NCBI RefSeq assembly: GCF_900142965.1
Contig: NZ_FRCQ01000026.1
Coordinates: forward strand, 1-64,000
Length of the DNA stretch: 64,000 nt
Origin: Rhizobacter sp. OV335
GTDB lineage: Bacteria; Pseudomonadota; Gammaproteobacteria; Burkholderiales; Burkholderiaceae_C
Reading direction: 5' to 3'
Part shown: in pieces, positions 1 to 64,000 of the stretch
Position numbering within the stretch: position 1 is the first letter of the stretch
Layout: each line of letters opens with the position of its first letter
Notes under the pieces: model-generated
Database searches by the model: none
Told to the model about the DNA's origin: nothing
The model's input: the letters and a program-made list of their open reading frames with translations, nothing else
Position numbers and translations under genes: made by a program

Positions 1-156
1 CCCGTAGCACGCCCGCGACGAGTCTTTCGACGTCGCGCCCGGGCCCGTTCGGAAATAACCGCCCCAATCGACGGCTTGTGCAGAGGTGGCGCCCAGCACG
101 CTGGCTGCGGCGGCAGCCAGGGCGAGCACGGTCTGGCGGTGGGGGAATGTCTTCAC
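1..156 (-). CDS. Maltoporin-like carbohydrate porin (partial, N-terminus only)
   Basis: The first 52 codons of a gene that leaves the window. Translation from GTG at 156 gives a signal peptide of about 29 residues (positive start, Ala/Leu-rich core, SAQA cleavage site) followed by VDWGGYFRTGPGATSKDS. This matches the start of mature LamB/maltoporin-type porins, which begin with a VDFHGYxRSG-like strand. A GGAGA ribosome site lies six bases upstream of the GTG. It is the last visible gene of the minus-strand sugar cluster, 75 bases after the YjfF permease, so it would provide outer-membrane entry for the sugar taken up by the ABC systems. Only the N-terminus is seen, so the exact porin family is inferred. 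Confidence 0.72.
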   Translation of the reverse strand, partial: MKTFPHRQTVLALAAAAASVLGATSAQAVDWGGYFRTGPGATSKDSSRACYG

Positions 157-231
157 GGAAGTCTCCTTGGTTTTTGGATGCACAGGTAGAACACAGGACC
201 TGGGGGAGCCCTGCAGAGGGAACGGGGTGCG

Positions 232-1251
232 TCAGCCGCGCTTGCGGCCCGATTCGAAAACGCGTTGCAGCAGGCAGAACACGAACAGCAGCCCGCCGAT
301 CACGATGCGGGTCCACCACGAACTCAGGCTGCCGTCGAACATGATCAGCGTCTGGATGATCCCGAGCATCAGCACGCCGAACAGCGTGCCCAGCACATAG
401 CCGACGCCGCCGGTGAGCAAGGTGCCGCCGATCACGACCGCCGCGATCGCGTCCAGCTCCAGCCCGACCGCGTGCAGGCCGTAGCCCGACAGCATGTAGA
501 AGGTGAACACCACGCCGGCCAGCGCCGAGCAGAAACCGCTGACGGTGTAGACGCCGACCAGCGTGCTGCGCACCGGCAGGCCCATCAGCACCGCCGAATG
601 CTCGTTGCCGCCGATCGCGTACACCGTGCGGCCGAACTGCGTGTAGTGCGCGACGAACACCGCCAGCACCACGACGGCGAGCGCGATGATCGCGCTGACC
701 GACAGCTCGGCGCCCTCCCACAGCGGCACGCGCAGCTGCGAGACCTCGGTGTAGAACGGGTTCGTGATGCTGACCGAATCGATGCTGATCAGGTAGCACA
801 GCCCGCGCGCGAGGAACATGCCGGCCAGCGTCACGATGAAGGGCTGCAGCCGGAAGCGCTGGATCAGCACGCCCTGCAGCGCGCCGAAGCCGGTGCCCAT
901 CAGCAGCACCAGCGGGAGCACCACGGCCGGGCTCCAGCCGTGCTTCTCGACCAGCGAGGCCGACACCATCGTCGTCAGCGCGATCACCGAGCCCACCGAC
1001 AGGTCGATGCCGCCCGACAGGATCACGAAGGTCATGCCGACCGCGACGATGCACAGGAAGGCGTTGTCGATCAGCAGGTTCAGGAACACCTGGGCCGAGA
1101 AGAAGCCGGTGTAGAGCACCGAGCCGAGGATCGCCATCACGAGGAACAGCGACACCGTCGCCGCCAGCGGGATGAACTTCGGGTCGAGGCGCAGGCGCTT
1201 CGCCAGTGCGGGGGCTGTGCTGGAGCCCATCGGTTGCACGTGCGTGTTCAT
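232..1251 (-). CDS. yjfF: Sugar ABC transporter permease, YjfF-like
   Basis: A 339-residue inner-membrane permease of the ribose/galactofuranose type (BPD_transp_2 family). The sequence is strongly hydrophobic and carries the family signature [18 protein letters not shown]. The open frame continues far upstream, but the hydrophobic permease sequence begins at MNTHVQPMG. That ATG (1251) overlaps the TGA of the YtfT-like gene as ATGA, so this start is preferred. It is expected to pair with the YtfT-like permease and the YtfR-like ATPase to form a furanose importer like E. coli YtfQRT-YjfF. The substrate is inferred; the surrounding catabolic genes suggest a pentose or galactose. Confidence 0.88.
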   Translation of the reverse strand: MNTHVQPMGSSTAPALAKRLRLDPKFIPLAATVSLFLVMAILGSVLYTGFFSAQVFLNLLIDNAFLCIVAVGMTFVILSGGIDLSVGSVIALTTMVSASLVEKHGWSPAVVLPLVLLMGTGFGALQGVLIQRFRLQPFIVTLAGMFLARGLCYLISIDSVSITNPFYTEVSQLRVPLWEGAELSVSAIIALAVVVLAVFVAHYTQFGRTVYAIGGNEHSAVLMGLPVRSTLVGVYTVSGFCSALAGVVFTFYMLSGYGLHAVGLELDAIAAVVIGGTLLTGGVGYVLGTLFGVLMLGIIQTLIMFDGSLSSWWTRIVIGGLLFVFCLLQRVFESGRKRG

Positions 1252-2288
1252 GCCTTCGCTCCCGGCACGGGCCGCTGCACCAGCGCCCGCAGGCTCTGCC
1301 GGAATTCCGGCGACTGCAGCAGCATCACCGCGAACACCACGCCGGCCTTGACGACCAGGTTCACCTCGGGCGGCACGCCCAGCGAGTAGATCGCGTAGGT
1401 CAGCGTCTGGATGATCAGTGCGCCGATCACGCTGCCGGCCAGGCTGAAGCGGCCGCCGGTCAGCGCGGTGCCGCCCAGCGTCACCGCGAGGATCGCGTCC
1501 AGCTCCATCAGCTGGCCGGCGTTGTTGCCGTCGGCGCTCTTGACGTTCGAGCTGACGATCAACCCGGCCGCGCCGGCACACAGCCCGCAGAAGGCGTACA
1601 CCCACACCGTGATGCGGCGCGCCCGCACGCCGGCCACGCGCGCGGCCGACGGGTTCACGCCGACCGCCTGGATGAACAGGCCGAGCGCGGTGCGCGTCGT
1701 CACCCACCACAGCAGCACGAACACCGCCGCCGCGATGAACAGCGAGAACGGCAACCCGAGCAGGTAGCCGCTGCCGAGGAAGAAGTACGGCCCGTAGTAG
1801 ATCGTGATGATCTGCCCGCCGGTGATCAGCTGCGCGATGCCGCGGCCGGCCACCATCAGGATCAGCGTCGCGATGATCGGCTGCATGCCGACGCGCGCGA
1901 CCAGCACGCCGTTCCACAGCCCGCACACCAGCGCGACGCCGAGCGCGCCGGCGATCGCCGCCCACATCGGGAAGCGGCTCGCATGCGTGGCCACGCCGTC
2001 GACGATGACCAGCGAGCCGCCGATCATCCAGGCCGCGATGGCCGCGGCGATGGCCACCACCGCGCCGACCGAGATGTCGATGCCGCGCGTCGCGATCACC
2101 AGCGTCATGCCGAGCGACACCAGCATCAGCGGCGCCGCGCGGTTCAGGATGTCGACCAGGCTGCCATACAGGTGGCCGTCGCGCCATTCGAGGTGCAGGA
2201 AGCTGCTGTTGAACGCGGCGTTCAGCGTCAGCAGCAGCAGCAGCGTGACCAGCGGCCACGCGAGGCGGTGTTTGAAGAGTGCGCTCAT
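1248..2288 (-). CDS. ytfT: Sugar ABC transporter permease, YtfT-like
   Basis: A 346-residue permease starting MSALFKHRLAWPLVTLLLLL, with the signature GMTLVIATRGIDISVGAVVA. Both ends are translationally coupled: the ATG at 2288 overlaps the YtfR stop (ATGA), and its own TGA overlaps the YjfF start. Two different permeases used together is the usual layout of the YtfQRT-YjfF galactofuranose family. The open frame extends upstream into the ATPase gene, but that part is an out-of-frame shadow. Confidence 0.88.
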   Translation of the reverse strand: MSALFKHRLAWPLVTLLLLLTLNAAFNSSFLHLEWRDGHLYGSLVDILNRAAPLMLVSLGMTLVIATRGIDISVGAVVAIAAAIAAWMIGGSLVIVDGVATHASRFPMWAAIAGALGVALVCGLWNGVLVARVGMQPIIATLILMVAGRGIAQLITGGQIITIYYGPYFFLGSGYLLGLPFSLFIAAAVFVLLWWVTTRTALGLFIQAVGVNPSAARVAGVRARRITVWVYAFCGLCAGAAGLIVSSNVKSADGNNAGQLMELDAILAVTLGGTALTGGRFSLAGSVIGALIIQTLTYAIYSLGVPPEVNLVVKAGVVFAVMLLQSPEFRQSLRALVQRPVPGAKA

Positions 2289-3796
2289 GCCTGCGCCGCG
2301 ATCACGTGGTAGACCGCCTGCTCGCTGCTGCCGGCCGGCAGCTCGGCAACCTTGCGGCGATCGCGCAGCACCGCGATGCGGTGCGAGACGCGCACGACCT
2401 CGCTCATCTCCGACGAGATGAACAGCACCGACATGCCTTGCTGCGCGAGTCGCAGGATCTCGTCCATGATCTCCTGCTTGGCCGCGACGTCGATACCGCG
2501 CGTCGGTTCGTCGAGGATCAGCAGCCGCGGCTCGGTCGCGAGCCAGCGCGCGAGCATCGCCTTCTGCTGGTTGCCGCCCGACAACAGGCCGATCGGCGTC
2601 TCGATGCTCGCGGTCTTGATGCCCAGCGCCTTCACGAAGCGCTCGGCCATCTCGGCCTGCTGCTCGCGCGACAGCGTCTTCGCGAGGCCGTGGCGGGCCT
2701 GCAGCGCGAGCGCGATGTTCTCGCGCACCGACAGCTCGGCGACGATGCCGTCGGTCTTGCGGTCTTCGGGGCACAGGCCGATGCCGTGGCGCACCGCGTC
2801 GGCCGGGCTGTGCAGCTGCACCGGCTGGCCGTCGACCTGCAACGTGCCCTGGTCGTTCGCGGCCAGGCCGAACAGCAGCCGCGCGAGTTCGGTGCGGCCG
2901 GAGCCGAGCAGCCCGCCCAGGCCCAGCACCTCGCCGGGGTACAGGTCGAGGTCGACCGGCTGCAGTTGGCCCTGCTGGCCGAGGCCCTGGGCGCGCAGCA
3001 GCGGTTGGCCGTCGTGCGGGCGCGCGCTCGGCGCGGCACCCGACTGGCTGGCCAGCTCGCGGCCGATCATCGCGGTGATCAAGGCCGGCGCGTTCAGCTC
3101 GGCGGCCGGCTTCTCGCAGACGAACTCGCCGTTGCGCAGCACCGTGATGCGGTCGGAGATCGCGTAGACCTGCTCGAGGAAGTGGGTCACGAACAGGATC
3201 GCGAGGCCCTCGCCACGCAGCTGGCGCAGCACGCCGAACAAGCGCTTGACCTCGTCTTCATCCAGGCTGGAGGTCGGCTCGTCGAGGATCAGCACCTTCG
3301 CCTCGACGCTCAGCGCGCGGGCGATCGACACCATCTGCTGCACTGCCACCGAGTAGGTGGCCAGGCCGCGCGTCACGTCGATGTCGAGGTTCAGCCGCGT
3401 CAGCAGCTCGCGCGCCTGCACGTTCATGCGCGCCCAGTCGATGCGCCAGCCGCCGCGCGCGCCCTTGCGCGGGTAGCGGCCGGCGAAGATGTTCTCGGCC
3501 ACCGACAGGTTGGTGCAGAGGTTCACCTCCTGGTAGACGGTGCTGATGCCCAGCTGCTGCGCCTGCTGCGGCGTGGTCGGGCGGATCGGCGCGCCGGCCA
3601 GCGTGAACTCGCCGGCATCGGCCGCATGCACGCCGGTCAGCACCTTGATCAGCGTCGACTTGCCGGCGCCGTTCTGGCCCATCAGCGCATGCACCTCGCC
3701 GGGGAACAGGCGCAGGCCGACGTTCGTCAGCGCGCGCACGCCGAGGAACTGCTTGCTGACGCCGCGAAGCTCCAGCACCGGCGACGTGGCGCTCAT
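2285..3796 (-). CDS. ytfR: Sugar ABC transporter ATP-binding protein, YtfR-like
   Basis: A 503-residue double ATPase typical of ribose-type importers. The N-terminal half has Walker A GQNGAGKST at residues 40-48, the Q-loop STVYQEVNL and Walker B VLILDEPTSSLD. The C-terminal half has the degenerate Walker A GLLGSGRTE usual for this family, an intact signature LLSGGNQQK and Walker [13 protein letters not shown]. It lies one base after gguB and overlaps ytfT by ATGA. It energises the YtfT/YjfF permease pair in the inner membrane. Confidence 0.92.
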   Translation of the reverse strand: MSATSPVLELRGVSKQFLGVRALTNVGLRLFPGEVHALMGQNGAGKSTLIKVLTGVHAADAGEFTLAGAPIRPTTPQQAQQLGISTVYQEVNLCTNLSVAENIFAGRYPRKGARGGWRIDWARMNVQARELLTRLNLDIDVTRGLATYSVAVQQMVSIARALSVEAKVLILDEPTSSLDEDEVKRLFGVLRQLRGEGLAILFVTHFLEQVYAISDRITVLRNGEFVCEKPAAELNAPALITAMIGRELASQSGAAPSARPHDGQPLLRAQGLGQQGQLQPVDLDLYPGEVLGLGGLLGSGRTELARLLFGLAANDQGTLQVDGQPVQLHSPADAVRHGIGLCPEDRKTDGIVAELSVRENIALALQARHGLAKTLSREQQAEMAERFVKALGIKTASIETPIGLLSGGNQQKAMLARWLATEPRLLILDEPTRGIDVAAKQEIMDEILRLAQQGMSVLFISSEMSEVVRVSHRIAVLRDRRKVAELPAGSSEQAVYHVIAAQA

Positions 3797-3797
3797 G

Positions 3798-4994
3798 TCA
3801 GGCCTTGTTCTTGTTGTAGACGTCGAGGAACACGGCGGCCAGCAACACGAGGCCCTTGATGACCTGCTGGTAGTCGATGCCGATGCCCATGATCGACATG
3901 CCGTTGTTCATCACGCCCATCACGAACGCGCCGATCACCGCGCCCATCACCTTGCCGACGCCGCCCGAGGCCGAGGCCCCGCCGATGAAGCAGGCCGCGA
4001 TCACGTCCAGCTCGAAGCCGACGCCGGCCTTCGGCGTCGCGGTGTTCAGCCGCGCCGCGAACACCAGCCCGGCCAGCGCCGCCAGCACGCCCATGTTGAC
4101 GAAGGTGTAGAACGACAGCCGCTCGGTCTTGATGCCCGACAGCTTGGCCGCCTTCTCGTTGCCGCCGAGCGCATAGATGCGCCGCCCGATCGTGCTGCGC
4201 CGCGTGACGAAGTCGTAGGCCACCATCAGCAGCACCATGATGATCAGCACGTTCGGCAGACCGCGGTACGACGCCAGCAGGTAGCTGAAGAACAGGATCA
4301 CCGCGGCGAACGCCGCCGTTTTCGCGAGGAAGAACGGGTACGGCTCTTCTTCCATGCCGTGGCGGGTCTGCGCGATGCGCCCGCGCACCTTCAGCACCAC
4401 CATCACCAGCACCGTGATCACGCCCAGCAGCAGCGAGGTCAGCCGCAACTCCGCACCGGCGAACAGGTCGGGGATGAAGCCCGAGCTCAGGCGCTGGAAC
4501 TCGACCGGGAACGGCCCGACCGACTGGCCCTGCAGCAGCGCGAGCGCGAGGCCCTTGAACACCAGCATGCCGGCCAGCGTGACGATGAACGACGGGATCC
4601 GGAAGTACGCGACGAACCAGCCCTGCGCGGCGCCGATCATGCCGCCCACCAGCATGCAGCCGAGGATGGTCCAGACCCAGTGGATCTCGTGGTTCACCAT
4701 CATCACCGCGGCCAGCGCGCCGATGAAGCCGGCCACCGAGCCGACCGACAGGTCGATGTGCCCGGCCACGATCACCAGCAGCATGCCCAGCGCCATGATG
4801 ACGATGTAGCTGTTCTGCAGCACCAGGTTCGTCAGGTTCAGCGGCTTCAGCAGCGTGCCGTCGGTCAGGTACTGGAACAGCCCCATGATCGCGACCAGCG
4901 ACAGCAGCATGCCGTACTCGCGCACGTTGTTCTTCAGGAAGCCGCGGTACTCCTTGGGCGGCACGGGGGCCGCCGCGGCGATGTCAGTTGCCAT
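3798..4994 (-). CDS. gguB: Multiple-sugar ABC transporter permease, GguB-like
   Basis: A 398-residue permease (BPD_transp_2 family), longer than the YtfT/YjfF permeases, as expected for the XylH/GguB subfamily. It carries [20 protein letters not shown] and a long cytoplasmic insertion around residues 190-235. Its ATG at 4994 overlaps the end of gguA by 11 bases. In the Agrobacterium-type system ChvE, GguA and GguB form an importer for glucose, galactose, arabinose and xylose. The same gene order (binding protein, ATPase, permease) is seen here. Confidence 0.9.
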
Positions 4995-6585
4995 GTTTCG
5001 TCTCTCCGGCCAGGGGGCCGTGTTCAGTGTCCAGCTTCGGTGGCGCGTCCATGCCGTCGTGCGAGCCGGCCCGCATGATGGCGCGCATGATCCGTTCCTG
5101 CGACGCCTCGGCCGCCGGGAATTCGCCGACGAAGCGGCCTTCGTTCATCACGTAGATGCGGTCGCACATGCCCAGCAGCTCGGGCATCTCCGACGAGATC
5201 ATCAGGATGCATTTGCCCTCGGCCGCCAGCGCGTCGATGATGGTGTAGATCTCGTACTTGGCGCCGACGTCGATGCCGCGCGTCGGCTCGTCGAGGATCA
5301 GCAGCTCCGGCTGCGAGAACAGCCACTTGCTCAGCACCACCTTCTGCTGGTTGCCACCCGACAGGTTGACCACCGGCTGGTACACGCTCGATGAGCGCGT
5401 GTTCAGCCGGCGCCGGAAATCGCTCGCCACGTTGAACTCGCGCCCGTCGTCGATCACGCCGAGGCGCGACACCGCCGGCAGGTTCGCGAGCGTGGTGTTC
5501 TTCTTGATGTCCTCGGCCAGCACCAGGCCGAGGCCCTTGCGGTCCTCGGTGACGTAGGCGATGCGGTGGGCAATCGCCTTCTGCACCGTCGACACGTCGA
5601 TCACCTCGCCGTGCATGCGCACTTCGCCGCTGATGCGCTGGCCGTAGGAGCGGCCGAACACGCTCATCGCGAGCTCGGTGCGCCCGGCGCCCATCAGGCC
5701 GGCGATGCCGACGATCTCGCCGCGCTTGACATTCAGGTTCACGCCCTTCACGACCAGCCGGTCGGCATGCACCTGGTGGTGCACCTTCCAGTCGCGCACC
5801 TCGAACACGGTGTCGCCGATCTGCGGCGTGCGCTTCGGGTAGCGGTCGGCCATCTCGCGGCCGACCATGTTGCGGATGATCCGGTCTTCGCTGATCGCCT
5901 CGGCCCGGCAGTCCATCGTCTCGACAGTGCCGCCGTCGCGCAGCACGGTGATCGAATCGGCGACCTTCGAGACCTCGTTCAGCTTGTGCGAGATCAGGAT
6001 CGCCGAGATGCCCTGTGCCTTCAGTTCGAGCAGCAGCTCGAGCAGCGCATTGCTGTCGCTCTCGTTCAGGCTCGCGGTCGGCTCGTCGAGGATCAAGAGC
6101 TTGACCTCTTTCGACAAGGCCTTCGCGATCTCGATCAGCTGCTGCTTGCCGACCCCCAGGTTGGTGATCAGCGTCGACGGCGATTCCTTCAGCCCGACCT
6201 TCTCCAGCAGCTCGTGCGTGCGCCGGTGCGACTCGAACCAGTCGATCACACCCAGCTTCGCGCGCTCGTTGCCGAGGAAGATGTTCTCGGCGATCGACAG
6301 CAGCGGCACCAGCGCGAGCTCCTGGTGGATGATGATGATGCCGAGCTTCTCGCTGTCGGAGATGCCGGCGAACTTGCGCAGCTTGCCCTGGTAGTGGATC
6401 TCGCCGGTGTAGGAGTCGTGCGGGTACACCCCGCTGAGCACCTTCATCAGCGTCGACTTGCCGGCGCCGTTCTCGCCGACCACCGCATGGATCTCGCCCT
6501 GGCGCACGACGAGGTTGACGTCGTTCAGGGCGGTCACGCCGTGGAATTTCTTGGTGATGCCGCGCATCTCCAGGATGGCTTCCAT
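4984..6585 (-). CDS. gguA: Multiple-sugar ABC transporter ATP-binding protein, GguA-like
   Basis: A 533-residue double ATPase. Walker [10 protein letters not shown] is at residues 37-45 and Walker [14 protein letters not shown] follows. The second half has GLMGAGRTE, the signature NLSGGNQQK and [12 protein letters not shown]. The frame is open to 6648, but the start MEAILEMRG (6585) has a good AGAGGA ribosome site and matches the family N-terminus. A perfect hairpin with a U-tract lies upstream, between this gene and chvE (see 6614-6646), so gguA may receive only part of the chvE transcription. It partners GguB. Confidence 0.92.
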
Positions 6586-6613
6586 CCTTGGTCCTCTGGA
6601 TCGTTCCGACTGC

Positions 6614-6646
6614 AAAAAAGGGTTCTGCGCATCAAGCGCAGAACCC
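6614..6646 (-). terminator. Intrinsic terminator-like hairpin between chvE and gguA
   Basis: An 11-bp perfect stem (GGGTTCTGCGC / GCGCAGAACCC) with a 5-base loop, followed on the minus strand by six T residues. It sits just after the chvE stop and before the gguA ribosome site. It has the shape of a rho-independent terminator acting inside the operon, probably a partial one that keeps binding-protein mRNA in excess over ATPase and permease mRNA. Confidence 0.8.
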
Positions 6647-6665
6647 ACGCCGCGCCAAGTGACGG

Positions 6666-7736
6666 TTACTTCAGTTGCGCTTCGGTGTAGTAGCCGCTGC
6701 CGACCAGCACCTGTTTCCAGTTGCTCGCGTCGACGCTGACCGGCTTCAGCAGGTACGACGGCACCACCTTCACGCCGTTGTTGTAGGTCTTGGTGTCGTT
6801 GATCTCGGGCTTCTTGCCCGACAGCGCCGCGTCGACCATGCCGACCGTGACCTTGGCCAGTTCACGCGTGTCCTTGAAGATGGTCGAGGTCTGCTCGCCC
6901 TTCTGGATCGACTTGACCGACTGCACTTCGGCGTCCTGGCCGGTGATGACCGGCATCGGCGACTTCGGCGTGCCGTAGCCGACGCCCTTCAGCGACGAGA
7001 TGATGCCGATCGACAGGCCGTCGTACGGCGACAGCACGGCGTCGACGTGGGCGCCCGAGTAGTAGGCGCTCAGCAGGTTGTCCATGCGGGCCTGGGCGAC
7101 GGCGCCGTCCCAGCGCAGCGTGGCGACCTTGTCCATGCCGACCTGCTTGCTGCGCACCACGAGCTTGCCGCTCTTGATGTACGGATCGAGCACCGACATC
7201 GCGCCGTTGTAGAAGAAGAACGCGTTGTTGTCGTCGGCCGAGCCGCCGAACAGCTCGATGTTGAACGGACCCTTGCCGCTCTTCAGGCCCAGCTTCTGCT
7301 CGATGTAGCTGGCTTGCAGCACGCCGACCTGGAAGTTGTCGAAGGTGGCGTAGTAGTCGACGTTCTTCGAGCCGCGGATCAGGCGGTCGTAGGCGATGAC
7401 CTTGACGCCCTTGTCGGCGGCCTTCTGCAGCACGTCGGTGAGGGTCGTGCCGTCGATCGCGGCGATCACCAGCACCTTGGCGCCCTTGGTGATCATGTTC
7501 TCGATCTGCGCCAGCTGGTTCGGGATGTCGTCCTCGGCGTACTGCAGGTCGGTCTTGTAGCCCTTTTCCTGGAGGTACTTGACCATGTTGGCGCCGTCGG
7601 CGATCCAGCGTGCGGACGATTTCGTCGGCATCGAGATCGCGATCGGACCCTTGTCCTGCGCGTGGACGGCCAAAGGCGCAATGGCCACGGCTGCAAAAGT
7701 GGCCAGCGTGGCCAGGATCGTACGGATGGTTTTCAC
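6666..7736 (-). CDS. chvE: Periplasmic multiple-sugar-binding protein, ChvE-like
   Basis: A 356-residue periplasmic binding protein (type I fold) with a signal peptide ending VHA-QDKGP. The mature start [19 protein letters not shown], together with [15 protein letters not shown] and DAVLSPYDG, matches the ChvE/XylF-type family that binds aldose monosaccharides. The frame can start at ATG 7754, but GTG at 7736 is preferred because GGAGAC lies six bases upstream of it. It delivers sugar to GguB/GguA. In Agrobacterium ChvE also signals sugars to VirA; no vir genes are seen here, so a transport role is expected. Confidence 0.9.
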
Positions 7737-7788
7737 TTCTCTGTCTCCATTCATGGGGGGTTCGTCATCGCCGCTCCACTGGGCGGCG

Positions 7789-7836
7789 GCCGGAGCGCGG
7801 CCTGCTCCGGCAGGCTTCGCGGTTCACTGCGAAGCC
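7789..7836 (-). other. Two adjacent intergenic hairpins after ytfQ
   Basis: In the gap between ytfQ and chvE are two perfect 8-bp inverted repeats in tandem: GCCGGAGC/GCTCCGGC (7789-7811, 7-base loop) and GGCTTCGC/GCGAAGCC (7813-7836, 8-base loop). There is no T-run, so they are more likely RNA-stabilising or processing structures protecting the binding-protein message than classic terminators. The function is inferred. Confidence 0.5.
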
Positions 7837-7853
7837 CAGTCTCACCCCATCGC

Positions 7854-8819
7854 TCAATACTTGCGATTGGGGAATTCCTTGGCAGCGACTTCCATCGGGA
7901 AGACGCCTTCCTGCGTCACGATGCGCTTCGGGATGGTCTTGCCGGCCACCAGGTCCTTGGCGGCCTGCATCAGCTGCGGGCCGAGCAGCGGGCTGCATTC
8001 GACCGTCACGTTCAGCTTGCCGGCGATCATGGCCTCGAAGGCGCCCTTCACGGCGTCGATCGAGATGATCACGATGTCCTTCGCGGGCTTCAGGCCGGCT
8101 TCCTCGATCGCCTGGATCGCGCCGATGGCCATGTCGTCGTTGTGCGCGTAAAGCACATTGATCTTCTTGCCCTCGGCCTTCAGGAAGGCTTCCATCACTT
8201 CCTTGCCCTTGGCACGGGTGAAGTCGCCGGTCTGCGAGCGGATGATCTTGAACTTCGGATCGGCCTTGATGATTTCCTCGAAGCCCTTCTTGCGGTCGAT
8301 CGCCGGGGCGGAGCCGACGGTGCCCTGCAGTTCGACGATGTTCACGTCGCTCTGCACGCCCTTCATCTTCTCGACCAGCCAGCGGCCGGCGCGGCGGCCT
8401 TCCTCGACGAAGTCGGAGCCCATGAAGGCGACCCACAGGCTGTCGTCCTTCTCGTCGACCGCGCGGTCCGACAGGATCACCGGGATCTTGGCGGCCTTGG
8501 CCTCGCGCAGCACCGTGCCCCAGCCCGATTCGACCACCGGCGAGAACGCGATCACGTCGACCTTCTGCGCGATGAAGCTGCGGATGGCCTTGATCTGGTT
8601 CTCCTGCTTCTGCTGCGCGTCGGAGAACTTCAGGTCGATGCCGGCTTCCTTCGCGGACGACTTGATCGATTCGCTGTTGGCGGTGCGCCATTCGCTCTCG
8701 GCGCCGATCTGGCTGAAGCCGAGCACGATCTTCTTCTGCGCGAAGGCCTTGAACGGCAGGGCCGCGGCCAGGGATGCCGCAGCCATCGCTGCGAACAGGG
8801 TACGTCTTTGGAATTTCAC
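7854..8819 (-). CDS. ytfQ: Periplasmic sugar-binding protein, YtfQ-like
   Basis: A 321-residue periplasmic binding protein (type I fold, Peripla_BP_4) with signal peptide ending KAFA-QKK. The mature start IVLGFSQIGAESEWRTANSES is characteristic of YtfQ, the galactofuranose-binding protein of the YtfQRT-YjfF importer. The start is GTG at 8819, with GGAGA in front. Its membrane partners (ytfR, ytfT, yjfF) are not adjacent: the whole ChvE-GguA-GguB system lies between them on the same strand. The transported sugar cannot be read from the sequence. Confidence 0.9.
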   Translation of the reverse strand: MKFQRRTLFAAMAAASLAAALPFKAFAQKKIVLGFSQIGAESEWRTANSESIKSSAKEAGIDLKFSDAQQKQENQIKAIRSFIAQKVDVIAFSPVVESGWGTVLREAKAAKIPVILSDRAVDEKDDSLWVAFMGSDFVEEGRRAGRWLVEKMKGVQSDVNIVELQGTVGSAPAIDRKKGFEEIIKADPKFKIIRSQTGDFTRAKGKEVMEAFLKAEGKKINVLYAHNDDMAIGAIQAIEEAGLKPAKDIVIISIDAVKGAFEAMIAGKLNVTVECSPLLGPQLMQAAKDLVAGKTIPKRIVTQEGVFPMEVAAKEFPNRKY

Positions 8820-8924
8820 GGTTGTCTCCTCTTGGTGGGTGGCATGAAAAACGCGCGGCTTTGTAGGTGCCGCATCAAAGCGCTAGGGCGGTGAAGCTCA
8901 GGCGTGGGTGGAACTCCTCTGTCT

Positions 8925-10361
8925 TCAAGCCAGCGTGTACGCCGTCTTGACCGTGGTGTAGAACTCTGCGGCGTAGCGGCCCTGCTCGCGCGGGCCATGG
9001 CTCGACCCCTTGCGGCCGCCGAACGGCACGTGGTAGTCGACGCCGGCGGTCGGCAGGTTGACCATCACCATGCCGACCTTGGCCTGCCGCTTGAACTGGG
9101 TCGACAGCTTCAGCGATTGGGTGACGACGCCGGCGCACAGGCCGAACGGCGTGTCGTTGGCGAGCGCGACGGCATGCTCGAAGCCGTCGGCCTTCAGCAC
9201 GCAGGCGACCGGCCCGAAGATTTCCTCGCGCGCCACGCGGTGCTGCGGCTGCGCGAGCAGCAGCGCCGGCGCCATGAAGTGCCCGCGCGTCGCGCGCTGC
9301 AGCAGCTCGCCGCCGGTGACGAGTTCGGCGCCTTCGTTGCGCGCGATCTCCAGATAGCTGAGGTTGGTGTCGAGCTGGCTGCGGTCGACCACCGGGCCGA
9401 TGTCGATGCCGCGCTCCAGCGCATGGCCGACCTTCAGCGCGAGCGTGCGCTGGCGCATCTTCGTGACGAAGCGGTCGTGCACCGTCGCGTCGACGATGAT
9501 CCGGCTGGACGCGGTGCAGCGCTGGCCGGTCGAGAAGAAGGCGCCCTGCACCGCGCATTCGACAGCCTGGTCGAGGTCGGCGTCGGCCAACACCACCAGC
9601 GGGTTTTTCCCGCCCATCTCGAGCTGCACCTTGGCGCGTCGTGCGGTGGCGGCCTTCAGGATCTGCTCGCCGGTGCCCACCGAGCCGGTGAAGCTGATCG
9701 CGTCGACGAGCGGGCTGTCGACCATCGCCTGGCCCACTTGGCGGCCGCTGCCCATCACCAGGTTGAACACGCCCGCCGGCAGCCCGGCGCGGCTGATGAT
9801 CTCGGCCAGCGCGGCGGCGCAGGCCGGCACCAGCTCGGCCGGCTTGAAGACGACGCTGTTGCCGTAGGCCAGCGCCGGCGCGATCTTCCATGCGGGAATC
9901 GCGAGCGGGAAATTCCACGGCGCGATGATGCCGACCACGCCGACCGGTTCGCGCGTGATGTCGACCTCGACGCCCGGCCGCACCGACGGCAGGTGCTCGC
10001 CGGCCGCGCGCAGCGCCTCGCCGGCGAAGAACTTGAAGATGTTGCCGGCGCGCGCGGCCTCGCCGATCGCCTCGGGCAGGGTCTTGCCTTCCTCGCGCGC
10101 CAGCAGCTGGCCGAGTTCGTCCTTGCGGGCGAGGATCTCGCTGCCGATCTGGTCGAGCGCATCGGCACGGCGCTGCGGCGTGCTCAGGCCCCAGGCCGGC
10201 GCGGCATCGGCCGCGGCGCGGATCGCGACCTCGGCCTGGTTGCCGTCGGCGCGGGCGTACTCGGCCACCACCTCGTCCAGGTCGGACGGGTTGCTGCTCA
10301 TGCCGGTCGTGACACCGGTCTCCCAGCGGCCGTTGATGTAGTTCTTGTAGCTTTGCGCCAT
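8925..10361 (-). CDS. Aldehyde dehydrogenase, probable 2-oxoglutarate semialdehyde dehydrogenase
   Basis: A 478-residue NAD(P)-dependent aldehyde dehydrogenase. Visible landmarks are the APWNFPLAIPAWKIAPAL substrate/cofactor loop, FTGSVGTG, the general-base region LEMGGKNP, and the catalytic cysteine C282 in STGQRCTAS. It lies 13 bases after the araD1-type gene in the same operon. In the non-phosphorylative pentose pathway the last step oxidises 2,5-dioxopentanoate to 2-oxoglutarate, and this enzyme fits that role by position. Substrate assignment is inference; the fold is certain. ATG 10361 (MAQSYKNYING) is chosen over GTG 10368-10370. Confidence 0.85.
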   Translation of the reverse strand: MAQSYKNYINGRWETGVTTGMSSNPSDLDEVVAEYARADGNQAEVAIRAAADAAPAWGLSTPQRRADALDQIGSEILARKDELGQLLAREEGKTLPEAIGEAARAGNIFKFFAGEALRAAGEHLPSVRPGVEVDITREPVGVVGIIAPWNFPLAIPAWKIAPALAYGNSVVFKPAELVPACAAALAEIISRAGLPAGVFNLVMGSGRQVGQAMVDSPLVDAISFTGSVGTGEQILKAATARRAKVQLEMGGKNPLVVLADADLDQAVECAVQGAFFSTGQRCTASSRIIVDATVHDRFVTKMRQRTLALKVGHALERGIDIGPVVDRSQLDTNLSYLEIARNEGAELVTGGELLQRATRGHFMAPALLLAQPQHRVAREEIFGPVACVLKADGFEHAVALANDTPFGLCAGVVTQSLKLSTQFKRQAKVGMVMVNLPTAGVDYHVPFGGRKGSSHGPREQGRYAAEFYTTVKTAYTLA

Positions 10362-10374
10362 GGCTCGCACCGGG

Positions 10375-11376
10375 TTAGAGGGCGCGCACGCCGCCGATCG
10401 CGAAGCCGCGGTCGACCAGTGCGAGCGGGTTCACGAGCGGCGCGCCGAGCGCCGGCAGGTCGATCTCGAAGCGGTCGCCCGGCTCGACGCGGAGGTTGTC
10501 GCTGAAGCTGAGCGTCGCGGTGCCGAAGAAGTGCAGGTGCACGTCGCCCGGCTGGCGGTGCGCCGCGTACTTGAAGTGGTGGTATTCGAGGTTGGCCAGC
10601 GAATGGCACATGTTGGCCTCGCCGGTCAGGAAGGGCTTCTCCCAGCGGATCTCGTTGCCGCGCCGGATGCGGCTCGTGCCTTCGAGGTGCGCCGGCAACG
10701 CGCCGCTGCGCAGCTCGGGACCGATCGCGCACACGCGCAGCTTCGAATGGGCCAGGTAGAGGTAGTTCTGGCGCTCGGTGACGTGGTCGGAGAATTCGTT
10801 GCCGATCGCGTAGCCCAGGCGGTACGGCTGGCCATCGGGGCCGATCACGTACAGGCCGACCAGCTCGGGCTCCTCGCCGCCGTCGAGGGCGAAATCGGGC
10901 ATCGCGAGCGGCGCGCCGGGCGCCGCGACGATGCTGCCGTTGCCCTTGTAGAACCACTCGGGCTGCACGCCCGGCTGGCCGTCGGCCGGGCGGCCGCCGT
11001 CCATGCCCCACTTGAAGATGCGCATCGAATCCGACAGCGATTCCTCGCCGGCCGACAGCTTCTGGTGCATCGCGTCGCGCGCCGACGCGCTGCCGGTGTG
11101 CGTCAGGCCGGTGCCGGTGACGAGGCAGTGCGCGACATCGGGGTGCGCCAGCGGTGTCAGCACGCGCTGCTCGCGCAGCAGGGCGTCATAGGGCAGCGCC
11201 TCGCCGCTGAGGGCCGGCTGCGCCAGCACGTCGACCGACACCCGGCGCGCGATCGCCGCCAGCGCCAGTTCATAGCTGCTGACGAAACCGCCGACCGCGC
11301 GGACCGAACGGCCGTCGTCCGCGACGCAACCCACATGCTGCGTGCCGTTGTCGGCGAGGAACTGGATCAGTCTCAT
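10375..11376 (-). CDS. araD1: FAH-superfamily sugar-acid dehydratase, AraD1/GguC family
   Basis: A 333-residue protein of the fumarylacetoacetate hydrolase superfamily, GguC/AraD1 branch. The metal-binding region is visible around GDGGEEPELVG (acidic cluster) and GYAIGNEFSDHVTE. Members of this branch are known as alternative L-2-keto-3-deoxypentonate dehydratases giving 2,5-dioxopentanoate. The position directly before the aldehyde dehydrogenase and beside chvE-gguAB agrees, since GguC is named after that locus. No DHDPS-type AraD is seen in the window, so this is the likely second dehydratase. It is the first gene of the minus-strand run and is divergent from the LysR gene. Confidence 0.82.
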   Translation of the reverse strand: MRLIQFLADNGTQHVGCVADDGRSVRAVGGFVSSYELALAAIARRVSVDVLAQPALSGEALPYDALLREQRVLTPLAHPDVAHCLVTGTGLTHTGSASARDAMHQKLSAGEESLSDSMRIFKWGMDGGRPADGQPGVQPEWFYKGNGSIVAAPGAPLAMPDFALDGGEEPELVGLYVIGPDGQPYRLGYAIGNEFSDHVTERQNYLYLAHSKLRVCAIGPELRSGALPAHLEGTSRIRRGNEIRWEKPFLTGEANMCHSLANLEYHHFKYAAHRQPGDVHLHFFGTATLSFSDNLRVEPGDRFEIDLPALGAPLVNPLALVDRGFAIGGVRAL

Positions 11377-11444
11377 GGGGCAGTCGGTTCCCGGTCTGGC
11401 GAGCGAGGCTCGGGTGAAGGTGCCGCATCCTAATGAGGTGAGCT

Positions 11445-11463
11445 ATAACTTTCTAATAGTTAT
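11445..11463. promoter_or_regulatory. Candidate LysR operator between araD1 and the gbpR-like gene
   Basis: A perfect inverted repeat ATAACT-N7-AGTTAT in an AT-rich patch of the 170-base divergent intergenic region. It contains the T-N11-A pattern typical of LysR-family binding sites and lies between the two divergent starts. Binding by the adjacent LysR protein is inferred. Confidence 0.6.
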
Positions 11464-11546
11464 TTGCCGAAAACACATATACGATCCGGCATCGATAAAA
11501 ACCCTAGTGGCGTCCTCGAAGGCGCCCATTGAGACAGCGCCCTCGC

Positions 11547-12515
11547 ATGACGAACTACACCCACTGGTTCATCCGCGCCCGCCTGAAGACGAGGCAGCTG
11601 TTGCTGCTGGTGGCGCTCGACGAAGAGGGCAACATCCACCGCGCGGCCCAGGTGCTCAACATGACGCAGCCGGCCGCGTCGAAGCTGCTGAAGGACCTGG
11701 AGGACGTGCTCGAGGTGCCGCTGTTCGAGCGGCTGCCGCGCGGCATGCGGCCCACCTGGTACGGCGAGACGATGATCCGCCACGCGCGGGTTGCGCTCAG
11801 CAGCCTGAACCAGGCGCACGACGAGCTGGAGGCGATCAAGGCCGGGCGTTTCGGGCAGGTCAGCGTCGGCGCGATCACCGCGCCCGGGCTGGTGCTGCTG
11901 CCGCCGGCGGTGGCGCTGGTGAAGCAGTCGCACCCCAGCCTGCGCATCGGCGTGCAGATCGAGACCAGCGACGTGCTGCTCGAGCGGCTGGCGCAGGGCA
12001 AGCTCGACATGCTGGTGGCGCGGCTGTTCGCACAGCACGACAAGACCGATTTGCGCTACGAGACGCTGACCGAGGAGCCGGTGTGCGCGATCACGCGGCC
12101 GGGGCACCCGCTGCTGTCGGTGGCGCACCTGGGGCTGCGCGACGTGGTGAGCGCCGGCTGGATCGTGTCGCCCAGCGGCAGCGTGCTGCGGCACCGCTTC
12201 GACCTGATGTTCCAGGAAGACGGGCTGGAGGCACCGATGAACGTGATCGAGACCTCGGCGCTGCTGTTCATGACGAAGATGCTGCAACAGAGCGACATGA
12301 TCGCGGTGGTGGCGACCGACGTGGCGCGCTACTACGCGGCGCACGGCATCGTGTCGATGCTGCCGATCGCGCTGCCCTGCCAGATGGATGCGTTCGGCAT
12401 CATCACCCGCACCGACCGGCTGCTGTCGCCGGCGGCGAAGGTGATGCTGAAGGCGTTGAAGACGACGGCGGTCACCGTCTACGGCGCCAAGTTCGACCTC
12501 GGCGCCGAGGCGTGA
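11547..12515 (+). CDS. gbpR: LysR-family regulator of the sugar cluster, GbpR-like
   Basis: A 322-residue LysR regulator. The N-terminal winged helix-turn-helix reads NIHRAAQVLNMTQPAASKLLKDLE (about residues 25-48), followed by a co-inducer domain. The start MTNYTHWFIRARLKTRQLLLL resembles GbpR, the LysR protein next to chvE in Agrobacterium, which adjusts chvE expression to sugars. It is divergent from the araD1-to-porin run, with a palindromic site between. ATG 11547 is chosen over TTG 11529 because it matches the family start. It very likely controls the transport and catabolic genes; the inducer is unknown. Confidence 0.82.
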   Translation: MTNYTHWFIRARLKTRQLLLLVALDEEGNIHRAAQVLNMTQPAASKLLKDLEDVLEVPLFERLPRGMRPTWYGETMIRHARVALSSLNQAHDELEAIKAGRFGQVSVGAITAPGLVLLPPAVALVKQSHPSLRIGVQIETSDVLLERLAQGKLDMLVARLFAQHDKTDLRYETLTEEPVCAITRPGHPLLSVAHLGLRDVVSAGWIVSPSGSVLRHRFDLMFQEDGLEAPMNVIETSALLFMTKMLQQSDMIAVVATDVARYYAAHGIVSMLPIALPCQMDAFGIITRTDRLLSPAAKVMLKALKTTAVTVYGAKFDLGAEA

Positions 12516-13298
12516 TCAGGACCAGCCGGCGTCGACCTTGAACTCCTGCGCGGTGCACATCGCGCTGTCGTCCGCTGCCAGGAACAGCACCATCCGCGCC
12601 ACGTCCCCGGGCTGCAGCTTGTCCGGCAGGCACTGGTTGCGCTTCAGCACCTGCTCGCTCTCGGCGGTGAACCACAGCTTCACCTGCCGCTCCGTCATCA
12701 CCCAGCCCGGCGACACCGTGTTGACGCGGATCCGGTGCTCGCCCAGCGGCTTGGCCAGCCCGCGCGTCAGCCCGTTCACCGCCGACTTCGCGATCGCGTA
12801 GCAGGGGTAGGCGCCGTCCTTGGTCTGCCAGCCGGTCGAGCCGAAATTGATCACCGAGCCGAAGCCCAGCCGCTTCATCCCCGGCACCACCGCCTGGATC
12901 GCGAAGAACGCCGGCCGCTCGTTGATCGACATGCGCTGGTCGTAGTACTCCGGCGTCACCGACTCCAGCGTGTGGCGGTCGTCGCTGGCCACGTTGTTGA
13001 CCAGCACCGCGAAGTCGCCGAGCGCCGCTTCGGCCTCGGCGATCGTCTTCTGCAGCGCCGGCACGTCGCGCACGTCGCAGGGCCGGAACCACGGCGCCGG
13101 ATGCCCGGCCGCCTCGACCTGCTGCACCAGCTCGCGGCTGGCCGCCTCGGCGACATCGACGAACGCCACCTGCGCGCCCTGCTCAGCGAATGCGCTGACG
13201 ATGGCCGCACCGATGCCGGTGCCTCCGCCGGTGATGAAAACGCGGCGTCCGCGCAGGCTGGGGAAGGTCGCCAGAGTGCTTGTCGTGGCACTTGCCAT
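12516..13298 (-). CDS. SDR-family sugar 1-dehydrogenase (probable pentose/galactose dehydrogenase)
   Basis: A 260-residue short-chain dehydrogenase. The N-terminal cofactor site is ITGGGTGIG (residues 23-31) and the catalytic region has FGSTGW and the Tyr-x-x-x-Lys pair in YAIAK. It is about the normal length for the family. It is convergent with the LysR gene and divergent from the IlvD-type dehydratase. With the SMP-30 lactonase it can perform the first two steps of non-phosphorylative sugar oxidation: aldose to aldonolactone, then to aldonate. L-arabinose, D-xylose and D-galactose are all possible substrates and cannot be separated by sequence alone. Confidence 0.82.
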   Translation of the reverse strand: MASATTSTLATFPSLRGRRVFITGGGTGIGAAIVSAFAEQGAQVAFVDVAEAASRELVQQVEAAGHPAPWFRPCDVRDVPALQKTIAEAEAALGDFAVLVNNVASDDRHTLESVTPEYYDQRMSINERPAFFAIQAVVPGMKRLGFGSVINFGSTGWQTKDGAYPCYAIAKSAVNGLTRGLAKPLGEHRIRVNTVSPGWVMTERQVKLWFTAESEQVLKRNQCLPDKLQPGDVARMVLFLAADDSAMCTAQEFKVDAGWS

Positions 13299-13362
13299 GG
13301 GGGTTTGTCCTTGATCTATTGCAATTCGGGTATGTGAGAAGCGAATTTAATTATTTTTCTAT

Positions 13363-13380
13363 TATCAATGTGCCTTGATA
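13363..13380. promoter_or_regulatory. Candidate operator in the SDR/dehydratase divergent promoter
   Basis: A perfect palindrome TATCAA-N6-TTGATA lies in the AT-rich middle of the 149-base region between the divergent SDR and IlvD-type genes. It differs from the ATAACT palindrome near the gbpR-like gene, so a different regulator may bind it. The assignment is inferred from position and symmetry. Confidence 0.5.
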
Positions 13381-13447
13381 CGATCCGCCGCGTCAAGAGC
13401 CTCGTACGACAACCGACGAGACCCGCCCTCCGGAGACAACAGACCCC

Positions 13448-15181
13448 ATGGATTCGAAGAAACCGCCCGCTCCGCCGAAGCGGCGCAGCCAAGCCTGGTT
13501 CGGCAAGCAGGACCGCGACGGCTTCGTGCACCGCAGCTGGCTGAAGAACCAGGGCTACCCGCACGACCTGCTCGACGGCCGCCCGATCATCGGCATCTGC
13601 AACACCTGGAGCGAGCTGACGCCCTGCAACGGGCACTTCCGCGAGCTGGCCGAATTCGTCAAGCGCGGCGTCTACGAGGCCGGCGGCTTCCCGCTCGAGT
13701 TCCCGGTGATGTCGCTCGGCGAAACGCAGCTGCGCCCGACCGCGATGCTGTTCCGCAACCTCGCGAGCATGGACGTCGAGGAATCGATCCGCGGCAACCC
13801 GATCGACGGCGTCGTGCTGCTGATGGGCTGCGACAAGACCACGCCGTCGCTGATGATGGGCGCGGCCAGCTGCGACCTGCCGACCATCGGCCTGTCGGGC
13901 GGGCCGATGCTGAACGGCAAGTTCCGCGGCAAGGACATCGGCTCGGGCACCGGCGTGTGGCAGATGAGCGAGATGGTGCGCGCCGGCGAGATGACGATGG
14001 ACGAGTTCACCGCCGCCGAATCGTGCATGCACCGCTCCAAGGGCAGCTGCATGACGATGGGCACCGCGTCGACGATGGCCAGCATGGTCGAGGCGCTCGG
14101 CATGTCGCTGCCGGAGAACGCGGCGATCCCCGCGGCCGACACGCGGCGCAACCGGCTCGCGCAGCTGACCGGCCGGCGTATCGTCGAGATGGTCAAGGAA
14201 GACCTGCGCATGTCGAAGATCCTGACGCGCGAGGCCTTCGAGAACGCGGTGCGCACCAACGCCGCGATCGGCGGCTCGACCAACGCGGTGATCCACCTGA
14301 TGGCGATCGCCGGGCGCATCGGCGTCAAGCTCGACCTGGACGACTGGGACAAGCTCGGTGCCGACGTGCCCTGCCTGGTGAACCTGCAGCCCTCGGGCAA
14401 GTTCCTGATGGAGGACTTCTACTATGCCGGCGGCCTGCCGGCGGTGCTGACGCAGATCACCGACAAGCTGCACACCGGCGCGCTGACCGCCAACGGCAAG
14501 ACGCTGGGCGAGAACATCGCCAACATCCCCTGCTACAACCGCGAGGTCATCATGACGCCCGCCGAGCCGTTCATGGCGTCGGCCGGCATCGCGGTGGTGA
14601 AGGGCAACCTGGCGCCGAACGGCGCGGTGATCAAGCCGTCGGCCGCGTCGGCGCATCTGCTGAAGCACCGCGGCCGCGCGGTGGTGTTCGAGACCATCGA
14701 GGACTTCCACGCGCGCATCGACGATCCCGAGCTGGACATCGACGAGAACTGCGTGATGGTGCTGAAGAACTGCGGCCCGAAGGGCTACCCCGGCATGGCC
14801 GAGGTCGGCAACATGCCGCTGCCGCCGAAGGTGCTGCAGAAGGGCATCACCGACATGGTCCGCATCTCGGATGCGCGCATGAGCGGCACCGCGTACGGCA
14901 CCGTTGTGCTGCACACCTCGCCGGAAGCGGCGGCCGGCGGCCCGCTGGCGCTGGTGCGCGACGGCGACATGATCGAACTCGACGTGCACGAGCGCCGGCT
15001 GCACCTGGAGGTGTCGGACGAAGAGCTGGCCGCGCGCCGCGCAAAATGGCAGCCGCCCGAACCGCCGAAGCGCGGCTGGTACAAGCTGTACGTCGAGCAC
15101 GTGCAGCAGGCCCACCTGGGCGCCGACCTCGACTTCCTGGTCGGCGGCAGCGGTGCCGAAGTGCCCCGCGATTCCCACTAG
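13448..15181 (+). CDS. araC: IlvD/Edd-family sugar-acid dehydratase (L-arabonate dehydratase type)
   Basis: A 577-residue Fe-S dehydratase. The cluster cysteines appear in TPCNGHF, MGCDKTTP and GSCMTMGTAS, the positions used by arabonate/xylonate dehydratases of the IlvD family. The opening KRRSQAWFGKQDRDGFVHRSWLKNQG is typical of the sugar-acid branch (about 580 residues) rather than of the amino-acid enzyme. It dehydrates a pentonate to 2-keto-3-deoxypentonate, the substrate expected for the AraD1-type protein. The lactonase gene follows after three bases. The symbol refers to the L-arabonate dehydratase, not to the AraC regulator; D-xylonate or D-galactonate remain possible. Confidence 0.86.
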   Translation: MDSKKPPAPPKRRSQAWFGKQDRDGFVHRSWLKNQGYPHDLLDGRPIIGICNTWSELTPCNGHFRELAEFVKRGVYEAGGFPLEFPVMSLGETQLRPTAMLFRNLASMDVEESIRGNPIDGVVLLMGCDKTTPSLMMGAASCDLPTIGLSGGPMLNGKFRGKDIGSGTGVWQMSEMVRAGEMTMDEFTAAESCMHRSKGSCMTMGTASTMASMVEALGMSLPENAAIPAADTRRNRLAQLTGRRIVEMVKEDLRMSKILTREAFENAVRTNAAIGGSTNAVIHLMAIAGRIGVKLDLDDWDKLGADVPCLVNLQPSGKFLMEDFYYAGGLPAVLTQITDKLHTGALTANGKTLGENIANIPCYNREVIMTPAEPFMASAGIAVVKGNLAPNGAVIKPSAASAHLLKHRGRAVVFETIEDFHARIDDPELDIDENCVMVLKNCGPKGYPGMAEVGNMPLPPKVLQKGITDMVRISDARMSGTAYGTVVLHTSPEAAAGGPLALVRDGDMIELDVHERRLHLEVSDEELAARRAKWQPPEPPKRGWYKLYVEHVQQAHLGADLDFLVGGSGAEVPRDSH

Positions 15182-15184
15182 TCG

Positions 15185-16102
15185 ATGACCTTGCCCTCGC
15201 CTGCCCTCGTGCCGAAGCTGTTGTCCGAACCCCGCGTGCTATGGCCCGCGGGCGCCACGCTCGGCGAGGGCACGCTGTGGTCGGCGCGGCGCCAGGCGCT
15301 GTACTGGGTCGACATCCTCGGCAGGACGCTGTACCGCTACCACCCGGCCACCGAGTCCCGCGAGCAGTGGTCGTTCGACGAGGAGATCTCGGCGCTGGCC
15401 GAGCGCGCCGAAGCACCCGGCCTGCTGGTGACGCTGCGCAGCGGCTTCGCGCTGTTCGACACCGACACCGGGCGGGTCCAGAAGCTGCTCGATCCCGAGG
15501 CACACCTGCCGGGCAACCGCTTCAACGACGGCAAGTGCGACCTGCAGGGCCGCTTCTGGGGCGGCACGATGGACTTCGGCTGCAAGGAGCCGACCGGCTC
15601 GCTGTACCGCTTCGACGCGAAGCGGCACTGCGAGAAGGTGTTCGATGCGCACTTCGCGGTGACCAACGGGCCGACCTGGTCGCTCGACGGGCGCACGATG
15701 TATTTCAACGAGACGGCCGAGCAGCGCATCCATGCGTTCGACTTCGACACCGCCACCGGGACGATCTCGAACCAGCGGCTGTGGCTGCGCTTCGCGAAGG
15801 GCGACGGCCACCCCGACGGCATGACGACCGACGCCGACGGGCGCTTGTGGATCGCGCACTGGGGCGCGGCCTGCGTGACCTGCCACGATCCGGTCAGCGC
15901 GAAGGAACTGCTGCGCATCGCGCTGCCGACCAGCCACATCACCAACGTGGCGTTCGGCGGGCCGCAGCTGCGCACGCTGTTCATCACCAGCGCGCGCTTC
16001 GAGTTGAGTGACGAGCAGCTGGCGGCGCAGCCGTTGGCGGGCGCGCTGTTCTCGGTGGAGGTTGACGTTTCCGGACGCCCTGCGACAGCCTGGGAAGGCT
16101 GA
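15185..16102 (+). CDS. SMP-30/gluconolactonase-family sugar lactonase
   Basis: A 305-residue six-bladed propeller lactonase. Family landmarks are LGEGTLWSARRQALYWVDI near the N-terminus (metal-binding Glu), GNRFNDGKCDLQGRFWGGTM (metal-binding Asn and Asp region) and GHPDGMTTDADGRLWIAHW (catalytic Asp). It lies three bases after the dehydratase gene, so the two are co-transcribed. It hydrolyses the aldonolactone made by the sugar dehydrogenase. Together the five enzymes in the cluster give sugar to lactone to aldonate to keto-deoxy acid to dioxopentanoate to 2-oxoglutarate. Confidence 0.88.
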   Translation: MTLPSPALVPKLLSEPRVLWPAGATLGEGTLWSARRQALYWVDILGRTLYRYHPATESREQWSFDEEISALAERAEAPGLLVTLRSGFALFDTDTGRVQKLLDPEAHLPGNRFNDGKCDLQGRFWGGTMDFGCKEPTGSLYRFDAKRHCEKVFDAHFAVTNGPTWSLDGRTMYFNETAEQRIHAFDFDTATGTISNQRLWLRFAKGDGHPDGMTTDADGRLWIAHWGAACVTCHDPVSAKELLRIALPTSHITNVAFGGPQLRTLFITSARFELSDEQLAAQPLAGALFSVEVDVSGRPATAWEG

Positions 16103-16108
16103 GCCGTC

Positions 16109-16375
16109 CTACTTCCCGAAGAAGTGCTGGAAGATTTCCGGCTCGTCGACTTCGCGCATCGACAGGCCGTCGAGCGCTTCGCGGAACGGCTTCGGCGGCG
16201 CGATGGTGTCCATCAGGCTGGCCGGCATCGTGTTCTTCCACGCCGCGCCGCCCTCGTGATCTTCACCGGTGCGACGGACGGCCAGCTTCGGCATCTCTTC
16301 CCATTCGATGGCGTCGTTGGACGGCAGCGGACGGAACTGGATGGTCAGGGCTTGCGGGGCGGTCGAGCGGTTCAT
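16109..16375 (-). CDS. Small hypothetical protein
   Basis: An 88-residue protein, MNRSTAPQALTIQF at the start and EPEIFQHFFGK at the end, with no signal peptide or membrane segment. The composition is normal for a soluble acidic/neutral protein. It is convergent with the lactonase gene (six bases apart) and divergent from the acetyltransferase. The ATG at 16375 is chosen because the longer open frame upstream is opposite the acetyltransferase gene and reads as an Arg-rich shadow. I do not recognise a family. Confidence 0.55.
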   Translation of the reverse strand: MNRSTAPQALTIQFRPLPSNDAIEWEEMPKLAVRRTGEDHEGGAAWKNTMPASLMDTIAPPKPFREALDGLSMREVDEPEIFQHFFGK

Positions 16376-16525
16376 GGTGTCGGGGCGGTGTCGGACAAGT
16401 GGTGCAGCGATGGGATGAAGCGTAGCCGCCGCACCCCGTCCGCAAGCCCGCGATAAGCGGCAGCAACGCCCTTCACTTCCAGAGTCGAGAGGCTTTCGGC
16501 AGTCGGCTGGGACAGAATCGCGCGC

Positions 16526-17080
16526 ATGCCACTGACCGCCCCTGCCCCGATCGAAACACCGCGCCTGGTGGTGCGGCAGATCACCGAAGCCGACCTGCCC
16601 GGCCTGATGGCCGTCAACGGCGACGACACGGTGACGCAGTTCCTGCCGTACGCGACCTGGCGCTCGATCGACGACGCCACCGCCTGGTACCAACGCATCG
16701 CCGGCATCCAGGCGACCGGCAACGCGGTGCAGTTCGTGATCCTGTCGCGCGACGACGCGACGGTGATCGGCGCCGGCCTGCTGTTCAACTTCAACGAGGG
16801 CAGCGCCCGCGCCGAACTCGGCTACGTGCTGGGCCGCGCGCACTGGGGCCGTGGCTTGGCGCGCGAGGCGGTCGGCGCGCTGGTCGGCGTCGCGTTCGGA
16901 TCGATGGGCGTGCGCCGCCTGGAAGCCGAGGTCAATCCGCTGAACCGGGCGTCGGTGCGCTTGCTGCAATCGCTCGGCTTCACGCGCGAGGGGCTGCTGC
17001 GCCAGCGCTGGGTCGGCAAGGGCGCGACCTACGACGTCGAACTGCACGGGCTGCTGCGCGACGAGTTCCGTTCGCCCTGA
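16526..17080 (+). CDS. GNAT acetyltransferase, RimJ/RimL type
   Basis: A 184-residue N-acetyltransferase. It opens with IETPRLVVRQITEADLPGLM, typical of the RimJ/RimL/YdaF group, and has the acetyl-CoA motif ELGYVLGRAHWGRGLAREAV near residues 95-115, then RLEAEVNPLNRASVRLLQSLGF. The target is unknown; such enzymes modify ribosomal-protein N-termini, amino acids or small amines. Its last codons and the stop codon lie within a dispersed intergenic repeat (17069-17159), so the repeat now supplies the C-terminal residues FRSP. Confidence 0.85.
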   Translation: MPLTAPAPIETPRLVVRQITEADLPGLMAVNGDDTVTQFLPYATWRSIDDATAWYQRIAGIQATGNAVQFVILSRDDATVIGAGLLFNFNEGSARAELGYVLGRAHWGRGLAREAVGALVGVAFGSMGVRRLEAEVNPLNRASVRLLQSLGFTREGLLRQRWVGKGATYDVELHGLLRDEFRSP

Positions 17081-17159
17081 GCCTGTCGAAGGGCCTGCTC
17101 GCATCGCACAAGGCTTCGACAGGCTCAGCCCGACCCTTCGACAAGCTCAGGGCGAACGG
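17069..17159. repeat. Dispersed palindromic repeat of the GAGCCTGTCGAAGG type
   Basis: Contains TTCGCCCTGAGCCTGTCGAA, then GGCTTCGACAGGCTCAG, then CCCTTCGACAAGCTCAGGGC, that is, one copy followed by inverted copies. The outer arms (CCGTTCGCCCTGAG at the left, CTCAGGGCGAACGG at 17146-17159) are perfect reverse complements and can fold into a long hairpin. This sequence type is widespread between genes in Burkholderiales. It overlaps the end of the acetyltransferase gene. Confidence 0.85.
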
Positions 17160-17187
17160 AGATTGGATTGCTTGCGACAATCCCACC

Positions 17188-17664
17188 ATGCCCCAGCTGC
17201 GCACACTCGCCGCCCCTGAACCCGCAAACGTGCTGCCCCGCCCTCGCGGCATCCCGGCCGACCCCCAGAAGTTCGCGCTGACCGTGGGCCCGAGCGCCAT
17301 CGACGGCCAGGGCGTGTTCGCGGCCGAGGCCATCCCCGCGCGCCGCAAGATCGGCGAGCTGCGCGGCGAGCCGATCAGCGTGGCCGAGGCCCGTCGGCGC
17401 GCGCGTGGCGTGGCCCGCATCATGATTGTCGAGGTGTCCGAGCGGCGCGCGATCGATGCCTCGGCGTCGACCGACGCGCTGCGCTTCGCGAACCACTCCT
17501 GCCGGCCGAACATGGTGCTGAAGCTGCAACAGGGCCGGGTCGCGTTCCATGCCTTGCGCGACATCGACCCCGGCGAGGAACTGACCGTCGGCTACGGCCG
17601 CTCGCACCACCTGGGCCGGCTCGCGTGCCGCTGCGGCGCGCCGGGCTGTGCCGGAACCCTCTGA
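17188..17664 (+). CDS. SET-domain protein-lysine methyltransferase-like protein
   Basis: A 158-residue protein that is essentially a single SET domain. It shows the start GPSAIDGQGVFAAEAIP, the SAM-binding motif LRFANHSCRPN (residues about 95-105), the GEELTVGYG motif carrying the catalytic Tyr, and a post-SET Cys cluster CRCGAPGCAG at the C-terminus that can bind zinc with the motif cysteine. Small bacterial SET proteins of this kind are common in proteobacteria. Substrates are unknown. It precedes tag with an 18-base gap and may be co-transcribed. Confidence 0.85.
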   Translation: MPQLRTLAAPEPANVLPRPRGIPADPQKFALTVGPSAIDGQGVFAAEAIPARRKIGELRGEPISVAEARRRARGVARIMIVEVSERRAIDASASTDALRFANHSCRPNMVLKLQQGRVAFHALRDIDPGEELTVGYGRSHHLGRLACRCGAPGCAGTL

Positions 17665-17682
17665 CCCCCAGCCCCGATTCCC

Positions 17683-18345
17683 ATGACGACCCCAGCACAC
17701 CACCAGGCGGCCGAACGCCGCGGCCTGTTCATCGCCGATGACGGCGTGCCCCGCTGCCACTGGTGCCGCGCGACGCCCGGCTACCAGCACTACCACGACC
17801 ATGAATGGGGCTTCCCGGTCACCGACGATCGGCGACTGTTCGAGAAGATCTGCCTCGAGGGTTTCCAGGCCGGGCTGAGCTGGCTGACGATCCTGAACAA
17901 GCGCGAGTCTTTTCGCGCCGGTTTTGCGAACTTCGAGGCCGAGCAGGTGGCGCGTTTCACCGCGAAAGACGTCGAGCGGCTGCTGGGCGACGCCGGCATC
18001 GTGCGCCACCGCGGCAAGATCGAATCGACGATCAACAATGCGCAGCGGGTGCTGGAGATGCGCGCCGAGTTCGGCTCGCTTGCCGCGTATGCCTGGGGCC
18101 ACGAGCCGGCGGCGCACTCGCGGCCGAAGAAGCTGACGCACGAGGCACTGATCGCGATGACGACCTCGGCGGAGGCGATCGCGATGTCGAAGGATCTGAA
18201 GAAGCGCGGCTGGAGCTTCGTCGGGCCGACCACCGTCTATGCGTTCATGCAGGCGATGGGGCTGGTCAATGACCACCGCGAAGGCTGCGCGTCGCGCGAT
18301 GCGGCGTTGAAGGCGCGGGCAGAGATGACGCCGCCGGCGCGCTGA
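17683..18345 (+). CDS. tag: DNA-3-methyladenine glycosylase I
   Basis: A 220-residue Tag protein. It has CHWCRATPGYQHYHDHEWGFPV at the N-terminus, LEGFQAGLSWLTIL, and the C-terminal GWSFVGPTTVYAFMQAMGLVNDH with the HREGC motif. The N-terminal Cys and His with the C-terminal His and Cys form the family zinc site, and the catalytic Glu and aromatic pocket lie in the EGFQAGLSW stretch. It removes 3-methyladenine from alkylated DNA. The N-terminus is about 25 residues longer than in E. coli. Confidence 0.95.
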   Translation: MTTPAHHQAAERRGLFIADDGVPRCHWCRATPGYQHYHDHEWGFPVTDDRRLFEKICLEGFQAGLSWLTILNKRESFRAGFANFEAEQVARFTAKDVERLLGDAGIVRHRGKIESTINNAQRVLEMRAEFGSLAAYAWGHEPAAHSRPKKLTHEALIAMTTSAEAIAMSKDLKKRGWSFVGPTTVYAFMQAMGLVNDHREGCASRDAALKARAEMTPPAR

Positions 18346-18348
18346 GCA

Positions 18349-20172
18349 TCAGGCGGCGACGCTCCACAGCCAGGCCGCATCGCGCGCCGACAGCGTCAGG
18401 CGGATCGCACGGCCGTCGGACGTCCAGGTGTGGCCGCTCGGCGAGACCCAGCGGGCGATGTCGAACGGCAGCGCGTCGATCGGCACCAGCACCTCGGCCG
18501 CATCGCCACGATTCGCCACCAGCAGCGTGACGGCCGTGGCGTTGACCCGCGCGAACGCGATCCAGTCGTCGCCGTGCGCCAGCGTGATGCACGCGCCCTC
18601 GCGCAGCTCGGCACGATCGCGGCGCCACGCGGCGAACTGCTTCACCCGCTCGAGGATCCCGCCGCGCCAGCTTGCGCCGCTCCAGTCGACGCAGCGCCGG
18701 TTGTCCGGATCGTTGCCACCCTCCAGCCCGACCTCGTCGCCGTAGTAGATGCAGGGCACGCCGGGGTAGCCGAACTGCAGCGCGAGCGCGACGCCGTGCA
18801 CGGCCTCGTCGCTGCCGAGCACCGTGAACAGGCGCTGCGTGTCGTGGCTGTCGAGCGCGTTCCATTGCGCCAAGGCCACCTCGTGCGGCACGACCGCGCG
18901 CGACTCGCCGAGCCACGCCGCGAGGTCGGCCGTCGCGATCGGTGCCGCGCGCCCGCCGAAATCGACACCGGCCAGCCACTGCCACAGCGGCAGCGTGAAG
19001 CCCCAGTAGTTCATCGCGGCATCTTCCTGGTCGCCCTGCAGCCAGCTGCTCGCCTCGCTGAAGTGCTCGCCGACCAGGATGGCCTCGGGGTTCTCGTCGC
19101 GCACTGCCTCGCGCATCGCGCGCAGCATCGCGGCGTTGTTGCCGGCGCCGGGACCCTCGCCCAGCATGTGCACCGCGTCGAGCCGCCAGCCGTCGGCCGA
19201 CACCGGCGGCTGCAACCAGCGGCGCAGCACCGAGTGCCGGCCGCGGATGAAGGCATCCAGCACCTCGGGGTGCGCATAGTCGAGCACCGGCAGCGATTGA
19301 TGGCCCTTCCAGTAGACCGGGTGGCCGTGCGCGTCGCGGGCGTACCAGCCATGCCAGCGCGAATCGGGTGATTGCCACGCGCCGGGTTGCTCGTGCTGCG
19401 CGAAGCGGTTGAACCACGGATGGTTCGCGCCGGTGTGGTTCAGCACCGCATCGAGCACCAGGCGCATGCCGCTCGCGTGCAACTGCTGCGACAACGCGAC
19501 CAGCGCCGCGTCGCCGCCCAGGCCCGCGTCGACATGGTCGTAGTCCTCGGTGTCGTAGCGGTGGTTGCTGCCGGAGCTGAACACCGGCGTCAGGTAGACG
19601 GTGGTGACGCCGAGCGCCTGCAGGTGGCCGAGGCGCTCGCCGATGCCGGCCAGGTCGCCGCCGTAGAACGCGCTCCAGGCCGGCTTCACGTCGAGCGGCG
19701 CGCCCCACTCGAGCGCATGCACCGGCGCCTTGTCGTAGCCGAAGGCATGCGGCGGGCGCTCGCGCGGCGCGTCGGGGCCGCGCGCGAAGCGGTCGGGGAA
19801 GATCTGGTAGATCAGCTGCTGCTGGGCCCAGGCCGGCACCAGCGGCTCGCGGGCGATGCGGAAGTGATGGGCCTCGTTCGGCACGCGCCGCTGCATGCCG
19901 GTGGCCGCAAGCCAGTGCGGCGCACCGCCACGCAACACGCGAAAGCAGTAGCGCGTCGTCGGCCCGGTCGGGCACCACGGGATCGTCGCCTCGAAGCAAG
20001 CGAAGCGGCCCATGTCGGCCGTGCGCGCCAGCGGCAGCCAAGTCTCTTCGTTGTCGAGCAGGAAGCGCGCATGGACCTCGTCGAGGTCCGGCGTGTCGCT
20101 GAGCAGCGTGAGCCGCAGGCCGGCGCCGGTGCGCTCGGCCCACGGGGCGAGGGGCAGGTGTTGAAGGAACAT
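18349..20172 (-). CDS. malZ: Alpha-glucosidase / maltodextrin glucosidase, MalZ-like (GH13)
   Basis: A 607-residue glycoside hydrolase family 13 enzyme. An N-terminal Ig-like domain (about 1-120) is followed by IYQIFPDRFARG, then YGGDLAGIGERLGHLQALGVTTVYLTPVF. The catalytic set is present: nucleophile Asp in GWRLDAVHM, acid/base Glu in ILVGEHFSEA and transition-state Asp in LDSHDTQRL. No signal peptide is seen, so it is cytoplasmic and would trim maltodextrins. ATG 20172 is preferred; TTG 20190 is an alternative. It is convergent with tag (three bases apart). MalZ versus neopullulanase activity cannot be settled from sequence. Confidence 0.85.
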   Translation of the reverse strand: MFLQHLPLAPWAERTGAGLRLTLLSDTPDLDEVHARFLLDNEETWLPLARTADMGRFACFEATIPWCPTGPTTRYCFRVLRGGAPHWLAATGMQRRVPNEAHHFRIAREPLVPAWAQQQLIYQIFPDRFARGPDAPRERPPHAFGYDKAPVHALEWGAPLDVKPAWSAFYGGDLAGIGERLGHLQALGVTTVYLTPVFSSGSNHRYDTEDYDHVDAGLGGDAALVALSQQLHASGMRLVLDAVLNHTGANHPWFNRFAQHEQPGAWQSPDSRWHGWYARDAHGHPVYWKGHQSLPVLDYAHPEVLDAFIRGRHSVLRRWLQPPVSADGWRLDAVHMLGEGPGAGNNAAMLRAMREAVRDENPEAILVGEHFSEASSWLQGDQEDAAMNYWGFTLPLWQWLAGVDFGGRAAPIATADLAAWLGESRAVVPHEVALAQWNALDSHDTQRLFTVLGSDEAVHGVALALQFGYPGVPCIYYGDEVGLEGGNDPDNRRCVDWSGASWRGGILERVKQFAAWRRDRAELREGACITLAHGDDWIAFARVNATAVTLLVANRGDAAEVLVPIDALPFDIARWVSPSGHTWTSDGRAIRLTLSARDAAWLWSVAA

Positions 20173-20216
20173 CGGGCAATGCTCATGCAAGAACGACGCA
20201 CGAGCGTATCAAGCCC

Positions 20217-20258
20217 AGCGGCCCCCTTGAGGGGGAGGCGCGCAGCGCCTCGGGGGTG
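20217..20258. repeat. Intergenic hairpin repeat (CCCCCTTGAGGGGG type)
   Basis: CCCCCTTGAGGGGG followed by GGCGCGCAGCGCC and CTCGGGGGTGGG, giving two nested GC-rich hairpins. The same arrangement is a frequent intergenic repeat in Burkholderiales. It lies between the pirin stop and the malZ start, on the path of minus-strand transcription, and may act as a terminator-like structure, but no T-run follows. Confidence 0.6.
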
Positions 20259-20260
20259 GG

Positions 20261-21151
20261 TCATCCGCCGAACTTGCCAGAACGGTAGTCTTCGACGGCC
20301 TGGAAGATCTGCTCGTGCGTGTTCATCACGAACGGACCGTACTGCGCGATCGGCTCGTTCAGCGGCCGGCCGGCGATGATCAGCACCTTCGCGGGCGCAT
20401 CACCCGCCTGCAGCACGATGCCATCACGCTCGGCACCGTTCTTCAGGATCGCCATGCGCTGCGAGCCCACCGTCGCGCCGCCCACCTCGACCTCGCCGCG
20501 GTACACGTAGACGAACGCGTTGTGCGTCGCCGGCAGCACCTGGTCGAAGCGCGCGCCGGGCGCCAGGTGCACGTCCAGGTACAGCGGCTGCGTCACCTCG
20601 CGCTGCATCGCGCCGGCCACGCCGTGCGACTCGCCCGCGATCACGCGCACCGTGCTGCCGTCGTCGGTCGTGAACTCGGGGATCTCGTCCGACTGGATGT
20701 CGCGGTACCACGGGTCGGCCAGCTTGCGCTCGGCCGGCAGGTTCAGCCACAGCTGGAAGCCTTCCATGCGCCCTGCCTGCTGCTCGGGCAGCTCCGAATG
20801 CACGATGCCGCGCCCGGCCGTCATCCATTGCACGCCGCCGTTCTGCAGCAGGCCCTCGTGGCCGGCATTGTCGCGGTGGCGCATGCGGCCGGCGATCATG
20901 TAGGTGACGGTCTCGAAGCCGCGGTGCGGGTGGTCCGGGAAGCCGCCGACGTAGTCATCGGCGTTGTCGGTGCCGAAGGCATCGAGCATCAGGAACGGAT
21001 CCAGCCGGCGCTGCAGCGGCTGCGTCAGCACCCGCGTCAGCTTGACGCCGGCCCCGTCCGATGTGGCCTGGCCCGTCACCAGGCGCTCCAGCTCGCGCGG
21101 GCGCGTGACAGCCTCGGTCACGGGGTGGAAGACGGTGGTGGCGGAAGACAT
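20261..21151 (-). CDS. Pirin-family cupin protein
   Basis: A 296-residue pirin. The metal-binding motif is GGFPDHPHRGFETVTYMIAG, followed by the second cupin strand with NGGVQWMTAGRGIVHSE. Some bacterial pirins are quercetin 2,3-dioxygenases; others are redox sensors. ATG 21151 (MSSATTVFHP) is used, with AAGGAG just upstream; the longer frame upstream is not supported. It lies 52 bases downstream of azoR on the same strand, so both probably answer to the same LysR regulator in quinone or flavonoid stress. Confidence 0.9.
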   Translation of the reverse strand: MSSATTVFHPVTEAVTRPRELERLVTGQATSDGAGVKLTRVLTQPLQRRLDPFLMLDAFGTDNADDYVGGFPDHPHRGFETVTYMIAGRMRHRDNAGHEGLLQNGGVQWMTAGRGIVHSELPEQQAGRMEGFQLWLNLPAERKLADPWYRDIQSDEIPEFTTDDGSTVRVIAGESHGVAGAMQREVTQPLYLDVHLAPGARFDQVLPATHNAFVYVYRGEVEVGGATVGSQRMAILKNGAERDGIVLQAGDAPAKVLIIAGRPLNEPIAQYGPFVMNTHEQIFQAVEDYRSGKFGG

Positions 21152-21203
21152 GTCGAACTCCTTGGTGGATGGTGGAAGGAACAGAAAGAGAACTCGGAAC
21201 GGA

Positions 21204-21806
21204 TCAGGCGTGCACGGCTTCGTCGATCTGCGCACGGGCGAAGGCCAGGCCCTTCTCGGCCGCGTCCGGGCCCATGTTCAGGCCTTCGGCGTAGAAGAAC
21301 TCGACGTCGGTCATGCCCAGGAAGCCCAGCACGGTCTTCAGGTACGGCACCTGCGTGTCGGCCGGCGTGTTGCGGTACTGGCCGCCGCGGGTCAGCGCGA
21401 CGTAGACCTTCTTGCCGGTCAGCAGGCCTTGCGGGCCCTTGTCGGTGTACGCGAAGGTCACCTTCACCTTCGCGATCGCGTCGATCCAGTTCTTCAGCTG
21501 CGCCGGCACGCCGAAGTTGTACATCGGCACGCCCAGCACGACGGCATCGGCGGCCTGGATCTCGGCGATCAGCGCGTCGTCCAGCGCGGCGCGCTCGGCT
21601 TGTGCCGGCGTGCGGGCGTCGGCCGGCGTGAACAGCGCGTGCAGCGCAGCCTCGTCGAGCACCGGCTGCGGCGTGACGGCCAGGTCGCGCAGCGTCACGC
21701 TGGCGCCGGGGTTCACGGCCAGCAGGCGCGCGGTCAGTTCGTTGGCCAGCACGGTCGATTGCGAACCCTGGGTGCGGGCGCTGGAGTTGATCTGGAGGAT
21801 GTTCAT
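21204..21806 (-). CDS. azoR: FMN-dependent NADH-azoreductase / quinone reductase
   Basis: A 200-residue flavodoxin-fold AzoR. It shows [18 protein letters not shown] (FMN phosphate loop), [22 protein letters not shown] and VALTRGGQY. It reduces quinones and azo compounds with NADH in the cytoplasm. The length equals that of E. coli AzoR. A GGAG ribosome site precedes the ATG. It is divergent from a LysR regulator with an inverted repeat near that gene's start. Confidence 0.95.
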
Positions 21807-21906
21807 GGTGGGCTCCGAAAGCGGTTGAATCTCAGTGGGGGAAGCGATGGATGAACTCTAGGCGTCCCACAATCCAACCGGAAGCCATCGGATTGGGTAA
21901 CATTGT

Positions 21907-21926
21907 TCCACTGATGAGACAGTGGA
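21907..21926. promoter_or_regulatory. Inverted repeat next to the lysR start, azoR promoter region
   Basis: TCCACTG-N6-CAGTGGA, a perfect 7-bp inverted repeat just before the LysR start codon. A further pair CAATCC-N14-GGATTG lies at 21870-21895 in the same gap. Both are candidates for autoregulation and azoR control; the assignment is inferred. Confidence 0.4.
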
Positions 21927-21933
21927 GCCCCCG

Positions 21934-22899
21934 ATGAGCCTCGAAGCCAATGACCTGATGCTGTTCGCCCGTGTCGCCGAGGAAGGCAGTTTCAGCCGCG
22001 CGGCCGAGCGCACCGGGCTGCCGAAATCGACCGTGTCGCGGCGGGTGGCCGCGCTGGAGGCGCAGCTCGGCGAGCGGCTGCTGCTGCGCACGACGCGCAA
22101 GCTGACCGTCACCGATTTCGGCCACAGCGTGCTGGAGCATGCGAACCAGGTGCTGGCCGAGGTGGAGGCGACCGCGTCGCTGGCCCAGCACCGGCAGGTG
22201 GAGCCGAGTGGGCGGCTGCGCATCTCGATGCCGGCGGATTTCGCGAACATCGTGCTCGGCGACCTGATGACCGAGTTCCTGACCCGCTACCCGGCGATCT
22301 CGCTGGAGCTCGACCTGTCGCCGCGCCGCGTCGACCTGATCGGCGAGAACTTCGACCTGGCGATCCGCATGGGCGACCTGCCCGACGATGCGAGCCTGGC
22401 GGCACGACGGATCGCGGTGTTCCAGGTCGGGCTGTACGCGTCGCCTGCCTACTTGGCACGGCGCGGCGAGCCGAGCGAGCCCGAGGCGCTGATGGAGCAC
22501 GACGCGCTGCACCTTCTGACGCGCAGCGGCGAGCCGGCGCTGTGGACGCTGCAGCGCGGCGCCGCGCAATGGCAGGGCACGCCGCCCGCCCGCGCGACCG
22601 CGAACTCACCCGAGATGCTGATCCGCATGGCGCGCGCCGGCGCCGGCGTGACGGTGGTATCGAGCCACTTCGCGATACCGTACGTGCGCAGCGGCGAGTT
22701 GGTGCCGGTGCTGCCGGAGTGGTCGCTGCCCGACGTGACCGCCTGGGCGGTGTTCCCCGGCCGGCGGCTGATGCCGGCGCGCACGCGGGTGCTGCTGGAC
22801 GCGATGGCGCACACCTTCTCCGGCCCGGAATGCCGACGCGCGGACGACGAGGTGCGGCAGGAGGTGGCGCGCGGCCGGCGGGCGGCGACCGCCGCCTGA
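21934..22899 (+). CDS. LysR-family regulator (probable azoR/pirin regulator)
   Basis: A 321-residue LysR protein. The DNA-binding helix-turn-helix reads GSFSRAAERTGLPKSTVSRRVAALE (about residues 17-41), and the effector domain starts near residue 90 with GRLRISMPADFANIVLGDLM. This subgroup (AaeR/DsdC-like short LysR, often beside quinone or azo reductases) usually controls the divergent gene, here azoR. ATG 21934 has GGAG eight bases upstream and is preferred to GTG 21922. Confidence 0.88.
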   Translation: MSLEANDLMLFARVAEEGSFSRAAERTGLPKSTVSRRVAALEAQLGERLLLRTTRKLTVTDFGHSVLEHANQVLAEVEATASLAQHRQVEPSGRLRISMPADFANIVLGDLMTEFLTRYPAISLELDLSPRRVDLIGENFDLAIRMGDLPDDASLAARRIAVFQVGLYASPAYLARRGEPSEPEALMEHDALHLLTRSGEPALWTLQRGAAQWQGTPPARATANSPEMLIRMARAGAGVTVVSSHFAIPYVRSGELVPVLPEWSLPDVTAWAVFPGRRLMPARTRVLLDAMAHTFSGPECRRADDEVRQEVARGRRAATAA

Positions 22900-23020
22900 G
22901 CCGGGCGCGACCCAACGGACGCGCGCTGGTCCGAGCGAGGCTCGCGCGCTTGTCCTACACCTCGCAGGGCCCCCGCGGTCATACGCTCGCAGCCTGATCG
23001 TTCACTTCGAGGAGACCGCC

Positions 23021-23539
23021 ATGGTCCGCGTGCTCGTGCTGTTTGTGGCCCTGCTGGTGATGGCCGTCTTCACGCTGCTGAACTGGCCGGCCTTCGTCGC
23101 GCCGACGCCGCTGTCGCTCGGCTTCACGACCGTGCAGGCGCCGTTGCCGATGCTGCTGCTCGGCGCCTTCGTCTTCATCAGCGTGTGGTTCGTCGTGTGG
23201 GCGCTGCAGCTGCAGGGCAAGGCGATGCTGGAAGCGCGCCGGTTGTCGAAGGACCTGCAGGCGCAGCGCGAGCTGGCCGACAAGGCGGAGGCGTCGCGCT
23301 TCACCGAGCTGCAGACGTTCCTGGCCACGGAGCTGGCGCGGATCAATCAATCCGGGCTGGATGCGCGAGCGGCGGTGAACGCGCGCTTCGACCAGCTGCG
23401 GCGCGAGCAGCAGGTGGCGCTGGAGGAAGCGACGAACGGGATCTCGGCGCACCTCGGAGAGCTGGAGGATCGGCTGGAGCGCTCGCACGGGCTGGCGGCC
23501 GAGATCGACCGGCCGCCCGTGCGCGAACACCTGCGCTGA
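23021..23539 (+). CDS. LapA-like inner-membrane protein with cytoplasmic coiled coil
   Basis: A 172-residue protein. Two hydrophobic segments (about residues 3-25 and 42-64) are followed by a charged, heptad-rich helix (about 70-160, many Glu, Arg and Gln). This is the layout of LapA/YciS-type proteins, which are small two-span membrane proteins with a cytoplasmic coiled coil. A strong GAGGAGA ribosome site precedes the ATG. It is convergent with the Bax-inhibitor gene. The function is not known; YciS/LapA in E. coli works with LapB in lipopolysaccharide control, but no lapB is adjacent here. Confidence 0.65.
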   Translation: MVRVLVLFVALLVMAVFTLLNWPAFVAPTPLSLGFTTVQAPLPMLLLGAFVFISVWFVVWALQLQGKAMLEARRLSKDLQAQRELADKAEASRFTELQTFLATELARINQSGLDARAAVNARFDQLRREQQVALEEATNGISAHLGELEDRLERSHGLAAEIDRPPVREHLR

Positions 23540-23555
23540 CGTCTGCCTGGACGAC

Positions 23556-24257
23556 TTACTCGTCCCGGCTGCCGCCGAAGATCCCCAGCAGCGCGAGCAG
23601 CGACTGGAACACGTTGTAGACGCTCAGGTAGACGCCCAGCGTCGCGGTGATGTAGTTGGTCTCATGCCCGTCCTGCACGCGCTTCAGGTCATACAGGATG
23701 AAGGCCGAGAAGATGCCGATCGCCAGCACCGACAGCGTGATCATCAGCGCGCTCGACTGGATGAAGAAGTTCGCGATGCCAGCCACCAGCAGCAGGATCG
23801 CGCCGATGAACAGGAACTTGCCCATCGACGACAGGTCGCGCTTGATCACCGACGACAGCGTCGCCATGCCGAGGAAGACCACCCCGGTGCCGGCGAAGGC
23901 CGTCATGATCAGGCTCGCGCCGTTCGACAGGCCGAGCACCGCGCCGACCAGGCGCGACAGCATCAGCCCCATGAAGAACGTGAACGCCAGCAGCACCGGC
24001 ACGCCGGCCGCCGAGTTCTTGGTCTTCTCGATCGCGAACATCAGGCCGAACGAGCCGACCAGGAAGACCACCAGGCCGACGCCCGGCGACATCGCGCGCA
24101 CGAGGCCGGTCGACACGCCGATCCAGGCGCCGAGCACCGTCGGCACCATCGACAGCGCGAGCAGCCAGTAGGTGTTGCGCAGCACCTTGTTGCGCTGTTC
24201 GACCGAGGTGGACTCACCGGCGTAGCCGGTGGACGAAACTTGAGACAGCGGATTCAT
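23556..24257 (-). CDS. Bax inhibitor-1 / YccA family membrane protein
   Basis: A 233-residue protein with seven predicted membrane helices. The cytoplasmic N-terminus (MNPLSQVSSTGYAGESTSVEQRNKVLRNTYWLLA) and C-terminal NVFQSLLALLGIFGG are typical of the YccA/YbhL/TMBIM family, including the FILYDLKRVQDG motif with the conserved Asp thought to sense pH in calcium-leak channels. YccA in E. coli modulates FtsH. ATG 24257 is used; the frame upstream is the end of the TerC region. TerC lies 11 bases upstream. Confidence 0.9.
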   Translation of the reverse strand: MNPLSQVSSTGYAGESTSVEQRNKVLRNTYWLLALSMVPTVLGAWIGVSTGLVRAMSPGVGLVVFLVGSFGLMFAIEKTKNSAAGVPVLLAFTFFMGLMLSRLVGAVLGLSNGASLIMTAFAGTGVVFLGMATLSSVIKRDLSSMGKFLFIGAILLLVAGIANFFIQSSALMITLSVLAIGIFSAFILYDLKRVQDGHETNYITATLGVYLSVYNVFQSLLALLGIFGGSRDE

Positions 24258-24268
24258 GACGGATTCCT

Positions 24269-25030
24269 TCAGTTCGAAGTTGCAGGAGTGTTCGCGCGGC
24301 GCTTGGCGCGCGCGCGGATGTTGAGCACCTCGACCGCGAGCGAGAACGCCATCGCGGCATAGATGTAGCCCTTGGGCACGTGCGCGTCGAAGGCCTCGGC
24401 CGTCAGCGCCATGCCGACCATCACGAGGAAGGACAGCGCCAGCACCTTGACCGACGGATGCCGGTCGACGAAGTCGCCGATCGGCTTGGCCGCCACCAGC
24501 ATCACGCCGACCGAGGCCACCACCGCCGCGACCATCACGCCGATCCGGTCGACCATGCCGACCGCGGTGATCACCGAGTCGAGCGAGAACACGATGTCGA
24601 TCACCGCGATCTGGCCGATCACGCCCCAGAACATCCGCTGGCCGGCCGCCTTCAGCGCAGCCTCGTCGGTGACCGGCGCCGGGCCGTGCTGCTCGCGCGC
24701 CTCGACCTCGACGAAGATCTCGTGCGAGGCCTTCCACAGCAGGAACAGCCCGCCGAACAGCAGCACCAGGTCGCGCCCGCTGATGCCCTGGCCGAGCACC
24801 GTGAACAGGTCGGCGGTCAGGCCCATCACCCAGCTCAGCGAGAACAGCAGCAAGAGCCGCGAGACCATCGCGAAGCCGAGGCCGAGGCGCCGCGCCTTGT
24901 CGCGCAGCTCCGCCGGCAGCCGCCCGACGAGGATGGAGATGAAGATGATGTTGTCGACGCCGAGGACGATTTCCAGGGCGGTGAGCATCGCGAAGGCGAT
25001 CCAGAGGTTGGGGTCGAGGAGGGATTCCAT
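24269..25030 (-). CDS. TerC-family integral membrane protein
   Basis: A 253-residue TerC/Alx-family protein with seven hydrophobic helices. The acidic motifs in the membrane are EIVLGVDNIIFISIL (near residue 20) and IVFSLDSVITAVGM (near 145), the conserved metal-coordinating aspartates of the family. Members export manganese or protect metalated exoenzymes. ATG 25030 (MESLLDPNLW) fits the family start. No Mn riboswitch could be recognised in the 122 bases upstream. It is likely co-transcribed with the Bax-inhibitor gene. Confidence 0.9.
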   Translation of the reverse strand: MESLLDPNLWIAFAMLTALEIVLGVDNIIFISILVGRLPAELRDKARRLGLGFAMVSRLLLLFSLSWVMGLTADLFTVLGQGISGRDLVLLFGGLFLLWKASHEIFVEVEAREQHGPAPVTDEAALKAAGQRMFWGVIGQIAVIDIVFSLDSVITAVGMVDRIGVMVAAVVASVGVMLVAAKPIGDFVDRHPSVKVLALSFLVMVGMALTAEAFDAHVPKGYIYAAMAFSLAVEVLNIRARAKRRANTPATSN

Positions 25031-25152
25031 GGCGTGGCAGTGGTGGTCCGTGGGGCCGCCAGGATGGCATGGCCGCGGGCGCACGGGGACGAAACAGGGA
25101 CGAGCGGAGGTCTGACGGAAACGCCGGCCGCGGACGCACCGCGGCGGGGTTC

Positions 25153-25482
25153 TCAGGCGAGCAGCGCGGCGGCCTTCGGCGGGCGCCGCAGGCCGTCCAG
25201 CCAGGGCGCCGGGCGAGCGGCGTCGGTGGCGAGGGGCGGACGGGCCAGCGAGAAGCCGGGGTCCGGCACCGGCAGTGCGCCGGTCAGCAGGTCCTGCACG
25301 TCGGCGACGGTTTCGCCGGCCGACTGGATGCGGTCGTCGACGTCGCGCTCCTGGGCGCTGCCGTCGTCGACGATGGCCACCACGGCCTGCACCGACGGCA
25401 TCTCGCTCGCCTGAGGACGGGCCATCAGGCCGGCTGCCAGCAGGAAGAGCGTGAGGACGAGGACGAGACCGCGGTACACCAT
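25153..25482 (-). CDS. Small secreted hypothetical protein
   Basis: A 109-residue protein. A hydrophobic N-terminus (MVYRGLVLVLTLFLLAAG) looks like a signal peptide or anchor and is followed by an acidic middle and a Pro/Ala-rich tail. It begins 46 bases after the RND permease stop on the same strand and could be the last gene of the efflux operon. I do not recognise the family, and the tail composition resembles a non-coding frame, so it is only moderately supported. Confidence 0.45.
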   Translation of the reverse strand: MVYRGLVLVLTLFLLAAGLMARPQASEMPSVQAVVAIVDDGSAQERDVDDRIQSAGETVADVQDLLTGALPVPDPGFSLARPPLATDAARPAPWLDGLRRPPKAAALLA

Positions 25483-25528
25483 AGCGGCCGCAGTGTACCG
25501 GGCCGGCATGTCGTGCCGGCCCGAGGGG

Positions 25529-28500
25529 CTACTTCGCCACCACCGCCGCCGGTGCGCCATCCGTCGGATGGTGCCGGCGCACCTTGCGCGACACCCACTG
25601 CACCACGTCGTCGACGAAGGTGAACAGCACCGGGATCACCAGCAGGCTCAGGAAGGTCGACGTGATCAGCCCGCCGATCACGACGATGGCCATCGGCGCG
25701 CGGAAGCTCGAATCGACGCCGATGCCGAGCGCGATCGGCAGCATGCCCGCGCCCATCGCGATGGTCGTCATCACGATCGGCCGGGCCCGCTTGTGGCAGG
25801 CGTCGAGCACCGCATCCCAGCGCGACAGCCCGTGCTCGCGGCGCGCCATGATCGCGTACTCGACCAGCAGGATCGAGTTCTTGGTCGCGATGCCCATCAG
25901 CATGATCAGCCCGATCATCGACGGCATCGACAGCGCGGTGTGGGTGACGAACAGCGCGAGGAAGGCCCCCGGCACCGACAGCACCAGCGCCGCGAGGATG
26001 GTCACCGGCTGCACGAAATCATGGAACAGCAGCACCAGCACGATGTAGATGCACATCACGCCGGTCAGCATCGCGAGGCCGAAGCCCGAGAACAGCTCCT
26101 GCATCGCCTCGGCATCGCCGACACCGGCCAGCGACACGCCGGCCGGCAGGCTGCGCAGGCTGGGCAGCTGCTCGGCCGTGCTCTGCACATGCTCCAGCGA
26201 CTGGCCGTTCAGCTCGATCTCGAAGTTGATGTTGCGCTTGCGGTCGAAGCGCGCGATCTGCGCCGGCCCGCTGTCGATCGACAGCGTCGCGACGTTGGCC
26301 AGCATCACCGGCCCCTTCGCGCCCGGCACCGCGAGCCGCGACAGCAGCTCCAGGTCGGTGCGCGCATCGGCCGCCAGCTTGACGACGATCGGCACCTGGC
26401 GCTGCGACAGGTTCAGCTTCGGCAGGCTCTGGTCGTAGTCGCCGGCGGTGGCGATGCGCAGCGTGTCGGCGATCGCGGCCGACGTGACGCCGAGGTCGGC
26501 CGCGCGCGCGAAATCGGGCCGCACGATCAGCTCCGGCCGCACCAGGCTCGAGGTCGACGTGACCGCGCCGATGCCCGAGATCGTGCGCAGCTCGCGCTCG
26601 ACCTGCTTCGAATGCTCGAGCAGCACGTCGCCGTCTTCACCGGCCAGCACCACCACGTACTTCTCGCCCGATCCGCCGAAGCCGACCGCGACCCGCGCGC
26701 CCGGCAGGCCGGCCAGCGCGTCGCGCAGCTGCTGCTCGATCACCTGCTTCTTCGGCCGGTGGCCGCGCTCGGTCAGGTTGATGCTGAGCGAGGCCTTGCG
26801 CACCTCGGCCGCGCCGGCGCCGGCGAACGGGTCGGCCCCGGTGTTGCCACCGCCGACCGCGGTGTAGACCAGTTTCACGTACTGATTCTTCTGCACGATG
26901 TCGCGCGCCTGCTCGGCCACCGCCAGCGTCTGCGCGAAGGTCGCGCCCGGCGGCAGCGAGATCGAGACCTGCGATTTCGACAGGTCGTCCGGCGGAATGA
27001 AGCCCTTCTCGAGGATGCCGGCGAGGACGATCGAGCCGGCGAAGAACGCGATGACCGCGACCGTCGTGATCACCCGGTGGTGCAGCGCGGCCGTGACCCA
27101 GCGCATGTAGATCTCGAGCCAGCGGCCTTCCTTGTGCTCGCCGGTCGGCGGCTTCAGCAGGTAGGCGGCCATCATCGGGGTCAGCAGCCGCGCGACCACC
27201 AGCGACATGAACACCGCGATCGCCGCCGTCCAGCCGAACTGCACGAAGAAGCGGCCGACCACGCCGCTCATGAAGGCGGTCGGCAGGAACACCGCGATCA
27301 GCGTGAAGGTGGTCGCGATCACCGCGAGGCCGATCTCGTCGGCCGCCTCCATCGCCGCCTGCAGCGGCGTCTTGCCCATGCGCAGGTGCCGCATGATGTT
27401 CTCGATCTCGACGATCGCGTCGTCGACCAGGATGCCGACCACCAGCGACAGCGACAGCAGCGTCACGCCGTTCAGCGTGAAGCCGGCCAGCGACATGAAC
27501 GCGAAGGCCGGGATCACCGACAGCGGCAGCGCGAGCGCCGACACCAGCGTCGCGCGCCAGTTGCGCAGGAACAGCCACACCACCAGCACCGCCAGCGCGG
27601 CGCCTTCGTACAGCATCGCCATCGAGCTGTCGAAGTCCTCCTGCACGTTGTCGACGAAGTTGAAGGCCTCGTCGAACTTCACCTCCGGGTGCGCCGCCTT
27701 CATCGCCTCGATCTCGGCGCGCACGCCGGCCGCCACCTCGGTCTCGCCGGCCCCGCGGGTGCGGGTGATCTCGAAGCCGACCACCGGCTTGCCGTTCAGC
27801 AGCGCCGTCGAGCGCTGCTCGGCCACCGTGTCGCTGACGCGCGCCACCTGCTCCAGCCGCAGCCGCCGGCCGTCGGCCAGCGAGATCTCCATCTTCGCGA
27901 GCTCTTCGGCCGAGCGCACGGTCGCGATGGTGCGCACCGATTGCTCGGCGCCGCCGACGTCGGTGCGGCCGCCCGAGGCCTCCTGCTGGATCTTGCTGAG
28001 CTGGTGCGAGATGTCGGCCGCGGTGGCGTTCAGCGCCAGCAGCCTGGCCGGGTCGAGCTCGACGCGCACCTCGCGCGTGACGCCGCCCACTCGCGCGACC
28101 GCGCCGACACCGCGCACGCTGAGCATCTGCTTGCCCACCGTGTTGTCGACGAACCATGACAGCGACTCTTCATCGAGCCGGTCGGACGCGACGGTGTAGG
28201 TCAGGATCGGCGAGCCCGACAGCTCCATCTTCGTGACCACCGGGTCGCGCAGGTCGGCCGGCAGGTCGGCGCGCACGCGCGAGACGGCGGCGCGCATGTC
28301 GTCGACCGCCTCCTGCACCGGCTTCTCGAGGCGGAACTCGCCGGTGATGGTGACCAGGCCGTCGGTCACCGAGGTGTAGACGTGCTTCAGGCCCTGCAGC
28401 GTCGCGACCGAGTTCTCGATCTTGCGCGCGACGTCGGTCTCGAGCTGCGACGGCGACGCGCCCGGCAGCGCGGCCGAGATCGTGACGGTCGGCAGCTCGA

Positions 28501-28624
28501 TGTCGGGGAAGTTCTGCACCTTCATGCTCTTGAAGCTGTACAGCCCGAGCAGGGTCAGCAGGATGAAGAGCAGCACCGCGGGGATCGGGTTGCGGATCGA
28601 CCAGGCGGAGACGTTGATGTTCAT
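25529..28624 (-). CDS. RND efflux transporter, inner-membrane permease
   Basis: A 1031-residue AcrB/MexB-superfamily protein of normal length. The start MNINVSAWSIRNPIPAVLLFILL gives the first membrane helix. A periplasmic loop follows with FPDIELPTVTISAALPGASPSQLETDV. Helix 4 carries the paired acidic residues of the proton relay in GILVDDAIVEIEN, and a second large loop follows (about 560-850). It is a proton-driven drug or solvent pump in a tripartite complex with the adaptor and outer-membrane channel encoded upstream in the same operon. It is closer to multidrug (HAE) than metal (CzcA) types by the motif set. The substrate is unknown. Confidence 0.92.
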   Translation of the reverse strand: MNINVSAWSIRNPIPAVLLFILLTLLGLYSFKSMKVQNFPDIELPTVTISAALPGASPSQLETDVARKIENSVATLQGLKHVYTSVTDGLVTITGEFRLEKPVQEAVDDMRAAVSRVRADLPADLRDPVVTKMELSGSPILTYTVASDRLDEESLSWFVDNTVGKQMLSVRGVGAVARVGGVTREVRVELDPARLLALNATAADISHQLSKIQQEASGGRTDVGGAEQSVRTIATVRSAEELAKMEISLADGRRLRLEQVARVSDTVAEQRSTALLNGKPVVGFEITRTRGAGETEVAAGVRAEIEAMKAAHPEVKFDEAFNFVDNVQEDFDSSMAMLYEGAALAVLVVWLFLRNWRATLVSALALPLSVIPAFAFMSLAGFTLNGVTLLSLSLVVGILVDDAIVEIENIMRHLRMGKTPLQAAMEAADEIGLAVIATTFTLIAVFLPTAFMSGVVGRFFVQFGWTAAIAVFMSLVVARLLTPMMAAYLLKPPTGEHKEGRWLEIYMRWVTAALHHRVITTVAVIAFFAGSIVLAGILEKGFIPPDDLSKSQVSISLPPGATFAQTLAVAEQARDIVQKNQYVKLVYTAVGGGNTGADPFAGAGAAEVRKASLSINLTERGHRPKKQVIEQQLRDALAGLPGARVAVGFGGSGEKYVVVLAGEDGDVLLEHSKQVERELRTISGIGAVTSTSSLVRPELIVRPDFARAADLGVTSAAIADTLRIATAGDYDQSLPKLNLSQRQVPIVVKLAADARTDLELLSRLAVPGAKGPVMLANVATLSIDSGPAQIARFDRKRNINFEIELNGQSLEHVQSTAEQLPSLRSLPAGVSLAGVGDAEAMQELFSGFGLAMLTGVMCIYIVLVLLFHDFVQPVTILAALVLSVPGAFLALFVTHTALSMPSMIGLIMLMGIATKNSILLVEYAIMARREHGLSRWDAVLDACHKRARPIVMTTIAMGAGMLPIALGIGVDSSFRAPMAIVVIGGLITSTFLSLLVIPVLFTFVDDVVQWVSRKVRRHHPTDGAPAAVVAK

Positions 28625-28658
28625 GGGGCGTCGTCCTTGAAGGGAAGCCGGCGCGCGC

Positions 28659-29810
28659 TCAGCGCGAGGCCGTCGCGGCAGCGGAGGCGGCCGCCGGCAC
28701 CGGTAGCGCGTCGACCACGCGCACCGTGTCGCCATCGCCCAGGAAGCCGCCGCCGGTGGCGACGACGCGGTCGGCCGGCTGCACGCCGCCGAGGATCTGG
28801 ATGCGATCGCCGACGCGCTGGCCGACCTTCACCTTGACCAGCGTGACCTTGTTGTCGGCCCCGACCCGCAGCACGTAGCTGAAGCCCTCGCGCAGCAGCA
28901 CCGCGCTCTGCGGCAGCGTCATGCCCTGCTGCGAGCCGATCTCGAACTCGCCGCGGGCGAACATGCCGGCCTTCGCGGCGCTGGCACCGCCCGGCAGGTC
29001 GACGTAGACCAGGCCGTTGCGCGTCTGCGCATCGACGGTGGGCGCAATGATGCGCAGCTTGCCGGTGACCGGCTCGCCGCTCGCGGGCAGCACGCGCACC
29101 GCCATGCCGGGCTTCAGCGGCCCGATCTCCGACGACGGCACCTCGGCACGCCATTCGAGCCGGCCGCCGCGGATCAGGCGGAACAGTTCCTGGCCGGCCG
29201 GCAGCACCGCGCCGACGGTGGCACTGCGCGACGAGATCACGCCGTTGTCGGGCGCCAGCACCTGGGTCTGCTGCAGCCGCAGCTGCTGCACCTTGGCGGC
29301 GGCGCGCTGGGCTTCGAGCCGCGCCTGCGCGGTGCGCTCGGCCGTCAGGTACTGGTTGGTCTGCTGTGCGCTGAGCGCGCCGGTGGGCTGCAAGTCGCGG
29401 GCACGCTGTGCGTTGGCGGCGGCCTCGGCGGCATTCGCCTCGGCCTCGGCGACCGCGGCGCGGGTCTGCGCGAGGTCGGCATGGATGGTGTCGGACGCGA
29501 AGCTCGCGAGCACCTGGCCGCGCTTGACCACGTCGCCGACGTTCACCTTCACGTCGGCCAGGCGCAGGCCGTTGGCCTCGGTGCCGACGATCGCTTCCTG
29601 CCACGCGGCGATGCTGCCGTTGGCGGCCAGCAGCGTCGGCAGGCTGGCCGGCTGCAGCTGCGTCACGGTGACGGTCAGCGCGGGCTTGGCGGCGGCAGGC
29701 TTCTTCTCGTCGGCGGCGCGGACGGTGCTCGTCACCGAGACGGCCAGCAGCGCGGCGAGCACGCCGGCAGCGGCGAGGGACAGCAGCAGGGGCTTCAGTC
29801 GTTGGGTCAT
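28659..29810 (-). CDS. RND efflux periplasmic adaptor (membrane fusion protein)
   Basis: A 383-residue adaptor. Signal peptide MTQRLKPLLLSLAAAGVLAALL is followed by a lipoyl half-motif (ANGSIAAWQEAIVGTEANGLRLADVKVNVGDVVKRGQVLA), a long alpha-hairpin rich in Ala and Gln (about 95-165), the second lipoyl half (VLAPDNGVISSRSATVGAVL) and beta-barrel/MP domains. It bridges the inner-membrane pump and the outer-membrane channel. The ATG at 29810 lacks a good ribosome site; a TTG at 29846 overlaps the preceding stop as TTGA and could be the true, coupled start, adding 12 residues. Confidence 0.9.
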   Translation of the reverse strand: MTQRLKPLLLSLAAAGVLAALLAVSVTSTVRAADEKKPAAAKPALTVTVTQLQPASLPTLLAANGSIAAWQEAIVGTEANGLRLADVKVNVGDVVKRGQVLASFASDTIHADLAQTRAAVAEAEANAAEAAANAQRARDLQPTGALSAQQTNQYLTAERTAQARLEAQRAAAKVQQLRLQQTQVLAPDNGVISSRSATVGAVLPAGQELFRLIRGGRLEWRAEVPSSEIGPLKPGMAVRVLPASGEPVTGKLRIIAPTVDAQTRNGLVYVDLPGGASAAKAGMFARGEFEIGSQQGMTLPQSAVLLREGFSYVLRVGADNKVTLVKVKVGQRVGDRIQILGGVQPADRVVATGGGFLGDGDTVRVVDALPVPAAASAAATASR

Positions 29811-29842
29811 GGTCGGGCTGATCGGGTGGATCGTCGGGGTGT

Positions 29843-31315
29843 TCAAGGAGTGGCCTTCGTGGGGCCGGCGGGATCGTCGGCGCGGGTGGCAGCCTGGGTG
29901 GCATCAGCCACCGGTGTGCCGGTGCGCCAGCCGCCGCCGAGCGCGCGGTACAGCGTGATCCAGGCGGCGACGCGCTCGCGCTGCAGGTCGATCAGCGTGC
30001 CGTGCGCGAGCACCGCGCTGCGGCGTGCGTCTTCCAGCTCGAACAGGCTGGCCAGGCCGCCCTTGAAGCGGGCTTCGGTGGCGCGGAACGACTGCTCGAA
30101 GCCTTCGTCGGCGATGCGGGCGTTCTCGGTGCGCGCCGCGCTGCTGTCGAGCTGCACCAGCGCCTGCTCGACCTCCTGCACCGCGGTGCGCAGCTTCGCG
30201 CGGTAGAGCGACGCGGCCTCGTCGTAGCGGGCGCGGGCCGCATCGACATTGGCGCGGCGCAGGCCGGCGTCGAAGATCGGCAGCGTGACCGCCAGCGGCC
30301 CGACCGACCACACCGTGCCGCTCTGGGTGGCGTCGCCCAGGTCGACGCGGGCGCGCGAGATCGAGCCGGCCAGCGTGACGCGCGGCAGCCGCTTCGCGCG
30401 CGCCTGCGACACCTCGGCGCTCGCCGCGCCGAGCTCACGCGCCGCGTTGAAGACATCGGGCCGCTGGTTCAGCACCTCGGCCGGCACGCTGTCGATCGCC
30501 AGCTCGGCCGGCTGCGGGAGGCGCGCGGTGCCGGCCGCCAGTTTCGTGCGCAGCGCCAGCTCGTCGATCGCCGTCAGCGCGACCAGGCCCTTGACCGCGA
30601 TGTCGCATTGCGCGCGCTGCGCGGTCAGCAGGCTCGCGCCCTGGGCGGCACTGGCGCGCGCCAGCGCCGCGTCGGCCGGCGGCTGGAAGCCGGCCTGCGC
30701 GCTCAGCCCGGTGAGACGGGCGGTCTCGGCGCGCGAGGCCGCATCGGCCTCGGTCTGCACCAGCTGCGCCTCGCAGGCGCGCAGGCCCAGGTAGGCGTTC
30801 GCGGTTTCGGCGGCGACCGACACGCGGGCGTCGTGCCACGACGCTTCGGCCCCTTCGAGGCGGTACTGCGCCGCATCGCGGCCGGCCCGGCCGGCGCCGA
30901 ACACGTCGATCTCCCACGCCGTCTGCAACCCGGCCGAAGTGGTGGTGGCCAGCGGCGTGACGAAATCGGTGCGGCCGCGCGTCGCGCTGGCGGTGGCATC
31001 GAGCGTGGGCAGCAGCGCCGCGCCGGCGCCGGTGCGCGTGGCCTGCGACTGCGCCAGGCGCGAGCGGGCCGTCGCGAGCGTCGGGCTGACGGATTGCGAA
31101 GCGTCGATCAGCTGCGAGAGCACCGGGTCGTCGAACTGCTGCCACCAGCCGGTCAGGTCGGCGAGGCGGCCGTTGTGCGGCAGCGGGGCGTACCACTGCG
31201 CCGGCAGCAGCGCCGGATCGGCGGCCGGCTCGGGCGGCGCGCTCGCGCAGCCGGCCAGGCCCGCCACGGCGGCCAGCGTGGCCGCCAGCAGGGCGGCGCG
31301 GGTCGGTGTCGTCAT
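29843..31315 (-). CDS. RND efflux outer-membrane factor lipoprotein, NodT/OprM type
   Basis: A 490-residue outer-membrane channel lipoprotein. The signal peptide ends in the lipobox AGLAGCAS, with acylation at Cys (about residue 23). Duplicated OEP repeats follow, with ARSRLAQSQATRTGAGAALLPTLDATASATR and SVPAEVLNQRPDVFNAARELGAASAEV marking the two halves. The ATG overlaps the TetR stop (ATGA). It forms the exit duct of the pump. Confidence 0.92.
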   Translation of the reverse strand: MTTPTRAALLAATLAAVAGLAGCASAPPEPAADPALLPAQWYAPLPHNGRLADLTGWWQQFDDPVLSQLIDASQSVSPTLATARSRLAQSQATRTGAGAALLPTLDATASATRGRTDFVTPLATTTSAGLQTAWEIDVFGAGRAGRDAAQYRLEGAEASWHDARVSVAAETANAYLGLRACEAQLVQTEADAASRAETARLTGLSAQAGFQPPADAALARASAAQGASLLTAQRAQCDIAVKGLVALTAIDELALRTKLAAGTARLPQPAELAIDSVPAEVLNQRPDVFNAARELGAASAEVSQARAKRLPRVTLAGSISRARVDLGDATQSGTVWSVGPLAVTLPIFDAGLRRANVDAARARYDEAASLYRAKLRTAVQEVEQALVQLDSSAARTENARIADEGFEQSFRATEARFKGGLASLFELEDARRSAVLAHGTLIDLQRERVAAWITLYRALGGGWRTGTPVADATQAATRADDPAGPTKATP

Positions 31316-32019
31316 CGCTTGTCCTCTCTTTTGTCTGTTTTTTTCAGCGCCGCGCGGCGCACGCCTTCGGCGTCGACCATCGCCAGCGCATACAGGACCA
31401 GGCGCTCGGACCACAGGTCGAGCGCCCGCGGGTGGCTGTTCAGGCGCGGCGCCAGCGCGTCGGTGACGTCCTGCGCGATCTGCAGGTGCACACCCAGCGC
31501 CGCGATGCAGATCGCCAGCCGGTGCAGCTCGTCGTCGGCGCGGCGCAGCCCCAGGTGGCGCGCCAGCAGCGCGACCAGCGCCTCGTGGCGCGGCTTGATG
31601 CCGTTGACGATCTCGTCCTGCCAGACGCCGGTCGGCTCCAGCATCTCGCGCACGTGCAGGCGCATGCACTGCTGCGTCATGTCGCCATGCTTCAGTGGCT
31701 CGAGGAAGCCGGCGTACAGGCCGTGCAGCGCGTCGGGCAGCGTCATCGCCGGGTCGGCGTAGCGGGCGATGTCGTCGGCCGGCGTGCTCAGCGGGCCGGC
31801 GAACACCGCGCGGTACAGCCCCGCCTTGTCGCCGAAGTAGTAGCTGATGGCGGCGATGTTCACCTGCGCGGCCTCGGCGATCTCGCGGGTGGAGGTCTTG
31901 TTGTAGCCGTGCTGCGCGAACAGGCGCAGCCCGGCCAGCAGCAGGCGCATGCGCGACTGCTCGCCGTCGCTGCGCGGTGCGCGCGGGGCCTGGAGCGTTT
32001 CAGGGAGGGTGGCCGACAT
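31312..32019 (-). CDS. TetR-family repressor of the RND operon
   Basis: A 235-residue TetR regulator. The DNA-binding region is AAGL..LFAQHGYNKTSTREIAEAAQVNIAAISYYFGDKAGLYRAVF (about residues 28-75), followed by a ligand domain of the type seen with efflux pumps (CerR/YbiH-like). It is the first gene of the operon and overlaps the channel gene by four bases. A perfect AAATCAA-N4-TTGATTT palindrome (32040-32057) is 20 bases upstream of the ATG and is the likely operator, so the whole operon including the repressor should be induced together. ATG 32019 is preferred to TTG 32046. Confidence 0.9.
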   Translation of the reverse strand: MSATLPETLQAPRAPRSDGEQSRMRLLLAGLRLFAQHGYNKTSTREIAEAAQVNIAAISYYFGDKAGLYRAVFAGPLSTPADDIARYADPAMTLPDALHGLYAGFLEPLKHGDMTQQCMRLHVREMLEPTGVWQDEIVNGIKPRHEALVALLARHLGLRRADDELHRLAICIAALGVHLQIAQDVTDALAPRLNSHPRALDLWSERLVLYALAMVDAEGVRRAALKKTDKREDKR

Positions 32020-32039
32020 GGGCCGGGACTCTATCAAAT

Positions 32040-32057
32040 AAATCAAACGATTGATTT
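32040..32057. promoter_or_regulatory. Candidate TetR operator
   Basis: The perfect 18-bp palindrome AAATCAA-ACGA-TTGATTT lies in a short AT-rich island just upstream of the repressor start, where the -10 region is expected. Position and symmetry fit autorepression. Confidence 0.7.
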
Positions 32058-32077
32058 AGTTTTTAGGGGGTGACGAC

Positions 32078-32269
32078 TCAGGGCGCCTCGAAGATGTCCT
32101 CGATCGGCAGGCCGAAGGTGCGGGCGATCTGGAAGGCCAGCGGCAGGCTCGGGTCGTAGCGCTCGTTCTCGATCGCGTTGACCGTCTGGCGCGACACCTG
32201 CAGGCGCTCGGCCAGCTCGGTCTGCGACCAGCCGCGCTCCGCCCGCAGCGTCTTCAGGCGGTTCTTCAA
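32078..32269 (-). CDS. Small XRE-family regulator, YozG-like
   Basis: A 63-residue protein that is little more than a Cro/CI helix-turn-helix: KNRLKTLRAERGWSQTELAERLQVSRQTVNAIENERYDPSLPLAF, ending IEDIFEAP. The start is TTG at 32269, which overlaps the TGA of the upstream membrane-protein gene as TTGA, so translation is coupled; the longer frame upstream is a shadow of that gene. This size and partner arrangement (tiny XRE protein plus small multi-span protein) is recurrent in bacteria. It likely binds the two TGTAAAG-N4-CTTTACA-like sites upstream. Confidence 0.82.
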   Translation of the reverse strand: MKNRLKTLRAERGWSQTELAERLQVSRQTVNAIENERYDPSLPLAFQIARTFGLPIEDIFEAP

Positions 32270-32661
32270 CGGTAGCGCCGGGCGGCAATCAGGCCGCCGA
32301 CGACCCACAGCACCGCCATCAACGGCCACACGGTGAACATCGACAACGGGCGCCAGCCGACCCCTTCGAGGAAGCCGTAGCTGAAGGTCAGCAAGGCCGT
32401 GCCGGCAAATGCGAAGCCGAGCGCTTCGAGCTGCACCCGCATCTGCAGCTCGTCGAGCCGGCGAAACTGACGCAGGATCGCCCAGCAGGCGGCGATGCAC
32501 GGAAGCGTCGGCAGCAGCGCCACCAGCGTCGCGGACGGGCCTTCGAAGTAGCCCGTCTTCAGCAGGAAGATCGAGCTGCACAGCACCAGCCCATAGGCCA
32601 GCATCGCGGCACCGAGCTCGAACAGATAGCGGCGGGGGATGGGCGAGAAGCATTTCATCAT
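32266..32661 (-). CDS. Small four-span membrane protein, partner of XRE regulator
   Basis: A 131-residue protein with four hydrophobic segments (about 12-34, 42-64, 80-100 and 105-125). There is a charged loop RQFRRLDELQMRVQLEALGFAFAGT between spans 2 and 3, typical of this uncharacterised family found next to YozG-like regulators. Two ATGs (32661, 32658) are adjacent. Two operator-like palindromes precede it. The function is unknown; the pairing suggests the membrane protein influences or is controlled by the XRE protein. Confidence 0.75.
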   Translation of the reverse strand: MMKCFSPIPRRYLFELGAAMLAYGLVLCSSIFLLKTGYFEGPSATLVALLPTLPCIAACWAILRQFRRLDELQMRVQLEALGFAFAGTALLTFSYGFLEGVGWRPLSMFTVWPLMAVLWVVGGLIAARRYR

Positions 32662-32671
32662 CGGTAGGCCA

Positions 32672-32734
32672 TGTAAAGGTTGCTTTCCATTCCATCTTAG
32701 GCACGAAGCCCGCCGATGTAAAGCACCTTTTACA
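32672..32734. promoter_or_regulatory. Two matching operators for the XRE/membrane-protein pair
   Basis: Two 18-bp sites of the form TGTAAAG-N4-CTTTACA lie upstream of the pair: 32672-32689 (TGTAAAG GTTG CTTTCCA, one mismatch) and 32717-32734 (TGTAAAG CACC TTTTACA, one mismatch). Their starts are 45 bases apart. Each is symmetric enough for a dimer of a short XRE protein. Confidence 0.65.
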
Positions 32735-32820
32735 GTCCTCCGTCCTCCCTGCGCTTCCCGCCCACCCCCTGCGGCTCCTCTCCTCCTCCCCGAGAACCGT
32801 GTCGCAGATCCTTGCTCAAC

Positions 32821-33972
32821 TCACTGCAGCGGCAGGCTCGCCTGGCGCGGCTCGCCGGCCGGTGGGAACGCATCGGGCCGCAGCCGGCGCGGCACGCCGC
32901 CGGCCGTGCGGCGCATCAGCACCGCGTGCGGCACGTAGCCGCGCGAATCGATGTCCCAGCCGTCGGTCGCCTGTTCGTCGCTGACGCATTCGATGCGCAC
33001 CGTGCCGAGCTGCCGGGCGCTCGCGCGCTGCACCAGTGCCTCGCACTGCGCCGCCGTCAGCTGGCGCGCGAAGAGCGTCCAGCGCTGCTGCACCAGCGGC
33101 TGGCGCCAGGCGTCTTCGATGGCCCAGCGCAGCGCCTGCGGCGTGCTGTTGCGGCCGGCCTCGAGCACGCGCGGCAGCAGCGCATGGAAGAAGGTCTGGA
33201 ACGCACGCCGCAGCAGCTTGCCGGGCAGCAGGTCTTCGAGCCGCGTCATGCGGTGGCTCCAGCCCGGCGCGGTGAGCTGCTGGCTGATGAAGGCCTGCAG
33301 CGCCTGCACCGGGTTGAACAGCCGCAGCCGGTTCGGTGGCAGCACCAGCAGCGGCAGCGCGCTCGCTTCTTCATGCGTCAGCGGCTCGACGAAGCTGCAC
33401 AGCACCGCGACGCGCGACCACTGCTCGGCCGTCAGCCCGTTCAGCCCGCCGAGCGGGCCGCCTTCGATCAGCTTGACGAACTGCAGCGCGTCGCGGTACC
33501 CGTGCGCCGCCTTCGCGTGGTTGGCCTTGGCGCTCATCACCGCCAGGTTGCCGGCGGCATAGCCGGCATCGCTGCGCACGCGGTCGATCGACGCGATCGT
33601 TGAATCCATGCCTTCGGTCGTGTCGGACGACAGCGCCAGCCGCGTGATCGGGCAGTGGCTCACGTCGATCTGCTGCAGGTAGTGCGGCGTCACCTGCACC
33701 AACTCGACGCTGCGGCCGCGCAGCCAGGCATGCAGCCGCAGCTGCAGCCACTTGCGCACGGGCGGCGTCGGCTGCAGCGTGCGCGAGCCGAAGGCCGCCT
33801 GGCCGGACAGCCAGCCGTTGCGCAGCGGCGAGGGCTCGTTGGCGTACGGCGCCGGCGGCGTGACGGCGTAGTGCCCGTAATCCCAGCCCAGCTCGAAGCC
33901 GATGTGCTCGTGCGCGGTCAGGCTGTTCGGCACGGCGGGGGTCGGCAGGGACGTCGGCAAAGAGAGGGTCAT
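32821..33972 (-). CDS. Uncharacterised protein with a degenerate HNH-like motif
   Basis: A 383-residue soluble protein, not recognised as a whole. The centre (residues about 104-152) reads SHCPITRLAL, then SIDRVRSDAGYAAGNLAVMS and AKANHAK. This resembles HNH endonucleases, whose core is often Cys-x-x-Thr-Gly followed by SLDRID..GY..GNV.W....N. Here the pattern is only partly kept: Cys107, Asp130, Asn142 and Asn151 are present, while the usual HNH His pair is not obvious. The flanks look alpha-helical. It is divergent from a WYL regulator, and the shared gap has two identical-type palindromes, so the pair is probably co-regulated. Nuclease activity is speculation. Confidence 0.6.
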   Translation of the reverse strand: MTLSLPTSLPTPAVPNSLTAHEHIGFELGWDYGHYAVTPPAPYANEPSPLRNGWLSGQAAFGSRTLQPTPPVRKWLQLRLHAWLRGRSVELVQVTPHYLQQIDVSHCPITRLALSSDTTEGMDSTIASIDRVRSDAGYAAGNLAVMSAKANHAKAAHGYRDALQFVKLIEGGPLGGLNGLTAEQWSRVAVLCSFVEPLTHEEASALPLLVLPPNRLRLFNPVQALQAFISQQLTAPGWSHRMTRLEDLLPGKLLRRAFQTFFHALLPRVLEAGRNSTPQALRWAIEDAWRQPLVQQRWTLFARQLTAAQCEALVQRASARQLGTVRIECVSDEQATDGWDIDSRGYVPHAVLMRRTAGGVPRRLRPDAFPPAGEPRQASLPLQ

Positions 33973-34033
33973 CGTTCGGCTCCGTGGGTTCCGCTGCGCG
34001 ATGCAGCGATGGAGCGAAGTTTTGCGGCCGGGT

Positions 34034-34050
34034 AGCTCACCACATGAGCC
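34034..34050. promoter_or_regulatory. Palindrome A of the HNH-like/WYL divergent promoter
   Basis: AGCTCA-CCACA-TGAGCC, inverted GCTCA-N5-TGAGC, closer to the minus-strand gene. It is a second copy of the site at 34099-34115 and shares its half-sites and 5-base spacer. Likely a binding site of the WYL protein; inferred. Confidence 0.6.
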
Positions 34051-34098
34051 ACCAGTGCACGTGGCCCCGAAAAGACATCCGGGTATGCTCGCGTGGCT

Positions 34099-34115
34099 GG
34101 CTCATCTGGTGAGCC
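34099..34115. promoter_or_regulatory. Palindrome B of the HNH-like/WYL divergent promoter
   Basis: GGCTCA-TCTGG-TGAGCC, a perfect 6-bp inverted repeat with a 5-base spacer, 31 bases before the WYL start codon. Centre-to-centre distance to palindrome A is 65 bases. Position overlaps the expected promoter of the WYL gene, suggesting autoregulation. Confidence 0.65.
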
Positions 34116-34146
34116 ACCCGACTGATACCGCCCATCGATACCTCCC

Positions 34147-35136
34147 ATGGACCGCACCGAACGCTTCTACAAGATCGAACTGCTGCTGCGCAGCCGCGGC
34201 TGCGTCGGCTTCGACGCGCTGCTCGCCGAGCTCGACATCTCGCCGGCCACGCTGAAGCGCGACCTGCAGTACCTGCGCGACCGGCTCAGCGCGCCGATCG
34301 TCTACGACCGTTTCGAGAACGGCTACCGCTTCGAGCACGGCGACACGCAGGCGCTGCCGGGCGCGCGCCACGAACTGCCCGGCGTGTGGTTCAGCGAGAA
34401 GGAAATCCACGCGCTGCTGACGATGCACCAGCTGATGGCGGGGCTGGACGACGACGGCGTGCTGTCGCGCCACCTGCAGCCGATGGTCGACAAGCTGCAG
34501 GGCATGCTGGGCGCCGACGAGAGCGAGGCGCGGGAGCTGATGCGGCGCGTCAGGATGATCGTCACCGCGCGCCGCCGCACGCCGAGCCGGCACTTCGAAC
34601 TGCTCGGCAGCGCGCTGGTGCAGCGCAAGCGCATCTGGCTGCGCTACTTCAAGCGCACCGACCGCAGCACCAGCGAGCGCGAGGTGTCGCCGCAGCGGCT
34701 GGTGAACTACCGCAACACCTGGTACCTGGACGCCTGGTGCCATGCGAGCGACGGCCTGCGCCGCTTCGCGCTCGATGCGGTGCAGGAGGCGCGGCCGCTC
34801 GACACGCGCGCGCGCCATGTCGCGGTGAAAGACCTCGAGGCCGCGCTCGACGCCGGCTACGGCATCTACAGCGGCACCGGCAGCGCGCTGAAGTGGGCGA
34901 CGCTGGTGTTCGAGCCCGATGCGGCGCAATGGGTGGCGAACGAAGAGTGGCATCCGCAGCAGAAGGCGCGCTGGCTGGACGACGGCCGCTACGAACTGCA
35001 GGTGCCGTACAGCGACCCGACCGAGCTGACGATGGACATCCTGCGCCACGGCGACAGCGTCGTCGTCGCCGGCGACAAGGCGCTCGCGGCGGCCATCGCG
35101 GCGCGGCTCGCGAAGGCCGCGGCGCGGTACTCGTAG
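34147..35136 (+). CDS. WYL-domain transcriptional regulator
   Basis: A 329-residue regulator. A DeoR-like winged helix (residues 1-60, FDALLAELDISPATLKRDLQYLRDRL) precedes a WYL domain (about 140-225) in which the core RNTWYLDAWCH places Trp192-Tyr193-Leu194, followed by a C-terminal WCX-type region. WYL proteins bind nucleotides or nucleic-acid ligands and include PafBC, BrxR and CapW, some of which repress phage-defence genes. Here it is divergent from the HNH-like gene with two palindromes in between. There is no strong ribosome site. Confidence 0.88.
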   Translation: MDRTERFYKIELLLRSRGCVGFDALLAELDISPATLKRDLQYLRDRLSAPIVYDRFENGYRFEHGDTQALPGARHELPGVWFSEKEIHALLTMHQLMAGLDDDGVLSRHLQPMVDKLQGMLGADESEARELMRRVRMIVTARRRTPSRHFELLGSALVQRKRIWLRYFKRTDRSTSEREVSPQRLVNYRNTWYLDAWCHASDGLRRFALDAVQEARPLDTRARHVAVKDLEAALDAGYGIYSGTGSALKWATLVFEPDAAQWVANEEWHPQQKARWLDDGRYELQVPYSDPTELTMDILRHGDSVVVAGDKALAAAIAARLAKAAARYS

Positions 35137-35139
35137 CGG

Positions 35140-36981
35140 CTACAGCAACGACAGCTGAAAGGTATTGCGCCCGGCCGTCTTCGCCGCATAGAGCGCGCCA
35201 TCCGCCCGTGCCAGCAGCGCCGCCGGGTCGAGGTTGCCATGCCGATGGAACGCAACGCCGATGCTCGTCGTCACGACCAGCACCTGCCCGTCGACCTCGA
35301 ACGGCCGGTTCATCTGCGCGACGATCTTCTGCGCCACCGCGGTCGGCTCGACGTCGGTGCCCAGCCCCTCGAGCACGATCACGAACTCGTCACCGCCCAT
35401 CCGCGCCACGGTGTCGGTCGAGCGCACGCTGCCGCGCAGCCGGTCGGCGAACTCCTTCAGCACGCGGTCGCCGGTGCCGTGGCCGAAGCGGTCGTTGATG
35501 TCCTTGAAGCGGTCGACGTCGAGGAACATCAGCGCCAGCAGGTCGCCGCTGCGCTCGGCGCGCGCCAGCGCCTCGTGCAGGCGCTCGTTCAGCGCGTGGC
35601 GGTTCGGCAGGCCGGTCAGCGCGTCGACCCGGGCCAGCGCCGCCAGTTGCCGCTCCACCGCCTTCTGCGCCGACACGTCGCTGCTGAGCGCGTACAGCCC
35701 GCGGATGCGCCCGTCGCGCGCCGGGTCGGGGATGTAGACGTTGTGCAGGCAGCGGATCTCGCCGCGCACCGGTGTCTCGACGTCGAACTCGACGCGCTCG
35801 CCCGCCAGTGCCCGCTCCACCGCCGCGCGCCGCGCCTCGTACATCGCCGGCCCCAGCACCTCGACCATGTGCCGGCCGACCTGGGCCGCCGGGTCGAGGC
35901 CGAGCCAGCTGTGGAAGGTCGCGTTGCAGAACTGGAAGCACTGCGCGGTGTCGATGTAGGCGACCAGCGCCGGCAGGTTGTCGGTGACCTCGCGCAACCG
36001 CCGGTCGGCGATGTGGCGTTGCCGCTCGCTGCGCCGCAGCCGTTGCACCAGCGCGCTGAGCGCGCCGAAGATGGCCAGCAGCACCGCGGTCGCGACGCCG
36101 GCGACCGCCAGCTCGTCCCGGCGGCGCGCCTCGTGCTCGGCCAGCACCTCCGATTCGGCCAGCCCGGTGAACACGACGAAGGGCCGGTCGGCGAGCTGCT
36201 TGTAGGCCAGCAGGCGCGGCACGCCGTCGAGCCGGCTGGTCGCGCTGTAGGTGCCCTCGGAGGCACGCGCCAGCTCGTGGATCAGGAAGTTGTTGCCGGC
36301 CGTCTCGCCGAACCACAGGCGGTCGCCGGAGCGCCGCGCCCGCACCGTCCAGTCGAGCCCGACGAAGCTGATGACGCCCTCGCGGCCGAGCTGCTGCTCG
36401 TCGTAGAAGCGGGTGAAATAAGACGGGTCGGTCAGCACCACGACGACACCGGCGAACGCGCCCTGCGGCGTCTGCAGCCGCCGGCTGAGCTGCACGGTCC
36501 AGGCCTGGCTGACCCGGCTGACCAGCGGCTTGCTGATGTAGAGCCCCGGCGTCTTCCCGTCGACGTGCACCTTGAAGTGCTCGCGGTCGGCCACGTTGAG
36601 CCCCAGGCCCTGCCCGGTCGACGCGATCACGTTGCCGTCGGCATCGGCCACGTACAGCGCCACCAGCCCCGGCTGGGTGACGAGCCCGCGGCGCAGCAGG
36701 CCCGGCAGGTCCACATCGCGCCCGCGCTGCTCGACGCCGTAGGCCACGAAGTTGCTGATCTGGTCGAGCTGCGACAGCGCGCGCTCGGTGTACTCCTCGA
36801 ACGCGCGGTTCAGGCTGCGCGCCTTCGCGTAGGCATCGGCGACCACCCGGGCGCGCTCGGCCGCCAGGCTGTGCAGCACGAAGGCCCACATGAAAGCGAT
36901 CACCATCACACCGATGGCCGGAAGCGCCCAGCCGATCCAGGCCAGGCTGCGACGGCGAAAACGGGCCTGCGCTGAAAGCAT
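35140..36981 (-). CDS. Diguanylate cyclase with periplasmic Cache and PAS sensors
   Basis: A 613-residue membrane-bound signalling protein. A first helix (about 12-34) leads to a periplasmic double-Cache sensor (about 40-290, with DREHFKVHVDGKTPGLYISKPLVSR) and a second helix (about 300-322). A PAS domain (about 345-460) and a C-terminal GGDEF domain follow. The active site GGDEF is intact at residues 529-533, and the product-inhibition site RSTD (520-523) lies exactly five residues before it, so it should make cyclic di-GMP and be feedback-inhibited. No EAL domain. ATG 36981 (MLSAQARFRRR) is chosen just before the first helix. It is convergent with the WYL gene. Confidence 0.93.
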   Translation of the reverse strand: MLSAQARFRRRSLAWIGWALPAIGVMVIAFMWAFVLHSLAAERARVVADAYAKARSLNRAFEEYTERALSQLDQISNFVAYGVEQRGRDVDLPGLLRRGLVTQPGLVALYVADADGNVIASTGQGLGLNVADREHFKVHVDGKTPGLYISKPLVSRVSQAWTVQLSRRLQTPQGAFAGVVVVLTDPSYFTRFYDEQQLGREGVISFVGLDWTVRARRSGDRLWFGETAGNNFLIHELARASEGTYSATSRLDGVPRLLAYKQLADRPFVVFTGLAESEVLAEHEARRRDELAVAGVATAVLLAIFGALSALVQRLRRSERQRHIADRRLREVTDNLPALVAYIDTAQCFQFCNATFHSWLGLDPAAQVGRHMVEVLGPAMYEARRAAVERALAGERVEFDVETPVRGEIRCLHNVYIPDPARDGRIRGLYALSSDVSAQKAVERQLAALARVDALTGLPNRHALNERLHEALARAERSGDLLALMFLDVDRFKDINDRFGHGTGDRVLKEFADRLRGSVRSTDTVARMGGDEFVIVLEGLGTDVEPTAVAQKIVAQMNRPFEVDGQVLVVTTSIGVAFHRHGNLDPAALLARADGALYAAKTAGRNTFQLSLL

Positions 36982-37157
36982 GTGTCCAACGACCTCGTGT
37001 GGGGCAGTGATGCCTCCCCGGGCGAGCCGATCGAGCGACCGTGACGACGATAAGCCCAAACGGCCTTGCCGCAACAGCGGGCTTTTCCTTCAAACACGGG
37101 GGTGCCGGCACCCCCGCCGCTACCATCGCACGCGTCAGCGACACGAAAGGAACGCGC

Positions 37158-37439
37158 ATGAAAGCAGTCTGGAACGGCGTGACCCTCGCCGAGAGCGACG
37201 ACACGGTGGTCGTCGAGGGCAACCACTACTTCCCCGAGAGCAGCCTGAAGCGCGAGTACGTCAGCTTCAGCAACCACCGCACCAGCTGCCCGTGGAAGGG
37301 GCAGGCGCACTACTACAGCCTGCTGGTGAACGGCGAGGCCAACCCGGACGCCGTCTGGTACTACCCGGAGCCGAGCGAGGCGGCCGCGCAGATCAAGGGC
37401 CGGGTCGCGTTCTGGAAGGGCGTGCAGGTCGAGCGCTGA
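37158..37439 (+). CDS. DUF427-domain protein
   Basis: A 93-residue single-domain protein of the DUF427 family, with MKAVWNGVTLAESDDTVVVEGNHYFP and the motif TSCPWKGQAHYYSL, then AVWYYPEPSEAAAQIKGRVAFWKGV. The fold is a small beta barrel of unknown function. GAAAGGAA precedes the ATG; upstream codons in the same frame are not needed. It stands alone between the diguanylate cyclase (divergent) and the binding-protein gene. Confidence 0.9.
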   Translation: MKAVWNGVTLAESDDTVVVEGNHYFPESSLKREYVSFSNHRTSCPWKGQAHYYSLLVNGEANPDAVWYYPEPSEAAAQIKGRVAFWKGVQVER

Positions 37440-37544
37440 TCCTCCATAAGGCTGGCTGATGGGGCCCGGGGAAGATCCGATGCCTCACCCGGCACGAAGC
37501 TCGCTAGCATCCTCGCACCGCAACCGCTGTTCGAGGACCCACCC

Positions 37545-38432
37545 ATGTCGCTGCGTTCCCTTCGTGCACTGTCCCTCCTCGCCTGTGCGCTCCCGCTGCT
37601 CGCGGCCGCCCAGACCACGCTCGAGAAGGTCAAGCAGAGCGGCGTGATCGGCGTCGCCTACCGCGAGTCGTCGATCCCGTTCTCGTACCTCGACGACAAG
37701 GCGCAGCCGGTCGGCTTCGGCGTCGACATCTGCAACAAGGTGGTCGAGGCGGTGAAGAAATCCACCGGCCGCGCCGACCTGAAGGTGCAACTGCAGGCCG
37801 TGACCTCGGCCAACCGGATCCCGCTGCTGCAGAACGGCACCATCGACATCGAGTGCGGTTCCACCACCAACAACAGCGAGCGCGGCAAGCAGGTCGCGTT
37901 CGCGACCAACTACTTCTACACCGGCACGCGCTTCCTGGTGAAGGCCGGCACGCCGGTGAAGTCGCTCGCCGACCTGGCCGGCAAGCCGGTCGTGTCGACC
38001 ACCGGCACCACCAACTACAAGATCCTGCGCAACCTGAACGAAGAGAAGAAGCTCGGCATCGACCTGCTGGGCGCGAAGGACCATGCCGAATCGGCGTTGA
38101 TGGTGCAGACCGGTCGCGCGGTCGCGTTCGGCATGGACGACATCCTGCTGTACGGCCTGAAGGCGAGCGCCGCCAACCCGGCCGAGCTGGCGGTGGTGGG
38201 CGAGGCGATCCAGGTCGAGCCGTACGCCATCATGGTGCGGCGCGAGGACCCGGCCTTCAAGAAGCTGGTCGACGACACGATCGCCGGGCTGATCCAGAGC
38301 GGCGAGTTCGAGGCGCTCTACAAGAAGTGGTTCCAGTCGCCGATCCCGCCGAAGGGCATCAACCTGCAGGCACCGATGAGCCAGGAGCTGCGCGACAACC
38401 TGAAAGCGCTGAGCGACAAGCCGGCGACCTGA
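37545..38432 (+). CDS. Amino-acid ABC transporter periplasmic binding protein, GltI-like
   Basis: A 295-residue family 3 solute-binding protein. The signal peptide ends LLAAAQ. The mature part has GVIGVAYRESSIPFSYLDDKAQPVGFGVDICNKVVEAV and NGTIDIECGSTTNN, close to the glutamate/aspartate-binding GltI/DEBP group. GAGGA lies seven bases before the ATG. No permease or ATPase is adjacent; instead a racemase and a D-amino-acid dehydrogenase follow on the same strand, so it may deliver an acidic or D-amino acid to a transporter encoded elsewhere. Confidence 0.88.
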   Translation: MSLRSLRALSLLACALPLLAAAQTTLEKVKQSGVIGVAYRESSIPFSYLDDKAQPVGFGVDICNKVVEAVKKSTGRADLKVQLQAVTSANRIPLLQNGTIDIECGSTTNNSERGKQVAFATNYFYTGTRFLVKAGTPVKSLADLAGKPVVSTTGTTNYKILRNLNEEKKLGIDLLGAKDHAESALMVQTGRAVAFGMDDILLYGLKASAANPAELAVVGEAIQVEPYAIMVRREDPAFKKLVDDTIAGLIQSGEFEALYKKWFQSPIPPKGINLQAPMSQELRDNLKALSDKPAT

Positions 38433-38470
38433 GCGGCCCCGCCCTCCTCCTTCGTCGACAAGACACAGCC

Positions 38471-39268
38471 ATGAACGAGGCAGCGTGCGGTGCACGCGGC
38501 GCGGGCGCGATCGTGCCTCCGCCGGATCCGGTGCCGGGCCTGGTCGGCGTACTCGGCGGCATGGGCCCGCTCGCGACGCTCGACTTCCTGCACAAGGTGC
38601 TGGCCGCGACACCGGCGCGCCGCGACCAGGACCACGTGCCGATGATCGTCAGCAGCATCCCGCAGGTGCCCGATCGCACCGCCGCCTTCCGCGGCGAAGG
38701 CGAATCGCCGCTGCCGGCGCTACTCGCCTGCGGCGAGCGGCTCGCCGCAGCGGGCGTCGGGCTCGTGGTGCTGCCGTGCAACACCGCGCACCTGTGGTTC
38801 GATGCACTGCAGTCGGCGCTCGGCCTGCCGATGCTGCACCTGGCCGACGCCGCGCTGGCCGAACTGGCACGGCGCGCGCCGGGTGCCCGCGTCGGGCTGC
38901 TGGCGACCGATGCAACACTGGCCTCGGGCCTTTATCTGAACCGCCCATCGGTGCATCCGTTGCAGCATCGGCCACATTGGGTGCTGCCGACCGCGCCCGA
39001 GATGGTCGACTGGGTGATGCCGGGCATCGCCGCGGTCAAGGCCGGTGCGCCGGAGCTCGGCCGCGACCTGCTGCTGAAGGCTGCGCAGGCGCTGCAGCGG
39101 CGCGGCGCCGAGGCGCTGCTGCTCGGCTGCACCGAGCTGCCGCTGGTGCTCGACGAAGCGGGGCTCGGCCTGCCGGTGATCGACGCGACCGATGCGCTGG
39201 CGCGCGCCGTCGTCGCGTGGTCGCAGGCGCAGCGCGCGGCCGCGCCCACCGACGTGGTGGCCGCATGA
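38471..39268 (+). CDS. Aspartate/glutamate racemase-family protein
   Basis: A 265-residue Asp/Glu racemase (PLP-independent). Both catalytic cysteines are present, in VVLPCNTAHLWF and LLLGCTELPLVL, and the N-terminal GVLGGMGPLATLDFLHKV is the family start. It interconverts D- and L-aspartate or related amino acids. The open frame extends far upstream through the binding-protein gene in another frame, but ATG 38471 (MNEAACGARG) is the realistic start. Its TGA overlaps the dehydrogenase ATG, so the two proteins are made together. Confidence 0.85.
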   Translation: MNEAACGARGAGAIVPPPDPVPGLVGVLGGMGPLATLDFLHKVLAATPARRDQDHVPMIVSSIPQVPDRTAAFRGEGESPLPALLACGERLAAAGVGLVVLPCNTAHLWFDALQSALGLPMLHLADAALAELARRAPGARVGLLATDATLASGLYLNRPSVHPLQHRPHWVLPTAPEMVDWVMPGIAAVKAGAPELGRDLLLKAAQALQRRGAEALLLGCTELPLVLDEAGLGLPVIDATDALARAVVAWSQAQRAAAPTDVVAA

Positions 39269-40533
39269 AGCACATCTGCATCATCGGCGCCGGCGTGATC
39301 GGCAGCGCCACCGCGATGGCCCTGGCGCGCGAGGGCTTCCAGGTCACGCTGGTCGATGCCGCCGACCGCCCCGGCCAGGGTGCGAGCCGCGCCAACGGGG
39401 CGCAGCTCAGCTACAGCTACGTGGAACCGCTCGCGACACCGGCCGCGCTGCGCGCGCTGCCGGGCTGGCTGCTGTCGCGCGACAGCCCGCTGTCGTGGCA
39501 ACCGCGCTGGCAGTTGTCGCACTGGCGCTGGCTGGCCGCGTTCATCCGCGCCTGCACGCAGGCCCGCGTGCAGCAGACCACCGAGGCGCTGCTGCGCCTG
39601 TCGTTCCTGAGCCGCGACGTGCTGGCGCGCTGGCAACGGGAAGCGCCGACGGAGCGGCCGCTCGGCGTGCAGGTCCGCCAGGCGGGCAAGCTGGTGATCC
39701 ACCGCGACGCCGGCAAACGCGACGCGGCGCAGCGGCAGGTCGCCTGGCAGGCCCGGTTCGGCTGCCGGCAGCGCGTGCTGGACGCCGACGCGTGCCGGCG
39801 GCAGGAGCCGGCGCTCGCGCATGACCGCGCGCCGATCGCGTTCGGCGTCTGGACGCCCGACGAGGCCGTCACCGATGCGCAGCAGCTGAGCCATGCGCTG
39901 GCCGAGGCCAGCGGCGCGCGCTGGCGCATGGACACCCGCGTCGTCGGCTTCGTGCAGCGCGACGGCCGCGTACATGCGCTGCGCTGCACCGATGCCGGCG
40001 GCGCAGAGCGCGAGATCGAGGCCGACGCCTTCGTCGTGTCGGCCGGCCCCGGCGCGGCCGCGCTGCTGAAGCCGCTCGGCGTGCCGCTGCCGATCGAGCC
40101 GATCAAGGGCTACAGCATCAGCCTGCAGATCGCGAACGCCGCGCGGGCGCCGCAGGTCAGCGTGACCGATGCGGCGCGCAAGCTGGTCTACGCGCGGCTC
40201 GGGGAGCGCGTGCGCATCGCAGGCTTCGCCGAGTTGCGCGGCGCCGACCTGCGCATCGACCCGCGCCGCATCGAGGCCATGCTGCAGGCCGCGACCGACA
40301 CTTTCCCCGGCGCGTTCCAGACCGGCGACCCCGAGCCCTGGGCCGGCCTGCGCCCGGCGACACCGGGCTCGCGCCCGCTGATCGGCGCGACGCGCATCGG
40401 CGGGCTGTGGCTGAACACCGGCCATGGCGCGCTCGGCCTGACGCTCGCGTGCGGCAGCGCCTGGCTGCTGTCGCAGCTGATGCAGGACCGCACGCCGTCG
40501 ATCGACGCGGCGCCGTTCAGGCTGCAGGACTGA
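39265..40533 (+). CDS. FAD-dependent D-amino-acid dehydrogenase, DadA-like
   Basis: A 422-residue flavoprotein of the DAO family. The FAD-binding site is HICIIGAGVIGSATAMALAREG at the N-terminus, with VDAADRPGQGASRANGAQLSYSY next and the C-terminal GLRPATPGSRPLIGATRIGGLWLNTGHGALGLTLACGSAWL. Such enzymes oxidise D-amino acids to keto acids and feed electrons to the respiratory chain at the inner membrane. It overlaps the racemase gene by four bases. Its 3' end overlaps the convergent LysR gene by 17 bases (40517-40533). Confidence 0.9.
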   Translation: MKHICIIGAGVIGSATAMALAREGFQVTLVDAADRPGQGASRANGAQLSYSYVEPLATPAALRALPGWLLSRDSPLSWQPRWQLSHWRWLAAFIRACTQARVQQTTEALLRLSFLSRDVLARWQREAPTERPLGVQVRQAGKLVIHRDAGKRDAAQRQVAWQARFGCRQRVLDADACRRQEPALAHDRAPIAFGVWTPDEAVTDAQQLSHALAEASGARWRMDTRVVGFVQRDGRVHALRCTDAGGAEREIEADAFVVSAGPGAAALLKPLGVPLPIEPIKGYSISLQIANAARAPQVSVTDAARKLVYARLGERVRIAGFAELRGADLRIDPRRIEAMLQAATDTFPGAFQTGDPEPWAGLRPATPGSRPLIGATRIGGLWLNTGHGALGLTLACGSAWLLSQLMQDRTPSIDAAPFRLQD

Positions 40534-41407
40534 CGACGCGGCGGAACGCGTCGATCAGGTCATCGGCCGGCTGCGGCGAACGCTCGCCCTGCGGCAGCAG
40601 CGCGCTGATGCTGACCGGCACCTCGGGCACCAGCGTGCGCACCTGCAGCGTGTCGTCGGCGGCCGCGGCGGTGAACGAATCGATCAGCGCCGGGCCGAAG
40701 CCCTGCGCCGCGAGCGTCATCGCGATGTGGTGCGTCTGCACGGTGATGCCGCCAGCGGGCGCGAGGCCTTCGCGGGCGCACTGCTCGGCCAGCATCGCGC
40801 CGATCGGGTCGCGCTCATCGATGCGGATGAAGCTGCTGCGCAGCACCTCGGCCAGTTCGATGGTGCTGCGCCGGTCGCCGCTGCGCGCCGGCGTGGCCAG
40901 AGACACGCACACCATGCGGCCCTGCGCCACCGGCACCTGCTGCACCGCCGGGTGTGGGCTGTGGCCGAACACGATGCCGACATCGCCCTCCTGCAGCGCG
41001 ATGGCCTGCGCGATCTCCTGCGAATGCAGCGTGCGGATCGCGACCGGCACCGCCGGGTAGCGCTGGCGGAACAGCGCCAGCGCCTGTGGCAACGCATGCA
41101 CCGCGAGCGACGGCACCACGAGGATGCGCAAGGCCGCCTGCTGGCCACCGCGCAGCGCGCCAGCCAGGCGGCGCACCGATTCGAGCTGCGAGACCAGCCG
41201 CTGCACCTCGGGATACAGCGCCTGCGCTTCGCGCGTCGGCACGAGCCGGTTGCGCTGGCGGGTGAAGAGCGCGTAGCCGAGTTGCAGCTCGGCATGCTGC
41301 AGCGTCTGCGTGACGGCGGGCTGCGTGACGTGCAACAGGCGCGCGGCGCCGCTGACGGTGCCGGTCAGCATGATGGCGTTGAAGACTTCGACGTGCTTGA
41401 TGCGCAT
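40517..41407 (-). CDS. LysR-family regulator near the D-amino-acid genes
   Basis: A 296-residue LysR protein of normal length. The helix-turn-helix region is GTVSGAARLLHVTQPAVTQTLQHAELQLG (about residues 16-44), and the effector domain has ILVVPSLAVHALPQALALF. It is convergent with the dehydrogenase gene, so it may or may not control it. Divergent control is not possible, as its upstream neighbour, yfaP, ends at 41439 on the same strand. The target is unknown. Confidence 0.87.
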   Translation of the reverse strand: MRIKHVEVFNAIMLTGTVSGAARLLHVTQPAVTQTLQHAELQLGYALFTRQRNRLVPTREAQALYPEVQRLVSQLESVRRLAGALRGGQQAALRILVVPSLAVHALPQALALFRQRYPAVPVAIRTLHSQEIAQAIALQEGDVGIVFGHSPHPAVQQVPVAQGRMVCVSLATPARSGDRRSTIELAEVLRSSFIRIDERDPIGAMLAEQCAREGLAPAGGITVQTHHIAMTLAAQGFGPALIDSFTAAAADDTLQVRTLVPEVPVSISALLPQGERSPQPADDLIDAFRRVVSPAA

Positions 41408-41438
41408 GGCGCCGGCAGTATCCCCTGCCCGCGGCGCG

Positions 41439-42233
41439 TCAGCCGCGCCGCACCGACCGCACCAGCATCAGGTCGCCGATCTTGCGCATCGGCACCGTGA
41501 AGGTCTCGCGCCGCTCGGCGCCGGTGTTCTCGTCGAACACCAGCGTCACGCGGGCGGTGATCACCGGCTGCTGGCGCGTCGACTCGTCGAAGTGGTAGCC
41601 GCCCGGCCCGAAGTTGCCCCAGTAGTTGACGTACACGTGGTACACGCCCGGCATCGGCGCGGTGGTCGAGAACATCTCCGGTCCCGCGCCGTCGACGCTG
41701 TCGACGTCGAGCCCGCCGCCGTCGGTGAGCACCGGGTTCGCGAAGAACGCGTGCTGTCCGTCGGGCGTGATCACGTGCAGGTCGAGTTCGGCCTGCGGGT
41801 CGTCCCAGGCCAGGATGATGCGCACCTTGGCGAGCGTCTTCAGCCGGTTCGCCTCGTAGAACTGCACGCGCTTGCGGCTGCGGCCGTCGGCATCGCGGAT
41901 CTCGATGCCGTTCGAGCCGGGACCGAAGGCGTAGGGCCGCGCGAAGCGGCCGTCGTCGCCGGTGTACAGCGGCATCGCATTGCCGTTGACCACCATCGTC
42001 GGCGTGCGGCGCGCACTGCCGAGCTGCTTCAGCCGGCCCTCGATCAGCGTGCGCTGGCGCTGGCCGCCGCGCTCGATCAGGTTGCTCGGGTAGGCGTAGC
42101 TGACACGGCCGGGGTCGTCGGAGATGCCGCTGTAGGTCCAGCCGCCGGGCGGGTGCGTCATCGTCACGTCCGGGTCGGCCTGCGCCGCGCCGTACGCGCA
42201 GGCGGCCACCGCGGCGACAAGCCAGCGCTTCAT
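41439..42233 (-). CDS. yfaP: DUF2135 secreted protein, YfaP-like (copy 2)
   Basis: A 264-residue protein with a signal peptide (MKRWLVAAVAACAYGAAQA). It has the DUF2135 core AKVRIILAWDDPQAELDLHVITPDGQHAFF and YHVYVNYWGNFGPGGY. It belongs to the bacterial alpha-2-macroglobulin operon; the ATG overlaps the stop of the upstream paralogue (ATGA). E. coli yfaP lies in the same relative place. The function is unknown; it is periplasmic by its signal peptide. The two YfaP proteins share the LDLHV-PDG core but differ in their N-terminal parts. Confidence 0.85.
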   Translation of the reverse strand: MKRWLVAAVAACAYGAAQADPDVTMTHPPGGWTYSGISDDPGRVSYAYPSNLIERGGQRQRTLIEGRLKQLGSARRTPTMVVNGNAMPLYTGDDGRFARPYAFGPGSNGIEIRDADGRSRKRVQFYEANRLKTLAKVRIILAWDDPQAELDLHVITPDGQHAFFANPVLTDGGGLDVDSVDGAGPEMFSTTAPMPGVYHVYVNYWGNFGPGGYHFDESTRQQPVITARVTLVFDENTGAERRETFTVPMRKIGDLMLVRSVRRG

Positions 42234-43012
42234 GGCACCAGGAACGACCGCACCAGCGTCAGCTCGCCCGGCTTGCGCATCGGCACGCGGAACACCTGCT
42301 GCTTCTCGCGCGGCGTGCCCTCGTCCTCGACGATCGCGACCTGCGCGGTGGTGATCACGTCGCGCCGCTCGCCGGCGCCGTAGTAGTTGACGAACACGTG
42401 GTACGCGCCGCGCACCGGGCTGGGCGTCGCGAAGATCTCGGGGCCGAAGCCGGTCGTCACGTCGACGTCGAGCGCGCCGCCGTTGCCGGCCACCCGCGCG
42501 CCGTAGAACACATGCTCGCCGTCGGGCGAGACGACGTGCAGGTCGAGGTCGGTGTTGTCGCTGTCCCAGCTGAGCACCACGCGCAGCCGCGTCGGCACGC
42601 GGCCGGCCTGCGCCTCGTAAAACTGCGTGCGCTTGCCCGGGCCGCCGCCGGGCGCCCGCACCTCAACGCCGTGGCTGCCGCTGCCGAACGACCAGGGCCG
42701 CGCGAAGCCGCCGTCTTCGTCGGTCGACAAGGGCATCGCGACACCGTCCACCACCAGCCGCGCCGGCTGGCGCGCGCCGTCGGCACCGGCCTTCGCGCTG
42801 GCACCGATGTGGCCGCGGATCAGCGCGCTGGCCGAGCGGCCGTTGACGTTGACGCTGGCGGCCGGGTAGTGCACCTCCTGCACGAAATCGCGCTGGCGCG
42901 GCGGCGCGCTGCGCCAGCCGGAGGTCGGTGTGTCGATCGCGGCCTGCGCCGCGGCGCCGGTGGCCGAGGCGGCCAGCAGCACGGGAAAGAGCAGGGGGAT
43001 GAGCATCTTCAT
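42230..43012 (-). CDS. yfaP: DUF2135 secreted protein, YfaP-like (copy 1)
   Basis: A 260-residue paralogue of the downstream gene. A signal peptide is followed by IDTPTSGWRSAPPRQRDFVQEVHYPAASVNVNG and the core LRVVLSWDSDNTDLDLHVVSPDGEHVFYG, then YHVFVNYYGAGERRD. The mature N-terminal half aligns with copy 2 in the order of its features (a stretch with ALIRGHI or TLIEGRL, then VVDGVAMPL or VVNGNAMPL, then RPWSFGSGSHGVEV or RPYAFGPGSNGIEI). Its ATG overlaps the YfaQ stop. A tandem duplication in the operon. Confidence 0.85.
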   Translation of the reverse strand: MKMLIPLLFPVLLAASATGAAAQAAIDTPTSGWRSAPPRQRDFVQEVHYPAASVNVNGRSASALIRGHIGASAKAGADGARQPARLVVDGVAMPLSTDEDGGFARPWSFGSGSHGVEVRAPGGGPGKRTQFYEAQAGRVPTRLRVVLSWDSDNTDLDLHVVSPDGEHVFYGARVAGNGGALDVDVTTGFGPEIFATPSPVRGAYHVFVNYYGAGERRDVITTAQVAIVEDEGTPREKQQVFRVPMRKPGELTLVRSFLVP

Positions 43013-44667
43013 GAGTCGGCCAATCGCTGTGCCAGTTGTTCGATGTAGGCCTCGTCCTGTCCGCGCGGGTGGTCGCGGAAGGCGAGGTGCAGGTATTCGT
43101 GGATCAGGGTCACGCGGCCTTCGCGGCTCAGCCATTCGCGCACGCGGATCTCGAGCCGCCGCTGGTCGGAATGCGGCGTGCCCATCGCGAGCTGGCACAC
43201 GCGCAGCTCCGCGCCGAGCGGCTGGTAGCCGGCCTCGCGCCGCAGCAGCTCGCGCCAGCGCTGCTGGCGCTGCAGCAGCCAGGCATGCGCCTGCGGCAGC
43301 GCCTCGCAGTCGGCGCCGGCCTGTGCGCCGGCGAGCGTCATGCCGGGCCAGGTGGCGCGCAGGATGGTCTCGAAACCGTCGCCGCGCCGGCTCGCCGCCA
43401 CCGCGGCCTGCCACGACAGCACGCCCGGCGACGCCTGGTCGAGGTGGTAGCGCACTTCGGCACCGCGGATCACCAGGCCATCGGTGAAGGCGGCCGCGGC
43501 GCGGGCCGCCTCGCTCGGCGGATTCGGGCTGACGCGCTGCGTGCGGCTGTCGTCGGCGATCTGCCGGCAGGCCTCGGCCTGCGGCGCGTTCTGCAGCACG
43601 TAGCTGCGGGCGGCGATGGCCAGCGCGCGAGCGGCTTCGAGTTCGGTCGCGCGGCCTTCGCGGTCGACGACGCGGGCCACATAGTCTTCGAGCGGCAGGC
43701 GGGCGGTGATCACCGGGCCCTCGGTCTCGACACGCAGCTGCAAGGCCGGCAGCGCGTCGATCGGCAGCTGCGTGCCGTTGCGGAACACGACGCGGTGGCG
43801 GCCGTTCAACGCGCCAACCGGTGCCGCGCTGCCATCGGCGCGCAGCACCGCCTGGATCGGGTAGCGCTGGAAGAAGCGCACGTCGATGCACGGCTGGGCG
43901 GCCAGCGCGTCGGCATCGTCACGCACTGCTGCGAGCCCGTGCGCCGACCATTGCCGCGCGATCCACGGCGCCTGCGTCCGCAGCGCGGTGCGGCTGGTGC
44001 CGGCCGCGCTGAACCAGAACGGCGTGCCGTCGGCCAGCCAGCCGGCGGTGCCACCGGCGCGTTCGCCATCGATGCGCCACGACCAGGTCTTGAAGCGCGG
44101 CCCGCTGCCGAGCGCGGCCAGCACCGCGGCATCGCGCGTGGCCAGCGGCAGCAGCGCCTGCCGCGCCGCCAGCCGCGACGGCGCCGGCACCTGGCGCAGC
44201 GCCTGCAGCAGCTCGGGCACCGCCAGCTCGGTGCCGGGCTGCATCGCATCGAGCCGCTGCAGCCAGGCCGGTGCGCCGTGGTCGCGCCAGAAGCGCGCCC
44301 AGTCGTCGGCCGACAGCGCCAGCCGCTTCGGCTCGAAGTACGGGCCGCAGGAGCGCGCCAGCGCCTCGTCGCGCCCGATGGCGGCCCCCGGGTCGCAGCA
44401 GTAATCGTCGTCGGGCAGGCGCTGCACCGCCTCGCAGCGGTAGGCCGGCTCCTGCACGCCGCGCGCCTCCAGGAAGCCGTGCACGAACAGCTTCCAGGTG
44501 CTGCCGAGCGGCGTGCGCGGCAGCGACGCGAGCGGTTGCGCGCCCTCGCCGCTGCGCTGCAGCGCGATCACCTCGTCGCCTTGCAGCCACGCCAGGCGCG
44601 TCGCCGGCGCGGCCTGCACGGTGCAGGCCGCGAACAGCGCGATGGCGGTGGCGAAGCGGATCGGCAT
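43009..44667 (-). CDS. yfaQ: DUF2300 protein, YfaQ-like, with SpoIID-like and HExxH motifs
   Basis: A 552-residue secreted protein. After a short signal peptide, an N-terminal domain carries S56-T-W-K59, an SxxK motif like those of serine penicillin-binding proteins and beta-lactamases. The middle (about residues 320-365) has LPLEDYVARVVDREG...LEAARALAIAARSYVLQN, the signature of SpoIID/LytB peptidoglycan-lytic domains. Near the C-terminus is HEYLH (H523, E524, H527), a zinc-metallopeptidase HExxH. YfaQ proteins are usually listed only as DUF2300; these features suggest cell-wall-facing enzymatic modules. Start ATG 44667; the longer frame overlaps yfaS. Confidence 0.83.
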   Translation of the reverse strand: MPIRFATAIALFAACTVQAAPATRLAWLQGDEVIALQRSGEGAQPLASLPRTPLGSTWKLFVHGFLEARGVQEPAYRCEAVQRLPDDDYCCDPGAAIGRDEALARSCGPYFEPKRLALSADDWARFWRDHGAPAWLQRLDAMQPGTELAVPELLQALRQVPAPSRLAARQALLPLATRDAAVLAALGSGPRFKTWSWRIDGERAGGTAGWLADGTPFWFSAAGTSRTALRTQAPWIARQWSAHGLAAVRDDADALAAQPCIDVRFFQRYPIQAVLRADGSAAPVGALNGRHRVVFRNGTQLPIDALPALQLRVETEGPVITARLPLEDYVARVVDREGRATELEAARALAIAARSYVLQNAPQAEACRQIADDSRTQRVSPNPPSEAARAAAAFTDGLVIRGAEVRYHLDQASPGVLSWQAAVAASRRGDGFETILRATWPGMTLAGAQAGADCEALPQAHAWLLQRQQRWRELLRREAGYQPLGAELRVCQLAMGTPHSDQRRLEIRVREWLSREGRVTLIHEYLHLAFRDHPRGQDEAYIEQLAQRLADS

Positions 44668-44674
44668 GCCGGCC

Positions 44675-47600
44675 TCAGCGGACCTCGACCGTCGACCAGG
44701 CACCGCTGCCGTCAACGCCCTTGGCCTCCGGCTGGTACATGCGGTGCACGCGCGCCGGCGGCAGCTTGAACTGGCCGCGCTGCGCGAAGCGCACCAGGTG
44801 GCGCAGCGTGACCGTGCCGCCGGCCTCCAGCTTCTCGACCGGCACCGCATAGCCCTGCGCCGTCGGCTCGTGCTGCGCACGTTCCAGCGGCTGGCCGCTC
44901 AGGTCCAGGCCCCAGGTGCTGGACTCGACCGCGGCGCCGGGCGGCAGCGCCACCTCGAGCAGCGCCCAGCGCATCGCCTTCGGCGCACCGAGCGTGACCT
45001 GGTCCAGGTACAGCGTGTTGGTGTCCAGCGGCGTGCCGGGCTCGACCCGTTCCAGCGTGACGTTCATGCGCGCGTTGTCAGGGGAGGCCTGTTGTCCCGC
45101 CGGTTGCGACGCCGCTGCCGGCTTCGGCGCCGTCACCACGCGCCACAGCGTGCGCTTGATGCTCACCGGCAACACCGGCGCCTGCGCTTCGCTGCTCTCG
45201 TAGCTGACGTAGGCCCAGGCCGCCTTGCCACCGGCCGGCAAGGCCAGCGTGGCCGGCAGCGCCGCGCCCGCGGGCAAGGTCCACACCACGTCGCCGCTGC
45301 TGCCGACGCTGCGCTGCCACGGTGCGGCCAGCGCCACATCGGAGACGGCGGCGTCAGGCTTGCGGCCGAGCGCGCGCTGCAGCCACAACAGCGTCTGCGA
45401 GCGGTCGAAGGTCGGCATGCCGGCGCCCACCTGGCCGAGCAGCTCGCCGGCCTTCTCGGTGCCGCTGCGGCGCGTCGCCATCAGCAGCGATTGCACGAAC
45501 GGCGAGGTCGATCCGCCGAGGCGCGCGGCGGCCGCATCGGCGGCCGCGCGCTGGTCGGCCGCGACCGAACCCTTGGCACGCTGCGCGGTGTCGACCGCGA
45601 GCACCAGCGCGATGTCGCGCGAGCCGGCGGCAGGATCTTCCGTCATCACCCAGCTGCCGCGCTGCGCTTCGCCCGGTGCGGCACCCGCCTCCTGTGCGGC
45701 CAGCTGCTCGACCAGGCTGGCGTTCATCGCGCCCACCGACAAGCCCATCTCCTGCATCCACGACAGCGCGAGTGCGCGCTGGAGCGGCGGCAGCGCGCTG
45801 CCCTCCTTCGCATACACGTCGAGCAGCCGCTCCCAGTGCTCGTCGGGCAGGCTGGTGCGCAGCGCCTGCGTCGCGCGCCAGTCGGCGTAGTAGGCGTACG
45901 CGGTCAGGAACGCGTCGTCGCTCATGCCGCGCCCCCACCAGCCGAAGCGCGCCTGCGGGCCGGCCATCTGCGCGAGCGACAGCCGCGCCGTCGACAACCT
46001 CTGCGTCAGCTGCGGCGCCAACGGCTGCTGGGCCGGCGACAGCGACTGCAGCGCGATCGACAGCGGCAGCATGCGGCTCGCCGTCTGCTCGACGCAGCCG
46101 TACGGGAAGTCGATCAACTCCTCCATCCAGCGGTTGAAGGCACCGGCGGCAGGGTCTTGCGCGAAGGCCACGCGCACGCGGGTCGCATCCGCCGGCAGCT
46201 TCAAGGCCGCACTGCCCGCCGCCATGTCCAGCACCTGCTCGCGCGGCGCGCGCCAGGCCACCGGCAGGCGCTGCAGCGTGGTGTCGAGCTGGTCGACGAC
46301 GCGGCCGTCCTGGCGCAGCACCAGGCTGACGCCGGCGGCACCGACGCGGTCGGCCGCGATCGGCAGCGCGATGAAGTTGATGCCCGGCTGCACGCTCAGC
46401 GTGTCCTTGCGCTCGACGCCCGCGCCGCGCGCTTCCCATTCGATGCGCGCCGGCTGGCCGGTCTGGTTGAACAGCGCGATCGATGCCTGCGCGCGGTCGC
46501 CCTCGCGCTGCCAGTCGGGGCTGGTCCACTTGGCATAGAACGGCTTGTCCGAGCGCACCCAGCCGACCTGCTGGCCGACCGCGCCGCCGGCCTGCATCGC
46601 CCGTGCGGTGATGCGCCAGCGCGTCAGCGAATCGGGCATGCGGAACGTGAAGCGCGCATGGCCCTGCACATCGGTCGACAGCCGCGGCTCCCAGGCCGCC
46701 GTGTCGACGTTGTCGCGGCGCGGCCGCTCCAGCACCTTCACCGCGCGCTGGTTCACCTGGCGCGACGACGGCAGCACGCCGAGCTTGCTGGTGGCAAGGT
46801 CGTAGCCGATGAACGACAGGCTGGCGCTGGTACGCACGTTGTTGCGGCGCGGGTGGTAGAAGAACTCCTCGATGCCGGGCGCGATCTCCGGCTGCAGCAC
46901 GTAGATCATCTCGTCGACCACGCCGACCGCGACCTCGGCCGCCACCGGCTTGCCGCCGAGCCGCGTGTCGACGTCGACCGTGACCAGCTCGCCCGGTGCA
47001 TAGACCGGCTTGTCGGTGCGCAGCCCGAGTGCGATGCGCGGCTGCTCGACCAGCAGGCCCTGGTTCTGGAACACGTAGTCGCCGTTCTTCACGTAGGCGA
47101 CCGACACCGTCATGTTCGGGCTCATCTCCTCGCGCACCGGCAGCGTCAGCTTCCATTGCGTCGGGCCGAGGCGCTCGCTCTTGACCCAGTCGGCCGATTC
47201 GCCGAGCACGGCGGTCGCTTCGACGCGGTCGCGCTCCAGCGTCAGCAGCGCGTTGTCGATCGGCTCCGGGAAGCTGAGCAACAGCTCGGCGGTGTCGCCG
47301 GCGCGGTAGGCGGCGCGGTTGAACACCATCGTGATGCTGCCGGCGGGCGCCTTCAGGCCGTCGCCACTGACCCAGTGGCTGGCGGCGCCGACGAGGCGGC
47401 CCTTGTCATCGCGCAGCGACACGGTGTAGGCCCCGGGCTGCGGGAAGCGCAGGTTCAGCACGTCGCCGGCCGGCATGGCGCCCGATTCCTTCGCGCGGTT
47501 CTCGAGCCGCAGCCATTCCCAGCGCGCCGGGCGCGCCGCGTCGGCCGTCGATTGCGCACCGGCACTCACCGTGAACGCGACCGGCTCGTCGGGCTTCGAG

Positions 47601-49285
47601 AACTGGCGGTCCGGCGTCAGCTTGTACGACCCGCTGCCGCGCTCGATCAGGATCTCTTTCGACGTGCGCACGCGCCAGGCCGCGCCATCGGTCGCGAGCG
47701 CCGTCAGGATGTAGCGGCTCGGCTGGTCGGTCGGCGGCAGCGAGAAGCTCGCGACGCCGCTGCCATCGGTCTGCAGCTCGTCCTGCGTCAGCTTCAGCGG
47801 GAACTGGCCGCCGTAGTCGAGTTCGCCTTCGACCATCGTCAACTTCTGCGCGCGCGCCGTCAGGCTGACGCGGGCATGCGCGACCGGCTTGCCGTCCGGG
47901 TAGTTCAGCTGCAGCTTGCCGCTGACGCGTTCGCCGGTCGCGAAGCCGGGCTTGTCGGCCAGCAGCGTGATCTCGAAATGCGGCTTCTGGTAGTCGGCGA
48001 CGCGGAAGGCCGCGGTGTAGACGTCGTCGCCCATCGCGAGGCGCAGCTCGTAGCCGCCGGCCGCCGCGTTGTCGGGCAGCGCGAAGCGGGTGTCGGCCCC
48101 CTGCGTGCCGCTGAAGCGCAGCGACTGCGTCGCGATCACCTGGCCGGCCGGGTCGAGCGCCTGCAGCGTCAGCGGCCCGTCCTTCAGGCTCACCGATTCG
48201 CGGGCGCTGCGGAACTCGCGGCCGCTCACCTTCACCTGCACCCAGTCGCCGGGGCGGTACAGCGGGCGGTCGGTCACGGCGTAGACCTTGGCCGCGTAGA
48301 TCTCACTGTCGTAGTAGAAGTTTTCGGAAACGAAGACGCCGCCCGCCGGGTCCTCGCCGAACAGGTAGGTCTGCTCGGGCGCCTTGCGGTCGAGCCGCAC
48401 CAGGCCCTGTGCGTCGGCCGCGCCGCTCTTCAGCACGCCGATGCCGTCGGTCCAGACGACGCGGGTCTTCGGCACCGCGGCGCCGTTGCCGCGCTGCGCT
48501 GCCCACACCAGCATCTGCTCGCCGGAGACCTTGGTCAGCGCGACGGTGTCGCTGACGAACAGCAGCGTCGTCGCGCGGTGCTGGCCGGCGATCGCCTCGA
48601 CCAGGTACAGCCCCGGCGCGCGCTTGCCGATCGGCACCCAGACGTTGCCCTGCGACGGGTTGATGAACTCGCTGCTGCTGCCGGCGAGCTTCAGGTCCTT
48701 CGGCGGCTCGATCGGCTTGGCGGCCTGCACCGGGTAGCGGAAGCGCTCGATCACCGCGAGGCCGGCGATCGGCTTGAACTGCGGCGGCTCCTCGAAGGTG
48801 GACGGCTGCCTCAGCGCCTTCGGCGTCTTCAGCTCCGGCGCCTGCGCGGTGACGGCCAGGCGCGCGTCGTTCGAGAACAGCTTCTGCCACGCGAGGCGCG
48901 ACTTGACGGCCCAGTTGTCCCACAGGTGGGTCAGCGTGTTCGACAGCCCCGGCTCGGCCGGCCGCGCATCGACCTGCACGCGGTGCAGGTTCTTCTGGCG
49001 CTGCAGGAAATCGAGCGGCTGCGGGATGCGGTAGACCAGCACGTCGACGCCGCCGGCCTGCTCCAGCATCTGCGGCGAGTTGACCTCGAGCCGCACCTTC
49101 GCGATGTCGGCGCTGCCGAAGGTCGCATCGGACAGCAGGAAGAAGGGCTCGCCGGAGAACGGCGCCCAGGCATTGGGCAGCGGGACCGGCCCCGCGGGCG
49201 CAGGTGCGGCCGACCCGGCGGGCGGCAGCGCCAGCAGCGCGGCGAGAGCGAGGACAGGCCAGGAAATCTTGGTCAGGTTCTTCAT
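44675..49285 (-). CDS. yfaS: Bacterial alpha-2-macroglobulin, YfaS-like, with thioester motif
   Basis: A 1536-residue periplasmic protease-trap protein. Signal peptide MKNLTKISWPVLALAALLAL is followed by MG-type beta domains, including YAVTDRPLYRPGDWVQVKVSGR (near 340-360), VYAPGELVTVDVDTRLGGKPVAAEVAVGVVD (near 760-790), and the helical thioester domain with C1064-V-E-Q1067 in YGCVEQTASRMLPL. A YfaS-type gene with the C-x-E-Q thioester can bind proteases covalently; E. coli YfaS, as I recall it, lacks this motif while its YfhM relative has it. The ATG at 49285 overlaps the yfaT stop. It protects the cell by trapping attacking proteases at the envelope. Confidence 0.92.
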   Translation of the reverse strand: MKNLTKISWPVLALAALLALPPAGSAAPAPAGPVPLPNAWAPFSGEPFFLLSDATFGSADIAKVRLEVNSPQMLEQAGGVDVLVYRIPQPLDFLQRQKNLHRVQVDARPAEPGLSNTLTHLWDNWAVKSRLAWQKLFSNDARLAVTAQAPELKTPKALRQPSTFEEPPQFKPIAGLAVIERFRYPVQAAKPIEPPKDLKLAGSSSEFINPSQGNVWVPIGKRAPGLYLVEAIAGQHRATTLLFVSDTVALTKVSGEQMLVWAAQRGNGAAVPKTRVVWTDGIGVLKSGAADAQGLVRLDRKAPEQTYLFGEDPAGGVFVSENFYYDSEIYAAKVYAVTDRPLYRPGDWVQVKVSGREFRSARESVSLKDGPLTLQALDPAGQVIATQSLRFSGTQGADTRFALPDNAAAGGYELRLAMGDDVYTAAFRVADYQKPHFEITLLADKPGFATGERVSGKLQLNYPDGKPVAHARVSLTARAQKLTMVEGELDYGGQFPLKLTQDELQTDGSGVASFSLPPTDQPSRYILTALATDGAAWRVRTSKEILIERGSGSYKLTPDRQFSKPDEPVAFTVSAGAQSTADAARPARWEWLRLENRAKESGAMPAGDVLNLRFPQPGAYTVSLRDDKGRLVGAASHWVSGDGLKAPAGSITMVFNRAAYRAGDTAELLLSFPEPIDNALLTLERDRVEATAVLGESADWVKSERLGPTQWKLTLPVREEMSPNMTVSVAYVKNGDYVFQNQGLLVEQPRIALGLRTDKPVYAPGELVTVDVDTRLGGKPVAAEVAVGVVDEMIYVLQPEIAPGIEEFFYHPRRNNVRTSASLSFIGYDLATSKLGVLPSSRQVNQRAVKVLERPRRDNVDTAAWEPRLSTDVQGHARFTFRMPDSLTRWRITARAMQAGGAVGQQVGWVRSDKPFYAKWTSPDWQREGDRAQASIALFNQTGQPARIEWEARGAGVERKDTLSVQPGINFIALPIAADRVGAAGVSLVLRQDGRVVDQLDTTLQRLPVAWRAPREQVLDMAAGSAALKLPADATRVRVAFAQDPAAGAFNRWMEELIDFPYGCVEQTASRMLPLSIALQSLSPAQQPLAPQLTQRLSTARLSLAQMAGPQARFGWWGRGMSDDAFLTAYAYYADWRATQALRTSLPDEHWERLLDVYAKEGSALPPLQRALALSWMQEMGLSVGAMNASLVEQLAAQEAGAAPGEAQRGSWVMTEDPAAGSRDIALVLAVDTAQRAKGSVAADQRAAADAAAARLGGSTSPFVQSLLMATRRSGTEKAGELLGQVGAGMPTFDRSQTLLWLQRALGRKPDAAVSDVALAAPWQRSVGSSGDVVWTLPAGAALPATLALPAGGKAAWAYVSYESSEAQAPVLPVSIKRTLWRVVTAPKPAAASQPAGQQASPDNARMNVTLERVEPGTPLDTNTLYLDQVTLGAPKAMRWALLEVALPPGAAVESSTWGLDLSGQPLERAQHEPTAQGYAVPVEKLEAGGTVTLRHLVRFAQRGQFKLPPARVHRMYQPEAKGVDGSGAWSTVEVR

Positions 49286-49920
49286 GCGAGGAACGCCAGT
49301 CGATGGACGCCCGAGAAGTTGGGGTTGTCGTCGGAAGGCCGCCAGCGCGTGTCCTTCCATCCGAGGAGCTGGTCGGCGCGCACCGCGCGCAGGCCGTTGT
49401 CGTTGGGCTCGATGCGCCCGGTGTGGTACGCGATGTAGCGGCCCATCCAGACCATCAGGTGCTGCTCGTCGCCGAAGTCGTAGAACAGCAGGTCGCCGGC
49501 CACCGCCTGCGTCAGCTGGCGTGCGACCGGGCGGGTGTTCTCCTGCACCAGCTCGAGCGCACCGACGAACGCATCGCGCGTGCCGTCGGCGCGCCGCCAG
49601 GCATGGCGCAGCTGCTGGGTGCTGCCGGTGTCGAGGTCGGGCGGCAGCCGCATGCCGAGCAGGCCGTTGGCGCGCCGCCAGGCCAGGTCGTGCTCGCGCA
49701 GCGATTCGGCCACCGCGAAGCGCACCAGGCCGGCGCAGTCGCGGTGCGTCCAGCGCGGCGTCGGGCCGCGCTCGATCTGCGCATGGATCAGCAGCGTCAT
49801 CCAGTCGCGGAAACGCTGCGACTGCGCGCGGTCGAGTTGCGCGGGTGCCGCGCGGCTGCCGGTGGCGAGCAGCGCGCCGGCCAGCAGCAGCGCGCGCCGC
49901 GTGAAGGGGGCGTGCGACAT
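49282..49920 (-). CDS. yfaT: DUF1175 protein, YfaT-like (NlpC/P60-like fold)
   Basis: A 212-residue protein with a Tat-like or Sec signal (FTRRALLLAGALLATGSRA). The NlpC/P60 pattern is visible: C62 in HRDCAGLVRFAV, GDLLFYDFGDEQH with H154, and YIAYHTG with H166, giving a Cys-His cysteine-peptidase layout. It lies between yfaA and yfaS with one-base and four-base overlaps. It could trim peptide cross-links for the macroglobulin, or be inactive; the activity is inferred from the motif. Confidence 0.83.
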   Translation of the reverse strand: MSHAPFTRRALLLAGALLATGSRAAPAQLDRAQSQRFRDWMTLLIHAQIERGPTPRWTHRDCAGLVRFAVAESLREHDLAWRRANGLLGMRLPPDLDTGSTQQLRHAWRRADGTRDAFVGALELVQENTRPVARQLTQAVAGDLLFYDFGDEQHLMVWMGRYIAYHTGRIEPNDNGLRAVRADQLLGWKDTRWRPSDDNPNFSGVHRLAFLA

Positions 49921-51527
49921 CAGCGCGTCTTCAAGGCCGACAACGACTGCCACTCGACCGCGACCCAGCCTTCGGCGTCCGGCGTGCCGGCCGCCACTGC
50001 GCGGGCCGTCGGCAGCTTGCCGAGCGCGTCGAGGCGTGGCACCAATTGGCGCTCGGCCGCGCGGCGGAACAGCTCCTGCTCCGGCGGCAGCACCTCGAAG
50101 GCCTCGCGCCGGGCCAGGTCGGCCACCTGGCGCGGCGCGATCACGGCCAGCGTCGCCGGCCCGACCGGCAGGCTGTCGGCCACGCTCGGGAAGCGGCGCG
50201 CCTGCGCATCCAGCGCCTGGTCGACCAGCGCATCGTCGGGCGAGAAGGTGAGCCAGCGGCCCTGGCGCGCGAGCGTCGGCCGGTAGGTGGTGGCGGCCGC
50301 GTCGCCATGCGGGCCCCACGGCGCGCTGACCTCGCGCTGCCAGCGCTGGGCACCGGTGCGGGCAGCCGGTGACAGCGCGGCCGCCTTGGCTGGCAGCAGC
50401 CAGCCGGTCAGCGCGTCGAGCGTGGCCGACGGGTCGGCGGCGCCCTCGCGCAACTGCGCGACGACGAGCGGCGTGTGGAACTGCGAGCGCGGGTACCAGC
50501 AGATCGCCGCCGGCCCGTCCAGCTGGTCGGCCAGCGCCGGCCAGCCGGTCGCGCCGGCCACCGCCCGGGCGCGCGTCCAGTCGGCCGGCAGCAGCGTGCA
50601 GGCGGCCGGGTTGGCGGGCACGGCCGACCACAGCGCACGGTCGGCCGGGGCGGCCGGCAGCGCCGCGAGGCCATCGACGCGCAGCTTGGTGGCCAGCACC
50701 GCACCACCGGGTGCCACGTCGAAGCGCAAGGCCCGCAGGCCGGGGAAGAAGTGCTGGTAGCCGAACGACATCAACCGCGCGTCGGCGACGATCGTGTGGG
50801 CGTTGCCGGGCTCGCCGAGACCGAAGCCGCGGCGGTACACCGCCTGCGTTTTCGCATCGGCCGACAGCAGCGCGGCGACGATGTCGCGCGAATGGGCGTC
50901 GGCCTGGCGCTCGCCATCGAACAGCAGGCCCGGATCGCTCAGCACGACCACGCGGTTGCCCTGCGCGACCAGCGCCAGCGTGCGCCGCGACGACAGCGTC
51001 AGCGCGTAGACCGGCAGCGTGTCGCCGTTGACGCGGACCTGCGCGATCACGCTGAACTGGCGGTCGTTGGTGGCGAGCGCGGCGGCGCCCTGCAGCGTGC
51101 GGGCCAGCACGCCGCGCGTCATCGCCATCACCCAGTGGCGCGGCGCGCCCTTGGCATCGGTCCAGAACGCCATCTCGGCCGGCTCGTCGAGCGCCAGCTC
51201 GATCAGCTTGTCGCCGAGCGTGGTGTCGTGCTCGAACGCGATGCGCTTCAGCGCGCCCTGCAGGCCGAGGCGGCTTTCATGCTCTTCGTAATAGAAAGCG
51301 AAGTCTTCGGTCAGCACGTCGCGCAGCACCGGCGCCTTGATCAGGTCGCGCGGCAGGCGCGACAGTGCCGGCGTCGACACATAGGCCTGCGGGTGCTCCA
51401 GGTCCACCTCCAGCGCATTGATGCTGCCGCCGTAGCGCGACCAGCCGATCGTCGCGGCCACGATCCCACCGGCCACCAGCACCACCGCGACGGCGATGCC
51501 GGCCCATTGCTTTCGATTCAATCCCAC
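49920..51527 (-). CDS. yfaA: DUF2138 protein, YfaA-like
   Basis: A 535-residue inner-membrane-anchored protein. One N-terminal hydrophobic helix (about residues 7-27) is followed by a long periplasmic domain of the DUF2138 family (LSRLPRDLIKAPVLRDVLTEDFAFYYEEHESRLGLQGALKRIAFEHD). First gene of the six-gene macroglobulin operon; its TGA shares a base with the yfaT ATG. GTG 51527 is preferred because GGAGG lies eight bases upstream; ATG 51545 and 51554 are possible but lack a good site. The function is unknown; the family is found almost only in this operon. Confidence 0.83.
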   Translation of the reverse strand: MGLNRKQWAGIAVAVVLVAGGIVAATIGWSRYGGSINALEVDLEHPQAYVSTPALSRLPRDLIKAPVLRDVLTEDFAFYYEEHESRLGLQGALKRIAFEHDTTLGDKLIELALDEPAEMAFWTDAKGAPRHWVMAMTRGVLARTLQGAAALATNDRQFSVIAQVRVNGDTLPVYALTLSSRRTLALVAQGNRVVVLSDPGLLFDGERQADAHSRDIVAALLSADAKTQAVYRRGFGLGEPGNAHTIVADARLMSFGYQHFFPGLRALRFDVAPGGAVLATKLRVDGLAALPAAPADRALWSAVPANPAACTLLPADWTRARAVAGATGWPALADQLDGPAAICWYPRSQFHTPLVVAQLREGAADPSATLDALTGWLLPAKAAALSPAARTGAQRWQREVSAPWGPHGDAAATTYRPTLARQGRWLTFSPDDALVDQALDAQARRFPSVADSLPVGPATLAVIAPRQVADLARREAFEVLPPEQELFRRAAERQLVPRLDALGKLPTARAVAAGTPDAEGWVAVEWQSLSALKTR

Positions 51528-51650
51528 GGGTTCCCCCTCCCCCATCCGCGCCATGCTGTCGACGGCGCACGGGCGGCATCATCTCAGTGCCGCAAGCGGG
51601 ATTGGTGATGGGGTCGTGAAATCAGCGTGAAATGCGGCCGCGGATTCCCT

Positions 51651-51668
51651 TGTTCACAACACGCGTGT

Positions 51669-51676
<8 letters not shown>
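51651..51676. repeat. Short direct repeat at the phospholipase D stop
   Basis: TGTTCACAACA occurs at 51651-51661 and again at 51666-51676, separated by four bases (CGCG). The second copy includes the stop codon of the phospholipase D gene. It looks like a small tandem duplication; no function is evident. Confidence 0.6.
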
Positions 51677-55408
<3,732 letters not shown>

Positions 55409-55433
55409 TCATCGGTTCCGAGGGAGGCACACG

Positions 55434-57131
55434 ATGTCCCGTTCGCCGGCTGGGAGTGCGATGCGCAACGCCCGCGGCGTTGCAGCGGCCATTGCTTGCC
55501 TGATGCTCCTCTGCACCGGCACCGGCCACGCGGCCGAGGCCTCTGCGGCTGCTGAATCAGCCTCCGCGCCGACCGCTGCGCCGGCGACCGACTGGGTCTA
55601 CCGCGTCGTCCCCGGCGACACCCTCTACAGCATCGCCAACAGCTACCTCGCGCCCGGTGCCGGCTGGCAGCGGCTGCAGCGCCTGAACCAGGTCGCCGAC
55701 CCGAAGCGGCTCGAGCCGGGCCGCCAGCTGCGCCTGCCGGTGGCCTGGCTGCGCGCCGAGGCGACGGTCGCGAGCGTCGCCTTCCTGTCGGGCAGTGCGC
55801 AGCGCGAGCGCGCCGGCGAGCGCATCGCGCTGGTGGTCGGCGACACGTTGCAGCCCGGTGACCTGCTGCGCACCGAGCCCGACGCGAGCCTCACGCTGCG
55901 CCTCGCGGATTCGACGCGCGTGCTGGTCTCCGGCGGCTCGCAGCTGCGCATGGATTCGCTGCTGATGTTCGGCCACAGCGGCGTCACGCGCTCGCAGCTG
56001 ACGCTCGACGCGGGCGAGGCGGAATCGCGCGTCAATCCGCAGCGCACCCGCGGCTCGGCCTACGACATCCGCACGCCGGTGCTGACGCTGGGCGTGCGCG
56101 GCACCGAGTTCCGCGTGCGCGTGGCGGCCGGCAGCACCGCGGCCGAAGTCACCGAGGGGCGCGTCGCGGCCAGCAGCGGCCGCAAGCCGGTCGCGACCAT
56201 CGCCGACGGCTTCGGCATGGTCGCCGGTGCGACCGGCGCCACGCCGGTGAAGCCCTTGCCGGCGGCGCCGGGCCTGTCGACGCTGCCGACCCGCTACGAG
56301 CGCGTGCCGCTGCGCTTCTCGTGGCCGACCCTCGCCGGTGCGGTCGGCTACCGCGCCCAGGTGTTCGCCGACCAGAGCTTGAACCAGCGTCTGCTCGACG
56401 GCAGCTTCACCGAGCCCGCCGCGCAATGGGCCGACCTGCCCGACGGCCGCTACCTGCTGCAGGTGCGCGCGCGCGACGCGCAGGGCCTGGAGGGCCGCAG
56501 CTCGCAGCTCGCGTTCACGCTGAAGGCGCGGCCGGAGCCGCCCTTCACCACCGAACCGCGCGACGAAGGGCATGCCTACGGCGAGCGCGTCGAGTTCAGC
56601 TGGACGAAGGCCGCCGCCGCGCAGCGCTACCACCTGCAGGTGGCCGACGATGCGCGCTTCGAGACGGTGCGTGTCGACCGCGGCGACGTGAGCGGCGAGC
56701 GGCTCGGCCTCGCGTTGCCGCCCGGCCGCTACCACTGGCGCATCGCGAGCATCGCCGCCGGCGACGACCCCGGCCCGTTCAGCGACGCCAGCAGCTTCGA
56801 GCTGCGCGAGACGCCACCGCCGGCCACGCTCGCACCGCCGAAGGACGAGGGCGGGCAACTGGTGTTCCGCTGGCGCGCCCGCAGCAGCGACGACGCCTAC
56901 GACGTGCAGGTCGCGACCGATGCCGCCTTCACGCAGCTGGTGCTGGAGCGGCGCGAGAACCTGCCCGAGCTGGTGTTGTCGCGCCCTGCCCCCGGCCGCT
57001 ACTTCCTGCGCGTGCGCACGCAGCAGGCCGACGGCTTCACCGGCCCGTGGGGCGCGACCCAGCAGTTCGACGTGCCGCGCAGCCTGTGGTGGTGGCTGCT
57101 GCCGGGCGCCGCGGTGCTGCTGTTGCTGTGA
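55434..57131 (+). CDS. LysM- and FecR-domain secreted protein
   Basis: A 565-residue envelope protein. After a signal peptide (about 1-34), a LysM peptidoglycan-binding domain is seen at about 55-102 (YRVVPGDTLYSIANSYLAPGAGWQRLQRLNQVADPKRLEPGRQLRLP) and a FecR domain at about 115-215 (GDTLQPGDLLRTEPDASLTLRLADSTRVLVSGGSQL). FN3-like repeats follow, and a C-terminal hydrophobic helix (WWWLLPGAAVLLLL) ends the protein. FecR/LysM proteins of this kind are often paired with CHASE2-domain kinases or cyclases. GGGAGG precedes ATG 55434; the open frame upstream is not needed. It is separated from the kinase only by the 14-bp repeat array. Confidence 0.87.
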   Translation: MSRSPAGSAMRNARGVAAAIACLMLLCTGTGHAAEASAAAESASAPTAAPATDWVYRVVPGDTLYSIANSYLAPGAGWQRLQRLNQVADPKRLEPGRQLRLPVAWLRAEATVASVAFLSGSAQRERAGERIALVVGDTLQPGDLLRTEPDASLTLRLADSTRVLVSGGSQLRMDSLLMFGHSGVTRSQLTLDAGEAESRVNPQRTRGSAYDIRTPVLTLGVRGTEFRVRVAAGSTAAEVTEGRVAASSGRKPVATIADGFGMVAGATGATPVKPLPAAPGLSTLPTRYERVPLRFSWPTLAGAVGYRAQVFADQSLNQRLLDGSFTEPAAQWADLPDGRYLLQVRARDAQGLEGRSSQLAFTLKARPEPPFTTEPRDEGHAYGERVEFSWTKAAAAQRYHLQVADDARFETVRVDRGDVSGERLGLALPPGRYHWRIASIAAGDDPGPFSDASSFELRETPPPATLAPPKDEGGQLVFRWRARSSDDAYDVQVATDAAFTQLVLERRENLPELVLSRPAPGRYFLRVRTQQADGFTGPWGATQQFDVPRSLWWWLLPGAAVLLLL

Positions 57132-57197
57132 GGGCGGTGCCGTGAGGGCCACGCCATGAGGGCCACGCCATGAGGGCCACGCCATGAGGGCCACGCC
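57128..57197 (+). repeat. Five tandem 14-bp repeats forming a stop/restart relay between FecR and kinase genes
   Basis: Unit: ATGAGGGCCACGCC. Copies start at 57128 (GTGAGGGCGGTGCC, degenerate), 57142 (GTGAGGGCCACGCC), 57156, 57170 and 57184. The next base is the kinase ATG (57198). Each unit opens with a start codon and reads M-R-A-T-P (first unit M-R-A-V-P), then a TGA that overlaps the next unit's start by one ATGA or GTGA. The FecR stop at 57129-57131 overlaps the first GTG in the same way, and the last TGA (57199-57201) overlaps the kinase ATG. Each unit also carries GAGGG seven bases before the next start, a usable ribosome site. The relay therefore couples the two genes through five short restarts. 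Confidence 0.85.
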
Positions 57198-59990
57198 ATG
57201 AAATGGCCCGCGCCGACCGGCCGCCGCGCGGTGCTCCTCGCGCTCGTGGCGAGCGTGCTGCTCGCCGGGCTGATCGCCGCCAGCGGCACGCTGGCGCCGG
57301 CGCAGACCGCCTGGCACGACCTGCAGGCGCGCGTGCTCGCAGCGCGCGACGGTGCGCCCGGCGTGCTGGTGGTCGACATCGACGAGGCCTCGGTCGCGGC
57401 GCTGCGTCCGCAGTTCGGCGGCTGGCCGCCCGATCGCGCGCTGCTCGCGCTGGTCACCGAGTACCTGCTGGACATCGGCGCGCGCAGCGTCGCGATCGAC
57501 CTGGTGCTGGCCGACCCGCGCGACGGCGATGCGGCGCTCGCCGCCACGCTCGCGCGCCACCCGGGCCGCATCGTGCTGGCGGTCAGCGTGGCGCCGTCGC
57601 CGCCCGGCGACGGCGAGTGGCTGCCGCCGCAGCCCGGCCCGGGCGGTTGCGGTGCGCAGGCCTGGCCGGGGCTGCTGATGCCGTCGGCTGCGCTGATGGC
57701 GGCCTCGCCGGTGCTCGGCATGGTGTCGACGCCGACCGATGACGACGGCCAGTTGCGCGCGCTGTCGCTGTGGCATGCGTCCACCGTGCAGGGCGTGCCG
57801 GCGCTGGCGCTGGCCTCGCTGCTGGCGGCCGACGGCGTTGCGCCGGGCGGCCTCGCGTGCGCCGCGGGGCAGGCGCGGGCGGGCGATCGCCGCTGGCCGG
57901 TCGACGCGGCCAGCCGCGTGCGGCCGCGCTGGCCGGCGCGCGGCGACGCCGTCGCGCTGCGGCCCTACCTGTCGGTGGTGCAGGCCGCGCGCGGCGTGCT
58001 GCGCGATGACGACCTGCGCGTCCAGGTGCAGGGCCGCAGCATCGTGATCGGCGCGAGCGCGGTGCTGAACGACCGGGTGCAGACGCCGCTCGGCCCGCGC
58101 TGGGCGCCGGCGGCGCTCGCGCAGATGCAATCGGCGCTGGCGACCGGGGCCTTGTTCGCGCCGCCGCGTCTCGCGCTCGATGCACTGTGGTGGCTGCTCG
58201 CGTTGCTGCCCGGTGCCATCGCGCTGCGGCGCGGCAGGCTGCGCTCGCACGCCGACCTGGCCTGGTGCGCCGCCACGCTGCTCGCGCTGCTGCTGCTCGA
58301 TGCGGCCGGCGTGCTGTGGCGCGCGCAGCTGTCGAACGTGCTGCAGGTGCTGGTCGTGCCCGCCAGCCTGGCCGCGCTGTCGCAGTGGAACGGCCGCCGC
58401 GTGCTGCGCGCCGAGCGGCTGCAACTGGAGCGCGAGCGCGCCGGCGCCGAGGCCGCGAGCCGCATGAAGAGCGAGTTCCTCGCGCACATGAGCCACGAGA
58501 TCCGCACGCCGATGAATGCGCTGCTCGGCTCGGCCGAGCTGCTCGCGCAGACCCGGCTCGACGAGCGCCAGGGCCGCCACGTCGCGCTGTTCCAGTCGGC
58601 CGGCGCGAGCCTGATGGAGATCCTGAACGACCTGCTCGACCTGTCGAAGATCGAAGCCGGCCTGCTGGAGCTGCACCGCCAGCCGTTCTCGCTGGTCGAG
58701 CTGGTCGCGAGCCAGACGGTGCTGTTCGAGGCGCGTGCGTCGCAGAAGGGGCTGCGGCTGCTGACGCAGTTCGACCCCGAGCTGCCGGCGGTGGTCGACG
58801 GCGATGCGCCGCGCCTCGCGCAGGTGCTGCGCAACCTGCTGGGCAATGCGGTCAAGTTCACGCAGCGCGGCAGCGTGACGCTCGCGGTGCACCGGCTGCC
58901 CGACACGCCGGGGCACCTGCGTTTCGAGGTGCGCGACACCGGCATCGGCATCCCGGCCGACCGGCAGCGCACGATCTTCGAGGCCTTCGCGCAGGCCGAC
59001 AGCGGCGTCGCGCGGGCCTACGGCGGCACCGGCCTGGGCCTGACGATCAGCAGCCGGCTGGTCGCGCTGATGGGCGGGCGCATCGGCGTCGAGAGCCGCG
59101 AAGGCGAGGGGTCGTGCTTCTTCGTCGAGGTGGCGCTGCCGGCCAGCATCGAGGCGCCGGTGGCGGTGTGGGCGGTCAGCACGCCCGGGCCCGACGGCGC
59201 GATGCTGAGCTCGCTGCGCATCCTGCTGGCCGACGACAACCCGCAGAACGTGCTGCTGGTGCAGGCCTACCTCGAAGGCGAAGGCCACCGGCTGGACGTG
59301 GTGCACGACGGCGCGGCGGCCGTCGAGCGCTTCGCGGCGCAAGCCTACGACCTGGTGCTGATGGACGTGCAGATGCCCGGCATGGACGGCTACCAGGCGA
59401 CCGCCGCGCTGCGCGCGCTGGAGCGGCGGCGCGGCAGCGCCCCGGTGCCGGTGGTGGCGCTGACCGCGAACGCGCTGCCCGACGACGAGCGGCGCAGCCT
59501 GCAGGCCGGCTGCCAGGCGCACCTGACCAAGCCGTTCTCGCGCGCGCAGCTGCGGCGCGTGATCGCCCGGCTGACCGGTGCGACGGAGCAGCCGGCCGCG
59601 TCGCACCGCCCCGAGATCGCGGCCTTCGCCGACGCGCCGCCGCCGTTGCCGGCGCTGGCCGCGCTGCCCGGCTTCGACCTCGCGACGGCGCTGGCGCGGA
59701 TGGAAGGCCAGGTCGCGCTCTACCTGCGCGTGCTGCAGGCGGCTCGCGATGCGCTCGCCGCGTGGAACGGCCGGTTCGCCGCGGCCCAGGCGGCCGGCGA
59801 TGGGGCACAGGCGCTGCGGCTGGCGCATGACTTGAAGTCGACGGCAGCGACCTTGGGTGCCGTGCCGCTGGCCTCTGCGGCCGCCCAGGTCGAGGCCTTG
59901 CTACGCCAGAACGCGGCGGTGCCACCGGAGTTGATCCGCGAACTGGAAGCGCAGATTCAACTGTTGCTGGGGGCGCTAACTGAGTTGTAG
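57198..59990 (+). CDS. CHASE2-domain hybrid histidine kinase with receiver and HPt domains
   Basis: A 930-residue hybrid sensor kinase. An N-terminal CHASE2 sensor (about 35-310, with VVDIDEASVAALRPQFGGWPPDR) is held by membrane helices near residues 10-30 and about 320-400. The dimerisation/phosphoacceptor domain has H433 in AHMSHEIRTPMNALL, followed by the ATPase (LLGNAVKFTQRG and GGTGLGLTIS). A receiver domain carries D723 in LMDVQMPGMDG, and a C-terminal HPt domain carries H877 in LAHDLKSTAATLGA. It is a complete phosphorelay of the BarA/TorS type, except that the final response regulator is elsewhere. It is linked by the tandem repeat to the LysM/FecR gene; the signal is probably an envelope ligand. 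Confidence 0.93.
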   Translation: MKWPAPTGRRAVLLALVASVLLAGLIAASGTLAPAQTAWHDLQARVLAARDGAPGVLVVDIDEASVAALRPQFGGWPPDRALLALVTEYLLDIGARSVAIDLVLADPRDGDAALAATLARHPGRIVLAVSVAPSPPGDGEWLPPQPGPGGCGAQAWPGLLMPSAALMAASPVLGMVSTPTDDDGQLRALSLWHASTVQGVPALALASLLAADGVAPGGLACAAGQARAGDRRWPVDAASRVRPRWPARGDAVALRPYLSVVQAARGVLRDDDLRVQVQGRSIVIGASAVLNDRVQTPLGPRWAPAALAQMQSALATGALFAPPRLALDALWWLLALLPGAIALRRGRLRSHADLAWCAATLLALLLLDAAGVLWRAQLSNVLQVLVVPASLAALSQWNGRRVLRAERLQLERERAGAEAASRMKSEFLAHMSHEIRTPMNALLGSAELLAQTRLDERQGRHVALFQSAGASLMEILNDLLDLSKIEAGLLELHRQPFSLVELVASQTVLFEARASQKGLRLLTQFDPELPAVVDGDAPRLAQVLRNLLGNAVKFTQRGSVTLAVHRLPDTPGHLRFEVRDTGIGIPADRQRTIFEAFAQADSGVARAYGGTGLGLTISSRLVALMGGRIGVESREGEGSCFFVEVALPASIEAPVAVWAVSTPGPDGAMLSSLRILLADDNPQNVLLVQAYLEGEGHRLDVVHDGAAAVERFAAQAYDLVLMDVQMPGMDGYQATAALRALERRRGSAPVPVVALTANALPDDERRSLQAGCQAHLTKPFSRAQLRRVIARLTGATEQPAASHRPEIAAFADAPPPLPALAALPGFDLATALARMEGQVALYLRVLQAARDALAAWNGRFAAAQAAGDGAQALRLAHDLKSTAATLGAVPLASAAAQVEALLRQNAAVPPELIRELEAQIQLLLGALTEL

Positions 59991-59999
59991 ATGCCTTGT

Positions 60000-60068
60000 T
60001 TGCTGATCAGCAATTCGGTGCGATTTTCATAAGTTATGGGTTTTCCGCTTATTTGCTGTACAGCAAAT
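60000..60068. promoter_or_regulatory. Two palindromes with CAGCAA half-sites
   Basis: TTGCTGATCAGCAA (60000-60013) and ATTTGCTGTACAGCAAAT (60051-60068) are perfect palindromes sharing the TTGCTG-N2-CAGCAA core. Their centres are 53 bases apart, about five helical turns. They lie in the 288-base gap after the kinase gene, well upstream of the phosphoesterase. No divergent gene is present, so they may bind a regulator of the phosphoesterase or serve as a terminator-like structure for the kinase mRNA. Confidence 0.55.
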
Positions 60069-60211
60069 CCACCGCAAACCCCGCTCCCGAACGTGCCCGA
60101 CGCCGCGACGCCGACATCCGGCGACACACGCGCCCACAGTACTTTACGAACCGTCGCACAGCGAGCCGCCATGCGGGTTGCCGCGTGCCGGCGTGGCGAT
60201 GGAAGCGGTTC

Positions 60212-60245
60212 CTGACACCGATCCGTCATGTGCGCTGCCTAGAGT
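60212..60245 (+). promoter_or_regulatory. Candidate Pho box and -10 box upstream of the phosphoesterase
   Basis: CTGACAC-CGAT-CCGTCAT (60212-60229) has the two 7-base half-sites and 4-base spacer of a PhoB box (consensus CTGTCAT-N4-CTGTCAT); the second half matches 6 of 7. A -10-like TAGAGT lies at 60240-60245, ten bases downstream, as expected where PhoB replaces the -35 element. The start codon follows 33 bases later. This would put the phosphoesterase under phosphate-starvation control. Confidence 0.55.
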
Positions 60246-60278
60246 CCGCCGCGCTCACCCACCCTTCCGGACCCAGCC

Positions 60279-62600
60279 ATGCGAAGCATCATCACCGCAC
60301 CAGCTTTCTCGACGTCCCGCACCGCCTCCCTCACCCTGCTCGCCGCCGCCGTGCTCGCGGCCTGCGGCGGCAGCGACAGCTCGTCGCCCGCACCGGCACC
60401 TGCCCCCACCCCGACCGTCAGCGGCGTCGTCACCGCGACCCAGTTCGTCGCCGGCAGCGCGACCGACCCGACCGTCACCGCCTCGTACTACCAAGGCGCC
60501 AAGGTCTGCGTCGACGCCAATGCCAACGGCGTCTGCGACGCCGGCGAGAACCCGGCCGTCACCGACGCGCACGGCAAGTTCACGATCACGATGGCCACCA
60601 AGGCGGCACTGATCGCCGACATCGGCACCGACGCCACCAACACCGCCAGCGGCGCCAAGGTCGCGAGCCGCGACGTGCTGCGTGCCTCGCTCGACCAGGT
60701 CGTCGAGCAAGCCGGCGGCAGCATCGTGATCAGCCCGCTGTCGTCCGAAGTGCTGCGCACGATGGAAGCCAACGGCGGCACCTACGCCGCCGAGAAGCAG
60801 AACCTCGCCAGCCGCATCGGCGTCAGCGCCGCCAACCTGCTGGCCGACGTCAACGGCGTGGCCGGTGCCGAACAGGCCGCGATGCTGGCCGAAGCCAAGG
60901 TGCTGGACAACCGCTTCACTTTCGCGATCACCAAGCTCGACCGCGGCGACCTCTACCCCGACGCACTGGCCGTGCCGGGCGGCGACCCGCGCCTGAACGG
61001 TGCCGCCAACGTGACGCAGGCGACCGCCCCGGCCGGCGACGACACGCGCGCCAAGATCACGTTCGCGCAGGCCGAGCAGGCCGCGTTCAACCTCGAAGGC
61101 GTTCCGCGCTACGACAACGTGTTCGTCGTGATGCTCGAGAACAAGGCCACCTCGTCGATCGCCGGCTCGCCGTTCGCCCCGAAGATCAACGCGCTGCTGA
61201 AGGCCGGCAACCAGCTGACCTCGTACTACGCGACCGGCAACCCCAGCGAGCCGAACTACACCGCGCTCGGCGGCGCCGACGACTTCGGCATCACCGACGA
61301 CAGCCAGTGGAACTGCGATGCCACCGGCGACAACGCCGTCAAGGACCTGCCGCTGCCGGACAAGACCCAGACCGGCCTGGCCAGCTCGCCGTTCGCCGCG
61401 ACCTGCACGCAGGCCGTCGGCGTCAACCACAACATCACCGCGCCGAACCTGTTCAACGCGCTGAGCGCGGCCGGCCTGACCTGGCGCACCTACAACGAGT
61501 CGATCAACCCGGGCCAGGACTACCGCACCGACAGCGTGGCCGATGCCGCGGTGATCGCGGCCGACCACGTCTACGCGCCCGGCACGCTCGCCAACAACAC
61601 CGCGCAGATCGGCACCACCGGCCTGGCGCTGCCGCTGCCGGCCGGCCTGTACAAGACCAAGCACCACCCGGGCATGGCCTACCAGAACGTGCGCAGCGCG
61701 GCCGAATGGAAGTACAGCAACCGCACGATGGGCGGCGGCCAGTGGGATGCGGTGATGAAGAACAGCACCGCCTACGGCGTGCCGGCGAACTACGACGTCG
61801 ACCAGCTCGGCACCGACCTCGCGAGCGGCCACATCGGCACGCTGAACTTCCTGGTGCCCGACCAGTGCGACGACATGCATGGCATCACGGTCAAGGGCAG
61901 CGTGGCAGGCGGCGCCACCGGTGTCACCGCGAGCGACTGCAGCAGCGTGGCCAACAACGTGCCGAACGCCACCGGCGGCGCGATCATCGCGCGCGGCGAC
62001 AACTACGTCGACGCGCTGGTCAAGCGCATCCAGGATTCGCCGATCTGGAAGAACCCGAACAAGCGGGTGGCCATCGTGCTGATGTTCGACGAAGGCAATG
62101 CGACCAGCGGCTTCAACTCCTGCTGCGGCTGGAGCGTGCCCAACGGCAGCGTCGCCAAGCCGCTGAAGCAGAACGCCGACGGCAGCTTCTCGCCAGATGC
62201 GTCGATCAACAACTACGCACGCGGCAACCACGGGCACGGCCAGAGCATCTTCGGCATCCTGAGCAACCAGGCTTCGGCACCGAAGGGCGTCAGCGACAAC
62301 GACGCGTACAGCCACTTCTCGCTGGTGCGGACCTTCCAGGACATGTTCCAGCTGGCCGACCCGGCGGTCGATGCGACGTACATGAACCGCTCGAAGTACA
62401 CCGAGCGCTTCATCGCGGCCAACATCCTGAACCTGCCGGAGTTCACCGGCAGCGCCGACACCCACTTCGACGCGGTGCGTCCGATCAACCACGCCTTCGT
62501 CGCACCGGCCGGCTACACGGCCAAGCAGTCGGCCGACGTGACGACCGCGGCGCAGATCGGGCCGGACGCCGTGCAGACCAACGTCTGGTCCCTGAAGTAA
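60279..62600 (+). CDS. Secreted phosphoesterase-family lipoprotein (AcpA/phospholipase C-like)
   Basis: A 773-residue lipoprotein (lipobox LLAAAVLAACGG). An N-terminal domain (about 45-110) has a calcium-loop-like stretch DANANGVCDAGENPAV. The catalytic phosphoesterase domain (PF04185-type, from about residue 275) starts YDNVFVVMLENKATSSI, with NPSEPNYTALGGADDFG, then HHPGMAYQ, LNFLVPDQCDDMHG, VLMFDEGNATSG and a final NHGHGQSIFGILSNQ. This is the order of metal ligands in AcpA acid phosphatase and phospholipase C. It likely releases phosphate or cleaves phospholipid outside the cell. A candidate Pho box precedes it, and a cytochrome c peroxidase gene follows 50 bases downstream. Confidence 0.88.
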   Translation: MRSIITAPAFSTSRTASLTLLAAAVLAACGGSDSSSPAPAPAPTPTVSGVVTATQFVAGSATDPTVTASYYQGAKVCVDANANGVCDAGENPAVTDAHGKFTITMATKAALIADIGTDATNTASGAKVASRDVLRASLDQVVEQAGGSIVISPLSSEVLRTMEANGGTYAAEKQNLASRIGVSAANLLADVNGVAGAEQAAMLAEAKVLDNRFTFAITKLDRGDLYPDALAVPGGDPRLNGAANVTQATAPAGDDTRAKITFAQAEQAAFNLEGVPRYDNVFVVMLENKATSSIAGSPFAPKINALLKAGNQLTSYYATGNPSEPNYTALGGADDFGITDDSQWNCDATGDNAVKDLPLPDKTQTGLASSPFAATCTQAVGVNHNITAPNLFNALSAAGLTWRTYNESINPGQDYRTDSVADAAVIAADHVYAPGTLANNTAQIGTTGLALPLPAGLYKTKHHPGMAYQNVRSAAEWKYSNRTMGGGQWDAVMKNSTAYGVPANYDVDQLGTDLASGHIGTLNFLVPDQCDDMHGITVKGSVAGGATGVTASDCSSVANNVPNATGGAIIARGDNYVDALVKRIQDSPIWKNPNKRVAIVLMFDEGNATSGFNSCCGWSVPNGSVAKPLKQNADGSFSPDASINNYARGNHGHGQSIFGILSNQASAPKGVSDNDAYSHFSLVRTFQDMFQLADPAVDATYMNRSKYTERFIAANILNLPEFTGSADTHFDAVRPINHAFVAPAGYTAKQSADVTTAAQIGPDAVQTNVWSLK

Positions 62601-62650
62601 GCCGTACCGCCGCCGGCCGCGGGACACCCGTGGCCGGCGGCACCTTCATC

Positions 62651-64000
62651 ATGCAAATCAAATCGTTCCACCGGGCCGCGGCGTTGATCGCGGCCTTCGC
62701 GCTGGCGGCCTGCGGAGACGGCGCGCCGAGTGCTGCGCCCGCCGTTGCCGCCGCCTCGGCCGCGAGCACCACAGGATCGTCCAGCACGCTCAGCCTCGCC
62801 GCCCAGGTCGGCGAGAAGATGTTCGTCGACGCCCGCCTGTCCGGTTCCGGCCAGCTCGCCTGTGCCAGCTGCCACGACCCGAAGAACGCCCACGCGCCGG
62901 CCAACGACCTGGCGGTGCAGCCCGGCGGCGCCGACCTGAAGGCCGCCGGCACGCGCGCCGTGCCCTCGCTGCGCTACAAGGACGTGACGCCGCCCTACGC
63001 CGACCTGCTCGACAACCCCGACGGCATCAGCGTGCCCGGCCCGGGTGGCGGCTTCGCGTGGGACGGCCGCGCAGCGACCCTCGCCGAGCAGGCCCGCATC
63101 CCGCTGCTGGCCGCCAACGAGATGGCCAATGCCGATGTCGCCGCGGTGGTCGCCGAGCTCAAAGCCGGCGCCTACGCGGAGCTGTTCCGCCAGGCCTTCG
63201 GTGCCGACGTGTTCGCCGACACCGACACCGCGTTCGCGAAGGCCGGCCTCGCGCTGCAGGCCTACCAGCTCGAAGACCGCAGCTTCCACCCGTACTCCAG
63301 CAAGTACGACCTGTACGCCGGCAACAAGATCGGCGGCACGCTGACGCCTGCCGAGGTGCGCGGCTTCAAGGTGTTCGCCGACCCGCAGGTGGGCAACTGC
63401 GCCTCGTGCCACTACCAGGGCGCGGGCCTGAACGGCAGCTCGGCGTTGTTCACCGACTTCTCGTACGAGGCGATCGGCGTGCCGCGCAACCCGGCCATCC
63501 CGGCCAATGCCGACCCGGCCTACGTCGACACCGGCCTGTGCGGCCCGCTGCGCAGCGACCACCCGCCCGCCGCCGGCAACACCTTCTGCGGCATGGTGAA
63601 GGCCCCGACGCTGCGCAACGTGGCCACGCGCAAGAGCTTCTTCCACAACGGCGTAATGCATTCGCTGGAGCAGGTGATCCGCTTCTACAACACGCGCGAC
63701 ACGCTGCCGGAGATCTGGTACCCCACCGTCGGCGGCAAGCCGAAGGCCACGCCGGATGCCGGCTTCCCGAGCTACGGCCTCGTGAAGACGCAGTACGTCG
63801 GCGGCAAGGTGAAGAAGTACGACGACCTGCCGCCGCAGTTCGTCGCCAACATCGACACGCAGATGCCGCTGGACGGCCGCAAGGCCCACAGCGCACCGCC
63901 GATGAGCGAGCAGAACATGGCCGACCTGGTCTGCTTCCTGAACACGCTGACCGACGGCTACCAGCCGCCCGCATCGGCCCCTTCCACCAGTCCCTGCACG
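62651..64000 (+). CDS. Di-heme cytochrome c peroxidase-family protein (partial, 3' end outside)
   Basis: 450 codons are visible with no stop before the window end. A lipoprotein-like signal (FALAACGDG) is followed by two heme sites: C71-A-S-C74-H75 and C250-A-S-C253-H254. The CcpA/MauG layout is seen: a first heme near the N-terminus, DGRAATLAEQARIPLLAANEMA, the second heme, then VKAPTLRNVATRKSFFHNGVM with the late histidine and methionine typical of the family. It would reduce peroxide or take part in oxidative modification in the periplasm. The pairing with a secreted phosphoesterase is frequent in related bacteria, but the link is not explained by sequence. ATG 62651 is directly after the phosphoesterase stop region. 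Confidence 0.88.
   Translation, partial: MQIKSFHRAAALIAAFALAACGDGAPSAAPAVAAASAASTTGSSSTLSLAAQVGEKMFVDARLSGSGQLACASCHDPKNAHAPANDLAVQPGGADLKAAGTRAVPSLRYKDVTPPYADLLDNPDGISVPGPGGGFAWDGRAATLAEQARIPLLAANEMANADVAAVVAELKAGAYAELFRQAFGADVFADTDTAFAKAGLALQAYQLEDRSFHPYSSKYDLYAGNKIGGTLTPAEVRGFKVFADPQVGNCASCHYQGAGLNGSSALFTDFSYEAIGVPRNPAIPANADPAYVDTGLCGPLRSDHPPAAGNTFCGMVKAPTLRNVATRKSFFHNGVMHSLEQVIRFYNTRDTLPEIWYPTVGGKPKATPDAGFPSYGLVKTQYVGGKVKKYDDLPPQFVANIDTQMPLDGRKAHSAPPMSEQNMADLVCFLNTLTDGYQPPASAPSTSPCT

What the first reader, a model, noticed from the sequence alone, without database searches (positions are those of the whole stretch)
32821..35136. Uncharacterised HNH-like protein divergent from a WYL regulator with two identical palindromes
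The 383-residue protein has a degenerate HNH-like core (SHCPIT, SIDR, GY..GN, ANHAK). It faces a WYL regulator whose relatives (BrxR, CapW) control phage defence. The shared gap contains GCTCA-N5-TGAGC twice, 65 bases apart. A regulator/effector pair with duplicated operators that I cannot assign to a known system is a candidate new module.
Basis: partly seen in the sequence, partly recalled or inferred. Interest (0 to 1): 0.62.

Follow-up and report, generated by a model that had tools for sequence, protein, structure and literature searches.

The report
WYL-controlled, clamp-linked HNH-like gene
A soil bacterium carries a nuclease-like gene facing its own regulator, and the DNA switch between them also sits in front of DNA-repair and anti-phage genes in related bacteria, which points to an unrecognised genome-protection circuit.

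Summary
In detail: a 383-aa protein and a WYL regulator are divergent, with two GCTCA-N5-TGAGC palindromes in the 174-bp gap. The pair is a conserved unit: of 50 loci with the 383-aa gene, 46 have both genes divergent and all 46 carry the exact palindrome (39 distinct gaps, 25 with two copies). The HNH core is distantly related to phage 'endonucleases' (PHROG E=5.5e-11), but reads D-R, not D-H, so catalysis is unproven. New: the C-terminus (QASLPLQ), after a disordered linker, looks like a beta-clamp-binding motif (11 of 38 distinct C-termini by the published rule, 24 by a looser one; 1 and 3 of 172 controls). New: the operator belongs to a WYL subfamily. In 150 Burkholderiales genomes the extended site occurs in 39 of 55 with the WYL family and 14 of 95 without (p=5.5e-12). 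Sites lie before recA, recC, rmuC, dinD, an MrfA-like helicase, cas3 and R-M genes. Best reading: a WYL-repressed genome-maintenance and defence regulon, of which this gene is one target, probably acting on DNA through the sliding clamp. Binding, signal and activity are untested.

The parts
32821..33972 (-). 383-aa HNH-like protein with C-terminal clamp-motif tail
   Evidence: ORF; 10 of 10 same-genus genomes have a relative; 25 loci in genome contigs; PHROG 3322 endonuclease E=5.5e-11 over residues 92-167
33508..33660 (-). HNH-like core, residues about 105-155 (SHCPIT...SIDR...GYAAGN...ANHAK)
   Evidence: Alignments A1, A2 and A5 with bacterial and phage relatives; predicted strand-strand-helix E128-131, E143-146, H148-155
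32827..32844 (-). Putative beta-clamp-binding motif QASLPL, residues 377-382, after a disordered linker (pLDDT under 50 for 340-383)
   Evidence: consensus from a passage of PMC13254535
33973..34146 (.). 174-bp divergent intergenic region
34031..34053 (.). Operator 1, HNH-proximal (core 34035-34049; 62 bp from the HNH-like ATG)
34096..34118 (.). Operator 2, WYL-proximal (core 34100-34114; 32 bp from the WYL ATG)
34147..35136 (+). WYL regulator: HTH + WYL + WCX, 329 aa
   Evidence: Pfam WYL 1.6e-19, WCX 3.3e-11, HTH_DeoR 1.7e-4; PafBC is the closest solved sequence, E=1.4e-18

Best explanation
The WYL protein is a (probably homodimeric) regulator that binds GGCTCA-N5-TGAGCC palindromes, most likely as a repressor, and controls itself and the divergent gene. 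The operator family marks a genome-maintenance and defence regulon across Burkholderiales. The 383-aa protein is the local target: an HNH-derived DNA-acting protein whose disordered tail ends in a sliding-clamp-binding motif, so that when derepressed it is brought to replication or repair sites. Shown: pair conservation, operator conservation, co-occurrence of operator with the WYL family, and the nature of many other genes with the site. Inferred: binding, repression, the inducing signal (DNA damage or infection), clamp binding and any nuclease activity.
For: All 46 of 46 loci with both genes are divergent with at least one exact palindrome; 39 distinct gaps, 34 of them with a site that fits the extended pattern, 25 with two core sites spaced 54-56 bp (6), 63-67 bp (17), 90 and 172 bp (1 each). 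Bases outside the searched core are conserved too (T 57/64, C 55/64, A 57/64 at three flanking positions). Order sample of 150 genomes: extended site in 39 of 55 WYL+ and 14 of 95 WYL- genomes, 102 and 15 sites, Fisher p=5.5e-12; reversed control pattern 15 sites in all 150 (genomes of one order are not independent). Site-proximal genes include RecA, 4 Cas3, 2 RmuC, RecC, 2 type III methylases, HsdM, 2 SNF2 and 2 MrfA-type proteins (top 25 of 92 families), an HNH endonuclease and DinD. PADLOC families matched: 246 for 86 site-proximal proteins, 5 for 86 distant proteins of the same stretches. G023 has a single WYL hit at E<=1e-60, and sites on another contig near recA and cas3. Clamp motif: published rule 11 of 38, shuffles mean 0.17, maximum 2, unrelated proteins 1 of 172; loose rule 24 of 38, shuffles 0.77, maximum 5, unrelated 3 of 172. 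For 17 of 20 repair- or defence-type targets that I name, the site lies 13-100 bp from the start codon, where a repressor would act.
Against: No binding or expression data. The WYL family lacks the two arginines essential for ssDNA binding in PafB (0 of 66 distinct sequences have Arg at either place), though R181, Y196 and R208 equivalents remain in 65, 64 and 65 of 66, so a PafBC-type signal is doubtful. The clamp motif is absent from 14 of 38 C-termini even by the loose rule. One lineage (L053) lost the SIDR and GN residues yet keeps the locus. 27 of 96 further sites had no gene start within 250 bp by my rule, which leaves out WYL genes, and some site-proximal genes look unrelated to DNA (TonB receptors, MFS, peroxiredoxins). 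16 of 55 WYL+ genomes lack the extended site. Of 20 further WYL stretches only 7 hold an extended site, 13 a core palindrome. In the window genome both strict sites lie in this gap, so its own regulon may be just these two genes.
Confidence: 0.6

Rival explanations
1. Local autoregulated pair only: the WYL protein regulates itself and the HNH-like gene, and the other genomic sites belong to other WYL paralogues or other regulators; the HNH-like protein is an ordinary housekeeping DNA protein.
For: The window genome has only 2 strict sites, both here; the WYL family also occurs without the HNH gene, beside other genes such as recC and cas3, so each WYL may serve its own neighbours.
Against: Several genomes have sites far from the WYL genes found here, at repair and defence genes, and site counts follow WYL presence.
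Confidence: 0.25
2. Anti-phage effector: the HNH-like protein is a replication-fork-targeted nuclease repressed until infection, like CapW- or BrxR-controlled systems.
For: WYL repressors control CBASS and BREX (passages of PMC9122588 and PMC9122601); the same operator precedes cas3 and R-M genes.
Against: Stable chromosomal locus, conserved with its flanks; no PADLOC, Pfam or NCBIfam match for the protein; catalytic His missing.
Confidence: 0.15
3. Structural, non-catalytic HNH: the core has become a DNA- or protein-binding module, as may be the case in phage proteins with the same signature. This concerns the target's activity only and is compatible with the best explanation.
For: D-R stands in place of D-H in this family and its phage relatives; the viral fold search, though without a significant match, ranks anti-sigma (Srd-type) proteins first and third, and a relative matches phrog_1400 Srd at E=0.0038; L053 lost further core residues.
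Against: The best PHROG matches are annotated endonucleases; D130, R131 and N142 are conserved in nearly all and N151 in most of the 23 sequences of A1.
Confidence: 0.4

Closest known systems
PafBC (mycobacterial DNA-damage activator)
   Same: HTH-WYL-WCX; closest solved sequence (E=1.4e-18); governs DNA-damage genes (abstract in listing and passages)
   Different: PafB R211/R214 equivalents absent; symmetric palindromes suggest a homodimer; repression is more likely here
DriD (Caulobacter)
   Same: Homodimeric WYL regulator of an SOS-independent damage response that includes recA (listing and passages)
   Different: Activator; its operator and ligand residues could not be compared (structure paper not held)
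BrxR / CapW
   Same: WYL repressors on palindromes upstream of defence operons; BrxR sites have a 5-bp spacer (passages)
   Different: Neither main text holds the strings GCTCA or TGAGC; their neighbours are BREX, CBASS and similar systems, not this gene
CRISPR-associated WYL (PADLOC PDLC01457)
   Same: Best PADLOC match of the regulator, E=4.2e-33; two relatives sit by cas3
   Different: No cas gene was recognised by eye among the ORFs of window 26000-42000; no family search was made for it
Phage HNH / endonuclease VII-like proteins (phrog_3322, 1035, 3118)
   Same: Core CP...S[IL]DR...GY..[GD]N...AN..K
   Different: The bacterial protein adds helical N- and C-terminal regions and the clamp-motif tail

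Membership tests
HNH / His-Me finger nuclease | Catalytic His in the D-H pair (feature recalled) | tested here: not met
   D130-R131 in the window and in phage relatives
HNH / His-Me finger nuclease | Conserved central Asn and second metal-site Asn/His (feature recalled) | tested here: met
   N142 nearly invariant, N151 Asn in most and His in L044-L046; both lost in L053
HNH / His-Me finger nuclease | Beta-beta-alpha fold | tested here: inconclusive
   Predicted strand-strand-helix; AceCas9 rank 1 Z 4.6, PacI rank 4 Z 3.8, FnCas9 rank 6 Z 3.5 (that the aligned Cas9 ranges are their HNH domains is recalled; Z under 8 may be chance); no significant Foldseek match
HNH / His-Me finger nuclease | Profile match | tested here: inconclusive
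   phrog_3322 5.5e-11, phrog_1035 0.0037, phrog_3118 0.0047; but no Pfam HNH match for the protein or 23 relatives
WYL transcription factor (HTH-WYL-WCX) | Three domains in order | tested here: met
PafBC-type ssDNA sensor | Two conserved WYL arginines (PafB R211/R214) | tested here: not met
   Ala, Ser, Gly or Thr in all 66 distinct family sequences; mapped through the 6sj9 PafB half with a numbering offset of 3 that I inferred
BrxR/CapW-type repressor | Palindromic site upstream of a divergent or downstream target | tested here: met
   (sequence and position only)
BrxR/CapW-type repressor | Protein binds the palindrome and represses | not testable with these tools
   Needs binding and expression assays
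BrxR/CapW-type repressor | Adjacent gene belongs to a known defence system | tested here: not met
   383-aa protein has no PADLOC match
Beta-clamp client | Q-phi-x-[LM](x)[FL] motif in a flexible region | tested here: met
   QASLPL, residues 377-382, in a pLDDT<50 tail; 11 of 38 distinct relatives by this rule
Beta-clamp client | Binding to DnaN | not testable with these tools
   Needs two-hybrid, ITC or NMR

The most novel reading that the evidence does not exclude
One WYL subfamily and its GGCTCA-N5-TGAGCC operator form a second, LexA-like layer across Burkholderiales that jointly controls DNA repair (recA, recC, rmuC, MrfA-like, dinD) and defence (cas3, R-M), with a clamp-tethered HNH-like protein as a dedicated effector in the Rhizobacter/Piscinibacter group.
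Probability: 0.4. Interest if true: 0.85.

Novelty: new variant of a known kind. Interest (0 to 1): 0.68.

Why it matters
The WYL regulators I met in the literature govern either damage responses (PafBC, DriD) or single defence systems (BrxR, CapW). A fixed operator shared by repair and defence genes over a whole order would join the two, give a simple sequence test for regulon membership, and supply candidate new repair and defence genes, including this HNH-like protein with its clamp tail.

Tried and rejected
Known-family filing of the 383-aa protein: no match in Pfam, NCBIfam or PADLOC or among solved structures by sequence. Fold search of the full model gave no significant PDB or viral match (best E 0.70 and 0.023); the core alone folded poorly (pLDDT 58), and its top Foldseek row, an HNH nicking enzyme at E=1.2, is not significant. 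Mobile origin: not supported by synteny, distribution or the viral scan. The matching palindrome at G000:C10 overlaps the 3' end of an ORF and is not among the strict sites; taken as chance. Relaxed sites (2 mismatches) in the window genome gave six further places against one in the control; not followed. A sigma-70 promoter scan of the gap found none. PafBC-type ssDNA sensing: not supported by residues. The DriD structure paper is not held. The separated pair in G040 (L064) has no exact palindrome but one with a single mismatch upstream of the HNH-like gene.

Counts and what was dropped: A3 holds 86 of 89 auto-called site-proximal proteins and A4 86 of 145 distant ones (short calls and others left out by hand); gene calls are my own heuristic, and the automatic rule missed the HNH endonuclease of L122. 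Pfam and PADLOC tables for A3 show the top 25 of 92 and of 246 families; the 246 include many Cas3 models matched by the same few proteins. The C-terminus test left out L014, L025, L036, L050 and L051 (contig edge, fused or broken frame) and still counts L029, a contig-edge fragment. One search showed 15 of the 113 papers that hold its three terms; none of the 15 titles concerns this operator.

Full report
What is there. The window lies in a 6.9-Mb genome whose closest named matches for this gene are Rhizobacter. The 383-aa ORF (32821-33972, minus) and the 329-aa WYL regulator (34147-35136, plus) are divergent across a 174-bp gap. The gap holds GCTCA-N5-TGAGC at 34035-34049 and 34100-34114, the only two in the window, against 0.24 expected. 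The genome has seven such sites (control 2), but only these two fit RGCTCAYNNNRTGAGCY.

The pair is a conserved unit. Relatives of the 383-aa protein were found in 24 of 100 related genomes (own genome included) and in all 10 others of the genus, at 25 loci of genome contigs, and in only 4 of 300 genomes of an order-wide sample (own included; two of the four match the front part only). Among the 50 loci L005-L054, 46 have the WYL gene adjacent and divergent, and all 46 carry at least one exact palindrome. The other four are two contig-edge fragments (L029, L052), a distant relative whose nearest WYL hit is on another contig (L028), and L024, where a gene has come between the pair and the palindrome has one mismatch. 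One more locus found later, L056, also has the WYL gene and two palindromes. The two collections overlap; after removing identical gaps 39 remain, all with the core palindrome and 34 with an extended one. 25 have two core sites: spacing 54-56 bp in 6, 63-67 in 17, 90 and 172 in one each. The HNH-proximal site lies 54-70 bp from its start codon in 20 of 25, and the WYL-proximal one 12-56 bp in 34 of 39. The core is fixed by the search, but flanking bases are also conserved, giving GGTGGCTCAT-N3-RTGAGCCACC as consensus. Genes of the window's efflux operon stay with the pair in 16 of the 25 loci L030-L054, some of the rest being cut by contig ends, so this is a stable chromosomal locus.

The 383-aa protein. 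Pfam, NCBIfam and PADLOC give nothing. PHROGs gives phrog_3322 'endonuclease' at 5.5e-11 over residues 92-167, with endonuclease VII and HNH families at 0.0037 and 0.0047; two distant bacterial relatives, with no WYL gene in the stretch held, match the same families. The core reads HCPxTR...S[IV]DRVR.DAGYAAGNLAVMS.KANHAK; phage relatives share S[IL]DR...GY..[GD]N. The D-R in place of the canonical D-H (canonical form recalled) is thus a trait of the wider lineage rather than decay in this copy, and cleavage cannot be assumed. In the model (mean pLDDT 76.7; 285 of 383 residues at 70 or more) there is strand-strand-helix at 128-155. Foldseek finds nothing significant. VIA-align places AceCas9 first (Z 4.6, model 91-190), PacI fourth and FnCas9 sixth: consistent with HNH, but at Z values that can arise by chance.

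The tail. Residues 340-383 are predicted with pLDDT under 50 and end in QASLPLQ. Relatives end in QMSLLH, QLSLLH, QASLEL, QLSLPWAA, QRELAL and the like, after linkers of 6-28 residues where these could be measured. The published clamp-binding consensus is Q-phi-x-[LM][FL] or Q-phi-x-[LM]-x-[FL] (passage of PMC13254535). By that rule 11 of 38 distinct C-termini match (shuffles mean 0.17, maximum 2; 1 of 172 unrelated proteins); by a looser rule 24 of 38 (shuffles 0.77, maximum 5; 3 of 172). The relatives are not independent, and 14 of 38 lack it, so it is best read as a feature of the Rhizobacter/Piscinibacter side of the family. That E. coli Hda carries a similar QLSLPL is recalled.

The regulator and its operator. 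The WYL protein has HTH, WYL and WCX domains and is nearest to PafBC among solved structures. Its family reaches far beyond the HNH gene: 43 of 100 relatives have it at E<=1e-60 (own included). Of 20 WYL stretches fetched (19 without the HNH gene in the stretch), 13 hold an exact core palindrome but only 7 an extended one; neighbours include RecC, Cas3 and, about 1 kb off, MutS. In an order-wide sample of 150 genomes the extended site occurs in 39 of 55 WYL+ genomes and 14 of 95 WYL- genomes, 102 against 15 sites (Fisher p=5.5e-12), while the reversed pattern gives 15 sites in all 150. Genomes of one order are related, so the p-value overstates independence; the rate in WYL- genomes (0.16 per genome) is near the control rate (0.10), that in WYL+ genomes 1.85.

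What else carries the site. I took 92 stretches around further sites (96 extended sites); a few also contain a WYL gene. Close to gene starts are recA, cas3 (four in the A3 set), rmuC (two), recC, an RNase H-like/AAA protein, an MrfA-like helicase, SNF2-type proteins, a HIRAN protein, HsdM, type III methylases, Fic, NA37 followed by a RelA/SpoT protein, DUF5131, DinD, and an HNH endonuclease of PF01844 at 52 bp in a same-genus genome (missed by my automatic rule). In 17 of the 20 such cases listed the site is 13-100 bp from the start codon; the exceptions are recA (177), one cas3 (207) and HsdM (166). Scanned as sets of 86, site-proximal proteins matched 246 PADLOC families and distant proteins of the same stretches 5; Pfam likewise shows helicases, Cas3, RmuC and methylases against mostly metabolic families. 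Families are not proteins: many of the 246 are Cas3 models matched by the same four proteins. Some site-proximal genes look unrelated (TonB receptors, MFS, peroxiredoxins, transposases), and 27 of 96 sites had no start within 250 bp.

Mechanism. The simplest account is a WYL dimer on a 23-bp palindrome close to start codons, hence repression, released by a signal of DNA damage or infection. PafBC and DriD sense ssDNA (passages of PMC11804915). In this family the PafB R211/R214 equivalents are never Arg (66 distinct sequences), while R181, Y196 and R208 equivalents are kept in 65, 64 and 65, so the ligand may differ. The 383-aa protein would then be produced on demand and recruited to the sliding clamp. 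What it does to DNA is open: nick, bind or recruit.

Known or new. Literature searches gave WYL papers on PafBC, SiwR, DriD, BrxR and CapW; among the listed papers I saw none on this operator or on a WYL regulon that joins recA, recC, rmuC and cas3. The library holds open-licence papers only, and one search showed 15 of 113. I saw passages of PMC9122601, PMC9122588, PMC11804915 and PMC13254535, and only listings with abstract starts of the rest. The regulator is a member of a known kind; the operator-defined regulon and the clamp-tailed HNH-like target are the new parts.

Noticed in passing
L036:10004-11941 and L014: In Rhizobacter sp. Root1221 the HNH-like frame runs on into a TetR-like frame (646 aa) and lacks the C-terminal clamp motif.
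   Followed up: partly
L093:3070 and L103:3040: In two genera the operator lies between an oxidoreductase-like gene (by eye) and a TonB-dependent receptor, an unexpected target for a repair regulon.
   Followed up: no
L102:3158-5238: The operator precedes a NA37 nucleoid-associated protein followed by a RelA/SpoT-domain protein; a possible uncharacterised defence pair.
   Followed up: no
L152:1458-2504, L155:1365-2477; L081:1643-2623, L153:1498-2475: Two families of unknown proteins recur about 50 bp from the operator; candidate new regulon members. One has no Pfam match, the other none in plasmids; seen.
   Followed up: partly
L172, L173, L187: IS1595-type transposase genes lie by the operator in some genomes, so sites may travel with insertion sequences.
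   Followed up: no
window 32078-32704: A small membrane protein (32266-32661) and, in another frame, an HTH_3 protein lie just downstream of the HNH-like gene; the membrane protein was found in 2 of the 25 loci L030-L054.
   Followed up: no
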